Below, in pieces: positions 1-64,000 of a DNA stretch of 64,000 nt. The notes under the pieces are model-generated. The model was given only the letters and a program-made list of their open reading frames with translations. It did no database searches and had not been told where the DNA came from. The position numbers and the translations under genes were made by a program. The first letter of the stretch is position 1, and each line of letters begins with the position of its first letter. Source of the stretch: Dendrophyllia cribrosa (lineage: Eukaryota; Cnidaria; Anthozoa; Scleractinia; Dendrophylliidae); the NCBI GenBank assembly GCA_024195265.1, contig JAJLRJ010000006.1, forward strand, positions 17,577,141 through 17,641,140, in the 5' to 3' direction.

Positions 1-1790
1 CTCGAAGTTTTCCTTACGTTATATGGAGACTTATGAACAAACGGACGCGAGGTCTCTGTATTACGATATTCTGGCACGTGTCACGTGACCCTCCCAGGTA
101 CGCCGGTTGCCGTATTTCAAGAGCAAATTCTTCATCTAAAATGTAAACATCACACACTTTTATTTTTGTAATTGCTTAGATCATCAATTGTTCAAGCTGG
201 AAAAAGCATTGAAATGAATCGAAACATGGCCGCTTGTTTGCTTTTTCCCGCTATTTTAGAGGTATTTTCCGTTATTTCGCATAATGGTGAAAATTGTCAA
301 GTTTGATTGATGGCACACAAATATAAAAACAGGACAATGATACATTTTTATGTCTGTACATAAAGATCCAGGTTTCTACTTTCACTCAGCGAAATATTTG
401 TTGTTGGCTTGAGATTTTGGAGAAACACGCACATTATGAATTCACTGCATTTTTGGCACGGATTTTTGCGCATTTTTTAACAAAAAATTTAAACTCGTAT
501 AGCTCTCTTAAAAATTAGTATCTGGATAAACCGTTTGGTCTAGATTGTAGGTTCGTTGTGGGAAACAAGTGAGCCAAATTTGAGCGAAATCGGTGGGGGG
601 TCGTGTAGACTCGTCTGCATGGTCCTCAGATGGACACGTTCTTAAGGTGACTCCATTGAAAAAGAAGGAATTTTTACGATTTTCTAAAACTTGGTCCAGA
701 TGGTAATTATGTTATGAGCATCAAAAAAATGAAATAAAAAATAGGGGTCACCGTGCTCGTTTTTGCACAACATGGATGGCCAATATAGTGACTATACGAC
801 CCGCGAGGTTTCATTACTGAACCCTAGTAATCAGAAAGGAAAGGGGACTATAATTTCTTTAAAAAAATCATTGCTTGGATTAAAATAATAGAGCAGTTCA
901 ACAAAATTGACTTTGATCTTACATTATAAACTACTTTAGTTGACCAGGAATTAAGATTATGAAAGAAATTAAAGAATTCGCGGCGTGCGCGCATACCCAA
1001 CACTACCTGAAGAAGTGTTCTTTACAGCATTCAAATACAAATATTTCAAAGCAGAATTTTTAACTTTTCTTTAAATCGCGATATATTGTAGTCAACCGTG
1101 TCATTTAAATTTCTGCATTAAAAATTGGGGGTCACTGTGCTCGTTGTCAAGCTATTGTTCCCGACCAGCGCGAAATCCTCTTTGTAATTGAATCCTTAAA
1201 GGAAACCCTCTTGCTTTGGAGTGCGCGCGCGCTCGTGCACGCGCAAATGACGCAATTTATTATGCGCAGTAGTGGTGCGCAATGCAAAACTAGGGAATCA
1301 CCTTAACCCTCGGACGTACACGCATACTTATACCCCCCTCCCCCCTTGGGTTTTTGCGGGTTACAATATTTTAAAAATATTTTACATCTTATAGATAGCC
1401 TGTGACGTGCTCTACAAGATAAGGTGAATATCATGGGTTGTAGCGCTGCTGGGGGTCCGTGACGTCATCCAAAATGGCCGATAATATTGGCGCCATCTTG
1501 GAGTTTACTGAAAATGCGGAAATTGCAAATATTTTTTTGCTAGAGTTGCAAAACATGATACAATTAAATATTTTGCCGCTTTTCGTAGCATTTTATGTTT
1601 TTTCACCGAAAAAAGGTGAGAAACGCCTTTTTGTTCAAAAATGCCTTGACCTCATGCGATTTATGACGTCATATCTTGTTACCATAGCAACCAGTTGCCG
1701 CCAGACTTTACCAAAATGTGTCAAAAGGATAAACGAACAGCTACAGAAGACGGCATATGCCAACAATAAATGATCCGGGAAAAACCTTAA
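1..1790. other. Non-coding, AT-rich repeat-like DNA
   Basis: No gene is recognised in this stretch; the reading frames are short and resemble nothing known to me. Two near copies of GGGGTCACYGTGCTCGTT occur on the same strand at 744-761 and 1127-1144, which suggests decayed interspersed repeat material. Confidence 0.5.
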
Positions 1791-2132
1791 GTGGTGGTTT
1801 TCTTTGCAAAACTCGTGCCAGCCTCCACACTGCCAGAACCTTCTCTGCCAAATCTGTACATATGATTTGAAAGATCCTTTGCAATAGAAACACAACAATC
1901 AATTAATTAGTCAATAGGATTTGTTTCTTTGTTTTTATGCCATTCCAAACTTAACCTTTGTAAAACATGATTTTCCATGATACGCTGGCCCCAAACAGTA
2001 CACCCCGCCCCCTAAAACTTCTGAACTAAAAGTCAGAAAACAAAACCACTTTGGCTTTTGGAATATCTTACTAAGGTCAACTTCTGCAGCAGGTTTCCAA
2101 CATCTGGAACACTTTCTCAGACAATGACACTT
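1791..2132 (+). repeat. Direct repeat copy 1 (pair with 5025-5397)
   Basis: This ~340-bp block is repeated in the same orientation at 5025-5397 with only scattered substitutions and small indels. Both copies run from GGTGGTTTT to CAGACAATGACACTT and share, for example, CTGCCAGAACCTTCTCTGC and CAAAACCACTTTGGCTTTTG. Copy 1 lacks ~25 bases (TCATCAAAATCGG region) present in copy 2. The copies enclose ~2.9 kb without a recognisable gene. They may be two insertions of one family or remnants of long terminal repeats. Confidence 0.8.
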
Positions 2133-2234
2133 CATGTTTGGGGCAGACAACAAGTCTCGTTGCGTCTACTTCATCACAAGCTATTCCTGCACGGTTCAAA
2201 ATTAGCTCCCATTCGGAAATTATCACCTCATGAC
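2133..2234 (-). CDS. Possible internal exon of an unknown gene
   Basis: On the minus strand an AG acceptor preceded by a T-rich tract (rc of 2235-2250) opens an uninterrupted frame of ~34 codons ending in VVCPKHE, next to the border of the direct repeat at 2132. The Cys-Pro-Lys-His ending resembles a recurring motif of uncharacterised invertebrate proteins, but this is a memory-level resemblance only. No start, stop or partner exon is certain. It could equally be a chance frame. Confidence 0.2.
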
Positions 2235-2439
2235 CTATGAACAAAAAACAAAAGGCAGATTTAACATGCGAACATTTCAGCCTTGCAGCTGACGATTTTG
2301 TGCAAGCACATACGCCGATCATCGTAAAGTTTCTGACTGAAGTCTTCCGAAATCTTCGCCATTCTTCGGAGATCTTCAGAAAAAAGATCGGAAGCGATAA
2401 TTTCTGCCTCCCAACTTTATGATTTGCTTGCTTGTGCTG

Positions 2440-3215
2440 CGTCTCCCCTACTGTGTAACACCTATAGTAATGAATATGAGGAACACTAACGCGTTTTCGT
2501 ACCAAAAAACGCAAGCGGCTGCGCGTCCACACTGCCGTATTCATAGCGTTTTCCCAGTCCATACTAAAACGCTCAAAAACACTGATTCGCTATGAGAAAA
2601 CACCGCAACCATAATTTGCGCAAGCGCATGTGATGTGAATGACGTCATTGTTTTCGAAAGCCTTCGTTTTCGCTGTGTACACCACAGGCTTATCATCCCC
2701 TGTTTGTGTGGTGTACTGTGCATCTCCAATGGCAGTATCGGTTTATAAAACTAGCCTTATAAAAGGCGAAATTTAGGGCTCTAAAACTGATAAAAATGAC
2801 TATCATGTTGTTTAACTTTGTTTTTCTGTATTTATTTTTGTGATTTGTGGCTCGCGAAAGCGGTATTTTCAAAATAGCGGCCCGACTCGCTAAAACAAAA
2901 CAACACAAAAAAACAAAGTTAAACAACATGACAATCATTTTTATCAGTTTTAAAAGCCCTAAGTTTCGCCTTTTGTAAGGCTAGTTTTATAAATCGATAC
3001 CGCCATTGGAGATGCAAACTACGCCACACAAACAGGGGATGGTAAGCCTGTCATACGGTAGGGCTCTGTTTTCAAATGTGTCCACTGTGGACAGCGTTGA
3101 CATATGTATACGTTTTCGATGAAAACGAGAAGCGTTTGCGATCGTGTTAGTGTGAACGTAGGCGAAAAAAGTATGCATTTTCAAACGAAAACGCATTAGT
3201 GTGGGCAAGGCCTCA
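2440..3215. repeat. Composite foldback MITE
   Basis: The segment folds on itself: 2682-2829 is nearly the reverse complement of 2906-3054 (left CATCTCCAATGGCAGTATCG, right CGATACCGCCATTGGAGATG). Outside these arms lie sequences rich in GTTTTCG / CGAAAAC (2480-2680 and 3080-3205), including ACACTAACGCGTTTTCG on the left and CGAAAACGCATTAGTGTGG on the right. This is the look of a hAT-type non-autonomous element with an inner palindrome. There is no coding capacity; overlapping ORFs are artefacts of the palindrome. Confidence 0.75.
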
Positions 3216-5024
3216 AAACAACGCCGGATGGTCATGCGTGACACGCGTGACAAGTGTATGACAAATCAGTATAGAGTTTTTCCTCAAGGCAAGTGTTGAA
3301 AACGTTTCACTTGAAACAATGTTTAATTGTGAAGCAATACTTTTTTTCCGTTTTCCCCTGCTTTTGCCCCTTAATGGTTTTGTGTTTGGCGCTGTCTTCT
3401 TTACATGATCTGAATATAATCTTATTAACCAGTGGTAATACTTAGCTCCAGTGTAAACTTGTAAACAAGAGAAATTTGCATAATATGGTTTTATTTCAGT
3501 TTCAGCCGTTTCGCGAAAATAATTTTAAAATTAGCTTAAAATCTTTCCATTTCACATTTGTATATTGGTTTGTTTGCTTCTTTGTTGTTTGTTTTGGGGA
3601 GAAGCCAATATAATTCTTGTTACGCAGTAGGCACTAATTCGAAACTTTAAATTATTCTGGTCCAAGGGTAAGTTTTTGAATAGCTTGTCACGCATGGCGT
3701 TCCATATGTAGCAAAGACATACTGTGCCTATTTTTGGACTGAACTGCAACGGTTGTCGCTGTTATTATTATCTTTTGTCATTATTTCTTACCACAACTGC
3801 TTGACGTCTTCTCACTTGGACGTCCTCTGCTCCCGAAAGCACCCGAACCTCGATACTTTTCCTTGAGCCACAAGCTCATATCACACTGGCAGTTAATTAA
3901 CGGGATCATGGAGCTGTCGTGGGCAGCCCATTCTACAGCACTGCAAGGATCTTCTCTTTTACCAAACGAACAAAACTCCATTTTGATTCTGTCAGATTTA
4001 CTCAGATTGACATGAATTTCCAACAAGTTGTTCTTCAGCTGAGAAGAAGACTGGGAACTACTACCGACCCAGTTTTCCTGTACCCACGTCCACGATCAAG
4101 ACAAATTGAGAATTTTCCTTCAAATAGTCTAATACACAATTTATCAAAAAATATAAAATCCGGACGTGACTTTTATGTAATGAAATCCGTTAAAAGGACA
4201 CGTTTTCTACCAACAACGAAAATATGGTGCCGGATCATATAAGCTTTTTACATTAAATAAGTGTAAATGTTTACATCCGGTGACAATTACAAGCAGTCCG
4301 AAAACAATGTCGATCATGAGAGACAGAAATGGCAAACATCTCAGCGACTTTAGAAACGTTCCTATTACTTTGGACTATTATGGACTCATCTGTGAACAAG
4401 GGCAGAAAGAACTGATCATCAGGAAATATGTTTTGACAGTAGGATGGTTTTACTCACATGATTTTCAGGAATAATTTATCCTGATCTGCATTACCTTGGA
4501 GAAATTTTCCTTCAAGCCATTCGACTTTTTAAGCTTTTGGTAAGTTTAAGTAAGCATGGCTATGTTTAGAAGAAGTTTATGTATAAGTAGCACACCATCC
4601 ACGTTGATGTTCGATTCATAGTAGCTGTATTGTATGCATATTTATGTTAAAGTGGAGCAAAACTTGGATTTGTGAGTACTGATTTTCCTGTTCTAAGGCA
4701 ACTTAAGATTCTAAATTAGTGTTTACTGCCACATTTATTGATTATCACAGGTTTCATAAAGAGATTTAGATTCACTAAAGCAAACTGAAGTGTTTAAAAG
4801 TAAATAGAGCTAGAATGGGTGTTAAATTATTGCTTTTTACAATATGAAAATTTTATGACAGCGTGCTTTGAAATGAGTCATGGAAGCACCCAAAAGTTAA
4901 ATGGGCCAATTTTTTCTCGATTGATTTTCATTTTACTAACATTAAGGTATCTCCTGATATAAGTATCAATCTGACCTAACTAGGCAGTTAAGAAATATAA
5001 ATTTCTAAACTTAGGCAATTTTGG
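3216..5024. other. Mostly non-coding interval
   Basis: Apart from one weak minus-strand exon candidate (3791-4070) nothing is recognised. The DNA is AT-rich with short unrelated frames on both strands. Confidence 0.45.
3791..4070 (-). CDS. Possible exon with good splice donor, unknown gene
   Basis: A minus-strand frame stays open for ~90 codons and ends in a Ser-rich SRGRPSEKTSSS stretch immediately before GTAAGA, a strong splice donor. It contains several Cys residues (CSFGKREDPC, NCQCD) and a basic RGRP element of the kind found in DNA-binding proteins. No second exon can be joined with confidence, and no family is recognised. It may be part of a decayed transposon-associated gene or a chance frame. 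Confidence 0.25.
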
Positions 5025-5397
5025 ATGGTGGTTTTATCTTCAAAATTTGGCCAAAACTCGTACCAGGCCCCACACTGCCAGAACCTTCTCTGCCAAATAT
5101 GCACATATGATTTGAAAGACCCTTTGTAATAGAAACACACCATACAATTAATTAGTCAATAGGATTTGTTTGTTTGTTTTTATGCTATTCCAAACTTACC
5201 CCTTGTAAAACATGATTTTCCATGATCCGCTGGCCCCAAATGGTACCCCCCCTGAAACTTCTGAACTAAAAGTCAGAAAACAAAACCACTTTGGCTTTTG
5301 GAATATCTTACCAAGATCAACTTCTGCAGCAAGTTTCATCAAAATCGGTTAACCCTCATTTCCAACTTCTGGAACACTTTCTCAGACAATGACACTT
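5025..5397 (+). repeat. Direct repeat copy 2 (pair with 1791-2132)
   Basis: Second, longer copy of the repeat at 1791-2132, in the same orientation. Its right edge abuts the first recognisable codons of the DIRS RNase H region at ~5402, so it marks the 5' truncation point of that retrotransposon. Confidence 0.8.
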
Positions 5398-5401
5398 AAA
5401 A

Positions 5402-5935
5402 GCAAATGGTTGGGACCTTGAAGGGAAAATGTCCCTCACACCTCTGGCTAAACAGGACCTTTCCGGGTGGATCTCAAATGTTGATCAGCTTCCAACAGCC
5501 ATCTCCCCCAAACCTCCAGACCTCACCCTCATGACTGACAGCTCCCTCAAAGGCTGGGGAGGGGTGATAGAGGGTACATCTAGTGTAGCAAGTGGCAGAT
5601 GGTCACATCAGGAATCCCAACTCCATATTATCCACTTAGAGTTGAATGCCATACTACAAGCCCTGCAATCTCTCTGTTGCCATATGCACAATCGTCACAT
5701 AAAAGTCCTATGTCACAATACAACTGCTGTATCATATATTCGTAATATGGGCGGTACAAAATCAAGAAGCTGCAATAACATAACCAGGGAAATATTCATG
5801 TGGTGCATTGATAGACAGCTAACACTGTCAATATCCCACTTACCAGGGAAATGTAACACAGAAGCAGATAGGGCTAGTCGAGAGTTTTCACAACAGCAAT
5901 ATAGAATGGTCCTTAGACCCAGTTGTTTTCAGTGA
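5402..5935 (+). pseudogene. DIRS-type retrotransposon RNase H region
   Basis: Encodes the RNase H part of a DIRS-family retrotransposon polyprotein. The frame begins mid-protein with GWDLEGKMSLTPLA, typical of the linker behind the DIRS reverse transcriptase, and carries the RNase H first-strand signature LMTDSSLKGWGG and the later Glu of HLELNAIL. The reverse transcriptase itself is missing: sequence upstream is the repeat ending at 5397, so the copy is 5'-truncated. The frame shifts near 5890, after which the methylase-like region continues in the next frame. RNase H removes RNA from the cDNA hybrid during replication. Not functional as it stands. Confidence 0.85.
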
Positions 5936-6338
5936 TTTGAAATCTACATTGGGTGAACTTGATATTGATATGTTTGCATCACGGCTAAATCACAAAACGC
6001 CCCAGTATGTAGCATGGCAACCAGACCCCGGGGCAGTAGCCATTGATGCATCCACCCTAGACTGGTCCAAGTATAACCTTATCTATTGTTTTCCCCCTTT
6101 CAGTCTTTTAGGCAAAGTCCTTCAGTATATCCAAGAAAGCAACACGACAGCCATTCTAGTGTACCCGCATTGGCCAACACAATTCTGGTATCCTCACCTT
6201 CTTCAATTAATGAAGTCTCCTCCAGTGACAATCAAGATGCACAAAAAGACTTTAACTTTGCTTCATCAACCAGAGGAAATCCACCCTCTCAACCCCAAAC
6301 TACAACTTCATGAATGTCTTACGCCAGGGCGTCTGTAA
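5892..6338 (+). pseudogene. DIRS-type DAM-methylase-like region
   Basis: Continuation of the DIRS polyprotein one frame over. ELDIDMFASRLNHKTPQY, WQPDPGA and the FPPFSLL tract match the conserved region between RNase H and the tyrosine recombinase in DIRS elements, often called the methyltransferase-like domain; its function is unclear. It ends at a stop at 6336-6338, overlapping the start of the recombinase frame. The break at ~5890 separates it from the RNase H part. Seen directly: motif order RNase H, methylase-like, tyrosine recombinase, which is diagnostic of DIRS. Confidence 0.8.
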
Positions 6339-7275
6339 TGGCTGAAGGTGTAAAAGGGGAGCCGCTGAATACCATTTTGGAGTCTTGGCGATCAGGGACT
6401 CGTAAACAATACCAGACATACATCTCAGCATGGGTTAAGTTTTGCAGTCATAATTCCATCAGCCTACTGAGTTCCTTTCATTTCAATCTAAAACTGTTGG
6501 ATACAGTGCTGTAGCAACTGCTCGAAGTGCATTGTCCTCCTTCATCAAAATAAATGGCATAAAAGTGAGTGACCACCCACTGGTCTCACGCTTTATGACT
6601 GGTCTATTCAACCGAAACCCAGCTTTGCCCCGCTACACTGAAACCTGGGATCCTCAGATAGTACTCAATCACCTCCAAACTTACCCAGACGTTGGAGTGC
6701 TTTCGCTGAAGGAACTCACCCTGAAACTGGTAATGCTCATGGCACTTCTTTCAGCACAGAGAACCCAGACACTTCAGAAATTGTCTCTAGAGGACATGAC
6801 TGTGTCTTCTGAAAAGTATACATTCCATATCTCTTCCCTGTTAAAGCAAACCAGTGCAAAAGGTGGTCGGAACAGACACTTATCTCCTATCACCTTCACC
6901 AGCTACAATGTGGACAAAAGACTTTGTGTTGTTGAACTCTTGACAGCCTACATTAAAAGAACAGCCTCTCTCAGGAAAAACACAAAACAGCTGTTGATTT
7001 GCCATGTGGAACCCCACGGACCTGTTTCAAAGGACACAATATCTAGATGGATAAGGCAAACCATGAAAGCTGCGGGAATCAATACAACTGTATTCAAACC
7101 CCACAGCACTAGGGGTGCAGCTACCTCCGCTGCCAAAGCGACGAATGTACCCATTCAGGAGATTATGAACACCGCTGGGTGGCGCTCAGATTCCACCTTT
7201 GCAAACTTTTATGATCGTCCTATCAGAACTGAAAGTGGTTTTGCAGGGGCTATCCTTGCTCACAACAGCCTGTAA
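6314..7275 (+). pseudogene. DIRS tyrosine recombinase (integrase)
   Basis: Encodes the DIRS tyrosine recombinase that inserts circular cDNA without target duplication. The N-terminal SAM-like part (GTRKQYQTYISAWVKFC) lies at 6314-6490; a frameshift near 6495 separates it from the catalytic part at 6532-7275. In that part the catalytic set is visible: Arg77 (SAQRTQT), His191 and Arg194 (PHSTRGA), Trp217 (GWRSD, the usual His/Trp position) and the nucleophile Tyr227 (NFYDRP). The catalytic domain is uninterrupted. The element is 5'-truncated and frameshifted, so it is non-autonomous. Confidence 0.9.
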
Positions 7276-7480
7276 TCTTCTTTGGCTGTTTTGATTTACA
7301 TGCTCAAAATTATTTTTATGTTGGCCTTGTGTTGATATCACTACTTGTTATTGTAACATGTATGGAAAACTACTCCATTAAATGCTACCATGTATTGTAG
7401 TTATTACAGCTGCCTAGTTTTCAGTGTCTTTGGGCTTTGAAATCTCACGTGACCCCCGACTGTATGCAAATGCGAGGTAG

Positions 7481-7768
7481 AATTGAAAAATTAAACGAGA
7501 CTTACCTGTAAGTTGAAGTTTGATTGAGATTCTACCGTAGCATTTGCAGGAATGAGGAGGTCACATCCCTCCCGTTCCCATGTTCCCTTATGCATCCGCA
7601 TAGTGACCTCCATTCCTATACCACCAAAGCCACATAAAACAGCTTTCAATACTGAGCTCGGATATCATATGCTTGCTATCTCACGTGACCTACTCATTCC
7701 TGCAAATGCTACGGTAGAATCTCAATCACACTTCAACTTACAGGTAAGTCTCGTTTAATTTTTCAATT
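7481..7768. repeat. Inverted repeat at the DIRS 3' end
   Basis: 7481-7562 and 7685-7768 are almost perfect reverse complements (~83 bp; e.g. AATTGAAAAATTAAACGAGA on the left). They lie ~200 bp downstream of the recombinase stop. Inverted terminal repeats and internal complementary regions are the usual termini of DIRS elements, so this is probably the element's right end; a separate MITE inserted next to it is the alternative. Confidence 0.75.
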
Positions 7769-7808
7769 AAACTTCAGTGTAGTTGGGCGTCCATGTTCTT
7801 CCACTAGT

Positions 7809-8492
7809 GTGTGTCATAATATAAAACCACAGAACTACTGGGATGAATGCCTACCATTGAGCAATACTTTAAAGGAACACGACTATGTGAATATTCAAGT
7901 AGATTCAGAGTCTCAACAAATTGCTCATGACAATCCAGAACTAATTGAAAAACTTGGAGAGCTTCAAAACAAAATATCATCTCTTGAAAAGGAAAATTCA
8001 GAACTAAAAGGAAGATTAATTTCTATTGAGGATATACAGGAGAGCGAAGAGTTGTGCCGTTTTTATACTGGTTTTCCCAATTATGGGACTTTTAAGGCCT
8101 TGTTTGATTATTTAAAAGATGTCGCTGCAACTAAAAGGAGCTGGCGAGGAGGAGAAACTATTTCCAAACATCATTTCTCTGAAAGATGTCAGAACAAACC
8201 AGGTCCTGATTCAAAGCTGATACTTGAACAGGAATTTCTGATGGTTATGATGCGTTTGAAAGTTGGATTGCTACAGAACGATCTGGGCCGACGGTTTGGA
8301 GTGGCAGAAGCAACGGTATCTCGTGTGTTTACATCATGGATCAACCTTATGTTTCTTGAACTGAAGGGTTTGTGTGAAATGCCTAGATCTGAGTCTTCTG
8401 AAAAGGCAAAGCAATTTAGCAAATTTCCTATGGTTAGAGTAATTTTAGACTGCACAGAATTGTTCAGAATATTTATCTGCATCACTCAGTAA
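7809..8492 (+). pseudogene. Truncated DDE transposase, ISL2EU/PIF-like
   Basis: N-terminal half of a transposase of the DDE_Tnp_4 group. A short coiled coil (residues ~45-75, ENSELKGRL) precedes the conserved FYTGFPNYGTF block and a helix-turn-helix (LIL-EQEFLMVMMRLKVGLL, FGVAEATVSRVFTSWIN). The first catalytic Asp sits in RVILDCTEL near the end. The frame then leaves the family and stops, so the second Asp and the Glu are absent; nothing like them is seen downstream to 9.3 kb. No THAP finger is visible at the start. It faces a YqaJ gene at 10.0-12.1 kb, the pairing known from ISL2EU elements. Confidence 0.75.
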
Positions 8493-9349
8493 AAGAGTGT
8501 TGACTTGGTCCACACCAGCTTATACAAACCACTTATAATGTGTATTGTTTGAAGTCCAGAGTGAAGAAAAACCGGCATAATTTTCAGTTGTATTAAACTG
8601 GGCCAAATATTAATTCTGTAAATAGAATTAACAGTGTGAAATTATGATTTCATGTAGTTTCATAATGGAAATGACCTTCTTCTTTGCAGGCAAAAATAAG
8701 ACTGTTCCATCCACAGTACGTTATAATATCATTGTCTTCCTTTGATATTTATATTCAGCAACATCAGTTTCTCAAATGAACGCTTCAATAACTGTAAGGA
8801 ATTAGCATGGTTAATCGACCACACAATTTCAGCGGTCACTCTTTGCTGGCACAATTTGTCTTAAAGGGGCTATGTCACCATTTTTAGTGTTACTTGAAAA
8901 GCCAAAAATTAAAATTATTCTACTAAGAGTAAACCTACATGTAACTGTCTTGGGCTGCAAATGGCCAGGATGGAAATGGATTGCATCTTAAAAAAAATTA
9001 AGGCTATATTTTTTCAAGTTGTCGCTTCTGTCTTGAAAACTCGCTAGAACTCTGATTATGGTTTATTTTCTCTTCTAAAATTCACTTATATCTTCCTCTT
9101 AGTGTTCTTTAAGTATTTTGTGTATGACAAAGCTACTTAGTTCAAATTTAAGGCAGTTGACCAAAAAAAGACCTGAAAATTACCATGACATAGCTCCTTT
9201 AACTTGTTGTTATATAGTAACACTTCCTTTTTTTGCAATTGATATGCCCCCTGTTGTGATGCTGGAACTTCTATACAGTAATACTGCATCACTGAAAATA
9301 TTGAGATGGCTTACAACTGTTTCCAGCATATTCAGCACTTATACTTTGT
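8493..9349. other. Non-coding interval
   Basis: Nothing recognised. It takes the place where the missing C-terminal half of the transposase would be expected, so part of it may be an intron or deletion scar. Confidence 0.45.
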
Positions 9350-9490
9350 GCGGAGTGGTGGCGGAGTGGTGTTGTAGTGGTGAGCGCATTGAACTTAAGA
9401 TTTAAAGGTCGGTGGTTCAAGGCATGGCCCTTCCTTTTCCTTTGTTTCCTTGGACAAGAAACTTTACTCCACATTGTCTTTCTTAAACTT
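9350..9490 (+). repeat. tRNA-derived SINE-like repeat
   Basis: A degenerate pol III head is visible: GCGGAGTGGT as A box (9361-9370) and GGTGGTTCAAGGC as B box (~9411-9423), ~45 bases apart. It is followed by CTTGGACAAGAAACTTTACT, a body I associate with cnidarian SINEs. No tRNA cloverleaf can be drawn, so this is not a tRNA gene. Confidence 0.55.
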
Positions 9491-10041
9491 TGCAAATGTT
9501 ATATTTTGACATGCTGAACACATATTTTCAGTAATAAAAAAAGGGACCACCCAGCTCATTTTTCATGTATAAGCTCTCACAGGTAAAATTAAAGGTGTTT
9601 TCAACAGCTTATACTGTTGCTATGGTAACCTGTTATATCAAGAAAATGACCAGAACTTGTTCATCAATGATTGGACAGTTGTTTGATACCATTATTGTTG
9701 CATCAACTGATAAAGAGTGGTAGTGCAGGTCCATTAAAGTACAAGTGTGCTGAAAACTGCTGGAAACTGTTGTGAGCCACCTTAAAATCACCAAATTTAA
9801 ACTGGCACTTAAGCATGATTGATGTTCTGAAGTATATACATTTTAAATTCTGGGTAAGCTATCATAGGTAATACCAAATTTTCCTATCCTATCTAGACCA
9901 AACTTGACACGGGGATAGGCTAATTCCAGCAGCACAGTGTCATGGTAAAATTTTTCCAGCTGTGCAATTCGCTGCTGCCAAAAATTTTTGTCAAAGGCGA
10001 TTCTATGTATATAAAGAGACTTTCCATCTGAAGCAATAAAG
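9491..10041. other. Non-coding interval
   Basis: No gene or repeat structure is recognised between the SINE and the 3' end of the YqaJ gene. Confidence 0.45.
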
Positions 10042-11322
10042 TCACCCCAAGATTTTGGGGTACACAGCAGTTGTTGCTGAACTTGGTAGTAGTATTTGTG
10101 GTTTTACAACAAGTTCACCTGAATTTTCTTTGCAAGGTTTGCAGATGCGTTGCCTCAAAAGTGCTCGATCCAAAGTTTCATTTTCTCTTGGGTGGATTTT
10201 TTTGGCTTCAACAAGACCGTCTTCACCAACCAACCCATCTGTTGATGCTCCAAGATCTCACATTCTGAGACCAGTCCATCTTTCATAAATGAAGTGCTAG
10301 CAGGTGAGTTCATGCACATTATTTCTTTCATTGCTTTAGTTGGACTTGTAGTAGGCTTTATTAATGCTCGTTTGCACTTTGAGGCAGTAATGCGCGGTTT
10401 TCGGTGTTTATACCAAGCTTCACAATTCCCCTGATCTCTTGTCTGTTTTTCAATACATGCTTTTTCCTTTGGAGTTACAAACAAGTTTTTCTTGTTTTTA
10501 TCTGCCCTTTCCCTAATTTCAGACAAGGAGATGGGTTGCTATTTAGGGGGACTAATTAAGTCATGCTCATTTGAATTGGAGACAGAAGGTTTATGGATGC
10601 TTTCTGGGCAGATTTGACTCGCAGTTTCTTGTAACTCCAATTCCGTACAATAAGGCACTTCAATGTCACTTACTTGTTCGCCTTCCCTTGGAATGTCCAA
10701 GTTCATTTCACAAATTTGTGTTTCAGGATTCTCACTGGGAATACCGATTAGATGAAAAATTGGAGGGAGGTTATCTCTGTTATTTGCAGTCAAAATGTCA
10801 TTTTTCAGTGTTAGTTTTCTCTCCAAATTTTTTTCTTCTGAAATAACAAACTTAAATACTTGATCAGCCAAGCTTACAGAGGGCTTAATTGCCTTTGGAG
10901 AGGGTTCAGTTCCAAATTTGACCTTGTAAATTTGAAGATCTTTCACCACCTTTGGCTCACAGTTTGCTCCTTTGGGGTCAGGTCCACTTACATTTCATAT
11001 CTGTGCACGTTGGGTCAGCAGGTAACTCTCTGTGTCCCTCAGCAAGCACGTCACATAGAACAAACAGAACAGCACCAACATGGCTGCAGTCCTTCCGAAG
11101 ACCGACGGTACAACTACAGTGGGTAAAGACCGACTTGGCAGAACTTCTCTGCAGAACAATATGAACCAGTTTGCACTCATCCAGATCAGTAGAGAATGAC
11201 GGGTTTATAAGGGCTCGAATGGCACACAAACTGGTGTCACATGGTAGTACTAGAGTTCTGCAACACCAGTGAAAGGAAAAATTAATCACTCTAATTGGCA
11301 TGGTTCCAAATATCTTGACCAT
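10042..11322 (-). pseudogene. SWIM zinc finger + YqaJ-type nuclease of an ISL2EU-like element
   Basis: Read on the minus strand: a SWIM-type finger (HCSCTVGLRKDCSHVGAVL, ~11080-11140) is followed by a long Lys/Glu-rich linker (10539-10949), then a YqaJ (lambda exonuclease-like) domain at 10042-10526. In the latter, EAWYKHRKPRITASK is the family start motif, and the metal-binding pattern DGLVGEDGLVEAKK (Asp, then Glu-x-Lys) is present at ~10190-10235. Stops or frameshifts separate the pieces near 10535 and 10255. YqaJ nucleases cut DNA ends; in ISL2EU elements this gene is the second protein beside the transposase. Decayed. The alternative is a host YqaJ gene of transposon origin. Confidence 0.75.
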
Positions 11323-11716
11323 GTAGCATGCATTATATTCTTACAAAATCTCTCCTAATTGTACTACAGGGCTGATTCCAAAACAAAGATCTAATTCATA
11401 GACTGAAAATACAAAGACAGTCAATAATAAATAATAAATGTCTTTATTTCTCATAAGATGTACTGAAGATAAGTACAAATTAAATTAAAAACTTAATTAC
11501 ATGCAAGCTTATAGTCTAGCCCTCTATTTTCATTTGTTATTTTGCACACTTGTGTTATTGTTATAAAATGAGCAAAATACTCGCAAATACTCTCAAAAGT
11601 TTGCATTGGTAAGATATAATAAAACGGAACGTTTGTTAAAGGCCCAGCCCTAGTTCAAACCTTAGCGAGTGAACTCCTTGCTTGTGCTCCCATGAGCGAA
11701 GGGTCTTTTATTTTTT

Positions 11717-12076
11717 TTACTTCCTTTTACTCAGACCACTTCCAATCAAAAACATTTTCCCATGCTGAATATCTATGTTCTCGGGAAGAGGAGAAATTGA
11801 TTTCCCCCAGTTTTGAAGCTTCTGCAGATAGGGAAGCAAATCTTTTTTGGTTTCTTTGTCTTCGATTTCATCATGACTTCTCTTCTTTCCCGTCGTCTTG
11901 TTGCCGCAAGTTGAGATACTGAGCTCGTTGCATACAACGTTTATCAAAGCTTTCTTTCCGGTAGCTGCTGCAGAACAATTCAATTGAGATGCTATCCGTT
12001 TTAAATCTACCTTTCCGAGCTTTGAAACATCGGAATATGTACGTAACTTCGACAAATCGACCTCTCGACCCGCCAT
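11717..12076 (-). CDS. N-terminal exon of the YqaJ/SWIM gene (SAP-like)
   Basis: A 119-codon frame starting MAGREVDLSKLRTYSD on the minus strand, with a short helical SAP-like region (VDLKRIASQL, KKALINVVCNEL) followed by a basic stretch (GKKRSHDEIEDKETKK). Such N-termini precede SWIM/YqaJ proteins of invertebrate elements, and it lies ~400 bp upstream of the SWIM exon on the same strand, which fits one spliced gene. The stop at 11717 is probably read-through into an intron. The ATG lies close to an AT-rich border at ~12.1 kb that may be the element's end. Confidence 0.5.
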   Translation of the reverse strand: MAGREVDLSKLRTYSDVSKLGKVDLKRIASQLNCSAAATGKKALINVVCNELSISTCGNKTTGKKRSHDEIEDKETKKDLLPYLQKLQNWGKSISPLPENIDIQHGKMFLIGSGLSKRK

Positions 12077-12151
12077 TGTTATTTATGGTGTCCCCAATTA
12101 GCAACACCATGCTGAAGTTATACGACACTATATATAATATTATATTATATC

Positions 12152-12190
12152 ATAATAATAATAATAATTTATAATAATAATAATAATAAT
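12152..12190 (+). repeat. (TAA)n microsatellite
   Basis: Run of TAA/ATA trinucleotides in the AT-rich border region; further short TTA runs occur at 12430-12455. Confidence 0.8.
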
Positions 12191-12465
12191 GGCGTGAGCT
12201 CGTTAATTTAGTTTAGTTGAAAAGAACCGTTTTTTAATTGATTTTTTTCTTTTTTTTCGAATATACGATATATTTTTAATGGGATGAATTTTCTTAATCG
12301 AAATTAAGTGTCTTTTTTAATCGAAAGGAATAATGTAAATAGTGTTTTGACTGAATAGTTTTTAAGTGAAATTAATTGTAAAATAAGATTTTTAAGTTAG
12401 CTTTATTATCAATAAAAGATTTGGATATTATGTATTATTATTATTATTATTATTGGGTTGAAACA

Positions 12466-12815
12466 TTTTTCAAAGAAGTGTTAATGACCAGTGCAAATCC
12501 TATTGGTAAGATAATTTATTATGCTCTCAGAATAGAATTCCAGATGAGAGGATCACCTCACCTGCATGCCCTTATTTGGACCTCTGATTGCCCAAAACGT
12601 ACGCATGACAACATTCAGGCCTACACGGAATTTGTAGACAAGCACGTCCAGGCGTATCTTCCAACTGAGGAAGCTGATCCCAAACTGCATGAGTTAGTTG
12701 CTACCTGCCAAAAACACACTCATTCTAAAACATGTAGAAAATACAAAAACATACCTTGCCGTTTCAATTTTGGTCAGTTCTTTACAGACAAGACTATGGT
12801 AGCAGTATGGGGCGC
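12466..12815 (+). pseudogene. Helitron Rep (helitron-like N) fragment
   Basis: About 115 codons matching the N-terminal Rep-associated region of Helitron helicases: RIEFQMRGSPHLHALIW contains the His-hydrophobic-His pair of the HUH endonuclease, and a zinc-like CPKRTH...CQKHTHSKTCRK...CRFNFG series follows. Full-length Helitron proteins exceed 1,400 residues; the nicking tyrosines and the Pif1-like helicase are absent. It begins after a (TTA)n run and ends before the palindrome array. An isolated fragment, presumably a truncated insertion. Confidence 0.8.
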
Positions 12816-12870
12816 CGTTTGTAAATTTATTATTTAGCAGAAACTAAGTGCTTTTTATCATTATTTAAAT

Positions 12871-13532
12871 GGTTATATTATATAATGAATTCCGGAGACA
12901 GCGATTGCTATTTGGTTATATCATATAACCAAACATGCCAAAATGGTTATATCAAATAATTTAAATTTGTTAACAGGGATTAATTTTGGTTATTTGATAT
13001 AACCATCATTATCGAAGTACTTTTAGTTGGTTATTTAAAATAACCAATTGAAAGTTAAATCCCCAGAATGGTTATTTCAAATAATCAACTTTATCGCCAA
13101 TTGCTAAAAAATGTTATTTCAAATAACTCGGCAAAAATGCTGATCCACTTCCCCATACGCATGCCGTGGGAGGAAGGCCGTAATGTCCCCAGCCAACAGC
13201 TACCACATGTGATGTGTGGAGCTGGCACTTGGCAGCATGGCATCCGCCTTGGCAGTAAAGTGACGGGGTCGATGATCTTACGTGAGACCCTGCCTGGCTA
13301 TGCCATGCTGATGAGTCCTAACTAGGACAAAACAGCTGTCCATGACTGCCACTGCCAGGGTGATATGGCTGTGCGCATGCGTAAGGTACTGGCCAGACCG
13401 CGGTGCTGGTGTTTGAGTGTGTCGCTTGCTTTTTTCGTGCTTTATTTCAAATAACCAATTTCTCGCCTATTGCCAAAAATGGTTATTTCAAATAACCGAT
13501 TTCTGCCCCAAAAATGGTTATTTAAAATGACC
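12871..13532. repeat. Array of 17-base palindromes GGTTATTTCAAATAACC
   Basis: At least ten perfect or slightly degenerate copies of a 17-base palindrome occur here: 12871, 12914, 12945, 12988, 13029, 13070, 13113, 13441, 13481 and 13516. Start-to-start spacing is ~31-43 bases within the clusters; a 300-base gap without copies lies between 13130 and 13440. The arms GGTTAT / ATAACC are kept while the centre varies (TTC, ATC, TTG, TTA). The spacers are only partly alike, so the palindrome rather than the whole unit is conserved. Confidence 0.85.
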
Positions 13533-13611
13533 ATTTCTGTGCCAGGCGTGGTCGCTGAGTGCAAAAAAGGCGGGAAAGCCTGAATACCAAGTCCAACGAA
13601 AACGTCTAAAA

Positions 13612-13836
13612 ATGGCGGATCGGGATCTCATATCTCGTACAATTTGCGATGCTGTGTCTCGTGCCATTATGATAAACCTATCGATGGGTTCATCGCAATG
13701 TCAGGTAGGTCTAAAGACAAGGGAAACCCAATCATTTTGTACTTGCAATGCGAATTATGCTTCCTAACGTCCTGTATGCTTCTTTTAGACATCCGACAAT
13801 AACGCTGCAACATCCAGTGCAGTAACCACTCCACCG
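13612..13836 (+). CDS. Two-exon start of an unknown spliced gene
   Basis: An ATG at 13612 in good context (AAAAATGGCGG) opens exon 1 (13612-13704, exactly 31 codons, MADRDLISRTICDAVSRAIM...), ending at CAG|GTAGGT. A T-rich acceptor TCTTTTAG leads to exon 2 (13789-13836, 16 codons, Ser/Thr-rich), ending at CCG|GTATGA. Both introns are phase 0, which supports a real gene. No downstream exon is identified, and the protein is not recognised. Helical N-terminus plus Ser/Thr-rich linker resembles starts of transposon-linked cnidarian genes. Confidence 0.5.
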
Positions 13837-14082
13837 GTATGAAATACGACTTTAGATATAAGTTTCTGATCGTAAGCAAAGTGTGGCCCAGTGAGAAGTG
13901 CGGAGAACTCGAAAAACTCTCCAAGGAAGGATGTTGAATATAGTCAACATAGTGGTCCTTGAGTTTAGCACCAGAATTAAGCTGCCATTTAGCATTTACC
14001 CATTGAAGACCGGACTATTTTTCAACTTAAGCAATTCTCAAACAGTACTTTACGCGACCGTCTTCGTAGTGCATTGAAGTCA

Positions 14083-14316
14083 CTAGAAAGAATACAGTAA
14101 CAAGGACATTTGAATGCTTAGAAGAGGAAGATCATTCATATCTATATGATGATGTTTGCCTGACATCAGCGTTATATGCTTGTACGTAAGCGCAAGGCCC
14201 CTGTTGAAATAATATTCAATGAGCTCTCTTTCAGGTCCATATGGCAAACTGTCATGTACAATTCCTTCTCCACTGTCAGCTTCAGCATCGCTCAAATCGC
14301 TCTCACTGGACGCCAT
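14083..14316 (-). pseudogene. N-terminal remnant of an integrase-core-type gene
   Basis: Minus-strand frame from ATG at 14316: MASSESDLSDAEADSGEG, then GPERELIEYYFNRG and a HITLM helix. The LIEYYFNRG-type helix is, from memory, the start of a widespread animal protein family with a DDE integrase core whose N-terminus is a helix-turn-helix. Here the similarity fades after ~50 codons, and the frame ends without the integrase core. The neighbouring plus-strand exons (13612-13836) may belong to the same or another element. Moderate to low certainty. Confidence 0.4.
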
Positions 14317-14384
14317 ATTGTTGATGTACCATTTCATATTTAGGCGCCAAAGGACTCGGTCCCAGTACTTCACATCTCCCTGCG

Positions 14385-14565
14385 CGCGCAGAACTTTTTA
14401 TTTTGTTTGCAGCGTGCAGATTTATTTTGTTTGCAGCGTGCAAGTTTTTTGTTTCCACCGTGCGAATTTATTTTGTTTGCAGTGTGAATATTTATTTTGC
14501 TCGCAGCGTGCGAGTTTTTTGTTTGCAGCGTGCGAATTTATTTTGTTTGCGAGTGTAGGTTTTTG
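14385..14565 (+). repeat. Minisatellite, ~25-bp unit
   Basis: About seven degenerate copies of GCAGCGTGCGAATTTATTTTGTTT, alternating with a shorter form ending GTTTTTTGTTT. Frames through it (FYFVCSVQ repeats) are repeat translations, not genes. Confidence 0.85.
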
Positions 14566-14652
14566 TCGAGAGTCGAGAGTCGAGGGTCGAGGTTAATGTG
14601 TCGAGGGTCGAGGGTAGAGGGTAAGATATCGAGGGTAAATGTTGAGGGTTCA
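14566..14652 (+). repeat. Short tandem repeat GTCGAGGGTCGAGG
   Basis: Seven- to nine-base units (GTCGAGA/G, GTCGAGGGT, TCGAGGGTA) directly follow the minisatellite. Confidence 0.8.
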
Positions 14653-14827
14653 AAAATGTCGGCGATTTATTTATGATTATTTATTGTTTAAAAATGATTT
14701 CCCGCCTTTCTGGAATTGACAGAAATGCCCGGATGTCGCACATTCTCCTATTTCACTTGCGCGTGTTCCAGAGAGTTACTGATTTTTGACAGTAAACTTT
14801 GTTGGAAGTCTTTTTTAACCTACGACG

Positions 14828-15758
14828 ATGCTGTATATGAAAAAGAAACTAGACAAGTTAGGGTTTGAAGTGACATTCAATCCACCTGGGGACGGGAATT
14901 GCTTTTATTCCTCGGCTGCGCATGCTCTGGGCATTGAAACCCAGAGCCTGAAGAAGGTGGTCTTCGACTACCTGAACAACCATCAGTTTGACGTGAATAT
15001 TTATAGCTTACTCTCGAATGATAAAGATAAGTTTGTTTTGTCAAGTGGGAGCGATTTATACCAGAACTTTCAGCCAGTTTTCGAAATTCACAACAATTAC
15101 AAATGCTTATCTTGCAGTTTCAGACAGTGCAACCAACTTGATATTGTTGACATAAGCAAAATACCTCACGTACCTTATCTTGGACATTATTATAAAATAC
15201 CGTACAGGCGATTCGATCCGAACTTTCCCCTAGTTTGTAGTTGCGTTTTGCTGTCATCAGGATCTATAAATGCGTGAAATACACGCATGTTGCTGTTTAT
15301 GTTTGAATCTTCCTGGAGTGAACAAATTATCAAATTACAAAATGGCAACTCATCTTTCAACTTTTCAGCAATTGCAAATCGTGTACGGTGCTACAGAGCG
15401 AGTAGTTATAGGATATAACTGTAAGTAGTTGAAATAAATCCTATTTCTAGAAACTGTAGCTGTCGCGATAAGATGTTTTCTTGTTTCGCTAGCAAGGCAT
15501 GCAGTTGTTGACATTTCGTACGAATCATGACACGTACGCTAAATTAAAGGTCACATCGCGAGTGATTTACAGACTTTTTTTACAATTTGTCTTTGTAATC
15601 AAGGTGAATATGATCCCTGAAATATTTAGTTTGTTATTCAGGGTACTGAGGAATGTGTTCAAACCAAACTGCCCAAATCAGGAGAAAAACTTTGTACACT
15701 TTACTTTGGCCATGATGCTAATGCCGAGCACTATGTGTCAATAAAGCCCAAACAGAAG
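14828..15758 (+). CDS. OTU-type cysteine protease-like gene, spliced or broken
   Basis: The first part (14828-~15010) begins MLYMKKKLDKLGFEV and holds the OTU catalytic loop PPGDGNCFYSSAAHAL with Asp and the nucleophile Cys. The C-terminal part lies at 15641-15758 behind a TTATTCAG acceptor and contains TLYFGHDANAEHYVSI, with the catalytic His, ending at CAG|GTAATT. A middle exon may be 15371-15421 (TTTTCAG acceptor; ACT|GTAAGT donor), but the phases do not join cleanly, so the exon structure is unresolved. OTU proteases remove ubiquitin; they also occur in Helitrons and other large transposons, and a Helitron fragment lies 2 kb upstream. Host or element origin cannot be decided. Confidence 0.6.
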
Positions 15759-16587
15759 GTAATTATTACCTAAAGTAAACGTTTTACAACTATTATCCAA
15801 TTCTATATTTTTTAACAATTCCGTATGCAAAGCATTAAGGAGGCTCAAAAGGGTTTTTAGCCACGCTCATGCGCGTAGCCTACACACGACATAGCTATCA
15901 TAACCGACAAACTGCAAGGCTGATCTGACTACGTAAAAAAGTAGATTTTGCGAGACACCAATACGACAGAAACCGATAAAGCAGGGTAGCAACCGCGGAC
16001 AGCTGTTTCGTCCTGTTTGGGACTCGTCAGCACGGTGTAGCTTGTACAAAACTAAGAACGACTACAAGAATGCAATCGCAAATAGATTGCACAATGACCC
16101 GTACACAATATCAAGTTCCGTACCCTGGAACCAACTTGTCACCCGCATCGCGCATGCCACATCACGTGTTGCGGGGAACAAGCCGTCTATACTGATGCAC
16201 GCGTCAGCTGAGTGAATCCAAATTTCTACAGAATAACTATTTGCCGTACCGCCAGAGAAGTTGAAAAACTTAGGGAGCTTTCCAAAAATGCAATAAAAAA
16301 TGGTAGGTCACCAACTTAGTTTTTAGATAATTGGCAAAAACTGACGTTTGGAGGTTCTTTTTGTGGACCTTTAGCGTTGCCATGGTTATGGTTATGATGC
16401 AACAACCAGCCTTAAAGTATTGCCCGACAAAACAGTTGTCAAGATATTCATAGTTTACACACATGATCACAAATATTTCCTTGTGTTCTTTCCTCGTTTC
16501 AAAAGGATTTTTTAGTTAGCTTTGTTATTAATGAAAGATTTGGTTTATTACTATACTATTATTATTTTTGTTATTATTATTATTATT
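15759..16587. other. Non-coding interval
   Basis: No gene recognised; ends in an (ATT)n tract at ~16557-16587 that is the tail of the following SINE copy. Confidence 0.45.
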
Positions 16588-16655
16588 CTAAGTGAGTCTT
16601 TTAAGAAATGAAACATAAACGAAAAAGCATCTTAACTCAGAAAAAAAAATTCCGA

Positions 16656-16726
16656 GTTCCAGATGGGATTCGAACCCACGACCCTCCGTGATCTAGTCGG
16701 ATGCTCTACCACTGAGCTACTAGAAC
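16656..16726 (-). repeat. tRNA-like SINE head, copy 1
   Basis: A 71-base tRNA-like fold: acceptor GTTCTAG / CTGGAAC, D arm GCTCAGTGGTAGAGC, T arm GTGGGTTCGAATCCCAT. Pol III A box TAGCTCAGTGG and B box GGTTCGAATCC are intact. The anticodon loop would read AGA (Ser), but the variable arm has only five bases while tRNA-Ser needs a long one, and the stem has an A-A mismatch. It is therefore a SINE head rather than a working tRNA. Confidence 0.75.
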
Positions 16727-17249
16727 TCTGTGGCGAGCAAGGGTGAAATGTGGGCTTTGACTGGAACTGCATCGCGCGGTCACACAGCCAAATAACTTAA
16801 TACATATGACTCATAACTGATCTAGTCGGCACCGCGGCAGAACGTTTGCGCATGCGTAAACTTGAAGCACTTCCGGTCCGTTAAACTACCAGTCAACATC
16901 GATGCGAACAGCATAAAACAACATTTCTGCATGAACCAACAGACCTAGATTTTCTAGATGCAATGATGAAAGGACCAAAACCGAAGAAAATTATGGTACG
17001 TACACGATCGGTTCTTGCATGAATACATTTCGAGATGGAGTGAAGACTTGTTTTTTGTGAAAAAATGCGATGCAAAAATTATTTGTTCATATTTCGTTGT
17101 TGGTGCAAACACCAAACCCCTTGGTGCAAACGCTTGAAACTTGAACAATGAAAAAACTTTTCAACGAAACAAACTTTTTCTCTACCCTTGTTTTATAACT
17201 CTTACTTTTTGTTTTCAAACTTCGCGGTACGGGAGTTTTATGTTGTTTA

Positions 17250-17380
17250 TGTTGTAGTTCATTTTTTATTTCAGGTAATTTTTGTTTTTCCTTTGTTTCA
17301 AATTCATCAGCATATATTACCATACCCAAAAACAATGGAAAAATAAAAATTACCTGAGATAAAAAAATTAACTACAACAT
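17250..17380. repeat. Short hairpin (foldback) in the SINE spacer
   Basis: 17250-17291 and 17336-17380 are inverted copies (left GTTGTAGTTCATTTTTTATT, right AATTAACTACAACAT) around a ~45-base loop. Shape and size fit a small MITE. Confidence 0.75.
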
Positions 17381-17532
17381 TTACATGGGATTACAGTATG
17401 TCACCGGAAATGCGTTATTCACCGGATGCTCAGTTTTCTACTCATGCGCAGTGCGTTCTGCCGCGGTGCCGATCTAGTCAGATGCTCTACCACTGAGCTA
17501 CTAGCCCACATTTCACCCTTGCTCGCCACAGA

Positions 17533-17603
17533 GTTCTAGTAGCTCAGTGGTAGAGCATCCGACTAGATCACGGAGGGTCGTGGGTTCGAATCCCATCTAG
17601 AAC
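17533..17603 (+). repeat. tRNA-like SINE head, copy 2
   Basis: Same 71-base tRNA-like sequence as copy 1, on the plus strand; here the acceptor stem is fully Watson-Crick (GTTCTAG / CTAGAAC). Internal A and B boxes are intact. The same anticodon-arm defects argue against a functional tRNA. Confidence 0.75.
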
Positions 17604-17679
17604 TCGGAATTTGTTTCTGAGTTAAAATGCTATTTCGTTTATGTTTCATTTCTTAAAAGACTCACTTAGGATGTTGGTT

Positions 17680-18546
17680 GGTTGCATCCTCGTTATGCCT
17701 TAACAGAGATGTCCGATTTAGCTCATATCAGCCACTTTGGCACAACATGCGGGACTATTGTTTTCTGACGAGTGAATTTTTTATTCTCGATTATGACACT
17801 TTATCGTATTTAACTCTACAATTACAAACGAGGAGAGTACTCTTTTCTTTAGCTAAAAAATACACGATTTCACTTTACATCCAATTCAGGTTTCTCTCCA
17901 ATTAGACGAACGTCTTGTATAACGAAATCATTTGTCAATTCGAATGATAAAATAAAATAATTTGAATCAATCCAAAAGTCAACACATGGGCTTCTATAAA
18001 CAGAGTCTTCGAAGAGTCTTGGCCATTGCAATAATTTCAGTTGCTTGTGCAGGGGTCTAAATCATCCCAAAACATATCAAACTCCTCGCGTAAAGCTTCC
18101 GAAAGAAAAACACCCGCTTTTCCCTTCAGCTTTTCTGCTGGATGATAAAGCGTGCACCCAACCCCTATTTTGCAATTTCGATTTAATTCCTACAACAATT
18201 TATAGACTGCATATGACCTTCGATATGAAGCGAATGATGACTCGAATATTGAAGGTCGGTTTGGTTTTGACGGGAAGATTAGTTTACTTATTGATAATGG
18301 TACTACATGCAATGATATTTGCCATTTACTTTATTATCAATAAACACAACCTGGATACAATGAAATTAATACAGTTAGTTCAGTCATTTTAGGTGTGCAA
18401 CATCTCGGGTTTTTTTCACGTTGGCGGGCTCGAGCGAGCGCTTGTGTGACAGAGAGAGCGGCACTATCACTACGTTTTCCTGGACGATCACTACTATTGT
18501 TTTTATTAATTTTGGAGATCGGCCAAACGGTTTCCCTTGCACCCGA
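17680..18546. other. Non-coding interval left of the Harbinger genes
   Basis: No gene recognised. The region leads into the 3' end of the minus-strand Harbinger nuclease and may contain its left terminus, which I could not delimit. Confidence 0.4.
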
Positions 18547-19720
18547 TTAAAGTCGTCTCAGTAGTGTTTGCCTCCTATTTGTCAGATAAGCACAAGTGGC
18601 AACAACTGGGAGAAATGACCTTCTATGACGAAAAGTTGAGGAAGAGGAGCGATAAACTTTTAGTCGTCCAATAGCATGCTCTACTGAAACCCGAATCCGC
18701 CTAAGTCGTCTATTTGCTCTTCTTTCTATTCTGTTCCTTGCTATCCTAAGGGGCCTCAAAAGCGGGTCACGCGCCGCATATCCTCCATCTGCGGCTAGTC
18801 GAGCTCGTCTGGGAAGGCGAAGGACTCCGTTTGCTCCAACTGAAAGGATATTTTGGTATTTTTGTGCGTCATTCAGATGACCCGGGAGTCTGAAATTCAA
18901 ATTAAAAAACACTTTCATTAATTTCATTTTCATTTTCATATTACGTAGTGAGTTTTTTCTTACCCAGACACAACCAGGACTATCATACCATTGGCGTCGA
19001 TAATAACTTGTGAAGACATAAAATGGAATTTTTTATCGCGCCGGTAAAATTCCCGCTGTAATCTTCCTCCCGTTGGCCTTTGTATCCGATGAACCGTACC
19101 ATCTATACACCCGACGACAGTAGGGAAATCTGGCCATGTGTTGAGGAAATTTCTCCAGCGTACAATGCTGGGCCAGGTCACAAAATGTCTGTACGAAACA
19201 AACAGTATAGGGATGATGTGGTATATGTCTTCATAAACAGTTGTTTTGCTTATAGCAAAAAGGGACGCTAAGACGCGATACGTAGGGTAAACTTTGAGCC
19301 ACATGATTGCAAGTAGAATCCTGGTGTTTACGTCAAGCAGGCATCTTCTCCTTCTATCTGTTCTGGGCGGGCGGTAGGTGCTTCGAGGGGAGCTAACTTG
19401 CAAACCAATGGTCCGTACTATTTCCTCAAAGCTATCTACTGTTTCCCCAGTTGCGTACCAGAAAAGCCGGTAAGTAACATATAGCTGTACAAGTCCTTTC
19501 CGGTGTTTCTCAGTGGTCGGAATCCAGGAAATAGTCGCTCGAGGAATGGTCCATGAAGGTTAATGTAAATCAAGATCACTGTCAAAAACTCTACTACCCA
19601 GATTGGAAATGGCGGTGGAATATTATTCGGAGCTAGTACAATTGGAGGAATTGCCAATAAGAATCCAATGAAGTTTGCAAACACAACCGGGAATGGCGGG
19701 GGGTCAAAACGTCTCGGCAT
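18547..19720 (-). pseudogene. Harbinger DDE nuclease (HARBI1-like)
   Basis: Minus-strand two-exon transposase. Exon 1 (19720 to 18964) starts MPRRFDPPPFPVV with unusual hydrophobic segments, then the helix-turn-helix (LLDVNTRILLAIMWLK, ISKTTVYED) and the first catalytic Asp in VVGCIDGTV. A 74-base intron (18890-18963; GTAAGA...TTTCAG) joins in phase to exon 2 (18889-18547) with the second Asp (LAADGGYA) and the Glu (SVEHAIGRLK). The DDE triad is complete. One frameshift lies near 19455 in a short T run, between GKDLYSYMLLTG and the TGETVDSFEE helix, so this copy is probably dead. It pairs head-to-head with the Myb-like gene at 20.35 kb. Confidence 0.85.
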
Positions 19721-19873
19721 TTTGAGAGGAAATGAAAAAGTCCCGTTTTTATAACTTTTCGGCGCAGTCTAGCTGATACTGTACGAGAAAATGACACTTC
19801 AATGGAAAACACTCGAGAATTAATTTATTTCACGCCATACCATTGGCTTTAGTAATCGTTTCCAATAGATGAT

Positions 19874-20065
19874 AATAGACAAATTCGGCTAATGCATTGT
19901 TGTACCCAATTCAAACCTTTTGGGATTAGAACTCTTTGTTCGTCATATTTCCATATCAAAGAAGCATGGACATGGAAATTATATGGAAATACTGTGAACA
20001 AAGGATCCTTTTCCCAGAAGGTTTGAATTGGGTACAACAATACGTTAGCCGAATTTGTCTATTGC
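19874..20065. repeat. Inverted repeat between the Harbinger genes
   Basis: ~50-base arms (left GACAAATTCGGCTAATGC, right CGTTAGCCGAATTTGTC; both include the GTACCCAATTCAAACC tract) flank a ~90-base loop. It lies in the shared upstream region of the two divergent genes and may be a MITE inserted there. Confidence 0.8.
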
Positions 20066-20350
20066 CAAAGGTTCCGAAATAAAAACAACACAGCTTGCAT
20101 TCAGATATGGTGTGATATCAGAATGCTTGAATTGTGCAGTGTCACCCTTTCACGCCAAATCATTGACTAAATAGTAATCTCCACCAATAGATGATAATTA
20201 CCAAAGGCTCCGAAATTAAAACCACACGATCATCGCCTTTTTCTAGGCTGAAAAGCGCGCACGCCGATATGATGTCATGTTTTGCACCTCAATTCCAATA
20301 AAAAGGAGAAAAAATTATTTCATATGGCTTTCTCTTTTGGTACTGACTAA

Positions 20351-21597
20351 GATGGCCGGTGAACGCCGAGAAGAGGACTCGAACATTTTTATGGGGGGGG
20401 AGCCTTGTATTTCCGAGCACCAGCTCATGCACTAGTAATTCTAGTAAACGTCATGTGGCGAGAACCACTAAGCCTCAGATAAAAATGTTATTCAAACCAG
20501 AGGAAGATTTGCTATTAAGGAGCGCATTCAATAAGTTCCGAACAGATTACAAGTCGGTGGTCAAGTTCATGGTCGAACACAGGGATGTTCTACCAACTGT
20601 CACTAGTGGATACTACAGCAATGCACTGACTACCAAAACTACAGAACGAGCCGCTATCGAGAGGGTGCGAAAACGAATTTCGGCCAAGTTCCTAAACCCA
20701 AGGTAACCAAGTTTCAGTGTTTTTGTCTTTCTTGAAATGTGTAATGAGTCAACAATAACATGCCGCTATTTCTCCCAGACTCCAAGACCTCTGTTGGAAG
20801 TTTAAGCAATCCAAAACTCGTATCATATTTTCGTCAGTTCTGTATTTAAGTTGAACGAACCGTGCATGACATTTTTGCTGGAAGACATCAGAGGCTAATG
20901 GAATTGCCAAACTTTGTTAAACTAATGCACTTATTTTTGTGTCAGGGATAATGTTGACGCTCCAAAGTCTAATATCTTAGACGGGTTCAATGATGATGGA
21001 CAAGATTCACTTACTGATGAAGAAGAGGAGGAGGCCGTAGACCAGACAGCACATATAGAGAAGAGGCGGCAAAATCGGTATCGGGTGGATACAGAACTCT
21101 TGGAAGGCCCACGAGACGTACTTCCAACTTTGCGTCGGAAGCACTCAGAAGAGAGGGATGACCGCACACTTCAACCCGTTATAAAAAAGTGAGTATCGTG
21201 GCCTTTCCCCAGGGTTGGAAATTTATAGGAATTGTTTATGTGTGCTCCACCACTCACCACTGCAGCATTCCAAAATTCAGTTTGGGAGAAGGCCAATTAA
21301 CACCTGAGCGGAGTGGGGGATTGGGGTTGTGGTCAGAGGTAGCGCAATAAAAAGTCGGCTAAAATGGGGGTTATGGAACCACCCCTATAGGAGTCCCCCT
21401 AGGAACGACCTTGATGTTACTAGTTAATGTTTTGTTTTTCCTTTTGTTTACTACTCAGGCAGAAAAAGGAGAAAACCATTGCTGAGCAACTTCCGGGGGT
21501 GATAAAAACTGTGCAGGAGGCCGCTGCAATTCATGCCAAAGCCATAAAGAAATGGGAGGCGACGTTTACGGCAGTCTCCTCAAGTGAAAGCGACTAA
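20351..21597 (+). pseudogene. Harbinger accessory Myb/SANT-like protein, three exons
   Basis: Exon 1 (20351-20702) starts MAGERREEDSNIF; exon 2 is 20946-21188 and exon 3 is 21459-21597, with GT-AG introns whose phases (2 and 2) join cleanly. The protein has a Ser-rich start, a helical region (PEEDLLLRSAFNKF), an acidic run (DEEEEEAVD) and an ERAAIER / EKTIAEQLPG helical end. Harbinger elements need such a DNA-binding partner to import and guide the nuclease. A run of eight G at 20393-20400 puts the ATG out of frame with the rest; one G fewer would align them. An ATG at 20359 is in frame instead, so the gene may still be translated. Confidence 0.65.
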
Positions 21598-21734
21598 ATT
21601 TAGGTCACTAGTCTCCTCAAATTAGCCATAGATATAATTTAAGATCTTCATGGTATTAATGGAGATGAGGTGCCCACGGAAAAAAATCGTGTCGCACGCT
21701 GAAGCTAAAAATCTAACCTGGGACCTGGGATTTT

Positions 21735-22090
21735 AGGAGCTATAAAAGAATGGTGTTTTGTCGTATAAACTATTTAGTGAAATTTATTGCCAAACTCAAG
21801 ATTTTAGGACGCAAAAAAAAATGCTTTGTGTTTGCTGTAAGGTTCCCAGGATGTACACTTAATAATAATCACAGATAAATGTTCTAATAAACGTGTACGG
21901 GATTTTAGATTTTCCCGTACACGTTTTTTAGAACATTTATCTATGATTATTATTATTAAGTGTAGAGCAGTCGTTTTTATTTAATGCCAAACATCCTGGA
22001 ACTTTTACAGCAAACACACTGCACCTTGCGTTTGGCCAAACAAATCACTGTAAAAGTTTATACAACAAAAACACCATTTTTTTACCTCCA
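21735..22090. repeat. Foldback MITE with perfect inner palindrome
   Basis: Inner arms 21854-21901 and 21913-21964 are complementary (AACGTGTACGGGA against TCCCGTACACGTT). Outer parts also pair: AATGGTGTTTTGTCGTATAAA near 21750 with TTTATACAACAAAAACACCATT near 22056, and GTTTGCTGTAAGGTTCC with GGAACTTTTACAGCAAAC. The whole ~350 bp is a foldback element without coding capacity. Confidence 0.8.
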
Positions 22091-22950
22091 AGGAAATATC
22101 AACGAAATATTGTTTATGTGTTTGAAATTCAGATGCATGTAAGAAACGGTGAGGTGGAATACCTTCTTTGTATTAATGTAATATTCTCAGTAGTAAAGAA
22201 TCGTGAGATATCATGAACCGATCAAATAAAGTAGTTTGGAAAGAAAACGAAGTTTACAAATAAACGGTGATTGGATATGAATGATGTGTATGAACTAGCT
22301 GTTTGCAAGATCATCCTAGATTTTTTTTTGTTCGTTGGATTTCTTTTCGATTTCGGTCTCGCTCAGAACCGCAGTCTTCGCTTTCTCGCAGTCAAAAAGT
22401 TAACCAGAGACTTTTACTTTGACAATAATCTGAGGCAAATGAAATGAGTATGGGGGACGGGCCGGTTCCTAGGAGGCTAGGTGTTTTCTGGGCTAAGTTT
22501 GCTCAACAAATAAACCAAATATCATCATCTCTTTCACTGATCTCAGTCTCCAACTCTCTCTGCACCTTGAAATCGCTCTGCATTTTGCATGCAGTAAGAT
22601 TACAATACAGGCGCGTAGCTACTTGTACGCAAAACGCATTTGCGTACCTCGTAAAACCCAAAAAAATAAAGAATGCACAGGCTAAAATGTGCGATATGCT
22701 CACTGCCAAAAAACAATGATTTGCGTTCCTCATGAAATTTTCTGGCTACGCGACCAAAAAAATAAAGTTTCTGTATTTCTCAAACATTGTTTATCGGGTT
22801 AGGATTTTTGGGGAAAACAACAGTAAATTCAATAAACGATAACGCACCGGCGTTAGTAACAATAAGTTAACATGACCATTGTTCTCAATCTATTAAGAAT
22901 CTGGCACATGGCAAACCACTACCACTAAATCGGACATCCCTAATGTGACT
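22091..22950. other. Non-coding interval
   Basis: No gene or family-level repeat recognised before the third SINE copy. Confidence 0.4.
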
Positions 22951-22954
22951 GCGC

Positions 22955-23158
22955 GATGCAGTTATGAGTCATATGTGTTAAGTTATTTGGCTGTGTGACC
23001 GCGCGATGCGGTTCCGGTCTAAGCCCACATTTCACCCTTGCTCGCCACAGAGTTCTAGTAGCTCAGTGGTAGAGCATCCGACTAGATCACGGAGGGTCGT
23101 GGGTTCGAATCCCATCTGGAACTCGGAATTTTTTTGAGTTAAGATGCTATTTCGTTTG

Positions 23159-23198
<40 letters not shown>

Positions 23199-23205
23199 AC
23201 AATTA
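22955..23205 (+). mobile_element. tRNA-derived SINE copy 3 with (TTA)n tail
   Basis: Contains the 71-base tRNA-like head at 23052-23122 with intact A and B boxes, preceded by the same 5' flank (TTATTTGGCTGTGTGACCGC, GCCCACATTTCACCCTTGCT) seen upstream of copy 1. The body is shorter than in copies 1 and 2 and runs into a (TTA)n tract at 23161-23195. LINE material starts directly behind the tail. Confidence 0.75.
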
Positions 23206-23220
23206 AAACACCCTTTTCTA

Positions 23221-24000
23221 TTTTATAAGAACTCTGCCCGATATTCAGGATCTGCTTGAGCCACTGGAGAACGCAATATCTTGTGTTCTCATCCCTGCCA
23301 TTACAGAACGGCAGTGTGGCCAGCTTGACAGGGAAGTACTAGCATCACGAGCTCAGTTGGGTGGCCTGGGACTGAGCAATCCATGTCAAGATGCTCATCG
23401 TGAGTATACGTCATCAGTAAGAGTGACCACGCCCCTCGTTGAGCAGATCGTGTCTCAGACGCATCAACTTCCGAATGACTCTGATAAAATCAGCACAACA
23501 TGAAGTGAGAAGAGAGCGAGACAAGGATCTCGAAGACAGGGCGGAGAGATTAAAGGAGATTGCACCAGAGAAGACCCGGCGTGCACTAGATCTGGCTACG
23601 GAAAAAAGGATCGTCGATGTGGCTCACAGTGCTTCCTCTCAAAGAGCTGGGGTTCAACCTTAACAAAAGGCAGTTTCGTGATGGGATCATGCTACGCTAT
23701 GACTGGCCAATTAACGACATACCATCAACGTGCGTGTGCGGGGAAAGCGTTTACCGTCGACCACGCCATGATCTGTAAGAAGGGCGGTTTTGTCATCCAG
23801 AGACATAATGAGCTCAGAGACCTTGATAAAGAAAGGAGAAGATTATGCGAAAACAATTTCATGGATCCGTGCAAGAATATCTTTTGCACTTTTAAGATCT
23901 GCACTGATTTGTCTGAGAGGGTCACGGACTGCAAAGAGAGCATCTTGGGACTTTAGAAGTGCAGACATAGATATAGAGACTGCCGAAGGAGCTATTAATT
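23221..24000 (+). pseudogene. C-terminal fragment of a non-LTR retrotransposon-type polyprotein
   Basis: Several frames in turn give a recognisable C-terminal region: PAITERQCGQLDREVLASR and GGLGLSNPCQ (23290-23390), a Lys/Glu-rich helix (23510-23620), and a zinc-like block with CVCG / [14 protein letters not shown] and IQRHNELRDL (23735-23825). These motifs lie after the reverse transcriptase in many invertebrate retroelements. At least three frameshifts and a stop are present, and the RT palm is missing. A dead 3' fragment; the exact clade is not decided. Confidence 0.6.
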
Positions 24001-24002
24001 AG

Positions 24003-24657
24003 ATCATTTATTTGTAAATTATTATTTTTATGAATTCTTTTAATTAGAAATTTTTTTAGAAATGAATACTTCTTAAATCACGTACACAAGAATGATATTT
24101 CTTATATTTCGTATATAAATATGTATATATATATATTTCTCTTAATAAGTTTTCTTTTTTTAACTAGGGTTTTTAATATTTTGTAAACATTGTAAATTAG
24201 TGGTTGATGATTATTAAAATGACTTGTTACTATTAAATTTATTAAAAAAATTAAAACACCCTTTTAAGCCACCTTAAATAGACGTAAAGTTATAGTAATC
24301 TTTTTGTTAAGCCTCACTGCATCTATATATATATATATCACTATCTATATCACTGCATCTATGGTTGACTAATTAAACTTGTTATCCAGGGCCAAGCAGG
24401 GTGCAGATTGACAAGCTTCTTTCTCACTCAGGGTTTTCTTTCTTTCTTATGAAAATTTAGTTTTAACAAGCATATTTTGATCGTTATTTTTGGGAAATAT
24501 TTGGTGTCATGTTAAATATTCATCCACTTTTATGAAATGCAAAGCTCGAAATTCACTCAATTAAATTTTAAATCAATGTTAGTTTTCTAATTTCCCCTAA
24601 TTTAGCTTGTTGGAGCATGACAGGTTTATAAAAGTCTAATTACCTTGATTTTCTAGG
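24003..24657. other. AT-rich non-coding interval
   Basis: Very AT-rich, with (TA)n at 24120-24142 and 24325-24340. Nothing coding is recognised. Confidence 0.5.
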
Positions 24658-24870
24658 ATACTGGCCCGGTTGTTCAAAAGCAGGGTTAAACTAACCTCTG
24701 GTTAGGCTTAACCGGAGGTTAAATTTATTAACTGCGGGTTTGTTAACCCGAGGTTGAAATTGCGTTGTTCAAAGCCCGGTTAGAGGACCGGTTAGTTAAC
24801 ATCGGGTTAACCGCAGCTAACCCGCGGTTAGTATCCCATAATACTCTACGTTGTTTGTTTTGACGGAAAA
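24658..24870 (+). repeat. Harbinger-type terminal/subterminal repeat region
   Basis: Dense GGTTAA / TTAACC motifs in both orientations and a repeated GGTTGTTCAAA-GC string (24668 and ~24762) precede the ATG of the Myb/MADF-like gene. The same architecture (GGTTCCTGAAAAGC, repeated, with TAATCG motifs) precedes the Harbinger gene at 60.2 kb. Such regions bind the accessory protein and the transposase in this superfamily. Confidence 0.6.
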
Positions 24871-25284
24871 ATGGCTTCCGTCACATCACGTAAGGCTAGA
24901 AAACAAAACTTCAACGTTTCAGAAATTTAAGTTTTAACAGAAAAAGTCGAGGAAAATTTATTCGTGCTGCAAAGCAAATTCACTAACAGTGTTACAAACA
25001 CAAAAAAGAATAAAATATGGGACGGAATTACTGTCGCAGTAAATGCAGTTGGCGTGGAAAGTCGGACAAGAGACGAAGTCCGCGAAAAGTGGAAAAATTT
25101 GCATTCAGCAGCCAAGAAAGAATTCGCGGGCTTCAAAAAAGAAAGCCGTAAAACTGGTTGGAGACCTGCACCAAGAGTGCCATCAGAAAACACCACCAAA
25201 ATTATTGAATTGTTTAAAGACATGCCGTCGTTTTCCGGTCTCGAGGGTTTCGAGAGTAAAGGTAAGCTGAAATTAAGCCGCTAA
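24871..25284 (+). pseudogene. Harbinger Myb/MADF-like protein, exon 1
   Basis: Starts MASVTSRKARKQNFNVSE in good ATG context, then a stop TAA at ~24928, after which the same frame continues as a Myb/SANT-like domain: IWDGITVAVNAVG and TRDEVREKWKNLHSAAKKEF. This is the trihelix/zeste-like accessory protein found with Harbinger nucleases. The exon probably ends near the GTAAGC at 25261. The C-terminal exon is likely at 27495-27951, across a BEL/Pao-like insertion. The early stop suggests a pseudogene; no nuclease partner of this copy is present in the window. Confidence 0.65.
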
Positions 25285-25739
25285 AATAATTAGCTTATGC
25301 AAAGCGTTTCGTGACGTTTAGTATCACTTTATGTATTACAGCTAAGTAAAACTTCATTGTTAAATTTTGTAAAATACCAAAACATTATCTATTATTTAGC
25401 TTGAATGAGCTTTGACTTTTCTTCGCTCCAAGGTTCTCCACGCTACTGTTGACGTAATTTAAATGGCGCAAAAACCATTTCAAAACTAATGAAGTTTACA
25501 CGATAAGCGGCGTTTTAAATATGGCACCCGTTGCACTAACTTCGAAGCCGAATTTCCATACCTTTGTTTTCTTTCGTAATTTTTTTTCAGGGTCTAAAGC
25601 TGATTGCTTACACACAGACGTCTGCAATAAGACACTCAAGCCAGTGTAATGCCTATGTTTTGCACTCCGTGTCGCAAGTATGAGAATTAATTTCACAAAA
25701 GTGTTGATTAACTCCCAAGGGAAGATCTAAACTATAAAA

Positions 25740-27390
25740 ACGCTAGACTAAGCCTTCAACGTTGTAAAAAATCAGAAGATAGTCAACCAGAATTGTGAGT
25801 ATAGCATTGTACATTTAATTTTATATTTAGTTGAACATTGTAAATAATACCATATTCTTTATTTTTTAAGTTTGACTCTTCACATGAATTAAAAGATTCT
25901 CAGAGTGCAAAAATTGGTGTCTACTCTTCTTGGATACGACAGCTGGTGTCTGCTCTTCGTCCTGGATACGACATATATCCAATTCAGTCAAAGATTCTGA
26001 ACAAGAGAAGAGCAGTTGCCAAGAAAATCCACAAGCTCACCTATTTTGAAGTCAACAGCTTACGAACCGCCAAGGAAAAGTCGCAAGCAGAAGCTCGACA
26101 AGTGGCAGTGAAAACTCAAGACCTCAGAAATCAAGGAGCAGACAGGAATCTACAAAAGTAGCATATTTAGCAGCCAAAATGTAAAACAGTTCCCTTGTTA
26201 CTGCCGAAATACGGAAAATCAATTGAATTCAAGTTCAGAAGTTACGCAACCGGACCTTCTTCAGATGACACATTGTGTTAAACTCAGAAGAGATTATTTC
26301 ATGAAGACATTTGTATGCATTGACTACAGGATGTATATTGACCCGGAATGTACTGACTTTGTTCGAGCATTGGAAGTTTAGAACTGTTTAAAGTGAACGA
26401 TAAAGTTTGACGTATTATTAAATTTGTAGAAAAACCGAAAAAAAAACGCTTAATTTACCGCATTATTTTAAGAAGTTTGCGAACTGTGATTTCTTACGTA
26501 ATATAACAATAGTATAGAAATCAACATATCACAAGTAATTACAAGTATTTGTAAAGTAATGACAAGTATTTAGCTACGTATTTGCAATAAGCAATTAGTA
26601 ACAAGTATTTAGTTAAAAATGCCGCCTAAAGTAGACGTATCAATACTAATTGCGAAAAGAGATAGTACAATAGCCGCATTGTACGAACTTGTAGAATAAT
26701 AATAATAATAATAATAAGCTTTAAGTGTCAGAAGAATTTCACGTGCTTTACAAAGTTCAGCCCGCTAAACTATTAAGTACGCTTGAAAATGTGTACAAAG
26801 AAGTAGAAATTAAGTATAGAAGTGTCAAAAAACAGCAAGAGACAATTACGGACAGGGTAATTGAGACCGGATCCTCAGAAGAACAAATGAAAGCTAATCA
26901 ACAAGTTGGAGATAAAGTCAGAGTTGATTTTCTAAATTGCAGTGAAATCTTTGCCACCTATCAAAAATCATGCAACACCGAAAGCTCGTCACCTAAACAA
27001 GATGAGCTCGAAGCTATGTCAGCAGCGGTAACGAAATTGGCTGAAGTTTTAGGTTCTCAAAAGAACGCCAGTCAGTCAGTCAGACTTGAGAAATTGTCGG
27101 TTCCAACATGGGACGGTAATAGAAAATCTTACGCAACTTGGAAGAGCGAATTTAATTATTGGATGAATAACTATAAACAGGACGATGGACGAACAGCTGC
27201 AAAGACTTAGGAAACTCGTTTTGGTCGGATCAGGTTCGGCCGAGCAGGACAATCGAGCAGGCGTGGAAAATTCTTGACACGGAGTTTGGAGATCAAAGAA
27301 AATTAATGGACACACTGTTACTCTTCCTGGATACAACAGTTGGTGTCTGCTCTTTGTCCTGGATACGACATATATCCAATTCAGCCTAAC
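25740..27390 (+). mobile_element. BEL/Pao-like retrotransposon remnant
   Basis: A direct repeat of ~68 bases (25919-25986 and 27316-27384; shared CCTGGATACGACATATATCC) brackets a gag-like region. The repeats and an adjoining TTGGTGTCTACTCTTC-type string look like LTR-end/primer-site material. No protease, reverse transcriptase or integrase is present. The element sits between the two halves of the Harbinger Myb/MADF-like gene, so it probably inserted into an intron. Confidence 0.5.
26619..27330 (+). pseudogene. BEL/Pao-type gag fragment
   Basis: ATG at 26619 (MPPKVDVSILIAKRDSTI), interrupted by stops in a (TAA)n run at 26695-26717, continues as a coiled-coil-rich region (26725-27060) and the diagnostic KLSVPTWDGNRKSYATWKSEF block, the conserved core of BEL/Pao gag. 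A frameshift near 27190 and another near 27215 precede EQAWKILDTEFGDQRKLMD. Translation then runs straight into the repeat at 27316. Gag would form the particle; the nucleocapsid end is missing. Confidence 0.6.
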
Positions 27391-27494
27391 CCATGAAAGT
27401 CACTCTCAAGTATATAAACAGTGCACTTCACACACTAATAAATTAATAGTTATTTTTATTAAACAAACTACCACAATATATTTAGCTTTGATGA

Positions 27495-27951
27495 CTGTTT
27501 CCAGGTCCTGATGCAAAATTGCTTGCAGTCTGCTACAGGAGCAGCTGAAAGCGTTGTTGTTAATATCATTGTGGAAGAGGAAAGTGGGCAAGACGATGAT
27601 GATCTGCCATGTCTGCCCACTCCCTCAAAAAAAGATGTGAAGGAAACAAAGAAAGAAATAAGGAAGAGAAAGAAGATTACACAAGACGATGTCCTCTATG
27701 AGCAACATCAGGCCTTATTGGCCAAACAAGAAAATTTAAAGTTGAAGAAGAGGAAGTTGGAGCTGGAAATCTTTTTACTGGAACAGAGGGCAACGAGGGA
27801 GGGCCTACAGGAGCAGACTGAGCCAGTTTCTCATGATGTGACTGCTATCAGCCAAGACTGTTTTGATGCTGTTGAAAGTGCATTAATATGTCACCTATTT
27901 TTGGAATTATTTTTAAAAGCCAAGCAATATTTGTTCTTGTTGGGCATTTAA
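27495..27951 (+). CDS. Harbinger Myb/MADF-like protein, C-terminal exon
   Basis: An acceptor TGACTGTTTCCAG (27493-27505) opens a frame with an acidic segment (EEESGQDDDDLPCLP), a Lys-rich stretch (KKDVKETKKEIRKRKK) and a long helical region (YEQHQALLAKQENLKLKKRK) typical of the dimerising C-terminus of Harbinger Myb-like proteins. It stops at 27951. It matches the exon at 24.9-25.3 kb in type and strand and is separated from it by the BEL/Pao-like remnant. The right part of the Harbinger element is not seen; virus-derived sequence begins 240 bp downstream. Confidence 0.5.
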
Positions 27952-28186
27952 TTTACTTTTGAAACATTGATTCAATTATTATGAAGGAATTTATTAATTC
28001 TGTTATGAAATTGTTGAGCTGCATTGTAAATATAAGACTAAAATTGTGGTATCAACTGATGTGAGTTGATAAATTGGCCACTATAAAAGGAATATAATAA
28101 CTGGAATGACTTAGAGTGAATCAGATTGTAATTCATTCAGATGAATGGCTATAAATGCTTGAAACATTCAGTTTTGAAACTCTTTA

Positions 28187-28663
28187 TCAATACAAGCAGG
28201 CGTAGGGTTCACAAATTTTCAGATGTTTGTTGAGATAGCTTTTGAAGTTGTAGCGTTTGGTGGGCCTTCTTTTTTTGGTAATTTTGTAATCACCACCATA
28301 GAGCTCGTTATAATCAAAGGTCACACCATCCAGAGGCTCTAGGAGCCCGCAATTCTCACAGCGAAGTTCAGATGAAAACATCCTGAGGTTTAATTTACCT
28401 TCGCAGTTTTGGCAAGCTTTTATCCTTTCATTTAAAAGGGTGAAAGGTAGGTTGGGGTGGTATTGTGCCACGTGACAAAGACGCTCCTTGATGTGATGAA
28501 GGCGTTCTGGCAGGCTTGAACGCCGTATTTCCTTGTTGTAGTTGTCGAGTGAGCGTAGGAGGATAAATTTGTGTTCTTTATCCAGCTCATCGAGTTTAGC
28601 TTTGTATTTGCCTTTAGTGTCCAAGCGTCGTGCTTCAGCCAGTTGTTTAGCAAACTCCTCCAT
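28187..28663 (-). pseudogene. VLTF3-like viral late transcription factor, truncated
   Basis: 158 codons. A helical N-terminus is followed by a zinc ribbon (Cys84, Cys87 in KACQNCEG; Cys102, Cys105 in LRCENCGLL) and a basic KRRPTKRYNFKSYLNKH segment. In poxvirus A2-like late transcription factors and their relatives, a Cys4 ribbon is followed by a Tyr-x-Arg...His/Asn-x-x-x-x-Leu-Asn motif, which this matches. The family is normally longer, and here the frame stops soon after that motif, at the left junction with Harbinger DNA. The factor would switch on late capsid genes. ATG is preceded by TGTACAACA. Family call by motif only. Confidence 0.6.
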
Positions 28664-28741
28664 TGTTGTACACAGCCGTGTTGTCTATTCAATTGGGCAC
28701 ATAAGATTTATCCTTCGAAATGTAGAGGTTAAATCCAGAAT

Positions 28742-29428
28742 TTAATCTCTCAAATCGGACTTGGATGCTGCGGTGAGAAGACTTATCTTTTTTTGAAACT
28801 CTTGTTTGACTTCCTTGCGAAGTTCGTTTTTGAGTTTCTCGAGGTCTGGCGATTGTGTTTGAGTGGCAACGTCTTTTGATGCCTTCACACCATCCCTGAT
28901 TGCAGCCTTGAGTTCGTGATATTTTTCCACCTCACGAGTAATTATGGTGAATTCTGTATCACTGGTCCTCTTGTCTTCCAGAGCTTTTGAGACCAGCTCA
29001 TTGACAGAGTTGCGTTTAGCAAGGGCCAGTGTGTAGATATTCTCGTGTTTGGCTACTTTCCTCTCTAGCCGTTTGTTTGCAGTTGCAAAGCCAACTGAGG
29101 ACAGCCCGCAAAGCGTAGCAACACCGGCAAGTGCAGGGCTTGCAACAATGCCTAACCCGGTCAAGGCAGTGGCTAGGGCTCCTGATGACAGCCCAACAGA
29201 AAGCGACCCAAGTCCAACCGCCGAGTAATGAACTATTGATTGGGTCCGTTTGTATTTCTTCGCGACTTGCCTGTAGTGCTCGGCTTCGTCAGACAACTCC
29301 TTAAACAAGTCAGAGATCTTTTTGAGCCGGAAGTCTTCTGCATTGATTTGAGTGATCTCACGCATAGGGTAAAGTGATTGGGCATCACCGTATTCAGGGG
29401 CCGATGGCAGCACGTTCGCAGAACTCAT
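28742..29428 (-). CDS. Membrane/coiled-coil protein of the virus block, function unknown
   Basis: 228 codons, uninterrupted. The N-terminus carries SLYPMREITQINAEDFRLKK; residues ~64-117 form two long hydrophobic helices rich in Gly/Ala/Ser with a glycine turn (a hairpin membrane segment), and the rest is charged helix with coiled-coil character. From memory, similar proteins accompany related virus-like blocks in other cnidarians, but I know no function. It is flanked by the VLTF3-like gene (79 bp downstream) and the penton-like gene (34 bp upstream) on the same strand. The promoter TATATATACACACATCTGCC lies just before ATG. A virion membrane or core protein is a guess. Confidence 0.65.
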   Translation of the reverse strand: MSSANVLPSAPEYGDAQSLYPMREITQINAEDFRLKKISDLFKELSDEAEHYRQVAKKYKRTQSIVHYSAVGLGSLSVGLSSGALATALTGLGIVASPALAGVATLCGLSSVGFATANKRLERKVAKHENIYTLALAKRNSVNELVSKALEDKRTSDTEFTIITREVEKYHELKAAIRDGVKASKDVATQTQSPDLEKLKNELRKEVKQEFQKKISLLTAASKSDLRD

Positions 29429-29462
29429 GGCAGATGTGTGTATATATATGGCTTTATGTTTT
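29429..29462 (-). promoter_or_regulatory. TATATATAC-type promoter of the membrane-protein gene
   Basis: On the minus strand, CCATATATATACACACATC ends a few bases before the ATG at 29428. The same short TATATA-ATG arrangement precedes most genes of the block. Confidence 0.5.
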
Positions 29463-30149
29463 TTAATTTATTTCTACTTCAAATTCAAAGGGCATGTCAT
29501 TGAAGTCGAAGAGGTCATTGTTCTCATCCCTCACTGACAGTGATATGCTGTTTACATAGTCGCCAGAGGAGGTGTCACGCAAGACGTTCTGTTGTGTTGA
29601 TTCGTAAAAAACCTTCTCAAAGGGTTTTCCACGAACATCAAACCGAGCCAAAACTGTCGAAGGCTTACCATTGAGGAGGTTTTGTTCTTTATCGACCAGA
29701 TCACAGTGGATGAAGTAAGTGCTTGGTGCCCTCAAACGCTTGACGAATGATATTGGAAATATCAATTTAGAACTTATACCAAGCAGTTCGGTTAAATCGT
29801 GATCTAGTTTCACCTCTTCCGGATATCCTTTGGTAATGACCATTGAGCCAAATGGTGTGTCTGTCTCAGTTTCTAATTTATACTTGGCCAAGGAGGGGTG
29901 AGAGAATAGGTTTTCTAATTCTTTTGCCATAGACTCAAGAGTGTAATGCCCTGGAAGAAGTCTCCTGACAGTTCCTTCTTTACTCCCATTATTATCTCTA
30001 AACAATGTTATCTCTTCTCTTTGTTTCAAAGTATCCCACGAGTTGTAAATCGAGCAAGAGATAAGCTGGATGTAACTCGGTTTCAGAAGCGGGTGATCGA
30101 AGTAGATCGTGTGAGGATTCGAAGACGCGAGGATTGTTAGCAAAACCAT
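29463..30149 (-). CDS. Penton-like minor capsid protein
   Basis: 228 codons, uninterrupted. It shows the pattern of penton-like minor capsid proteins of polinton-like and adenovirus-related viruses: an N-terminal strand region (TIYFDHPLLKPSYIQL), LLPGHYTLESMAKELENL, a central DLTELLGIS block, and a C-terminal SISLSVRDENNDLFDFNDM strand pair ending in EFEVEIN. The protein would plug the capsid vertices. Part of this gene (30028-30121) recurs in diverged form at 37.6-37.8 kb inside a transposon. ATG preceded by TATATGCAATC. The fold call is by motif layout and gene context; a structure prediction would decide. Confidence 0.6.
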   Translation of the reverse strand: MVLLTILASSNPHTIYFDHPLLKPSYIQLISCSIYNSWDTLKQREEITLFRDNNGSKEGTVRRLLPGHYTLESMAKELENLFSHPSLAKYKLETETDTPFGSMVITKGYPEEVKLDHDLTELLGISSKLIFPISFVKRLRAPSTYFIHCDLVDKEQNLLNGKPSTVLARFDVRGKPFEKVFYESTQQNVLRDTSSGDYVNSISLSVRDENNDLFDFNDMPFEFEVEIN

Positions 30150-30201
30150 GATTGCATATATAAAAACATACTTTTAAAAAAATATAAATATATATACAAT
30201 C
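30150..30201. promoter_or_regulatory. Bidirectional promoter between penton-like and unknown gene
   Basis: The 52-bp gap between two divergent ATGs is almost pure A/T and has TATATGCAATC before the minus gene and TATATATACAATC before the plus gene, i.e. one TATA-type element per direction. Confidence 0.55.
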
Positions 30202-31931
30202 ATGTTTGACAGGCGTCACGGTGGATTCAACCCCAACCCGCTCCCGTTTTATTCTCCTCCAAATACTCTTCAGCCAAGGTATATCAGCAAACAACAGCCC
30301 ACAGTAGATCCTGAAATGGCTTGGATGAGTTCGCCGGAGGCTGCCAGGCTCTCTGCTGCTGCCAAGGCCAAGGCGATATCAGACTTCAAAACGCGTTTCC
30401 CAAATGCGGATATGTCAAAGTTTAGAATAGAAGTATGCTTTTCATAGAGGGCCCAGGCTCATGGGCGCTCATGGGCGCTCGTTTCAGACATAGAGCCAAA
30501 GCATTGGACTCAAGCCATGAAAGACGCCTTGGGCCTACACCAAGATGGAGGCTTCCCAAATCAGTTATCATTGAATAGGGGTCCAATCACAAAACTAATT
30601 CCGGCCGTTGAGTTTTCAAAAACAATAAGCAAACAAATGTCAGTTGGCGATGTCTTGGACAATGAGTACAAGATCTACGTAACGCCAACAGAGTTCTTCT
30701 CAACCAAGTTCAGGGAGATTTTCAAGGACTCACAGATTAAATTCACTTAATCTAAGTACGCAAGGAAGTGGCTTGGCGGGCCAAGCATTTCTTTCTGGCC
30801 ACAGCAGCTAAACTTTGCTTTGTGGTGCGCGACAACAGGCTCTGGGATCTCTCGCGATATTCTGTTCCCCTCCTCCCTAGACCTCACCCCGCAGCTCAGG
30901 TCTTTTTATCTGTTCCACGTCTATTTCACAACAAGACGAATCCTCTATGAGTTGGGCGGGATACAGAGTTTCTCCGCTCTGCCCAGCGATCCAACATTCA
31001 ATCAGCAAGAAAACAAATACGACATCCCCTCTTACAACAGGATATGTGCGGAGTTCGGTGTCGCCCCAAGCACTGACTTCCGTTTCACATTCGGTAAAAA
31101 CCATGGCCTTGGCAGTGTTTACATTTGGATCGCATATGAACAGCATAGTCCTGTCGATTACACCTACCCCGACCCCGATCTAGCTTTGTTCGACGATAAG
31201 CGCGTAACAGACAGAAATGACCCGAATTACAAAGGCTAACGGAATTTCTTACATTCTCAATGGCCCCTCGGCTAACCAGTTCGAGCACTTTGTCCCAAAG
31301 CTCTCACAGGGGTTAACACAAGCAGGCCTATCGCGAATGAATCAGTCAATCGAGGCCTTTGTCTGCTGTGTCCTTGGCGCTCAGGTGAACACGCGAAGCA
31401 GCATTCTTGGTGCAGGCGGGCGGGCCAAGGAGACGCAGAGTGATTTTCTAGTCCTCATGGAAGACACAATCAGAACGCCAGACATTTCCAAGAGCGTACA
31501 GCGTTTTCAGCTAGCCATCCAAGAGGCAAAGGTGCGTTTGGACTTTGCAGTGGCACCCGGATGCTGGCTAATGCCGTCACGCATGGTTATCAACACAGAG
31601 AGCGTGGTTGCGTACAATAACTAGTTGAAGGAGGCAACTCAAGGGATGAAGCTGGGAGTGAACAATGATGTTAATGTGGGGACAAAAAAAGCCTCACTTC
31701 ACCTCATGGATGGTGGACCAACAAAGATTAATCCACCAAACAGCCATCCATCAAACCCGATACATAGAGGCTACACAGGCACAGGGCGCGCCAGCCCCAA
31801 CCACAAGCAGAACACCATATCCCACGCCAACCACAAGCGCGCCAGCACAACCCGACCTGCATCACGTAAACAAGGCACTCATAGCTGTGAGTGCGCTTGC
31901 TTTGGCAGGCCCTATCGTTTGGTTTAGATAA
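30202..31931 (+). pseudogene. Large conserved virus-block protein with C-terminal membrane anchor, unknown
   Basis: The remnant spans ~575 codons from MFDRRHGGFNPNPLPF. The first 1,040 bases are one frame with stops at 30445 (TAG) and 30748 (TAA); a frameshift near 31220 leads to the next part, which has TAG at 31622; another frameshift near 31775 leads to a Pro/Thr-rich linker and a C-terminal transmembrane segment (KALIAVSALALAGPIVWF). A 10-base tandem duplication (GGGCGCTCAT) lies at 30461-30480. Two halves are apparent: an N-terminal part with WPQQLNFALWC and a C-terminal part with SRMNQSIEAFVCC. Its size and position beside capsid genes suggest a structural protein; no function is known to me. 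Confidence 0.6.
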
Positions 31932-31940
31932 GCGCAAATC

Positions 31941-33234
31941 TCAAGACCTCGCACGCTTGGTGATCCTTTCAACCAGGAAGGCCACCACGGCAAGGATGAG
32001 CAGCCAAGTGTGTTCACCCAGAAAGGAGATGACCGACCCAGCCGCTTTGAAGATGAAGCTCACAATTGAGCCGATAAGGCCAGGCAGGGCGCCGGCTGCC
32101 TTTTTGCCAAGCTCTTTAAGCCCATTTCCAATAGCCTTGGTGGCCCTTGCCAGGCCATTCAAGGTGGCGAGTGGCGAGTACCGCAGCGTTGATGGTTATG
32201 CCAGCTGCCAGAACAACAGCTTGCAGTGTCCATCCGTATTTCTTCAAGATATTTTTGATCCTCTCTCTCAAAGGCAGGGCAGATGGAGAAGTGTTCTCAT
32301 CCTCTATCACGCGTCTGTCTTCCTCGTTTTCGCGTTCAAGTTCGGCTTCTTTTTCGTTTAACTCATCAAGGGGTTTAGTAGAGTTAAGTCTGGCTTCAAC
32401 TTCATTTCTTTCCTTCTCTTTAGCAGAAAGTCGTGTTTTGAGTTTGTCAACCTTTGCCTGTTCTTGGTCTCGTTTTTGTATTTTTTGAAGGGCACCTAAT
32501 TCTTTTTTCTGGGTTTCAAGATCGCCTTGAAGATTCTTTTTTAGCAGTTTTAAGTGCTCTATCGCGGATTGATTTTCAACGCTTGAACCGTGTTCCTGCT
32601 CCAGATTGTCAATCCTCGCTTGAGTTTGCTCAATTCTGTTTCTGAGGTTTTGCACCTCATTTGCTGCTTGTTGTTGTTCTACAGCAATTCTTTCATTCTC
32701 CTTCAGTTGTTTTTCTGCCTCCTTCAATCTTTGTCTTTCTTCCCTTATTGATGCATTGTCTTCAGAGACAAGCTCTTCAGCGCTTGGGCCAAGAGATTTT
32801 TCGAACTTGTTTGTGAATGTTTTAAGAAGGCCTGACCCATCTTGCTTGAAAATGGGAGTTTCGCCACCCTTTGGACCAAAGGAAACTATTTTCGCTTCAT
32901 TTCCTCTCCTACTTTTTCTGAAACCAATTGGGCCTAGACTTTTGACATCCACTTTTGGAAATCGCTTTTTGATCCAGTCCACAGCTTTTGCAACTATTTT
33001 TGGTTGATCATCATCATGTATGAAGCCCTCAAGCAGCCAGGGGGATGTCTTCAGGATCAAATCCACTCTGCTTAGTAGGCAGCCTGACCATTTCATGCTG
33101 CTCGCCGCCATGCCGCCTGGTTGAAAGGGGGTTGTTGTGTCAACTTCTTCTTCGTCGTCATCATCGTGGTCTATGTCCCAGTCAAGCCCTGTATTCTCAT
33201 TCTCACCAGGTATATCATATCCGCCTTCAGCCAT
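31941..33234 (-). pseudogene. Acidic coiled-coil protein with multi-pass C-terminus, frameshifted
   Basis: From ATG at 33234, 372 codons: acidic start (DHDDDDEEEVD, residues ~22-32), a globular part with KRFPKVDVKSLGP, a long coiled coil (residues ~160-320) and a membrane segment (~340-358). The frame is thrown off at ~32165 by a tandem 7-base duplication (GGCGAGT twice on the plus strand, 32165-32178). The other frame (31941-32162) carries two more hydrophobic helices and a basic end (ERITKRARS). The two parts evidently were one gene of ~445 codons. Coiled coil plus membrane helices would fit a virion membrane or core-associated protein; function unknown. Confidence 0.65.
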
Positions 33235-33277
33235 GATGATATATAAATATAAATTTTAAAACACAAATATATATACC
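33235..33277. promoter_or_regulatory. Bidirectional promoter before the major capsid-like gene
   Basis: A 43-bp A/T-only gap between divergent ATGs, with TATATATCATC before the minus gene and ATATATATACC immediately before ATGG of the capsid-like gene. Confidence 0.6.
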
Positions 33278-34529
33278 ATGGCTGTGCAACCGAATCTACT
33301 TCCATCTCACAGTGAAAAGACACTGGGAGCCATGAAGGCAGAGTGAACCGTCAAGCGCATCACATTCAACCCCTCTAAGGCCAATCCCGGCGAGACACTG
33401 TACGTCTCGGTGCCCAAGCTGGGCGAGCACGATGTCATCGTCTCTGGCTCGCTGGCCCTTGTGTTCAACATCAACCTAGCCGGGGGCTACGCTAACAACT
33501 ATCTCATGCAAAATGTTTCTCGGGCCCTGGTGGACAGGCTCGTTATAAAGTTTGCCGCAACCACCGTCCAGGACACGGTTGGGTACAGCATTTACAAGAT
33601 CTTCGAAGACCTCTTCCGATCAGCGTATGAGCGGGAAAATATGTTTTTGGAGGGCATCCAGAGTGTGGATTTGTGCAAGATACGCTCTGGTGCTGGCGAC
33701 AAGAAGACCTCCGGCGTGGATGCAGAAACCAAGCTGGAGACAATATATAAAAATAAGTATCGCATCAACCTCAATCACCAAATCTTAACTAATCACAGTG
33801 TCTTCTACCCGCAGGCGTTATATAACGATCTGGTTTTCGAGCTCACCCTCGCCGATGCAGCCCACGTTGTCCGGGGTTCAGATACAAGTAAGCTTGTTTA
33901 CAAATTGGAAAACCTCCAGATGGAGTATGAGACAATAAGAAGTAAGAGTCTGGCTGACGAGGCAAAACACACCTACGACACTGGCAAGGAGTTCGCCTAC
34001 GATCTCGTCATGAGAGATCGGGTGCATCCATTTTCAAAAGGCGGGGACTCTCGTCTAAATCTTCGGGTGAACCCGCAGCGCCGGTCACTCAAGGGCATCC
34101 TCCTGCTCTTCATCAACCCCTACACGGCTGGCGGCAGGGAGTCTGAAAAATATTTCAACCCCGACATCACCAAAGTGAAGGTCACAGTCAATGGTGTCCC
34201 CAACAGGGTTTACAACGAGGGCATCAGTGGTACTGACATGTGGAGGGAAATATTCCGACAATATAATGTTGGCTCTCGCGATGCACGGCCCAACATGAAC
34301 CTGACCAAATATCTCAGGCGACAAGTTTGGCCTCTGGATTGACCTTCGGTCCATGGTTGACACAACCATGCACGGCAACGGCCAATGGCTCGTGAACACA
34401 CAGGATGGCGTGCAACTTGAGATTGAAAGAAACACCACCGGCTCGGGAAATACAAACTGCCACATCTTCACCATCTCAGACTCGCAGATGAACATCATGA
34501 GCAGGCAGCTGGAATCTGTCCAGTACTAG
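33278..34529 (+). pseudogene. Major capsid protein, double-jelly-roll type
   Basis: About 415 codons from MAVQPNLLPSHSEKT. The sequence PKLGEHDVIVSGSLALVFNI, a REN...GIQS helix-loop and a second half with SLKGILLLFINPYTAGG, SGTDMWREIF and a C-terminal IDLRSMVD...NGQWLVNTQDGVQLE follow the double-jelly-roll capsid pattern of polinton-like viruses. A premature TGA at 33344 splits off the first 22 codons, and a frameshift at ~34320 splits off the last ~65; otherwise the frame is clean. The packaging ATPase gene starts 25 bp downstream. Visibly GC-rich. Two defects mean this copy cannot give a complete capsid protein. Confidence 0.65.
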
Positions 34530-34554
34530 GACACACTAATATACACCGGCCCCC
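34530..34554 (+). promoter_or_regulatory. TATACA element before the packaging ATPase gene
   Basis: CTAATATACACCGGCCCCC separates the capsid-like stop from the ATG at 34555; the TATACA string sits ~9 bases before the start, as at other genes of the block. Confidence 0.4.
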
Positions 34555-34978
34555 ATGCCCACAAGCAACAAGCAACAAGCATTCAAATTCCTTAATAAGC
34601 TGGCTCCACTGCCATCCACCAGGCCACTATCATACAATGAAATACAAAAACTTCTGGCAAAGACGCCCTCCCCACCAACACACGAACCAACTAATATAGG
34701 TGTTGGTGATGGACCCAAGAAAGCTGCCTTTCAATGCACTAATCGTGGGCCCCACTAACTCTGGCAAGACACAGTATCTTCTAAACCAACTGCGACGCCC
34801 TTTTAAAGGTTATTTTGACTACATCGTTTTATTCTGCCCCACATTTGTCAAGAACAAGACATACGATGGCTTCGTGGACTGCGATCCGCGAATCTTCGTG
34901 ATTGTCTGCCAAGAGCATGAGATTGAAGACTAGTTGAAGTTGGCGAGCTTCTTTTTCACATGCACCAACACTCTATTC
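34555..34978 (+). pseudogene. A32-type DNA packaging ATPase, 5' part
   Basis: Begins MPTSNKQQAFKFLNKL with a Pro/Ser-rich lead, shifts frame near 34705, and continues as the ATPase core with the Walker A loop VGPTNSGKT (34745-34771) and FDYIVLFCPTF. A TAG at 34931 interrupts the same frame, which then goes on to ACACTCTATTC at 34978, where a transposon pair is inserted. The 3' part with Walker B resumes at 38040. FtsK/HerA-type packaging ATPases pump viral DNA into the capsid. Three separate defects (frameshift, stop, insertion) make it a pseudogene. Confidence 0.8.
34973..34978 (+). repeat. Target-site duplication CTATTC (left)
   Basis: CTATTC here and at 38034-38039 flank the transposon pair; one copy belongs to the ATPase gene, whose reading frame would be continuous across it. 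Confidence 0.7.
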
Positions 34979-35192
34979 TCATTGCCAAAAAGTGTCACGA
35001 AATCAGCCGTGCGGAATTTTCTTCCCGCTTTTGGTGCCACGGGTGAATTGATCATTAGGCTACTACTCCCCGGGGGTTCTAATTACCTATTTAAGATTCG
35101 TTTTCTGGTATTTTTTGCCAAGTTACGCGTTCGGCGTCGTTTGTCCAGAATATTTTTTCAAGTCATCGCTAACGTCGCTGAAGCTCTTGTCT

Positions 35193-35354
35193 ATGGCTGC
35201 TCCTGTCCGGCCTGATCCGGCTGCGTTGGCTGCTCTGCAGAACCCCGTTTCTGATCCGCCAGCACCCGCAGGACCTGTCCAAAACCCTGACCCACAAAAT
35301 GCTGATCAACTGCAAGTGGTATGGGTTTCATTTCTATCTTATTTATTGCGCTAG
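35193..35354 (+). CDS. Candidate first exon of a transposon A gene
   Basis: ATG at 35193, just downstream of the TATTTAAG site, opens a Pro/Ala-rich frame (MAAPVRPDPAALAALQNP) that changes character after NADQLQ, where possible splice donors lie (GTGGTATGG). The stop at 35352 may be intronic. A T/C-rich tract ending CCTTTCCAG at 37243 could be the matching acceptor. Speculative; no family recognised. Confidence 0.35.
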   Translation: MAAPVRPDPAALAALQNPVSDPPAPAGPVQNPDPQNADQLQVVWVSFLSYLLR

Positions 35355-35994
35355 TCTTAGCCGTTGTTCTTCTCGTTGTTCGTGGCGTTTTTCGCTTGTC
35401 CCGTTCGCTTCGTTGTACTTTATTAGTTTTGCCTCATGCTTCGCTTCTTTAAGCCCTCTTTAGTTCTTTCGCTTTTTGTCGCGCGCTACTTTGTTTCTCT
35501 TCGTGTTCGTTGTCGTCTTTTTTGTTTCACGTTTCTGTTGTGTTTTGGCCGTTTTCACCATTATTTCTCGTTGCCTACCTCGGGTGGTTTTCCCTTTGGC
35601 TCGTTTACCTTCGTTTTCAGTTCCTTTGTCTTGGTATTTTTACGCCTTTGCACGCCTGGTTTTTCGTTTCTTTTGTCAGTTTCGCTGTCGTATCATTTTC
35701 CTTTGCTTTCAGTGCCCGTTTTGTTCACTCTCTTGCGTTTTAGTTTTGCCTCTGTTGTTTTTCGTGGCGTTCGGTTTATCTCGGTTCTGCTCGTTTGGCC
35801 CTTCTTGGGCCGCTTGTTCCCGCTTTGTTCCCGCTCGTGTTTTGTGTTATTACTTGTTGGTAGGGCGTTTGCTTACCCACTCGTTTTCCTAGCTGTTTTC
35901 AGTACTCGCGTCTCTAGGGTTATTAGTCGGTTTTCGGTTTATTGTGTGTCGGGCATTATTCGGTTCCTCGGGTTTCTAGATTTTTCAATTGCTC

Positions 35995-36775
35995 GGGTGT
36001 TTAGTGTTTTCGTCGGGCGTTTCTGGTTGCTTGTGTGTCGAGCGTTTTCAGTTGCTCGTGTGTCTAGCGTCTTCAGTTGCTCGTGTGTCTAGCGTCTTCA
36101 GTTGCTCGTGTGTCTAGCGTCTTCAGTTGCTCATGTGTTAAACCTTTTCAGTTGCTTGTGTGTCGAGCGTTTTTGGTCGCTCGTGTATCAAACCTTTTCA
36201 GTTGCTCGTGCGTCGAGCGTTTCCGGTTGCTCGTGTGCCTAGCCTTTTCAGTTGCTCGTGTGTCGTGCGTTTTTCGGTTGCTCGTATGTCAAGTGTTTCG
36301 GTTGCTCGCGTGTTATGTGTTTTCAGTTCCTCGTGTGTCGTGTGTTTTCGGTTTCTCGTGGGTCGAGCGTTTTCAGTTGCTCGTGTGTCAGGCATTTTCG
36401 GTTGCTCGTTTGTCGCGCGTTTGTAGTCGCTCGTGTGCCTAGCGTTTTCAGTTTCTCGTGTGTCTAGCGTTTTCAGGTGCTCGTGTCTCAGGCGTTTTCA
36501 GTTGCTTGTGTGTCGAGCGTTTTCAGTTGCTCGTGTGTCGGGCGTTTTCGGTTGCTCGTGTGTCGAGCGTTTTCGGTTGCTCGTGTGTCGGGCGTTTTTG
36601 GTTGCTCGTGTGTCGGGCGTTTTCAGTTGCTCGTGTGTCGAGCGTTTTCAGTTGCTCGTGTGTCGAGCGTTTTTTCAGTTGCTCGAGTGTCGAGCGTTTT
36701 CAGTTGCTCGTGTGTCGAGCGTTTTTTGGGTTGCTCATGTGTCAAGCGTTTTCAGTTGCTCGTGTTTGCTTGTTC
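35995..36775 (+). repeat. Minisatellite, ~25-bp unit, about 30 copies
   Basis: Tandem copies of GTTGCTCGTGTGTCGAGCG-TTTTCA (25-26 bases). Copies are most regular at 36480-36720 and decay toward the left. All three forward frames stay open through it because of the repeat, giving spurious Cys/Ser/Val/Phe-rich ORFs. It lies in what would be the intron of the transposon A gene. Confidence 0.9.
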
Positions 36776-37243
36776 CCGGCTATTTAATTTGTTTATTTTG
36801 CGCTGTTGTTATTTTTGCCTCTGTGTATTACCGGCTGTTAGGTTTGTCTTTTATGCGCCGGTTTAGTTTTGTCTCTGTAATTCCTACAACTGGCCATTAA
36901 AGTTTGTTTTCTTCTGCGCTGGTCTAAGTTTGGTCTCTGTACTTTACCGGCTTCTCATGTTTGTCTTATTTTGTGCTGTTTTAATTGTCTCGGTTTTTCA
37001 CTGGCTATTTAGTTTGTCCCATTTTGCGCCGCTGTAGTCTCGGTTTATTTTTTCGCCCCAGTAGGCCCCGACCCCATCCTCCTCCTTGCCGTGACCAGAA
37101 GGGTAATCTTATTCATGCCCAATAACCTGTTTTAGGACGGGTTCCTGGTCCGGCTCAGCTGGCGGATTCTTTCCCTCCCTATTTTTGGCTTCGCTCTCTT
37201 TCTTCCACGGTTTTAGCTTCGTTCTTTTCTCCTCCCTTTCCAG

Positions 37244-37468
37244 TACTGTACATCTGCTTCGTTTGCCGCGGCTCTTATGGAGGCTCAAGCAAACCCACGC
37301 TCGTTGCGGTGGTGCGATTGGGAGGGTAATCCTGTCAGCTGGGCCGGACCTTTACCGTCTATTGAGATGGTTGCCTTCCTTTCTGAGTTTTGGAGAGGAA
37401 CTCTTATTAAAGTTGCTCGTTTCCTCCGGTTTGGTAGTCCCTGTCTCTTCGTCCGTAACGTTGGCTAA
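37244..37468 (+). CDS. Candidate second exon of a transposon A gene
   Basis: Behind a CTCCTCCCTTTCCAG acceptor, an open frame of 74 codons (YCTSASFAAALMEAQ..., with RWCDWEGNPVSW and FLSEFWRGTL) ends at a stop 70 bases before the element's right end. Sequence is non-repetitive and protein-like. It is not recognised; joining it to 35193 is inference. Confidence 0.35.
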   Translation, partial: YCTSASFAAALMEAQANPRSLRWCDWEGNPVSWAGPLPSIEMVAFLSEFWRGTLIKVARFLRFGSPCLFVRNVG

Positions 37469-37541
37469 ATTTTGCCTCCCATATCTTATTCCGCTAAGGC
37501 GGTGAGTGTCTCTTTTTGGCAGTGAGGATTGTTTACTATTC

Positions 37542-38033
37542 TCATTGCCAAAAAGTGTCACGAAATCAGCCGTGCGGAATTTTCTTCCCGCCCTGGAAGT
37601 AAGGTAACACCACGTGATGAGCCATTAGGGGGCGGGGTTGCCGGTGAAATCTGTGCTTCTTCTTTCAAATTATGCCAAGAGTTGAAAATTGAGCAAGGGA
37701 CAAGACGGATATAACTCGGTTTCGTCAGTGGGTGCTCGAAGTAGATCGTGAGAGGCTTTTGGTGCCCCGGGTGAATTGATCATTAGCCTACTACTCCCCG
37801 GGGGTTCTAATTACCTATTTAAGATTCGTTTTCTGGTATTTTTTCCCTCTTTTGCCAAGTTACGCGCTCGGCGTCGTGGTCCAGAATATTTTTTCCCTCC
37901 CCCCTCCCCTTCGGCGACGTTCCGGTACACTTTCCTCACTGTCTTGCGACCTCCTGCCAAGGCTAAATTTTGCCTCCCATATCTTATTCCGCTAAGGCGG
38001 TGAGTGTCTCTTTTTGGCAGTGAGGATTGTTTA
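37542..38033 (+). mobile_element. Transposon B, short relative of A, carrying a virus gene piece
   Basis: A 492-bp element in tandem with A, separated by one CTATTC (37536-37541). Left ~55 bases and right ~75 bases match A almost exactly, and the middle CCCGGGGGTTCTAATTACC...CCAGAATATTTTTT is also shared. B lacks the coding and minisatellite interior and has ~160 extra bases near its left end (37598-37757). It behaves as an internally deleted derivative of the A family. Confidence 0.7.
37598..37757 (-). pseudogene. Captured fragment of a diverged penton-like gene
   Basis: Minus strand. 37664-37756 aligns without gaps to 30028-30121 of the penton-like gene, with ~16-17 mismatches in ~93 bases by eye, many at third codon positions. 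The protein similarity (TIYF-HPL-KPSYI-L) continues to the LLPG motif at ~37605, so about 50 codons are recognisable. The donor was not the penton gene of this block but a relative of it. The fragment is absent from transposon A. Confidence 0.75.
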
Positions 38034-38039
38034 CTATTC
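38034..38039 (+). repeat. Target-site duplication CTATTC (right)
   Basis: Right copy of the 6-base duplication around the transposon pair; see 34973-34978. Confidence 0.7.
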
Positions 38040-38369
38040 ATACTCGATGACTGCGCCGCCTCCAAAGATGTCAAACGCCGCAAGAGTCAGCTGGTCAATC
38101 TGGGGTTCAGTGCAAGACATGACGGCATATCCGCGTGGGTCTTGACCCAGCAGATCGCCAGCATTGCCAAGCCATACCGTGATAATATCGCAACGATCGT
38201 GCTCTTTTACACGCCCTCCAGCAAGACTACCAAGGCCATCTTCGAAAACTATGCCAGAGAGCTCTCCAACGAGGAGTACAAAGAGCTTATCACAAGGCTC
38301 AAGTCCCGCAAGTTCTCACACCTGGTATTCTCACTGAGGCACCCGTATGGAATTGAGTACAAGATGTAA
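38040..38369 (+). pseudogene. A32-type DNA packaging ATPase, 3' part
   Basis: Resumes the ATPase at the Walker B strand: ILDDC (38040-38054) directly follows the codons Leu-Phe of the left part across the CTATTC duplication. It continues with NLGFSARHDGISAWVLTQQ (the sensor-like Arg-His and Gln-Gln motifs of this family), SIAKPYRDNI and the C-terminal LRHPYGIEYKM, stopping at 38367. This part has no defects. Together with 34555-34978 it would give ~250 residues, usual for small-virus packaging ATPases. Confidence 0.85.
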
Positions 38370-38389
38370 ATACAGTATGAATATACAAT

Positions 38390-38634
38390 ATGGCTATGAA
38401 TGCGCCAACCAACCTCCACAAACTCACAGTGCTTTCTCAGCTTTTGGATGGCTTGCGCACACACACGCTTGATGCGCAAAACAAAATTATCAAGCCGCTG
38501 GCGAGGAGGATCTGCGCCTCATGCTTCTCAACAGATATCCATTGCGGCTGAATTCTATGCCGGACACCATGGCGGGGCTTATACGGGAGCTTGAAACCCT
38601 TTTGCCCGACATCAAGAGAATTATTGAAAAATAA
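38390..38634 (+). pseudogene. Small virus-block protein, frameshifted
   Basis: ATG at 38390 follows ATATACAAT. It starts MAMNAPTNLHKLTVLSQL and is helical; the frame shifts near 38500, and the continuation ends in ELETLLPDIKRIIEK with TAA at 38632. Total ~80 codons. No family recognised. Position between the ATPase and the next gene, with the shared TATAC motif, supports a real gene. Confidence 0.45.
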
Positions 38635-38648
38635 AAACAAAAACAAAC

Positions 38649-38668
38649 ACATATGTATACTCTTGCTG
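38649..38668 (+). promoter_or_regulatory. CACATATGTATACT promoter motif
   Basis: The string ACACATATGTATACT occurs here and again at ~39831-39845, each time just upstream of a gene of the block; it extends the TATAC motif seen elsewhere. Confidence 0.5.
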
Positions 38669-39386
38669 ATGGCACAAGCACAAGAAGAGCAGATGCTGGA
38701 GGCCACCCCTGATACCACACCTCCCACAGGGATAGCCGGTACCAGTGACAATTCCTGCCAAACGTGAGAAGCTAGCAATCCTCGTTTCTACTGGCAAGGC
38801 CAAAGAAGCTATCGGCGTGCAGCTCACACACGATCATGTCAAGCAGCTGTCAGACAAGGACATTGACAAGTACTGCAAAAGGTACGAAGCCTATATCGGC
38901 AACAAGACAACCAAATCCCTAGTTGATTCCGCTATCATGCTCGTGTCCAAAGGCGTTGGCATGGTGATCCCGGTTGAGGATGTCAAGGAGTTGCAGCAAG
39001 AACTCAAGAACGACTACATAATCAACCAGGAGCTGTCAAATCTTGCTGGGGCTCTTGCCATGCCATGCGGACGATGGCTGGCGCTTGCCAATGCTGCTCT
39101 CATCACGACAAAACACATCAAGATTGAACGAGAGCCTGATCACAAGCCTGACTTGATAGAATTGGAACCCCAACCCACACATCCAAGCAGAGACAGTGAA
39201 GGCTATCCACTTGAGGGCTTTGATGAAGTTGGTGTTAATCTGGCAGCAATCTGGCAGCAACCTCGCAGCAACCTTGAAGGAACCTGGCTGGAACCTTGCA
39301 ACAACCTGTCAGCACACTTGTCACATTTTGCAAAAATAAAATTTACATATATACACGATGGCCACACCACTCGAGGCGATCCCTGA
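38669..39386 (+). pseudogene. Helical virus-block protein of unknown function
   Basis: ATG at 38669 (MAQAQEEQMLEATPD) is followed by a frameshift near 38735; the main frame (38745-39386) is then open. The core has SLVDSAIMLVSKGVGMVI and ELSNLAGALAMPCGRWLALANAALITTKHI-type helices, plus an acidic linker. The end is repetitive (CTGGCAGCAA-type units at 39238-39310), and the frame overlaps the next gene's start, so the true C-terminus is probably before ~39.36 kb. From memory, similar helical proteins occur in related cnidarian blocks; no function is known. Confidence 0.5.
39340..39357 (+). promoter_or_regulatory. TATATACAC element before 39358 gene
   Basis: TTTACATATATACACG ends directly before ATGG at 39358, the clearest single example of the block's promoter pattern on the plus strand. 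Confidence 0.55.
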
Positions 39387-39822
39387 AGAAACTCAAACTC
39401 CAACCCCAACCCCTGTCAGTGTTACCTCTGAGACCCCGAAAACAAAGCCTGCAACAGAAAAGAACCCCGGCCGCGTTGCTTCTGGTAAAAGACTAGCAGA
39501 ACGCAACCGCGTGGCCCGTGAAGCGAAGAAAAAAGCCGAAGCACAAAAGACTGCACCCTCAACACAGTCCAGTGCTGCAAACCAACCCTCAACAAGTGAC
39601 ACCAACACAGAATCATCAAGCAACAGCAACTCTATCTACCTTATTCTGGGAGTTGGTGGGTTGATTGTCTCTACTGCGGGTGTGTACTACCAACGCGAAG
39701 CCATAATGCAAAAGCTTGGACGCACACCAAACACACCACCAACACCAGCGCCGACCCCAGAGCCCGCTGCACCACCCCCATTTCGAATTCCAGTAAGACA
39801 AGGAATTAGAAAATTGGAATAA
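39358..39822 (+). CDS. Single-pass membrane protein of the virus block
   Basis: 154 codons, intact. Pro/Thr-rich start, a basic helix (NPGRVASGKRLAERNRVARE-AKKK, residues ~36-60), a Ser/Asn-rich linker, one transmembrane segment (SIYLILGVGGLIVSTAGVYY, ~91-110) and a Pro-rich tail (TPAPTPEPAAPPP) ending RQGIRKLE. The basic helix could contact DNA or capsid, and the membrane segment suggests a virion membrane protein. No family name known. The gene starts right after a TATATACAC element and ends 17 bases before the next promoter motif. Confidence 0.6.
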   Translation: MATPLEAIPEETQTPTPTPVSVTSETPKTKPATEKNPGRVASGKRLAERNRVAREAKKKAEAQKTAPSTQSSAANQPSTSDTNTESSSNSNSIYLILGVGGLIVSTAGVYYQREAIMQKLGRTPNTPPTPAPTPEPAAPPPFRIPVRQGIRKLE

Positions 39823-39835
39823 AAAACTAACACAT

Positions 39836-40077
39836 ATGTATACTGCACACAAACCACGTCTGACAACAAGCTTGTGAAGGCTATCCTCGACGCCGCAACA
39901 ATCACTGGCCTTGTCGCTGGTATTGGTTGGATTGGGAAAAAGACCATCAAAGAAAACTTCACTGCCGACCCCAGTGCAAGCTTGATGAACTACGTCAAGT
40001 TCACAGCCGTCATGGCTGGCAGCATCGCGCTGAAGAAATATCTCGAGGACCAGAAAATCCTCCCAGACAACATGTAA
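39836..40077 (+). pseudogene. Small two-helix membrane protein, start disrupted
   Basis: The protein-like frame (39850-40077) reads TTSDNKLVKAILDAATITG, a Gly-rich hydrophobic helix, then LMNYVKFTAVMAGSIALKKY and a short charged end, stopping with TAA. The ATG at 39836 (ATGTATACTGCAC) is out of frame with it, so a small indel has hit the start. Around 70-75 residues. Unknown function; small membrane proteins of this kind recur in the block. Confidence 0.5.
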
Positions 40078-40105
40078 ATATGGCAACCATCTCAGCCAAA
40101 ATGTA

Positions 40106-40132
40106 AAAATCATATTTATACACACCACCACA
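40106..40132 (+). promoter_or_regulatory. TTATACACACC element before 40133 gene
   Basis: ATCATATTTATACACACCACC precedes the ATG at 40133, matching the TATAC pattern with a longer spacer. Confidence 0.4.
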
Positions 40133-40588
40133 ATGGCCTCGATTGCAATAATGGCCCTTGGCGCTGTTCTCAATGCGGCCGCTTTCACGGGTGGCAACTA
40201 TCTCGCGAAATATCTGTCTGGTGATAGCGGAAAGGCAGCATTGGATGAGAAAATCTGTCACAACAAAGCCCTGGAACAATACCAAGCGGCTTACGCCAAA
40301 TACCAGAAGGACCGAACCAAGCTCCTCGACTGGATTGCAACCAACGATCGGATGAAACACCAAGCTAGCCAAAACTTCCAAACCACCGACCAAACCCTGG
40401 CCTGGTATAACCAGATGCACCAAACACAACCAGATAAACAAATAAAAGACTACAAAGAGCCTCAGTTCTCGGACTTCTATAAGCCCAGCCCACAACAGCA
40501 GACTGGTGAACTTGTGTTCATTGGAGGCAACTCCCTTCGGAAGGTACAGGTGGAAGAGACTCCCATTTGGATTATCCACATCAAGTAA
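40133..40588 (+). pseudogene. Virus-block protein truncated by a gypsy insertion
   Basis: From ATG at 40133: a Gly/Ala-rich hydrophobic start (MASIAIMALGAVLNAAAF), a long charged helix (HNKALEQYQAAYAKYQ-KDRTKLLDWI), a Tyr/Gln-rich part and SDFYKPSPQQQTGELVFIGG. At ~40530 the sequence passes into Ty3/gypsy reverse transcriptase DNA, and the last ~20 codons of the open frame are out-of-frame RT sequence. The natural C-terminus, expected to be a second hydrophobic helix, is lost. Function unknown. Confidence 0.6.
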
Positions 40589-40667
40589 GATTTTCCAGAA
40601 GCGTGTTAACCAAGCCCTAGAGGGACTAGACGGAATACTCAACATCACAGATGATATCCTGATATAC
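40531..40667 (+). pseudogene. Ty3/gypsy element 1, RT fragment left of the MULE
   Basis: The frame reading TPFGRYRWKRLPFGLSTSS, then FQKRVNQALEGLDGIL and DDILIY (the catalytic DD of the RT palm), is a typical gypsy reverse transcriptase. It starts abruptly in the virus gene, so the element is 5'-truncated here. It is cut at 40667 by the MULE and resumes at 48176. Confidence 0.8.
40659..40667 (+). repeat. 9-bp target-site duplication (left) of the MULE
   Basis: CTGATATAC here and at 48167-48175. Nine bases is the Mutator-superfamily hallmark, and the string is gypsy RT coding sequence. Confidence 0.9.
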
Positions 40668-40840
40668 CAGTGTCTGACATTTGCAGACTGCAGACTAAAA
40701 ATTCTAATGACAGTGACGTCATCAACAATATTTCCCGTGTAAAGTCAAGTCAGCCTCGTTCCCAAGATTATTTTCTCTTCCTCGTGTGGAACCGTAATGG
40801 GGTCCGATTGAAGGTAAGATTTGTTGTTCTTCTTCAGGTT
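40668..40840 (+). repeat. MULE left terminal inverted repeat
   Basis: Starts CAGTGTCTGACATTTGCAGA; matches the reverse complement of 47995-48166 along ~170 bases with a few substitutions and small indels, including GACGTCATCAACAATATTTC and CCTCGTTCCCAAGATTATTT. Confidence 0.9.
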
Positions 40841-42756
40841 AATGTTAGCTAACTAGTACTTGTCTAAGTAGTCCTTTAATGAAAAAAGCTCCGGTTATAT
40901 AGTGTGTTACTGAACATGTGTAAAGGTGTTGTCCCGGCGGTGTTTATCTTTGAGCGGCGCGGGAATTAATAGAAGCGAGTATTGGTACATGTATTAAAAG
41001 ACGGTCTGGAAATGGACATACTTGTATTGCAATTTGTCGATGGAATTTTAGGAATGACCAGAAATTCTTCACCGTACTTACAATGTGGAAACAGTCCACC
41101 GAATCTAACTACACGTCGATACACGATGATGCACTTGACCCGGGGCGCCTGAGAAACCCATTTTCAGCTGCAATTCGTCGCTTGGGCCGATGACAAACAG
41201 TGGTATTTCATTTATAAAGGAAAATATGCCCTAGTAGGTAACGACTCTAGCATGCAATGAAGGTAGCAGCATTTGTTATTAACAGTTTCCGTGAGAGGAA
41301 TTCTTGTTTTTGACGGTAGTTTTTATGGGTGAATGACTTTAAAAACGTGATCTTGAAGATATCCTTCTCAGTTGTTCCTTGTCAAAAACTTTGCTATAAA
41401 TGTGACCCTCAGGGAAAGTGATGTACAGCTCAACTGGTCAGTGTGATCGTAAAATTATTGTAAGGATTCGATTTCTGGATCATTTTGTTTTGGCTCGCTG
41501 TGCAAGATTGTTAGTGTTTTGTTCTAAAATTATGTTTATTAGCCCGTTTTGAGAATTTGGGATTCTATTTTTAGGTAGAACCTAATTTACCTCTTTACGA
41601 AATCAGGACTTAGCAGTTAGTTAGCGTCAAAATTGGCGATATCTTCGGTTTTCAAACGTTTTATGGACATTCTGGGCCAATTTTAAGTTAACGAACAATT
41701 TTCCGTGAGATCGCTAAATTCGCTAAATAACTTCTCGCCAAAAATAGCAACCATGTTCGCGTCACAAAGTCTGGCCCATGTTGAACACCTATATTTGATT
41801 TGTAAATAAATTTTCCTTCCGGTTCAAAGGGGCGTAAATGAAGTTCATTTATCGCTAGAGACAAGAGTATTGGGAAAATTGCAGACGGATCAATGATAAT
41901 CGCTCCCGGTCAGATATAATATAAAATGTAGCGTTATTCTTATCACCGCTGAAATTTGATCTATCCCTCGATTTCTGACGTGCTCAGCCAAGCGTAAATA
42001 TTTATTTTCGTTGTGGGTGTAGATAAAATCAGGAACACCGAAAATCAATGATTACAATGCGGCTACTTATAATAATCAAATAATCATAATGTAGTAAGTA
42101 ATAAATTGTAACTACGTTGTGTTCTTTTTGTGAGGTGTGTGTGTGTGTTAATACTAAAAAAATCCAAGATCCTATATATCTTCTCCTGATATACACCCCC
42201 TCCCCTAAAATAAGGAATATAAGCCCGTTATTGTAAAACTAGTATGGAAAGAAAGAAAAAAAGAAGCAACACAGACAATTTTAAAGGTCAGCAACTGACC
42301 ACAATAAGTGAAGGCTCGACTTGCTGCCGCCAATTGGGTCACGTGACTTTATCGGCACCAAAGCCAGTTAGAACACTTCTGTGTGTTTCACTTGAATTTT
42401 TTACCCCCTTTCAACGTCCCCTTGAAAAAACTTGATTTTAAAATGGCGAGCCTCCATTCATTGTGGTCAGTTGCGTGAATTGTATTTTGATCGCTACATC
42501 CGACACCCCTCCCCCGCCCAACTTCCCTTAAATATAATTTGATGTTCAGAGATGAGACCAGTTTTTCTTCTATTTTTCTTTTATTTATAAGATTTATTTG
42601 AATGCAGGAATGTTCCATTTACCTGGCTTTCTCGAAATGCCCCACTGATTGCAATATCACGCAGAAATCTTATAATAAATCATATCGACTTACCCGAAGA
42701 AAATTAGGAAGAAAGAACGGTTGTCCCGCTTGCGGCTCAACAACTACACTGCCTTA
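40841..42756. other. MULE 5' non-coding region
   Basis: No exon can be supported. A GT-rich microsatellite ((GTGT)n at 42137-42149) and AT-rich DNA are seen. Short upstream exons of the transposase could be hidden here. Confidence 0.4.
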
Positions 42757-42985
42757 ATGTGATATTACACGGGACGATTCGCAACGACGATTTTAAGTTG
42801 ATGCTGTTAACATGGGTGCGCGGAGAATTTTCTTTGCAATTTTTGCGTTGCGAGTTTTTGAATCACTTGCAACATGTTGCCGCAACAAAATATTGTGTTA
42901 AGAATCGTCAGCTCGCTGTTACACGGTCTCAACTTTTAATGCAACAATGTTGCGTTAAAAATTGTCTCGTGTAACATCACTTTTA
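42757..42985. repeat. MITE inside the MULE
   Basis: Ends are inverted: AATGTGATATTACACGGGACG on the left, TCTCGTGTAACATCACTTTT on the right, with CGCAACGA / TGTTGCGTT motifs inside. About 230 bp, no coding capacity. Confidence 0.7.
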
Positions 42986-43195
42986 GTTCTCTCCGTGGTT
43001 TGTCAATTGGCTGAGTTGGGGCACGGTGTGTGTCACTGACAAAGAACCATGAGCGCATTGTAAACTGGGCTCACGCTAGGCGTCCGATTAAAAAGGCACC
43101 TTAACTCTTTAAGAAAGAGAACGAAACCACATTTTCACCCCTTAGAGGATATTTGCATTATTTCCTGAAAAATTAGTTGTCATCCCCTCAGTATT

Positions 43196-46100
43196 GACTT
43201 TTGCTGTTCTTCCGTAGTGAGTCCGATTGTAAAATTACTTCAGTCAGTATCAAAGAAGAGAGCTTTCAGAGAGGGTAAGATATCGCTTATCTATAAGCAG
43301 TGACATGCAATTTTTGCTACGATTTCAAGCTGGTTTCTATACACTGCAATAATAAGTATGTCCCTTCGTTTAACCAAAGTAACTTTTATTTCCTTGTGTA
43401 GGGGAGTTCATGACAAAATAATTCTTGGTTAAAGCCCTCTGCTAGATGATACTTCATCAAGTGCTAGCTCCAGTGAAGATAGGTGTGTTTCATCTCTCTC
43501 TCTCACGTGTTGGTTGGTTTACGTGTTATCGTTTCTATACGTCAGTTAAAGTTTCATATCAGATGTTAGCTATGGAAAGTCATAGACTGGTAGAGGAAGA
43601 GTAATGGGAGTTTCAGTAGGCCGGATCGTTTTCAAGTTGAGCTTTACATAAAGCTAAGATTAACATTTGACTGTTTTGAAGTTACAGGCTTTTGACTTTG
43701 CTTGTTGTTTTTTTAAATTTTATTTTATAGCTCTTCCGAGCTGGAGAAGATATCATTAAAACATATCTCAAAGGAGGACATGAAATATTTACGAGACCAA
43801 ACAAGCTTGCCATATCTTCCATGGGAAGACAACTTTACCTCTAAAGAGCTCGCGCAGTATCTGTTGAATCCTCCCAGTTTTGCAATTTGTAAAGATAGAC
43901 CAGCTGTTTGCCAAAAGAACGCTATGTTTGTTATTGATCGAGAAATACTTGCAAGTGACGACGACCTGTAATCTGACGACTTCTCTTGGAGAAATAATGG
44001 CACGAAAACCGCCACTGTCAAGATGAAGCAGACAACTTGCGTTCTATTAAGGACCTACTTTGTGCACACAAAATATAAAGACTTCAAGCGTAGGATCTAC
44101 AGTCTCTGTAAGTCAAATCGCACCCCAGGCCAGTACATCATGCTTTGTTATAAATTTGAGGACCGAAAGAGAACACGAAGTATCTCCATGTAAGAAAGCC
44201 CGTATGCAGCCATCGACATTACAGGCGATAAAGAAGAAATTGAAGTCAGGTAAAAGCTCTCGAGATGTCTACGTGGAGGCACGAGAAGAGGCAGGTGGTC
44301 TTTCAGCTTCCAAGGTTTCTGCTAGGCCGCGTTCGATTAATCAGGTTCAAAAAGTTAAAGAACGTTCAATTCACCGCCAAAGCAGCAAGTACACTGCAAG
44401 ACCAGGCCAAAAAGACTAACTTTATTCTGTGATTTTGAAATGTATTGACGACAGCACAAATTCCAATAGATTTCTTCAATTTGTTCAAGGAGCGCCTCAG
44501 CCACTTGCGTTTCTTGCTGATGACCGTCAGCTTCTCGACTTGGAACGATTTTGTACAAATCCATCCAAGCCAGGAATACTGAGCATCGACACCACTTACA
44601 ACTGTGGGGAATTCTATGTCACACCAACTACATACCGGCATCAATTGCTTTTGTCGAAAAGAACGGGCAAGCATCCAATGTTACTCGGGCCGACGCTTAT
44701 CCATAAACATCGAGATCGTGAGGCCTTTAGCTATCTGGCAAGCTCTATGATCAGACTTAAACCATCACTGACGCGAATTCTAGCTGTAGGTTGTGACAGA
44801 GACAAAGCAATTAAGAACGGACTGACTCCTCATTTTCCGTGTGCAGTTTTCTTGGCTTGTAAAAAGCACTTCGAGGACGATATTCAACGAAAGCTTACAG
44901 AACTTGGATTGAATGGTAATGAGAGGAACCAAATTGTTGCTGATATCCTTGGTCTTGAAGTGACGAGAGAGAGGGGCTTGATTGACCGCACCACCGAGCT
45001 TGACTTCGATAGGGACCTGGAAGAATTGGAGCAAGTTTGGAATGATCGTAAAAAAGCAGCTTGACGAACAAGTGCGCCTGAATTTCATTCGTGGTTTGTG
45101 CGTTACCAAGCCAAAGACGTGAAAGAAATGCTCCTCTATCCAGTTAGACGGGATGTTGGTTTAGGACATGATTTCTACTACAATAACGATCCAGAATCTG
45201 TGCATCGTAATATTAAGGCAAGACAGAACTACAAGGCCACCGAAATGCCAACGGTTGTTGAAAACATCCGCAAGGAAAAGGACGCCAATCTCTGTTATGT
45301 TGAAGATGCTATCATTGGTAATGGCCCCTTTGAGTTGGCTCCAGAGTTCGCACATTTTCAAGTTGACCAACACTTTTGGACATATCAGTGGTCGGAGGAG
45401 AAAAAGCAGAGACATTTACGCCAGTTTCATGAAGCCCTTTCCACTGATCCGTTGCGTATTGGGAGCTCAGCACCAAGAGCAGACGATATTAACCAAGAAG
45501 AATAACTGGAAAGGGAGGAAGGACAACAAGAAGAAGGCGAAGAGACCCCAGCTGAAGAAACACGGGAAGAAAGTGAAAAGATATCTACACCACATTTGCT
45601 CTCCGTTCCTTTTTGCGAGACTGGCTTATCTTCAGTGTTTTTACCATCATACAACAAAGCCTCCTGCTTGCTTCTTAGCAGCACAAACGTCGTGAAAGCT
45701 CCTGGAGACCATAACGGCTTTCTCGTTGCGAGTGATACCGAGGCAGCTCCTTACTTTGTGGCTGTAAAGGAAAACGGAACCTGCATTTGTCAGTGTAAAG
45801 GTTTCAAAACTGCTTCCCTTTGTTCCCATTCACTTGCCGTTGCCGAACATGTTCTCAAACTGGAACAATACATTTCCTGGTTTCATTCTCGTGGTGGCCC
45901 AAACATCACAGCAGCAGCGTCAACGTCCGCACCCAAGAATACTGGGAAAAAGCCTGGCCGGAAGTCACGTGTCAGGCAAAGTAGAACCAGCACGTCGTCG
46001 AAAAACGATGACAGCTACGCAGACAGGCGCCCGTACGTTGAAACTGCAAGTCCCCTAAGTGAGCAGCGGTACCACTTTAAATGGCTAGACAAGACGACAG

Positions 46101-46405
46101 CCCGAGTATGCTATGGCTGCGGGGGGAAACTTCGACCTTCTGATTCAAGTATTCCACCTCCTCCATTTGATGTGGTAGTGACAACCAAAGAATATCGTCG
46201 GTGGTACGACAAATCCACTGAGACAACAAAAATAACCAAGAAACCCGAGGCAACCCATTACCATGTTAATCCCGTTTGCATCTCGTCAAAGAATGCAGAG
46301 TTTCAAGCGTCTCTTCATCTGAGCATAACTTCGGAAGATCGGGAAAGGATGCTTCATATCCACAAGAACTTTCTAAAGCAGTCTTTGAACATTACCATTA
46401 TCTAG
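43196..46405 (+). pseudogene. MULE transposase (DDE + SWIM zinc finger)
   Basis: Likely short exons at ~43215-43274 (ends GAGAGG|GTAAGA) and ~43445-43482 (Ser-rich, DDTSSSASSSED) lead to 43735 onward. The body has a CAYLLNPPSF-like region, a stop TAA at 43969, frameshifts near 44100 and 44420, and then the catalytic domain: Asp at 44588 (LSIDTTYN), Asp at 44795 (GCDRDKAIKNG) and Glu at 45193 (NDPESVHRNIK). A TGA at 45062 and a frame change near 45505 intervene. The SWIM finger follows at 45782-45830 (CICQCKGF...CSHS), then a basic linker and a Cys/His-rich end (CYGCGGK). Transposases of this type cut and reinsert the element. The DDE triad and SWIM are all present, but the gene is broken. Confidence 0.85.
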
Positions 46406-47112
46406 GACCTGTAACGACACGAGAGAAGTGTTGTGTTACCAATTTAGGAAAAAATAAGCTATTGACAATGCCTGTCTTTTAAAGGGTGCAGAAAATAAGA
46501 TTTTTCTTTCTCTCGACAAAGTAAATGTAAATATCAACAAAGTTTAAGTTGGATGGGCTTCAATCGCATGCATCTAGAAATATTGTTCGTTCTTGCACTA
46601 ATTCCATAACAAGTTATTAGAATTGTTATGTTAATAATAATAATTCCTGTTATTGATTACGTTGTAACCTTTTAACTCTGCTAAGAACCGACGGACATTG
46701 TTATTGTTCTCAAGTCGAAACTGAATGCCATGTCCGACGTACGCGTGGTACGCAGTGTAATGCTATGAACAGCTATTACACGATGTGTTAAAATGGCACG
46801 GTTTTTATTCAAGGATTACTTGAAACGAAAAGGAAATAGTTATTGATCTAAGTTTCTTTTTGAGTTCAAGATGCACTTATTGTTGTTTTTTCGTTGTTTG
46901 TGTGGGAGATACGATTTGAGTATTAAAGTTTATGTGAAACAATGTAAAGTTACATTCCTTTCAACACCATCAAACAGTAATTCAGCAAATCAATTCAAAA
47001 TTCCGGGGCACTTAGAGAGTAATCTCAGTCTAGAGCGATACACCGAGGTATCATTGCTATCATTAACAATTCCTGACACGACATTTCAACGTTTTTACAG
47101 TAACGTTAGGTA
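46406..47112. other. MULE 3' non-coding region
   Basis: A short ORF at 46871-47113 is open but resembles no family. Nothing else recognised. Confidence 0.4.
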
Positions 47113-47642
47113 ACATAGAGACTTTGTTTACACAGGCGATATTTGATGCGATTTATGGCGCGATTTTTAGCCACGATTTAGCGCGCTCGTGTAAACTACT
47201 TTCGATTTCAGTTCACGGTGATTTTATGGCGAGTTGTAGGAGATGTAAAGCTTTTTAGTAAAATTGGCGATAAATTGCATCAAAATTCGAGCTACAGCCA
47301 AGAGATTTAGTAAAATTGGCGTTAAATCGCATCAAAATTCGAGCTACAGCCAAGAGATTATAATAGTTTCTCTTGATACAGCTGAATCTCGCTATCTCCA
47401 ACTCAGTTATCTCGAACTCAAACCCATTCTCCTTTGAGCCAAATCTAATTGCATGTAAATGCGTGGCTTGAACAATTAAATTTGACAGACTTCGGTTGAA
47501 TATTCGACTGAAGTTCTTAATTCAACAGGAATAAATTCGACGTTTGTGAATCAAATGGCAACTTTGTCTGGGAACTTTTTAAATTCGAGTCGACCCAGAT
47601 CAAAATCGTCGCTAAAATCGCTTGTGTAAAGTGGCCTTTAGA
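47113..47642. repeat. MITE with internal tandem duplication
   Basis: Left end GACTTTGTTTACACAGGCGA and right end TCGCTTGTGTAAAGTGGCC are inverted. Inside, a ~52-base unit (TAGTAAAATTGGCG...AGCCAAGAGAT) is repeated in tandem at ~47256-47307 and ~47308-47360. GCGATTT motifs recur. No coding capacity. Confidence 0.7.
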
Positions 47643-47994
47643 CTCTCACCGACGTGTACTTTTCACATGCTTCGATGTATTTCAATAACATACACATAAG
47701 GTTAAAAACTGCTGGAATTTCTGCGTTTTACACAAGACCTGAATCAACACATTCCCTTTCATTTCAGCACGAAAACGTTTTGCCGAACGTATTCCTCCCA
47801 TCTAAAGTGGAAGTCTCGATTGAAGTGTTCGGTCTGTGGTAGTCTACCTGTCTAAGCACGATTTGAAGTTGTCCGATCTGTTCACAAGTCCACCTACTCC
47901 CACAACAAACAAGAACAGGGATTTTTGAAACCTTTCGAATAATGCAAAGATTTCATAAAACAACTCCGTGATATCAAACAACAAATAACCTAAG
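47643..47994. other. Non-coding DNA before the MULE right end
   Basis: No gene recognised. Confidence 0.4.
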
Positions 47995-48166
47995 AACAAC
48001 AACAAATCTTACCTGGAATCAGACGCCATTTAGACGGTTCCACACGAGGAAGAGAAAATAATCTTGGGAACGAGGCTGACTTGATTTTACGCGGCAATTG
48101 AAATATTGTTGATGACGTCACTGTCATTAGAATTTTTAGTCTGCAGTCTGCAAATGTCAGAGACCG
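47995..48166 (-). repeat. MULE right terminal inverted repeat
   Basis: Reverse complement begins CGGTCTCTGACATTTGCAGA; see the left repeat at 40668-40840. The outermost bases differ slightly (CAGTG against CGGTC). Confidence 0.9.
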
Positions 48167-48175
48167 CTGATATAC
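48167..48175 (+). repeat. 9-bp target-site duplication (right) of the MULE
   Basis: CTGATATAC, identical to 40659-40667; the gypsy RT frame (LIYRVGDNKEAL) continues directly after it. Confidence 0.9.
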
Positions 48176-48880
48176 AGAGTTGGTGACAACAAAGAAGCTC
48201 TTGTTGACCATGACCGAAACTTACAGTAGAAGCCCCACTACAGAGATGCCGAGAACGTGGAATCGCACTCAACAAGAACAAGCTGAAGTTGTGCATCACA
48301 GAAGAGCCATTCATGGGTCACGTACTTAGCAACCAAGGCCTAAAGATTGACCCCGACAAGGTCAAAGCAGTCTTAGAGATGCCAAGATGCAAAGACGTCG
48401 AAGGAGTTCAGAGATTGAACGGATTTGTCAACTACTTGGCAAAGTTCCTGCCCAGACTAGCAGACCATATGGAACCGATACATAGACCGACGTGACAAGA
48501 CGTCGAGTTCAACTGGACAGAGGAACAAGAGAACGCATTTCAAGAAGTCAAAAGGCTTGTGAGCACCGCCCCAGTACTCAGCTACTATGATCCGAAGGCC
48601 GAACTCGAGATTCAGTGCGACGCAAGCAAGAAAGGCCTGGGAGCAGCCCTCCTGCAGAGTGGCAAGCCAATTGCATACACAAGCAAAGCACTCACCGACA
48701 CGGAGCAGAGATATGTGCAAATCGAGAAAGAGATGCTCGCCATTGTTTTCTCACTCGAGAAATTCAACCAGTACACTTACGGACGCCACGTGAAAATCCA
48801 AAGCGACCACAAACCGCTAGAAGCCATTCTGAGAAGTCTCTCGCGTGTGCGCCAAGATGCCTACAAGGTATGACGATGAG
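48176..48880 (+). pseudogene. Ty3/gypsy element 1, RT thumb and RNase H
   Basis: Continues the RT broken by the MULE: VGDNKEALVDHDRNL, then in another frame KLKLCITEEPFMGHVLSNQG and KVKAVLEMPRC (thumb/connection). From 48559, RNase H follows with the catalytic Asp of EIQCDASKKGLGAAL and the later QSDHKPLE block. A TGA at 48493 and a frameshift near 48870 break it. The enzyme would make cDNA from the element's RNA. Confidence 0.85.
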
Positions 48881-49895
48881 ACTCCAAAAGTATGACTACG
48901 AAGTGCGCTATGAATGCGGAAAGAATCTACACCTGGCCTCTCCAGAGCCTACTTGCCGACCACCGCGCACCCAACCGGAGCTGAGTTTGAGGACATCAAC
49001 GCAACTACATTTCTCCCTGTATCCAGCTCGAGACTTCGAGAGATCAAACAGGCAACCGAGAACGATGTGAATCCTCAAAGATGTTATCTTGCGCAGATGG
49101 CCAGAGGAACGCAGTCAAGTACCAGCGCTGATCACACCCTATTTCAGCATGAGGGATGAGTTATCGGTACAAGACGGAGTTATATTCCGCGGGCAGCGAA
49201 TAGTAGTTCCCGTCAGCCTACGTCGCGACATAAAACAAAAGCTACACGCTTCACACCTCAGCGCAGAATCATGTCTAAGAAGAGCATGAGAAACCATATT
49301 TTGGCCTGGAATGTCCGCTGAAGTGAAGGAGCTGATCGCTACCTGTGAAACATGTCACAAGTACGAGACCAACAACCAGAAAGAGTCCCTGATTCCACAC
49401 GAAGTACCTAATCGACCCTGGGAACAAGTGGGCGTTGACCTGTTCGAACTAAACAAGAAGGAGTACATGGTTACAGTGGACTATTACAGCAATTTCTGGG
49501 AGGTAGACCGCCTCACAAGTACTACATCAGCAGCCGTCATCCTAAAGCTGAAGAATCATTTTGCCAGCTATGGATGCCCTGATCGCCTGATCAGTGACAA
49601 CGGCCCTCAGTTTATGTCGTCAGAGTTCCTAAAGTTCGCTAATGAATGGGACTTTGAACATAGAACCAGCAGTCCAGGAAATAGAAAAGGCAACGGGAAA
49701 GTAGAGTCAGCAGTGAAGACTGCGAAGAACATCACCCGAACTTAAGCTTTAGACGCTGGGACAGACCCGTACATTGCAATTCTCGACTACCGTAATGTCC
49801 CAACACAGGGAATGGAATCAAGTCTAGCACAGCGCCTAATGAAACGGAGGACACAGACACTCCTGCCCACAACGAAAGCGCTCCTTCAACCATAT
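48880..49895 (+). pseudogene. Ty3/gypsy element 1, integrase
   Basis: After a linker with several frame changes (48880-49290), 49311-49745 gives the zinc-finger end (CETCHKYE) and the catalytic core: Asp in VGVDLFELN, Asp in RLISDNGPQF and Glu in GNGKVESAVK. A TAA follows at 49743, then a short recognisable tail (PTQGMESSLAQRLM). No 3' LTR is found after it, so the fragment is truncated at both ends. Confidence 0.8.
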
Positions 49896-50064
49896 GCTTA
49901 CTAAGGAATGCCGTTTACCAAATTACTTCCATGTTTTCCCAAAAATGGTTGTTCATGCATGTATAATACATGGTTAAGGGAACATCCAAATGACAATTAA
50001 AGAGATGCGTGTTTCACTTTTAATCATATCAATAACAAAATTCTTGATTGTGATTAGTCATCCG
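49896..50064. other. Junction between the two gypsy elements
   Basis: Non-coding, AT-rich. The 3' boundary of element 1 lies somewhere here; no LTR is recognised. Confidence 0.4.
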
Positions 50065-50117
50065 TGTTAGATCTTCGTTGGGTTTCCTGTGCACTTTTTA
50101 TATCATGTGACCTGTTT
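50065..50117 (+). repeat. Remnant of the gypsy 2 5' LTR
   Basis: Begins TGTTAGATCTTCGTTGGG and matches the 3' LTR start for ~50 bases before breaking off into the gag region; the rest has been deleted. Confidence 0.7.
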
Positions 50118-50149
50118 GGGTGATGTCGCAGCTCTTAGAAGGTCTCACA

Positions 50150-50835
50150 CCATTGGCTTGCCACCCTTAGAGATAACAATAGGACAAACAACTAGCAAAG
50201 GACCTCTCGCCCTCGAACTGTTGAAGGCCGAGACTATCACCTGCAATTTGATGATGGAGCGAATGCAGAAAAAACTAAAACCTGAAAGGTCGGCGCTTGT
50301 TGACAGGTTCGAGTTTAATAACTGGGCTCGGTATTCCGGTGAGTCAGTAAGTCAGTGCGTAGCCACACTGAAGCATTTGACCACGGAATGCAAGTTCGGG
50401 GGATGCGATGCGAACCGAGCACCTTCGAGACCGTTTGGTTTCGGGTATCTGCGACTCAAAAATGATTACAGAGTTGTTGAAAGTGAAACTCGCCGATCTC
50501 TCTTTCGATGTTGCAGTCCAAAAGTGTCTAGCGATAGAGCAAGCTGGTAAAGATGTGCAAGCCCTCAAAGGGGAGCAGAACCCAGGCGCTCTGGTTAATA
50601 AGCTTGATGCCACTAAAACTGGGGATCAGCAATCCTCAACTAAGCCACCACGAAAGCCACAGGGAGCCCAGAGTAAGGATGTAAAGCAACCTAAACCTTG
50701 TTACTGCTGTGTGGGGCCACACAATTCGCATAGGTGACCTTTTATCAAAGAACGCTATTATCACTGTTGGATAATAGGACACACCCAACGCGCGTGCCAA
50801 AAAAAAAAAAAACAGGCCAATCAGCAATTAACCAA
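50150..50835 (+). pseudogene. Gypsy 2 gag
   Basis: Capsid-like helices (DRFEFNNWARYSGESVSQ, CVATLKHLTTECKFG), then after a frameshift near 50405 LRDRLVSGICDSKMITELL, the typical Ty3-type gag core. The nucleocapsid end has CYCCVGPHNSH (a modified Cys knuckle), followed by a second Cys-rich part in another frame (HCWIIGHTQRAC), broken by a TGA at 50736 and a poly-A run. Confidence 0.75.
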
Positions 50836-50929
50836 TTTTTGAGTAAATGTTGTAGAAGGTCACGACTCGGAGTAAAGTGAAGAAGAAGAATATGGAGAAC
50901 TTACCATGTTTCTGGTAACAAGGATCGAA

Positions 50930-51190
50930 AGCCCATTTCCCTAGATGTCTACCTGGAAGGTCGACTAGTGGCTATGGAGCTGGATACAGGGTCTGCTGTA
51001 TCTATCATGAGCAAGAGTGTATCATGAGTACCTCCGTCATGTGCTCTTAAAGGAAACCACATTGAAGTTACGTACCTACACTGTACTGTACCTATGTGAC
51101 TGTGCAATTTAATGGACAATCTAAGGAGCTCCCAATCCACGTGGTACAGAGTGGCTAGAGTCGATTCATCTGAACTGGCCACTACTTACA
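50930..51190 (+). pseudogene. Gypsy 2 protease remnant
   Basis: The frame reading DVYLEGRLVAMELDTGSAVS contains the aspartic protease active site Asp-Thr-Gly-Ser at ~50980-50991. Stops and frameshifts follow quickly. The protease would cut the polyprotein; only the active-site region is recognisable. Confidence 0.7.
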
Positions 51191-52015
51191 TTGGAAACAT
51201 CTGGTACCCACCTATTGCTAGCAGATGTTTTGGATAAACATGCGAGAGTTTTCTCTAAAGGACTAGGCAAGATGAAGAATATTCAGGCACGACTCTACCC
51301 AAACGAAGGGACAAAGCCTCGATTTTGGAAAGCCCGCCCTATTGCACTGGCTCGCAAACCGATAGTTGAAGAGGCTTTGAAGGAGTTAGAGGCTGAAGGG
51401 GTGATTAAGAAGGTGGCAACCAGCGAATGGGCAGCCCCCATCGTAACGTCCGTCAAGAAGGATGGCTCTGTGAGAGTATGTGGTGACTTTAATGTGACTA
51501 TTAATTCACAACTAGAAGTCGACGAGTATCCTCTTCCACACATAGATGACATTTATGCCAGTCTTGGTGGGGATACACTGTTCAGTGTCATTGACCTACG
51601 TCAAGCCTACTTACAAATGACTGTTGAGGAACAATCGAAGCCCTACCTCACTGTCAACACACCCCGTGGCCTATACCAGTTTCAGCGTCTACCTTATTGC
51701 GTGGCTTCAGCACCAGCAATCTGGCAGCGAGCAATGGACCAGGTCCTACAATGCATACCTGGGGTTTTCTGCTATCTTGATGATATCATAGTGACTGGCC
51801 AGACTATGGCAGAACACCTTGAGAGGCTTGATGCGGTGTTGAGAAGGCTAGAGGAGTACGGTTTGAAGGCCAACCGGGAAAAGTGTAAAGGAACGGACCA
51901 TTAGAAAAGTGATGGGGGGTTAGGGCGAAAACAAAAATTCGTGCAAGCTGAAAATCCCCCACCTCACCCCCCATCACTGTTCTAATGGTCCGTCCCTAAA
52001 TTCCGCAGATGCTTT
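51191..52015 (+). pseudogene. Gypsy 2 reverse transcriptase, split by a 107-bp MITE
   Basis: Open from 51191 to the MITE at 51890. Motifs: LEAEGVIKKVATSEWAAPIV, the first catalytic Asp region FSVIDLRQAYLQM, and the YLDD box (residues 195-198 of the frame, FCYLDDIIV). The usual LPFG before the palm is LPYCVASAPA here. After the MITE the frame resumes with FRRCFVEYLGHVIS. Apart from the MITE this RT is well preserved. Confidence 0.9.
51886..52000. mobile_element. 107-bp MITE in the gypsy 2 RT
   Basis: 51890-51996 has inverted ends (GGAACGGACCATTAGAAAAG; TTCTAATGGTCCGTCCC) and a G/C-tract interior, flanked by TAAA on both sides (51886-51889 and 51997-52000). Removing element plus one TAAA rejoins the RT reading frame (AAG TGT AAA TTC), which fixes the insertion point exactly. 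Confidence 0.9.
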
Positions 52016-52648
52016 GTGGAGTACCTGGGTCATGTTATTTCTGCTGAAGGTCTACACCAATCTCCCAAGAAAGTCAAGTCCATTTCGGAAATGCCCAAAC
52101 CCCAAGACGTCACACAACCGCCTGCTTTTTTAGGCATGGTCCAATACTATGCCAAGTTCTTGCCTGATTTGGCCACTTACCTGGCTCCACTGAACCGGCT
52201 GTTACAGAAGGGTGTGAAGTGGCCGTGGGAAGTAAAAGAAGATGAGAGCTTCAGGGCGGTGAAAGTCATGCTACAGGAAGACAGGGTCCTGATGCACTAT
52301 GACCCTGACTTGCCACTGATCCTAGCCACAGATAGCTCTTCACATGGCCTTGGTGCGGTTTTATCACATCTCACCCCAGAAGGAGAAGAGCGACCCATTG
52401 CTTATCCCTACCGGTCACTGTCTGAAACGGAAAAGAAATATGCACAAATTGAGAAAGAGGTTTTGTCCCTGGTGGGGGGTGTGAAGAAGTTCCAAACCTA
52501 CTTGAAGGGTCATTATTTTACCTTGGTTACAGACCATCAGCCCCTCAAGTACATGATGGACCCCGGGAAGGCTGTACCTGTGACCGCTGCAGCGAGGATA
52601 CAGTGTTGGTGTATTTTCCTTGGTGCTTTCTACAACATCGAGTTCTGA
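52016..52648 (+). pseudogene. Gypsy 2 RT connection and RNase H
   Basis: Continues with VEYLGHVISAEGL, FLGMVQYYAKFLPDLA, then RNase H: catalytic Asp in LILATDSSSHGLGAV, Glu in KYAQIEKEVLS and Asp in TLVTDHQPLKYM. The frame ends at 52646 with a stop shortly after the domain; GTKQHVNCDGLSR-like sequence follows. Confidence 0.9.
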
Positions 52649-52726
52649 GGCACTAAGCAACATGTTAATTGCGATGGTCTCTCTCGCTCACCTCAGTAGC
52701 AGGCACCTGCAGATCAACCAATTGAG

Positions 52727-53870
52727 GTGAAGATGTTCCATGCGACTGTGGTCGAAGCCTTACCTGTCACCGAGCAGGAACTGAGAACACATACTAGGAG
52801 GGATCCGTTTCTTTCTCGTGTTTTAGAGCTGGTGCAGTCAGGATGGCCAGGTGTGGACCTGCATCCGGAACTTGTTCCCTACGCTCACCAGGGGAGTGAA
52901 ATTATCATTCATCATGGAGTATTAATGTGGGGAACTAGAGTAGTTGTTCCAGCCAAGCTGAGAGAAAGAGTCCTTCAAACACTACATGAGGGGCATATCG
53001 GTATGGTCAAGAAGAAAGATCTGGCTCGTGGGTATGTTTGGTGGCCGAACATTGACAAAGACATCGAGGGGGCAGTCAAGAACTGTCAAGGAAGTCAAGA
53101 AACAGCGAATAATCCAGCTTGTGCCCCCTACATCGGTGGGAGTACCCTGCCCTTCCTTGGCAACGGCTGCATGTCGATTTTGCTGGACCAGTTCAGGGCA
53201 AGATACTCACGCTGGTAATTGATGCACACACCAAGTGGCCAGAGGTCATTGACATGAAGAATACTATTGCTGAGGAGACTGTGAACACGTTGCACTCCCT
53301 GTTTACCCTTATGGGACTACCGGGGCAGATTTTGTCCGACAATGGGCCACAGTTCACCTCGGACACCTTCAAGAAATTTGTGACAGCAAATGGTATTCGA
53401 CATGTAACTGGTGCACCATACCATCCATCAACTAACGGCCTGGCTGAAAGGTTGGTACAGAGCTTCAAGAAAGCGGTGAAGGCCGACAAGTCAACAAGAA
53501 CCCTGCAGCACAAACTGGATAGGTTCCTCATAGCCTATCGATCAGCGCCGCACGCAACCACCAATCTAAGTCCCGCCCAACTACTCTTGGGCCGAAACAT
53601 CAAGACAAGGTTGGACCTAATTAAGCCTGATGTCATGCGGGAGGTTAACAAGAAGTTGCTTCAGTCCAACGACAGTGCCTTAAAGTCTTTCGATGATCAC
53701 CAGAATGTTTAGGTTCGTAACTACCGACCTGATCCAAAGTGGGTGCATGGCATAGTTGTTGAACGAATGGGCCCTATCCTGTACAGAGTCAAGGTGCATG
53801 ATCAAATTTGGAGCAGCTACGGGCTAGCAACACGAACCCATCCACACGAGATGTGACAGAGTGTGTCATT
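52727..53870 (+). pseudogene. Gypsy 2 integrase
   Basis: 52727-53110: the His-Cys finger region (LHEGHIGMVKKKDLARG-YVWWPNIDKDIE, with NCQG for the Cys pair). After a frameshift near 53090-53120, the catalytic core is intact at 53119-53712: Asp20 (LHVDFAG), Asp74 (ILSDNGPQF) and Glu110 (STNGLAERLV), the canonical D-D-35-E spacing. A TAG at 53710 precedes a chromo-like tail (RPDPKWVHGIVVERM). Integrase inserts the cDNA into the genome. Confidence 0.9.
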
Positions 53871-53911
53871 CCGGATAGCATAGAGCAGCCTGAAGTAGGG
53901 GAGACTACGTT

Positions 53912-53916
53912 GACAA
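53912..53916 (+). repeat. Copia target-site duplication GACAA (left)
   Basis: GACAA here and at 56501-56505, the 5-bp duplication typical of Ty1/copia. Confidence 0.9.
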
Positions 53917-54160
53917 TGTTATTGTTTTGAATCAGTTATTTTGACAGTTTTTATTTGACTTATAATTTATTCACCAAGTTGGACAGTAATATTTAATTTC
54001 GAAAATCATTGGACCGCAAGTTTTTTCCTTTATTATTGAAACAATTACTTTTAGTTTGAATTTACATTTAAATAGCTTTTTTTATTCTTCTTTACTGTGT
54101 GAATGTAACGGTCACTGTAGAATGGCGAAATAAGTCTTGTTTAACGTTATGAAATCAATA
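53917..54160 (+). repeat. Copia 5' LTR (244 bp)
   Basis: TGTTATTGTTTTGAATCAGT to GTTATGAAATCAATA. It differs from the 3' LTR at about six to eight positions by eye, i.e. a fairly recent insertion. Confidence 0.95.
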
Positions 54161-54176
54161 GGTTATGGGTCCAGGA
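54161..54176 (+). promoter_or_regulatory. Copia primer binding site
   Basis: GGTTATGGGTCCAGGA directly follows the LTR. It closely resembles the GGTTATGGGCCCAG site of Drosophila copia, which pairs with an internal part of initiator tRNA-Met. Confidence 0.7.
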
Positions 54177-54301
54177 CGACGTTTTTTGGAAGGTGCTTGA
54201 GCTGTACGTCGGCTGTGATCGTTTGGTTTTTCGAGCGGGACTTTGGATTCAAGACGAGTTGAATTTTTAGTGAATTTTTCGATCTGTTGTGTTGGTGAAA
54301 C

Positions 54302-54520
54302 ATGGAGGAGAAGTGGTCAATCGACAAACTAGATGGGAGTAATTGGAACACTTGGAAATTTCAAATGAAACATCTACTTATGGCGAAAGGACTATGGGGA
54401 TTTGTAGATGGCTCAGAAGTTCTTGCAAAAGATGCATCGAAAACCATTTCCCACAGTGGGAGAGATCCAATCAACGCGGAAACTACAGTTGGTACATATT
54501 GACGTCTGCGGTCCAATGCA
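54302..54520 (+). pseudogene. Copia gag N-terminus fused by deletion to the integrase
   Basis: MEEKWSIDKLDGSNWNTWKF is a typical copia gag start (LDGxNWxxWKF). After ~50 codons the sequence jumps; ~54494 onward (LVHIDVCGPM, with the first integrase Asp) is already integrase. The join removes the rest of gag and the protease. A TGA at 54502 stops the gag frame. Confidence 0.8.
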
Positions 54521-54529
54521 CACACACTG

Positions 54530-56236
54530 ATTAGAGGAGCAAAGTATTTCGCTACATTTATAGATGATTACACTCGGTGTTGTGCTGTGTACTTCATGAA
54601 ACACAAGTCAGAAGTGTTTGCAAAATTTAAAGAATTTGAAGCCACAATCGTCAACGATGTCGGCAAGGCGATAGGAACTTTGTCAATGGACAATGGTGGT
54701 GAGTATCTGTCGAATGAGTTCCAGAACTATCTGAAGGAGAAAGGAATTAGACACGAATTGACAGTGCCACACTCACCCCAACAGAATGGCGTAGCAGAAC
54801 GAATGAATCGGACTTTGGTCAAGTCAGCACGCTCAGTGATCGTGCATGCAGGATTGTCGAACATCTATTGGGCCGAAGCTATCTCTACAGCTGCTTATGT
54901 GAGAAACCGTCTGCCCACGACAACGCTAAAAGAGAGTGAAACCCCCTATGAGCGATGGTATGGAAAGAAACCAGATGTGAGCCACTTACGGGTATTTGGA
55001 TGTATGGCCTACACTCACGTGCCGGACGGTGAACGACGAAAGCTGGAAACGAAGTCAAAGAAGATGCGTTTCATGGGCTACAGCTTGAAGTCAAAGGGAT
55101 ATCGTCTATTTGATGAGGTGAACCGAAAGCTGTATATCCGGAGAAATGTTGAGTTTAATGAGAATGATTTCGGTCAGAAGAAAACCATGACAACAGAGCC
55201 AGACCAACAGGGTGAAGAAGCAAAGCAAAATGCTGTCACCACTAAAGAAGAAGAAGAAGAAGAAGAGGAAATGAAGAAATCAGAAGTAGCAAAACTGGAA
55301 GGAGACTCGCCACAAAAACCTCGACAGTCTGAAAGAACACGAAAAGCACCTGTCAGGTATCGTTATCATGAATATGCAGAGACTGCAACCCATTGCATAC
55401 ACCATGTCGCCTATCATGTATGTGAGGTTGATGAACCCACAACTATACAAGAAGCAAAGGCAAGTGACCACGCTGCAGAGTGGAAAGCTGCTACAGATTC
55501 TACACCTGCTGATTTGAAAGTCAAGCTGCAAAAGGAAGAGGGTGTTAGCAGATCCGTCGATCCAATACAGTACCAGTCCACTGTTGGGAGCCTACTTTAT
55601 GCAGCAATCGCAACTCGTCCAGACATCGCCCAAGCAGTGGGAGTTGTGTCGAAGTTCTGTGCAAATCCTACACAAGCTCATTTAACTACAGCGAAGCGGA
55701 TCCTCAGATATCTGAAAGGAACTACATGTCTAGGTGTGAGTTACAAAAAATGTGCTGATGGATACCTGACTGGTTACACGGATGCAGATTGGGCGGGGGA
55801 TATGGATGACCATCATTCCACTTCAGGAAATGTGTTTTCATTGGCGAGGAGAGCAGTGAGCTGGTTGAGCAAGAAACAGGCTACCGTTGCACTGTCAACA
55901 GCAGAAGCGGAGTATGTAGCCCTCAGTATGACCACCAAAGAAGTAATCTGGCTTCGAAGGTTACTCACAGATGTAGGAGTGCCTCTCGAGGGACCAACCA
56001 TAATTCAAGAAGATAACCAAGGAGCTATGGCAATGTCAAAGAATCCTGTGGGTCATGCTTGGACCAAACACATCGATATTCGCTACCACTTTGTTCGCGA
56101 AGGAGTACAGAATGGAGCGATCGATTTGAAATATGTTGCCTCTGATGAGATGATTGCGAACATTCTAACGAAGCCTCTGCCTAAGCATCGCTTCGAGGAA
56201 CTTGTCACTGAACTAGGAATGAAAGCTGTCAAATAA
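54530..56236 (+). pseudogene. Copia integrase joined to RNase H (RT palm deleted)
   Basis: A long open frame (54587-56236, 549 codons). Integrase core: KYFATFIDDYTRC, Asp in LSMDNGGEY and Glu in NGVAERMNRT, then the GKKP motif region (WYGKKPDVSHLRVFGC). A Glu-rich linker follows, then EWKAATDS, where the RT should begin; instead the frame passes to the end of RT (VDPIQYQSTVGSLLYAAIA-type) and RNase H (YTDADWAGD, LSTAEAEYVAL, KHIDIRYHF). The YVDD palm is absent. The frame-preserving deletion leaves an intact integrase-RNase H fusion. Confidence 0.9.
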
Positions 56237-56255
56237 GCAATGTCAAAAGTGGGAG

Positions 56256-56500
56256 TGTTATTGTTTTGAATCAGTTATTTTGACAGTTATTATTTGACCT
56301 ATAATTTATTCACCAAGTTTGACAGTAATATTTAATTTCGAAAATCATTGGACCGCAAGTTTTTTCCTTTATTATTGAAACAATTACTTTTAGTTTGAAT
56401 TTACATTTAAATAGCCTTTTTTTATTCTTCTTTACTGTGTGAATGTAACAGTCGCTGTAGAATGGCGAAATAAGTCTTGTTTAACGTTATGAAATCAATA
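56256..56500 (+). repeat. Copia 3' LTR (245 bp)
   Basis: Same sequence as 53917-54160 with a few substitutions and a one-base indel in a T run; followed by GACAA. Confidence 0.95.
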
Positions 56501-56776
56501 GACAATATCCAGGCCCGGCAGAGGCATCCAGCAGAGCAGTTCACCCTTCAGAGCCTGACAACAGTGGTCAGCCGAATTCAGAACCAGAAAGGATGGCAAC
56601 CCTTGCCAGTCGGGTTATCAGACCTCCCAGTCACCTTAAGGACTATGCATGTTTGGGAGAACTGTGTTTTTGGCCGAGCTGTACTGTGTGACATGTTTTG
56701 TACCTGTGGGTACTAGAGACACTTTGACATTTATTTTTCATTGTTTAGATTGACATTTCAAAGACAAAAAAGGAGG
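56501..56776 (+). other. Gypsy 2 sequence right of the copia insertion
   Basis: Resumes gypsy 2 after the GACAA duplication: the end of the polyprotein in mixed frames (RVIRPPSHLKDYAC), a stop, 3' non-coding DNA and a purine run at 56766-56776 (polypurine tract). Confidence 0.7.
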
Positions 56777-57010
56777 AGATCTTCGTTGGGTTTGCTGTGC
56801 ACTATTGATATCATGTGACCTGTTTACCATATATGGCTGTACATGAGGTTTGATCCATGAAATATAGTTTTGTTGTTCCGCCATTTTGATCTGGTTTCAT
56901 TTGGTCTGTTGGAAATACACAACAATCTGCACAGCTATTTCTTACGTAATTGGCATGCAGTCAAGTGGGTGACTTTATTATAAAAGGGCAGTTGTACTTG
57001 TATGCAGTGA
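56777..57010 (+). repeat. Gypsy 2 3' LTR (right end uncertain)
   Basis: Starts at AGATCTTCGTTGGG after the purine tract. TTATAAAAGGGC (56978-56990) may be its promoter and CTTCAATAAAAAAATG near 57097 its polyadenylation signal, in which case it extends to ~57.1 kb; the missing 5' LTR prevents a firm end. Confidence 0.6.
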
Positions 57011-57120
57011 AATAGAGTAATTTATTCTCTGTATTATCAACTTTGTAAAGTTTATTTTTTGTATGTCTTCCTTAATATTGTAAAGTTTTTTCTTCTTCAA
57101 TAAAAAAATGCAGTCACGTG

Positions 57121-57182
57121 AGTGTCCAATTACAGCTACCCAATAATAACTTTTTGTTATTGGATAGCTGTAATTGGACACC
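57121..57182. repeat. Near-perfect 62-bp hairpin
   Basis: AGTGTCCAATTACAGCTACC...AATAAC, loop TTTTT, then GTTATT...GCTGTAATTGGACACCT: ~28-bp arms with one or two mismatches. It may be a very small MITE or a regulatory hairpin. Confidence 0.9.
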
Positions 57183-57391
57183 TACGTTGCGCGCATCAAT
57201 CAGGTGCACTTAAATGGGTTCATTTTTACTGTTTTGCTCCTGTTTCAAAATATCATCGACGTTTTGAGTACAAAAAGTCCACAAACTTTTGAATCTTGAA
57301 TTTTGTTATTGATGCGATTTGTGTCGTATAATTCAGGAGTAATCGTGCTCGTAATTTCAAATCATTCACGCGCTACGCGCTCGGCCGATTT

Positions 57392-57432
<41 letters not shown>

Positions 57433-58114
57433 AGTCCAATTACTATTACTTGGAGTTGGAAAATTAATCATATATCTTGCCTATGAATGGTACCTCTCAG
57501 GGTTAAAAATAGATTTAAACAAGCCATTCAAAGATGATTTTTGTACCTTTAGGAAAATAAATGGCACTAGAATTATAAAGCTGCCTTGTGTACCAACAAT
57601 AGGAGAAATATTGATTTAACTTACTATACTCTTGCCAAAATTGGATCATCGAAGGATTTAATGTACTATACACAAAAATTGGATTATCAAAGGACACTGC
57701 TCTAAAGGATTCATGCTGAAAAAACGATGACATTCATTTATTGGAAAAAGCAGTTACTTGCTCCCATGCAGCAGTCCATAGTATTCATTCTAAGGAAGCA
57801 TCATGAATATAATGAATATAACGAAGAACAAGTCCAAAGTTTTTGTTGTTGCTTTTCGTGTGATTTTCAATACTTATTGTTATTATAATTTCAGCTCGTG
57901 AGGTATGTTTGAGTCTTTGACGTCACTTTCTCCCATTCGCAACCAAGCCTTGGAACAAGGTTGATTAATGGCGGCCGTAAATTCTCGGAAATAAATGTTA
58001 AAATAAAATAACTTCTGATGTTCGTAATGAATTGAAATTTGGCAAGATGAGTAAGAAAGTCCAATTGTACACGAAAATGTAAAAGAATAAAAATCAAAAA
58101 TTTGATCACAGGGA
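57183..58114. other. Non-coding interval with an inverted repeat
   Basis: 57341-57364 and 57391-57416 are inverted (GTAATTTCAAATC / GATTTGAAATTAC, with outer GAGTAATCG / CGATTACTC), around a CGCGCTACGCGCTCGG centre, a small foldback. Nothing else recognised. Confidence 0.6.
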
Positions 58115-59067
58115 CACTTTAATGGCTTTGTTGTTGGCCTCCTGCTGCTTTGCGGCGATATTATTTCCCAGCCTGGTCCTACAGCGGGCCCTAGAGGTCT
58201 AGTCAAATGTCTGGTTATCAACGCCAGAAGCTTGAAGAGTATACACTGTGTGGAATCTTGGTTCCTTCTGCATGTACCGGAGCACATATTACGTAAAACA
58301 AAAGGAACAAAGAACGACAATAATACAAATACAAATCAAGACCAAAAATACAATGCCTCACAAACAATAGAAGACAATGAGTGGTTCATGGGTACCGGTA
58401 CATGCAGAAAGACCCGGAATCTTCGACTGTGTGTAATTTACAACGCGTTCAAGACCTCATACACGCTGAGAACTCTGATGTGATTTCTGTCAACGAAACT
58501 TGGCTAACCAATGACATCAGTAACGAAGAGCTATTTCATGCCGAATTTACCGTATACGGAAAAGATCGAATTAATAAAACCGGTGGCGGAGTTCTTATAG
58601 CATTTAAATCGGACTCTTTCCAAACAGTTAGAGAATATTCGCCCTACTCAGAAGAACTACAACAACTGGAAATTGTATCCGCTAAAGTGATTACAAGTTC
58701 TAACAAAAAGTTGCTCCTCAGTTCTATTTACCGCCTGCCGAATGCTGATCCAAGTTGGATGGTAAAATTTAATATTTATTTAAATCTCGTTTGTGACTCA
58801 CACGACAGTATGATAATTAGCGGCGATCCAAACCTGCCACGCATCCCTTGGGATTCAGTCGTCAACACGTGCGGTGTTAACGAGTTACTCTTCATTAAAA
58901 CCCTTAATAATTATTGTCTGTCACAGATGAACAACATCCCTACGCGTGGCAGAAATATATTGGACTTAGTAATAACAAGCATGCCAGAACACGTTAGAAT
59001 TTGTGAAATCTTGTCCCCAGAACAAGCGGAATTGTTTACCGATCACTGTGTTCTCTGCCTTTATTAA
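58115..59067 (+). pseudogene. CR1/L2-like LINE endonuclease region
   Basis: Starts in LLCGDIISQPGPTAGPRGL, typical of the N-terminal end of CR1/L2-type ORF2, and VINARSLKS, the first endonuclease strand. After an irregular part (58240-58440), the apurinic-type endonuclease continues: DVISVNETWL (catalytic Glu), GKDRINKTGGGVLIAF, SGDPNLP (usually GDFN, so Asn-Leu is altered) and LFTDHCVL (catalytic Asp-His). Frameshifts occur near 58400 and 59045. It would nick the target to prime reverse transcription. Confidence 0.8.
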
Positions 59068-59974
59068 AGCACCAACAAAGATTCATCGATCAGTTTATGA
59101 TTATGAAAAAGGCGACTTTGAAGGCCTGTGCACTGCCCTAAGTATGATCAATCTGTCTGAAGTTCTGGGCTGTGGCGATATTAACACTGATTGGCAGCAA
59201 TGGTGGGACACCTTTCTAGCGGCGGTGTCGGATTACATCCAAATGAAGAGGCTCAAAGGCTGAAATCCTCTACCATGGATTAATGGAACAATCTTCAACC
59301 TGGTTAAAAAGAAATATTCAGTGCGGTAAAAAACTGAAGAGAACATCTAGCTTACATCTGAGGGAAACATTTAAAAACTTGCGCACTGAGGTGAAACGTT
59401 TGCTGCACGAGAGCCACGAAAAATTTCTCGGCTCCCTTGATATTAGAACTAACCCAAAGCGTCTCTGGACAGTTCTGAAACAGAAATCTAAATCATGTGG
59501 TGTGCCGGATCAAATTTCTATGCCACTCTCCCCTATTACAATTGCTGATCAAATGTCTCCCTTGCCAAGAGTCACCCCCGGTAATCCAGCAGCGTGATTG
59601 CTAATTTATTCAACTGCTATTTTGCGTCAGTGTTCACAAAAAACAGTGTCCAACATAACCTCTCCGAATTTGAAGCCGATCCCATCCTGTCCAATCTAAG
59701 GCTGTCTGTGAACGAAGTTCAAGCTGCCCTCCAGTCCCTGGATGTCTCTAAGACAACTGGTGCAGATGGAATCTCAGTCAGGCTTCTGCGCAGCACTGCT
59801 CCTGCTATCGCACCATCATTATGCAACCTGTTCAACAAGTCCCTTAGCTCGGGGACTATACCTCATGATTGGAAGCTGGCCAACGTCATACCTGTATACA
59901 AGAAAAGAGACAAGGAGCACGCGGAAAATTATAGACCGATATCGCTGTTACCTATAATTTCTATAATCCTGTAA
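59045..59974 (+). pseudogene. CR1/L2-like LINE reverse transcriptase, 5' part only
   Basis: After several breaks (stops near 59260 and 59595), the fingers of the RT are clear: LFNCYFASVFTK, LDVSKTTGADGIS, GTIPHDWKLANVIPVYKK and NYRPISLLPI. The sequence leaves the family right there, so the palm (F/YADD), thumb and 3' tail are missing. Since LINEs usually lose their 5' ends, a 3' truncation points to a later deletion or an insertion by the Harbinger element that starts at ~60.02 kb. Confidence 0.8.
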
Positions 59975-60019
59975 CGTTGTATACAGTACTCAATAATATT
60001 AAAGTTCGTCTATATGACC

Positions 60020-60233
60020 TGGCCTCGGTTCCTGAAAAGCCGATTAACGCTAATCGGGGATTAAATCTCGCTATTCGAGGATTAAAATTTATTCCTGAAT
60101 TAGATTCTGTTCCTGAAAGCATGATTAGCGATGATTAGTGCTAATCGAGGGATAAAACAGGGTAAAATTTAACCCACCTAGCGAGGTCGATTAACTCACT
60201 AATCGGGGAATAAAGTTTGTCAAAACAAACAAA
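60020..60233 (+). repeat. Harbinger-type terminal/subterminal repeat region
   Basis: GGTTCCTGAAAAGCCGATTA (60028) with a second GTTCCTGAAA at ~60108, and TAATCG/CGATTA motifs in both directions up to the ATG. The layout mirrors 24658-24870. This is probably the left end of the Harbinger element; the right end is not in the window or not recognised. Confidence 0.6.
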
Positions 60234-62793
60234 ATGGCGGACTTGCTATTTCTATTAATTGGTCCTCAAATGCGCGAAAGAAGATTTAGACAGCAAGAAA
60301 TTTCCTTAGCAGAATTCTCCGATGAAGAACTTCGTTGTAGATATAGATTCGGTCGCGATTCCCTCAAGTATTTATCTGTAAATCTCGAAAATGACCTTCA
60401 CCGTCAGACGAAACAAAATCACGCTCTAACGCCAACATTGCAACTTCTTGTGGCCTTGCGTTTCTATGCCAATGGCAGCTTTTTACAAATTATTGGTGAC
60501 ACCCGTGGTCTGCCGAAGTCTTCTGTTTCGAGGATTACAACAGATGTATTGCAAGCCTTAGCTCGCAAGCAGAGTCGGTTCATTTTGTGGCCCTCGCATC
60601 CCGAAGAAATACAAGAGGTCAAGCGAGGATTTTTTGACAAGGGAGGGTTCCCAGGTGTGATTGGTTGTGTTGACAGGACCCATGTGAGGATTCAAGCACC
60701 AACCGAAAGCGAAAATGACTATGTGAACAGAAAGGGATTTCATTCCATTAACGTTCAAGCAGTCTGCAACCATAAAGGTAGGGGAAAAAGCTGTAAAATT
60801 TTGAGCTACAAAATGGGCGTCCTCTCCTCTTTTTTTTCTTTCTTCCCCAAACGGTGCGGGCATTATTGTCATCAAATGTTGCCCGTGCCAGGGGTGATTT
60901 GGATTTTGTTTTGAAACAGTGTATCCCGAGAGTCGTTTTTTTTTTTTACATTGTTGACTGGGAAGAAGGCAGCTGTATTCGCAGGCTAACTGGGAAGTTA
61001 TAGCACTCGATCCTGAAGGCAATCTGTGTTAATTTGCTGAAGATTGATATTTTACAACCGCTATCTATATCAAGTTAAGTATAAACAAATCTCACTTTTA
61101 ATATAACAGCAAAGTGTACATAATATAAGAGAATGGCTGTTGTTAGAAACCCGCTTTAAGTTCAATGGGACGTTTATAGTGCATGTTGAAATTTGCATCA
61201 TTTAGTAATATTTCTTATATAAGCCAAAAAAAGTACGTACCCCCAGGGAAAGTACGTATACCTATGGTTTTGAAACAGTTCTCTCTGATTGTATGAGAGG
61301 CTAATGGGATGTCGCTGTTAAAAGGTGACAAAGTCAGAAAATTATAGTAAACAAATGCATGTTCTTTGGTACCTGAAAGCCACTAGTAGATTCATGGGCA
61401 ATGCCCATTAACAAAGTCATGACTAATTATAGATGCAAAAATTGTTCCCATGTTCGATTAATTTAAAATTTCAATATGGTCATGGCATTTTTGTATTCAA
61501 ACATTGACACATATTGACATATATTGTTCATATATTTCCTGAGTGAGGTTTTTTGACCAAACAAAATTGATAATGTCCGTCAGTTGCCACTGGACATGCC
61601 TACATTCCCCATGTTAGGAAAGAAGACATATATTGGTGAATTAAAGCTTAATAATATCCACAAAAGAGAACAGAAGAGAAATTATTAAGGAATTGAAAAA
61701 AAGTACTGTTGATATAAATTTGTTTGGAAGAAATGGTATCTGACGAAATGTCCTGTTTGCAAAAGAATACCTCTGTGAATATCATTAAGGTTAATTAATT
61801 CCTTTATGTACCTTTTTGACATTTCACTTGTTTGTCTGCAAAACACCATTATGATATTTATTTGAAAAACCACCACATCAGTTTTTTTTAATGAGGTGCT
61901 TGTTCAAGGGCTGCTCTTATTTTGAGGATGTATTTCTGCAGGGTTAACATAATGAAGCACATTTTTACATTGGCACTTTGAATAGTCACCACTATTAAAC
62001 TCAAGGATTATCGAGTGCTTGAAAAAAGCACCACATATTTGTTGAGGGGTTCAGTGCTAATGCAAGGGTAGTGGGTATTTAAATTTTTGCTGTTAGGCGT
62101 GGCACATATATTCTGGTTTGGTGCTCATCTAGAGGGGGTGGTTTTTTATTAAATATAATTAACTCTTTACAAGACATAACTCTCTAAGGCAGACCAGCTA
62201 AAGCTGGTCCTGAGGGTGCCTAGCTTAGAAAGAGTTCACTCTTCATATCATGCACACCTCATAAAGTATATAATAATCTGAACATGAAAAGAATGCACAA
62301 TTCATTCTTGTAACTTTGTGGATTTCTTTCAGGGATGTTTACCAACATTGTTGCAAGGTGGCCAGGGAGTACGCACGACAGCTTTGTTTTCAACAATTCC
62401 CAAAATGGAGAGAGGCTTGAGGGTCACCCTCACTCATTGGAAAATGGCTTACTGCTAGGAGATAGTGGGTACCCTTGTAAGCCGTTTCTCATGACCCCCT
62501 ACCTCAACCCAATTACAGCGCATCAAGAAGCATATAACAAGGCACACACTAGTACAAGGGTGGCAATTGAACAAGCCTTTGGCTGGTGGAAACGGAGGTT
62601 TCATGTTCTTCATTCTGAAGTACGGATGAAACCAGAAAAGACCTGTGTAGTAGTAGGTGCTTGTGCTGTACTACACAACATTGCCATACAAAGAAATGAG
62701 TCCCTTGACTGCCCCGTAATGGATCATGACCAGCCAAACATGGCAGCATATCATGGCCCTGAAAATGGAAAGGCCATCAGGGATTATATACAG
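60234..62793 (+). CDS. Harbinger DDE nuclease (HARBI1-like), reading frame intact
   Basis: Exon 1 60234-60777 ([18 protein letters not shown]...), intron with GTAGGG...CTTTCAG, exon 2 62333-62793; phase 1 join, ~335 codons, close to HARBI1's 349. Helix-turn-helix: [18 protein letters not shown] and [10 protein letters not shown]. Catalytic residues: Asp in [10 protein letters not shown] (Gly is usual where Arg stands), Asp in LLGDSGYP and Glu in [13 protein letters not shown]. Exon 2 ends DYIQ|GTAACA at a plausible donor; if that is used, a last short exon lies further right. No stop or frameshift. The least damaged transposase in the window; it may be recently active or domesticated. Confidence 0.85.
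60778..62332 (+). other. Intron of the Harbinger nuclease gene
   Basis: 1.55 kb, AT-rich, with a T run at 60938-60948 and no recognisable gene. Long for a Harbinger intron, so it may contain an undetected insertion. Confidence 0.6.
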
Positions 62794-64000
62794 GTAACAC
62801 CTTTTTTAATTTTCTACTGATCAGATGGCTTTCTGATAGTGCCATATGGCACATAATCACATAACTTGTTCAATATCTGGTCAATTTCAATGAATTTTGG
62901 CCCCCAAAATGGTCTTGGAAAGATATACCCATTGAGCACATAAAATCATACCCCCTACTCTATGTGATGTGATTGAATAAATGCATATCTGCTTTATGAT
63001 GAAACTCATGTTATTCTACTCACTGAAAGCTGCAAAATGAGATATAGTTTTGGGGTATACCTAGAATGTATGAAGACTACGACTTTGGTAAACGTTTTTA
63101 TTTTTACATTTCAAACCCATTTCTATCAAAGCCATAACTTCCTCCATTTAAAATGGCATAAGTTATGAATTGTAGTAATCAAAACCTTTCAAATGGTATA
63201 TCATACATGGTCATACAGTTTTTAGTTATCATTTTGGGAAAAAAGGGGATTTGCTTAAAGGGTTTACATCAGGCCCAGAGTGGGGCGTGAATCCCATTTA
63301 AAAATGATGTGGATGATCATCATACCTTTTAGGCAGCAAATTTGTACGTTGGTACTGCTTAGGGTTCTAAAATCTCAAATAAACACTCCACCATAAGAAT
63401 TATTGCAGTACCCTTTTATGGTACAGTATGGAGCGGAAAAATGTTGTTTTGGAATTTGTACCTCTCAGAGGTCAAAATAAATTTGAGCCACACCCACAAA
63501 ACAAGATTCTGATACCTTATGGGGGGCTTTGGTATTAAAATAACTAAATTTGTTTCTTTGAATATAAAAGAAAACATAACAGTGAATTCTTGAAGGATAA
63601 ATGTTTTTTATTGATTATCCCCAGAAAGACACGAACTTGAGCAAATTGTTGCAATCCATTTTCATCCTGTTCATTGGCTGCCAAAAACACACAGTTACAG
63701 TTTCAGAGCACTAAATGGTAACAAAACATGACCATTTATTTCTAGGTTTCCTTTCATTACAAGGAGCAAAGGTTGTTCTACCTGCCAACTCAAACGCCTT
63801 CATTGATTTGACAAGAACATGTCATGGGTCAAAACAGTCTAACTCCAGGGCCAACAAAACTCACTAACTCCCTAGGGAAACAACTTGAACTTTTGACTCG
63901 CACGTAATGATGTTGTGCGCCTTGAAACCGCGACATATTTGTATATTTTTTTTAAGTGCTTATTCATTCCAAGGAACAGTTTTTTTCTTTCAAATGACAT
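62794..64000. other. Non-coding right end of the window
   Basis: May hold the last Harbinger exon and 3' region; no coding or repeat structure can be supported. Confidence 0.4.

What the first reader, a model, noticed from the sequence alone, without database searches (positions are those of the whole stretch)
28187..40530. Integrated small dsDNA virus with VLTF3-like, penton, major capsid and A32 ATPase genes
One compact two-strand block holds the morphogenesis set of bamfordvirus-type viruses plus at least six further proteins without known function. A VLTF3-like factor next to a small-virus capsid set, with no polymerase B or integrase visible, does not fit a standard Polinton/Maverick or adintovirus and points to a polinton-like or mriyavirus/yaravirus-like lineage infecting cnidarians. 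Established: these four families define the group. Inference: lineage placement.
Basis: partly seen in the sequence, partly recalled or inferred. Interest (0 to 1): 0.85.

Follow-up and report, generated by a model that had tools for sequence, protein, structure and literature searches.

The report
Broken Maverick virus with transcription-factor gene
A stretch of animal DNA, probably from a coral or its kin, holds a decayed, end-clipped copy of a Maverick (Polinton) virus-like element that is repeated many times in the same genome, and its relatives carry an unexpected gene that resembles a factor that starts transcription.

The parts
28187..28663 (-). VLTF3/TFIIB-like zinc-ribbon gene, 3' part missing (left break of the element)
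   Evidence: tblastn of P0122 covers 1-158 of 239; TFIIB-like fold of the full-length relative P0122; 141 homologues
28742..29428 (-). 228-aa conserved protein, frame intact
   Evidence: ORF; matched in 19 of 20 other copies beside the VLTF3-like gene
29463..30149 (-). penton / minor-capsid candidate, 228 aa, frame intact
   Evidence: 1200 homologues; fold not tested
30202..31931 (+). broken copy of a 557-619-aa conserved protein (stops and frame changes)
   Evidence: three-frame reading; open in L011, L013, L014, L016, L017
32116..33234 (-). coiled-coil-like protein, shorter here (372 aa) than in L013 (461 aa) and L016 (504 aa)
33278..34526 (+). major capsid protein candidate (about 417 aa), with an in-frame stop and a frame change
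   Evidence: tblastn; 2057 homologues; 121 scored matches in own genome, itself included
34709..34933 (+). packaging ATPase, N-terminal piece with Walker A GPTNSGKT
   Evidence: intact 199-aa relative hits Pox_A32 1.2e-14
34979..38033 (.). foreign insert splitting the ATPase (limits read by eye): 25-bp tandem array, internal duplications and a copy of a penton-gene fragment (37591-37755)
38034..38369 (+). packaging ATPase, C-terminal piece
   Evidence: Pox_A32 E 0.004, under the cut-off
38680..39386 (+). decayed copy of a roughly 207-aa conserved gene
   Evidence: P0014 match at 38751-38909; open in L018, L019
39358..39822 (+). 154-aa protein with a hydrophobic segment
   Evidence: P0014 match; relatives in L018-L020
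39862..40077 (+). small protein (about 70 aa)
   Evidence: three-frame reading
40133..40540 (+). 145-aa conserved gene, 3' end replaced by a Gypsy-type RT reading (right break of the element)
   Evidence: 145-aa relatives in all eight right flanks L018-L025; RT reading of the continuation by eye

Best explanation
The block is a decayed, twice-truncated, insertion-broken copy of a Polinton/Maverick of about 17-18 kb. In complete copies a YqaJ-type exonuclease and a family-B polymerase are read inward from the two inverted repeats. A retroviral-type integrase inserts the element with a 5-bp duplication. The centre encodes capsid and penton candidates, a packaging ATPase and further small proteins (shown: gene content and ends; inferred: protein-primed replication, packaging and particle formation). 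Its special feature is a small TFIIB-like factor (zinc ribbon plus one cyclin-like repeat), possibly related to VLTF3 of nucleocytoviruses. I infer that it is made early and directs transcription of the structural genes, whose starts share a TATATATAC-type box. The confidence given is for the Polinton identity; the transcription-factor role I put at about 0.6, true VLTF3 ancestry at about 0.4.
For: rve integrase 5e-7, YqaJ 5e-18, Pox_A32 1e-14; DNA_pol_B_2 1.6e-13 for one polymerase type, and the other type aligned to it at 99.4% probability, with exonuclease and polymerase motifs; inverted repeats 247-352 nt and lengths 16,975-18,190 bp in 5 copies; 5-bp duplications, 4 of 5 perfect; integrase and PolB in 8 of 8 right flanks, integrase or PolB in 19 of 20 further probes; VLTF3-like gene in 7 of 8 left flanks and 19 of 20 probes; TFIIB/BRF1-type matches; weak Pox_VLTF3 hits; dN/dS medians 0.11 ATPase, 0.20 integrase, 0.24 capsid, 0.59 VLTF3-like; start-codon motifs.
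Confidence: 0.93

Rival explanations
1. A mriyavirus/yaravirus-like small relative of giant viruses integrated in the host.
For: VLTF3-like gene together with capsid candidate and A32 ATPase; weak Pox_VLTF3 hits.
Against: Complete copies are 17-18 kb with integrase, PolB, inverted repeats and target duplications; mriyaviruses are 35-45 kb and carry VLTF2 and RuvC (PMC11253617, passages), for which the products scanned gave no hit.
Confidence: 0.03
2. A polinton-like virus (PLV) without polymerase and integrase, lying beside or inside an unrelated Polinton.
For: Short capsid protein (about 417 aa); no protease found; two sea-anemone Polintons are published with PLV-type capsids (PMC4642659, passages).
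Against: One pair of inverted repeats with matching duplications encloses the capsid gene in 5 copies, and integrase and PolB follow the structural block in 7 of 8 right flanks in the same orientation, in the eighth (L022) in an inverted element. A chimeric origin of the capsid block remains possible.
Confidence: 0.04
3. The zinc-ribbon gene is not a transcription factor but another small helical zinc-binding protein (for example a DNA-binding or packaging accessory).
For: Weak family hits, moderate Z, highest dN/dS of the genes tested (0.59).
Against: 26 of 33 structure rows are polymerase II or III initiation-complex entries whose matched chain I take to be TFIIB or BRF1 (titles name the complex, few the chain); the zinc ribbon precedes the cyclin-like part as in TFIIB; the weak Pox_VLTF3 hit lies in the same helical part.
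Confidence: 0.35

Closest known systems
Maverick/Polinton elements (class Polintoviricetes)
   Same: Length, (AGT)2//(ACT)2 ends, inverted repeats, family-B polymerase, rve integrase, packaging ATPase, capsid-type genes (ends and sizes as in PMC8097293, section 7 and passages)
   Different: 5-bp target duplication; TFIIB/VLTF3-like and YqaJ genes; no protease found; two polymerase and end types
Sea-anemone (Nematostella) Polintons with PLV-type capsid (PMC4642659, passages)
   Same: Probably cnidarian host; rve integrase and pPolB with an unusual capsid; cnidarian capsids fall outside the main Maverick cluster (PMC10120064, section 9)
Maverick fraction of coral genomes (PMC12005156, passages)
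   Same: 5.20%, 6.74% and 1.41% of three coral genomes annotated as Maverick, so high copy number is expected
   Different: The passages seen give no gene content
Pox_VLTF3 (PF04947) of Nucleocytoviricota
   Same: Zinc ribbon then helical domain; weak hit in the helical part; in megavirus the VLTF3-like gene is expressed before the morphogenesis genes (PMC11464507, passages), as inferred here
   Different: Below the curated cut-off; carried by a Polinton

Membership tests
Polinton/Maverick | protein-primed-type family-B DNA polymerase | tested here: met
   PF03175 1.6e-13 for the L020 type; the commoner type has no Pfam polymerase hit but aligns to it at 99.4%. Terminal-protein domain not tested. 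Absent from the window copy itself
Polinton/Maverick | retroviral-type (rve) integrase | tested here: met
   PF00665 5.2e-7, just under the gathering score (30.3 against 32.6 bits); NCBIfam IS481 transposase model 6e-15, under its cut-off; in 8 of 8 right flanks and 16 of 20 probes. Absent from the window copy itself
Polinton/Maverick | terminal inverted repeats with AG(T)-type ends | tested here: met
   AGTAGT..., 247-352 nt, 77-97% identical in 5 copies. Absent from the window copy itself
Polinton/Maverick | short target-site duplication (6 bp in vertebrate Mavericks) | tested here: met
   a duplication is present but 5 bp: 4 of 5 perfect, 1 with one mismatch; a sixth copy lacked a right end in the piece fetched
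Polinton/Maverick | A32/FtsK-type packaging ATPase | tested here: met
   Pox_A32 1.2e-14, over the cut-off
Polinton/Maverick | double jelly-roll major and single jelly-roll minor capsid proteins | tested here: inconclusive
Polinton/Maverick | Ulp1-type protease (in the majority, not all) | tested here: inconclusive
   no peptidase hit among the gene products scanned; two small products were not scanned
Polinton-like viruses (PLV) | lack of pPolB and rve integrase in most | tested here: not met
   both present
Mriyaviruses | 35-45 kb genome with VLTF2, VLTF3, RuvC | tested here: not met
   17.0-18.2 kb in 5 copies; no VLTF2 or RuvC hit in the products scanned
VLTF3 (PF04947) | profile score over the curated cut-off | tested here: not met
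   best 15.4 bits against 25, in 2 of 3 divergent members that are near-identical to each other; none of 20 others nor of 4 more main-subtype members
VLTF3 / TFIIB-like factors | zinc ribbon followed by a cyclin-like domain | tested here: inconclusive
Adintoviruses | gene set and capsid type of the proposed family | not tested
   paper not held

The most novel reading that the evidence does not exclude
Animal Polintons of this lineage run their own early-late transcription programme with a true VLTF3 homologue: a minimal TFIIB-like factor expressed from an early-type CCAATTGAA promoter that switches on structural genes carrying a TATATATAC box at the start codon. VLTF3 would then not be a private gene of Nucleocytoviricota but would have been exchanged with, or inherited from, polintoviruses.
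Probability: 0.3. Interest if true: 0.75.

Novelty: new variant of a known kind. Interest (0 to 1): 0.5.

Why it matters
The mriyavirus paper (PMC11253617, passages) calls VLTF2 and VLTF3 diagnostic of Nucleocytoviricota because no homologues were detectable outside that phylum, and marker tools use VLTF3, A32, PolB and capsid to call giant viruses (PMC12638062, passages). A VLTF3/TFIIB-like gene kept at one position in 26 of 28 copies examined of an animal Polinton would weaken that marker and could make Polintons look like giant-virus insertions. It also suggests how a small DNA virus could time its late genes. Many copies with open capsid frames, low dN/dS and gene swapping suggest a recently active, recombining lineage.

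Tried and rejected
Scans of IMG/VR viral contigs with capsid, VLTF3-like alignment, penton, capsid alignment and ATPase queries found no relative; they rest on exact short peptides and miss distant relatives. A VLTF3 motif pattern (recalled) found one contig whose frames look phage-like (L001). A Walker-A pattern found 10 loci, none with a convincing relative (best ATPase tblastn E 0.003). Pfam on 20 VLTF3-like members gave no Pox_VLTF3. Literature searches (among them VLTF3 with polinton or cnidarian, TFIIB with polinton and integrase, YqaJ with polinton) showed no report of a TFIIB/VLTF3-like gene in a Polinton. I saw listings, and passages of the papers named; of the three hits for polinton, TFIIB and integrase I opened two (PMC11464507, PMC12638062: both mean giant-virus genes), not PMC6563490. 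Most subscription papers are missing from the library, and the adintovirus paper is not held.

The shared early motif of exonuclease and polymerase is not independent evidence, since both starts lie in or near the inverted repeats. CCAATT also stands before the ATPase frame in 2 of 3 rows, is missing before YqaJ in 1 of 3 and PolB1 in 1 of 3, and VLTF3-like has it in 4 of 4; the promoter classes are suggestive only. A 6-bp duplication was considered: by taking one end base with it, 2 of the 4 perfect cases fit; rejected.
Full report
WHAT IS THERE. The window lies at G000:C19:17577141-17641140 of a 627-Mb, 22-contig genome. Reading the block on both strands gave the genes listed in parts. Direct family searches gave almost nothing except Pox_A32 for the ATPase C piece (E 0.004, under the cut-off; PHROGs uninformative). 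Protein searches found large families: capsid candidate 2057, VLTF3-like 141, penton candidate 1200 proteins at E<=1e-3, 120 listed each. All those listed are from ENA contigs without names, and several contig lengths (for example 934311 and 1043059) recur between tables. Database proteins also preserve the order: P0014 runs from capsid into homologues of the 38.7-kb and 39.4-kb genes, and P0066 and P0097 run from capsid into the region of the ATPase start.

THE COPY IS BROKEN. The VLTF3-like gene matches a full-length relative only over residues 1-158 of 239. At the other end the 145-aa gene turns into a reading typical of a Gypsy reverse transcriptase at about 40.55 kb (by eye). The capsid gene has an in-frame stop and a frame change, the 575-aa-type gene several lesions, and the ATPase a stop and an insert of about 3.1 kb that holds a 25-bp tandem array and a copy of a penton-gene fragment.

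WHAT OTHER COPIES SHOW. The own-genome search gave 1458 first-look candidates; 121 were scored, the window included, and all 121 matched, the others at 84-92% identity. Five rows list stops inside the matched stretch; the matched stretch leaves out the start of the gene, so the window row too counts as 'none'. I fetched 10-kb left flanks of 8 copies and right flanks of 8 others. Left of the VLTF3-like gene lie a YqaJ exonuclease (5e-18; RecE-like PHROG 4e-25) and a 129-aa frame. Right of the ATPase lie several small genes, an rve integrase (5e-7) and, on the opposite strand, a large polymerase. One polymerase type hits DNA_pol_B_2 at 1.6e-13. The commoner type has ADFES, YLDANNLYG, KLMNNSVFG and YTDTDS motifs, carries an endonuclease VII domain and aligns to the first at 99.4% probability over 415 columns, but has no Pfam polymerase hit itself. 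Integrase and PolB occur in 8 of 8 right flanks; in L022 they lie in an inverted element without the ATPase in between. In 20 more copies, 450-bp probes show integrase in 16, PolB only in 3, neither in 1.

ENDS. Left ends begin AGTAGTATAGGG and right ends mirror them; a second end type begins AGAGTAGT. In the 5 copies where I found both ends the element is 16,975, 17,346, 17,406, 17,831 and 18,190 bp long, with repeats of 247-352 nt at 77-97% identity. Flanking duplications are 5 bp, perfect in 4 and with one mismatch in 1; in a sixth copy no right end was found in the 2 kb fetched. Vertebrate Mavericks have the same (AGT)2//(ACT)2 ends, mean size 16.9 kb, and 6-bp duplications (PMC8097293, section 7 and passages).

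HOW IT MAY WORK. TATA lies within 25 nt of the start codon in 43 of 52 rows and in at least one row of 14 of 17 gene classes, against 85 of 807 of all ATGs in the element parts tested. In the nine structural and membrane classes (228 aa, penton, 575 aa, coiled coil, capsid, 207, 169, 129 TM, 145 aa) every row has TATA and none has CCAATT within 50 nt. The VLTF3-like gene is the reverse: 0 of 4 TATA, 4 of 4 CCAATT. Polymerases (3 of 4 rows) and the exonuclease (2 of 3) have CCAATT, but these lie in or near the inverted repeats and are not independent; the ATPase (2 of 3) has it too and does not fit. I infer early transcription inward from the repeats and of the factor, then late transcription of structural genes, as in megavirus, where the VLTF3-like gene precedes the morphogenesis cluster (PMC11464507, passages). 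Replication, packaging and particle formation are inferred from gene families only.

SELECTION AND MOSAICS. Median dN/dS among copies: ATPase 0.11 (6 pairs), integrase 0.20 (6), 575-aa gene 0.21 (10), capsid 0.24 (10), penton 0.35 (3), VLTF3-like 0.59 (10); pairs are not independent. Copies L011 and L013 are 90-99% identical over the left half except across the 575-aa gene, where 300-nt windows fall to 71-86%, as in a gene swap.

COMPARISON AND NOVELTY. Mavericks occupy 1.41-6.74% of three coral genomes (PMC12005156, passages). Two sea-anemone Polintons have PLV-type capsids, suggested to be chimeras with pDNAP and rve integrase (PMC4642659, passages). Cnidarian capsids fall outside the main Maverick cluster (PMC10120064, section 9). 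So the element is a variant of a known kind. The unreported part, as far as the searches named go, is the TFIIB/VLTF3-like gene. Host: GFP-family exons (14 matches in two clusters) fit a cnidarian; a test against amphioxus did not complete.

Noticed in passing
L011 6700-8500 against L013: Gene swap: across the 575-aa-type gene 300-nt windows are 71-86% identical between copies that are 90-99% identical on both sides.
   Followed up: partly
L020 (reverse strand) and L079 against the other right flanks and probes: Two PolB types; in L020 the rarer one goes with a second inverted-repeat type (AGAGTAGT).
   Followed up: partly
L044, L047, L049, L050, L061: A second VLTF3-like subtype, 32-36% identical, at the same position.
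   Followed up: partly
window 34979-38033: Insert with a 25-bp tandem array of about 30 copies, repeated CTATTC flanks and a captured penton-gene fragment from a related element.
   Followed up: partly
L022 and L012: Pieces of two elements seem to lie joined in these flanks.
   Followed up: no
window 5393-7275: Reverse-transcriptase RNase H followed by a tyrosine recombinase (PF00589 2e-12): DIRS-like by recall.
   Followed up: partly
window 7689-8492, 18547-19559, 60195-62820: HTH_Tnp_4/DDE_Tnp_4 transposase pieces (for three frames), Harbinger-like by recall.
   Followed up: partly
window 44420-45064, 51125-51904, 54503-56236, 58381-59067: MULE-type transposase, reverse transcriptase, retrotransposon integrase and endonuclease pieces.
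   Followed up: partly
window 16654, 17533, 23052: Three tRNA-Ser(AGA) predictions, perhaps tRNA-derived repeats.
   Followed up: no
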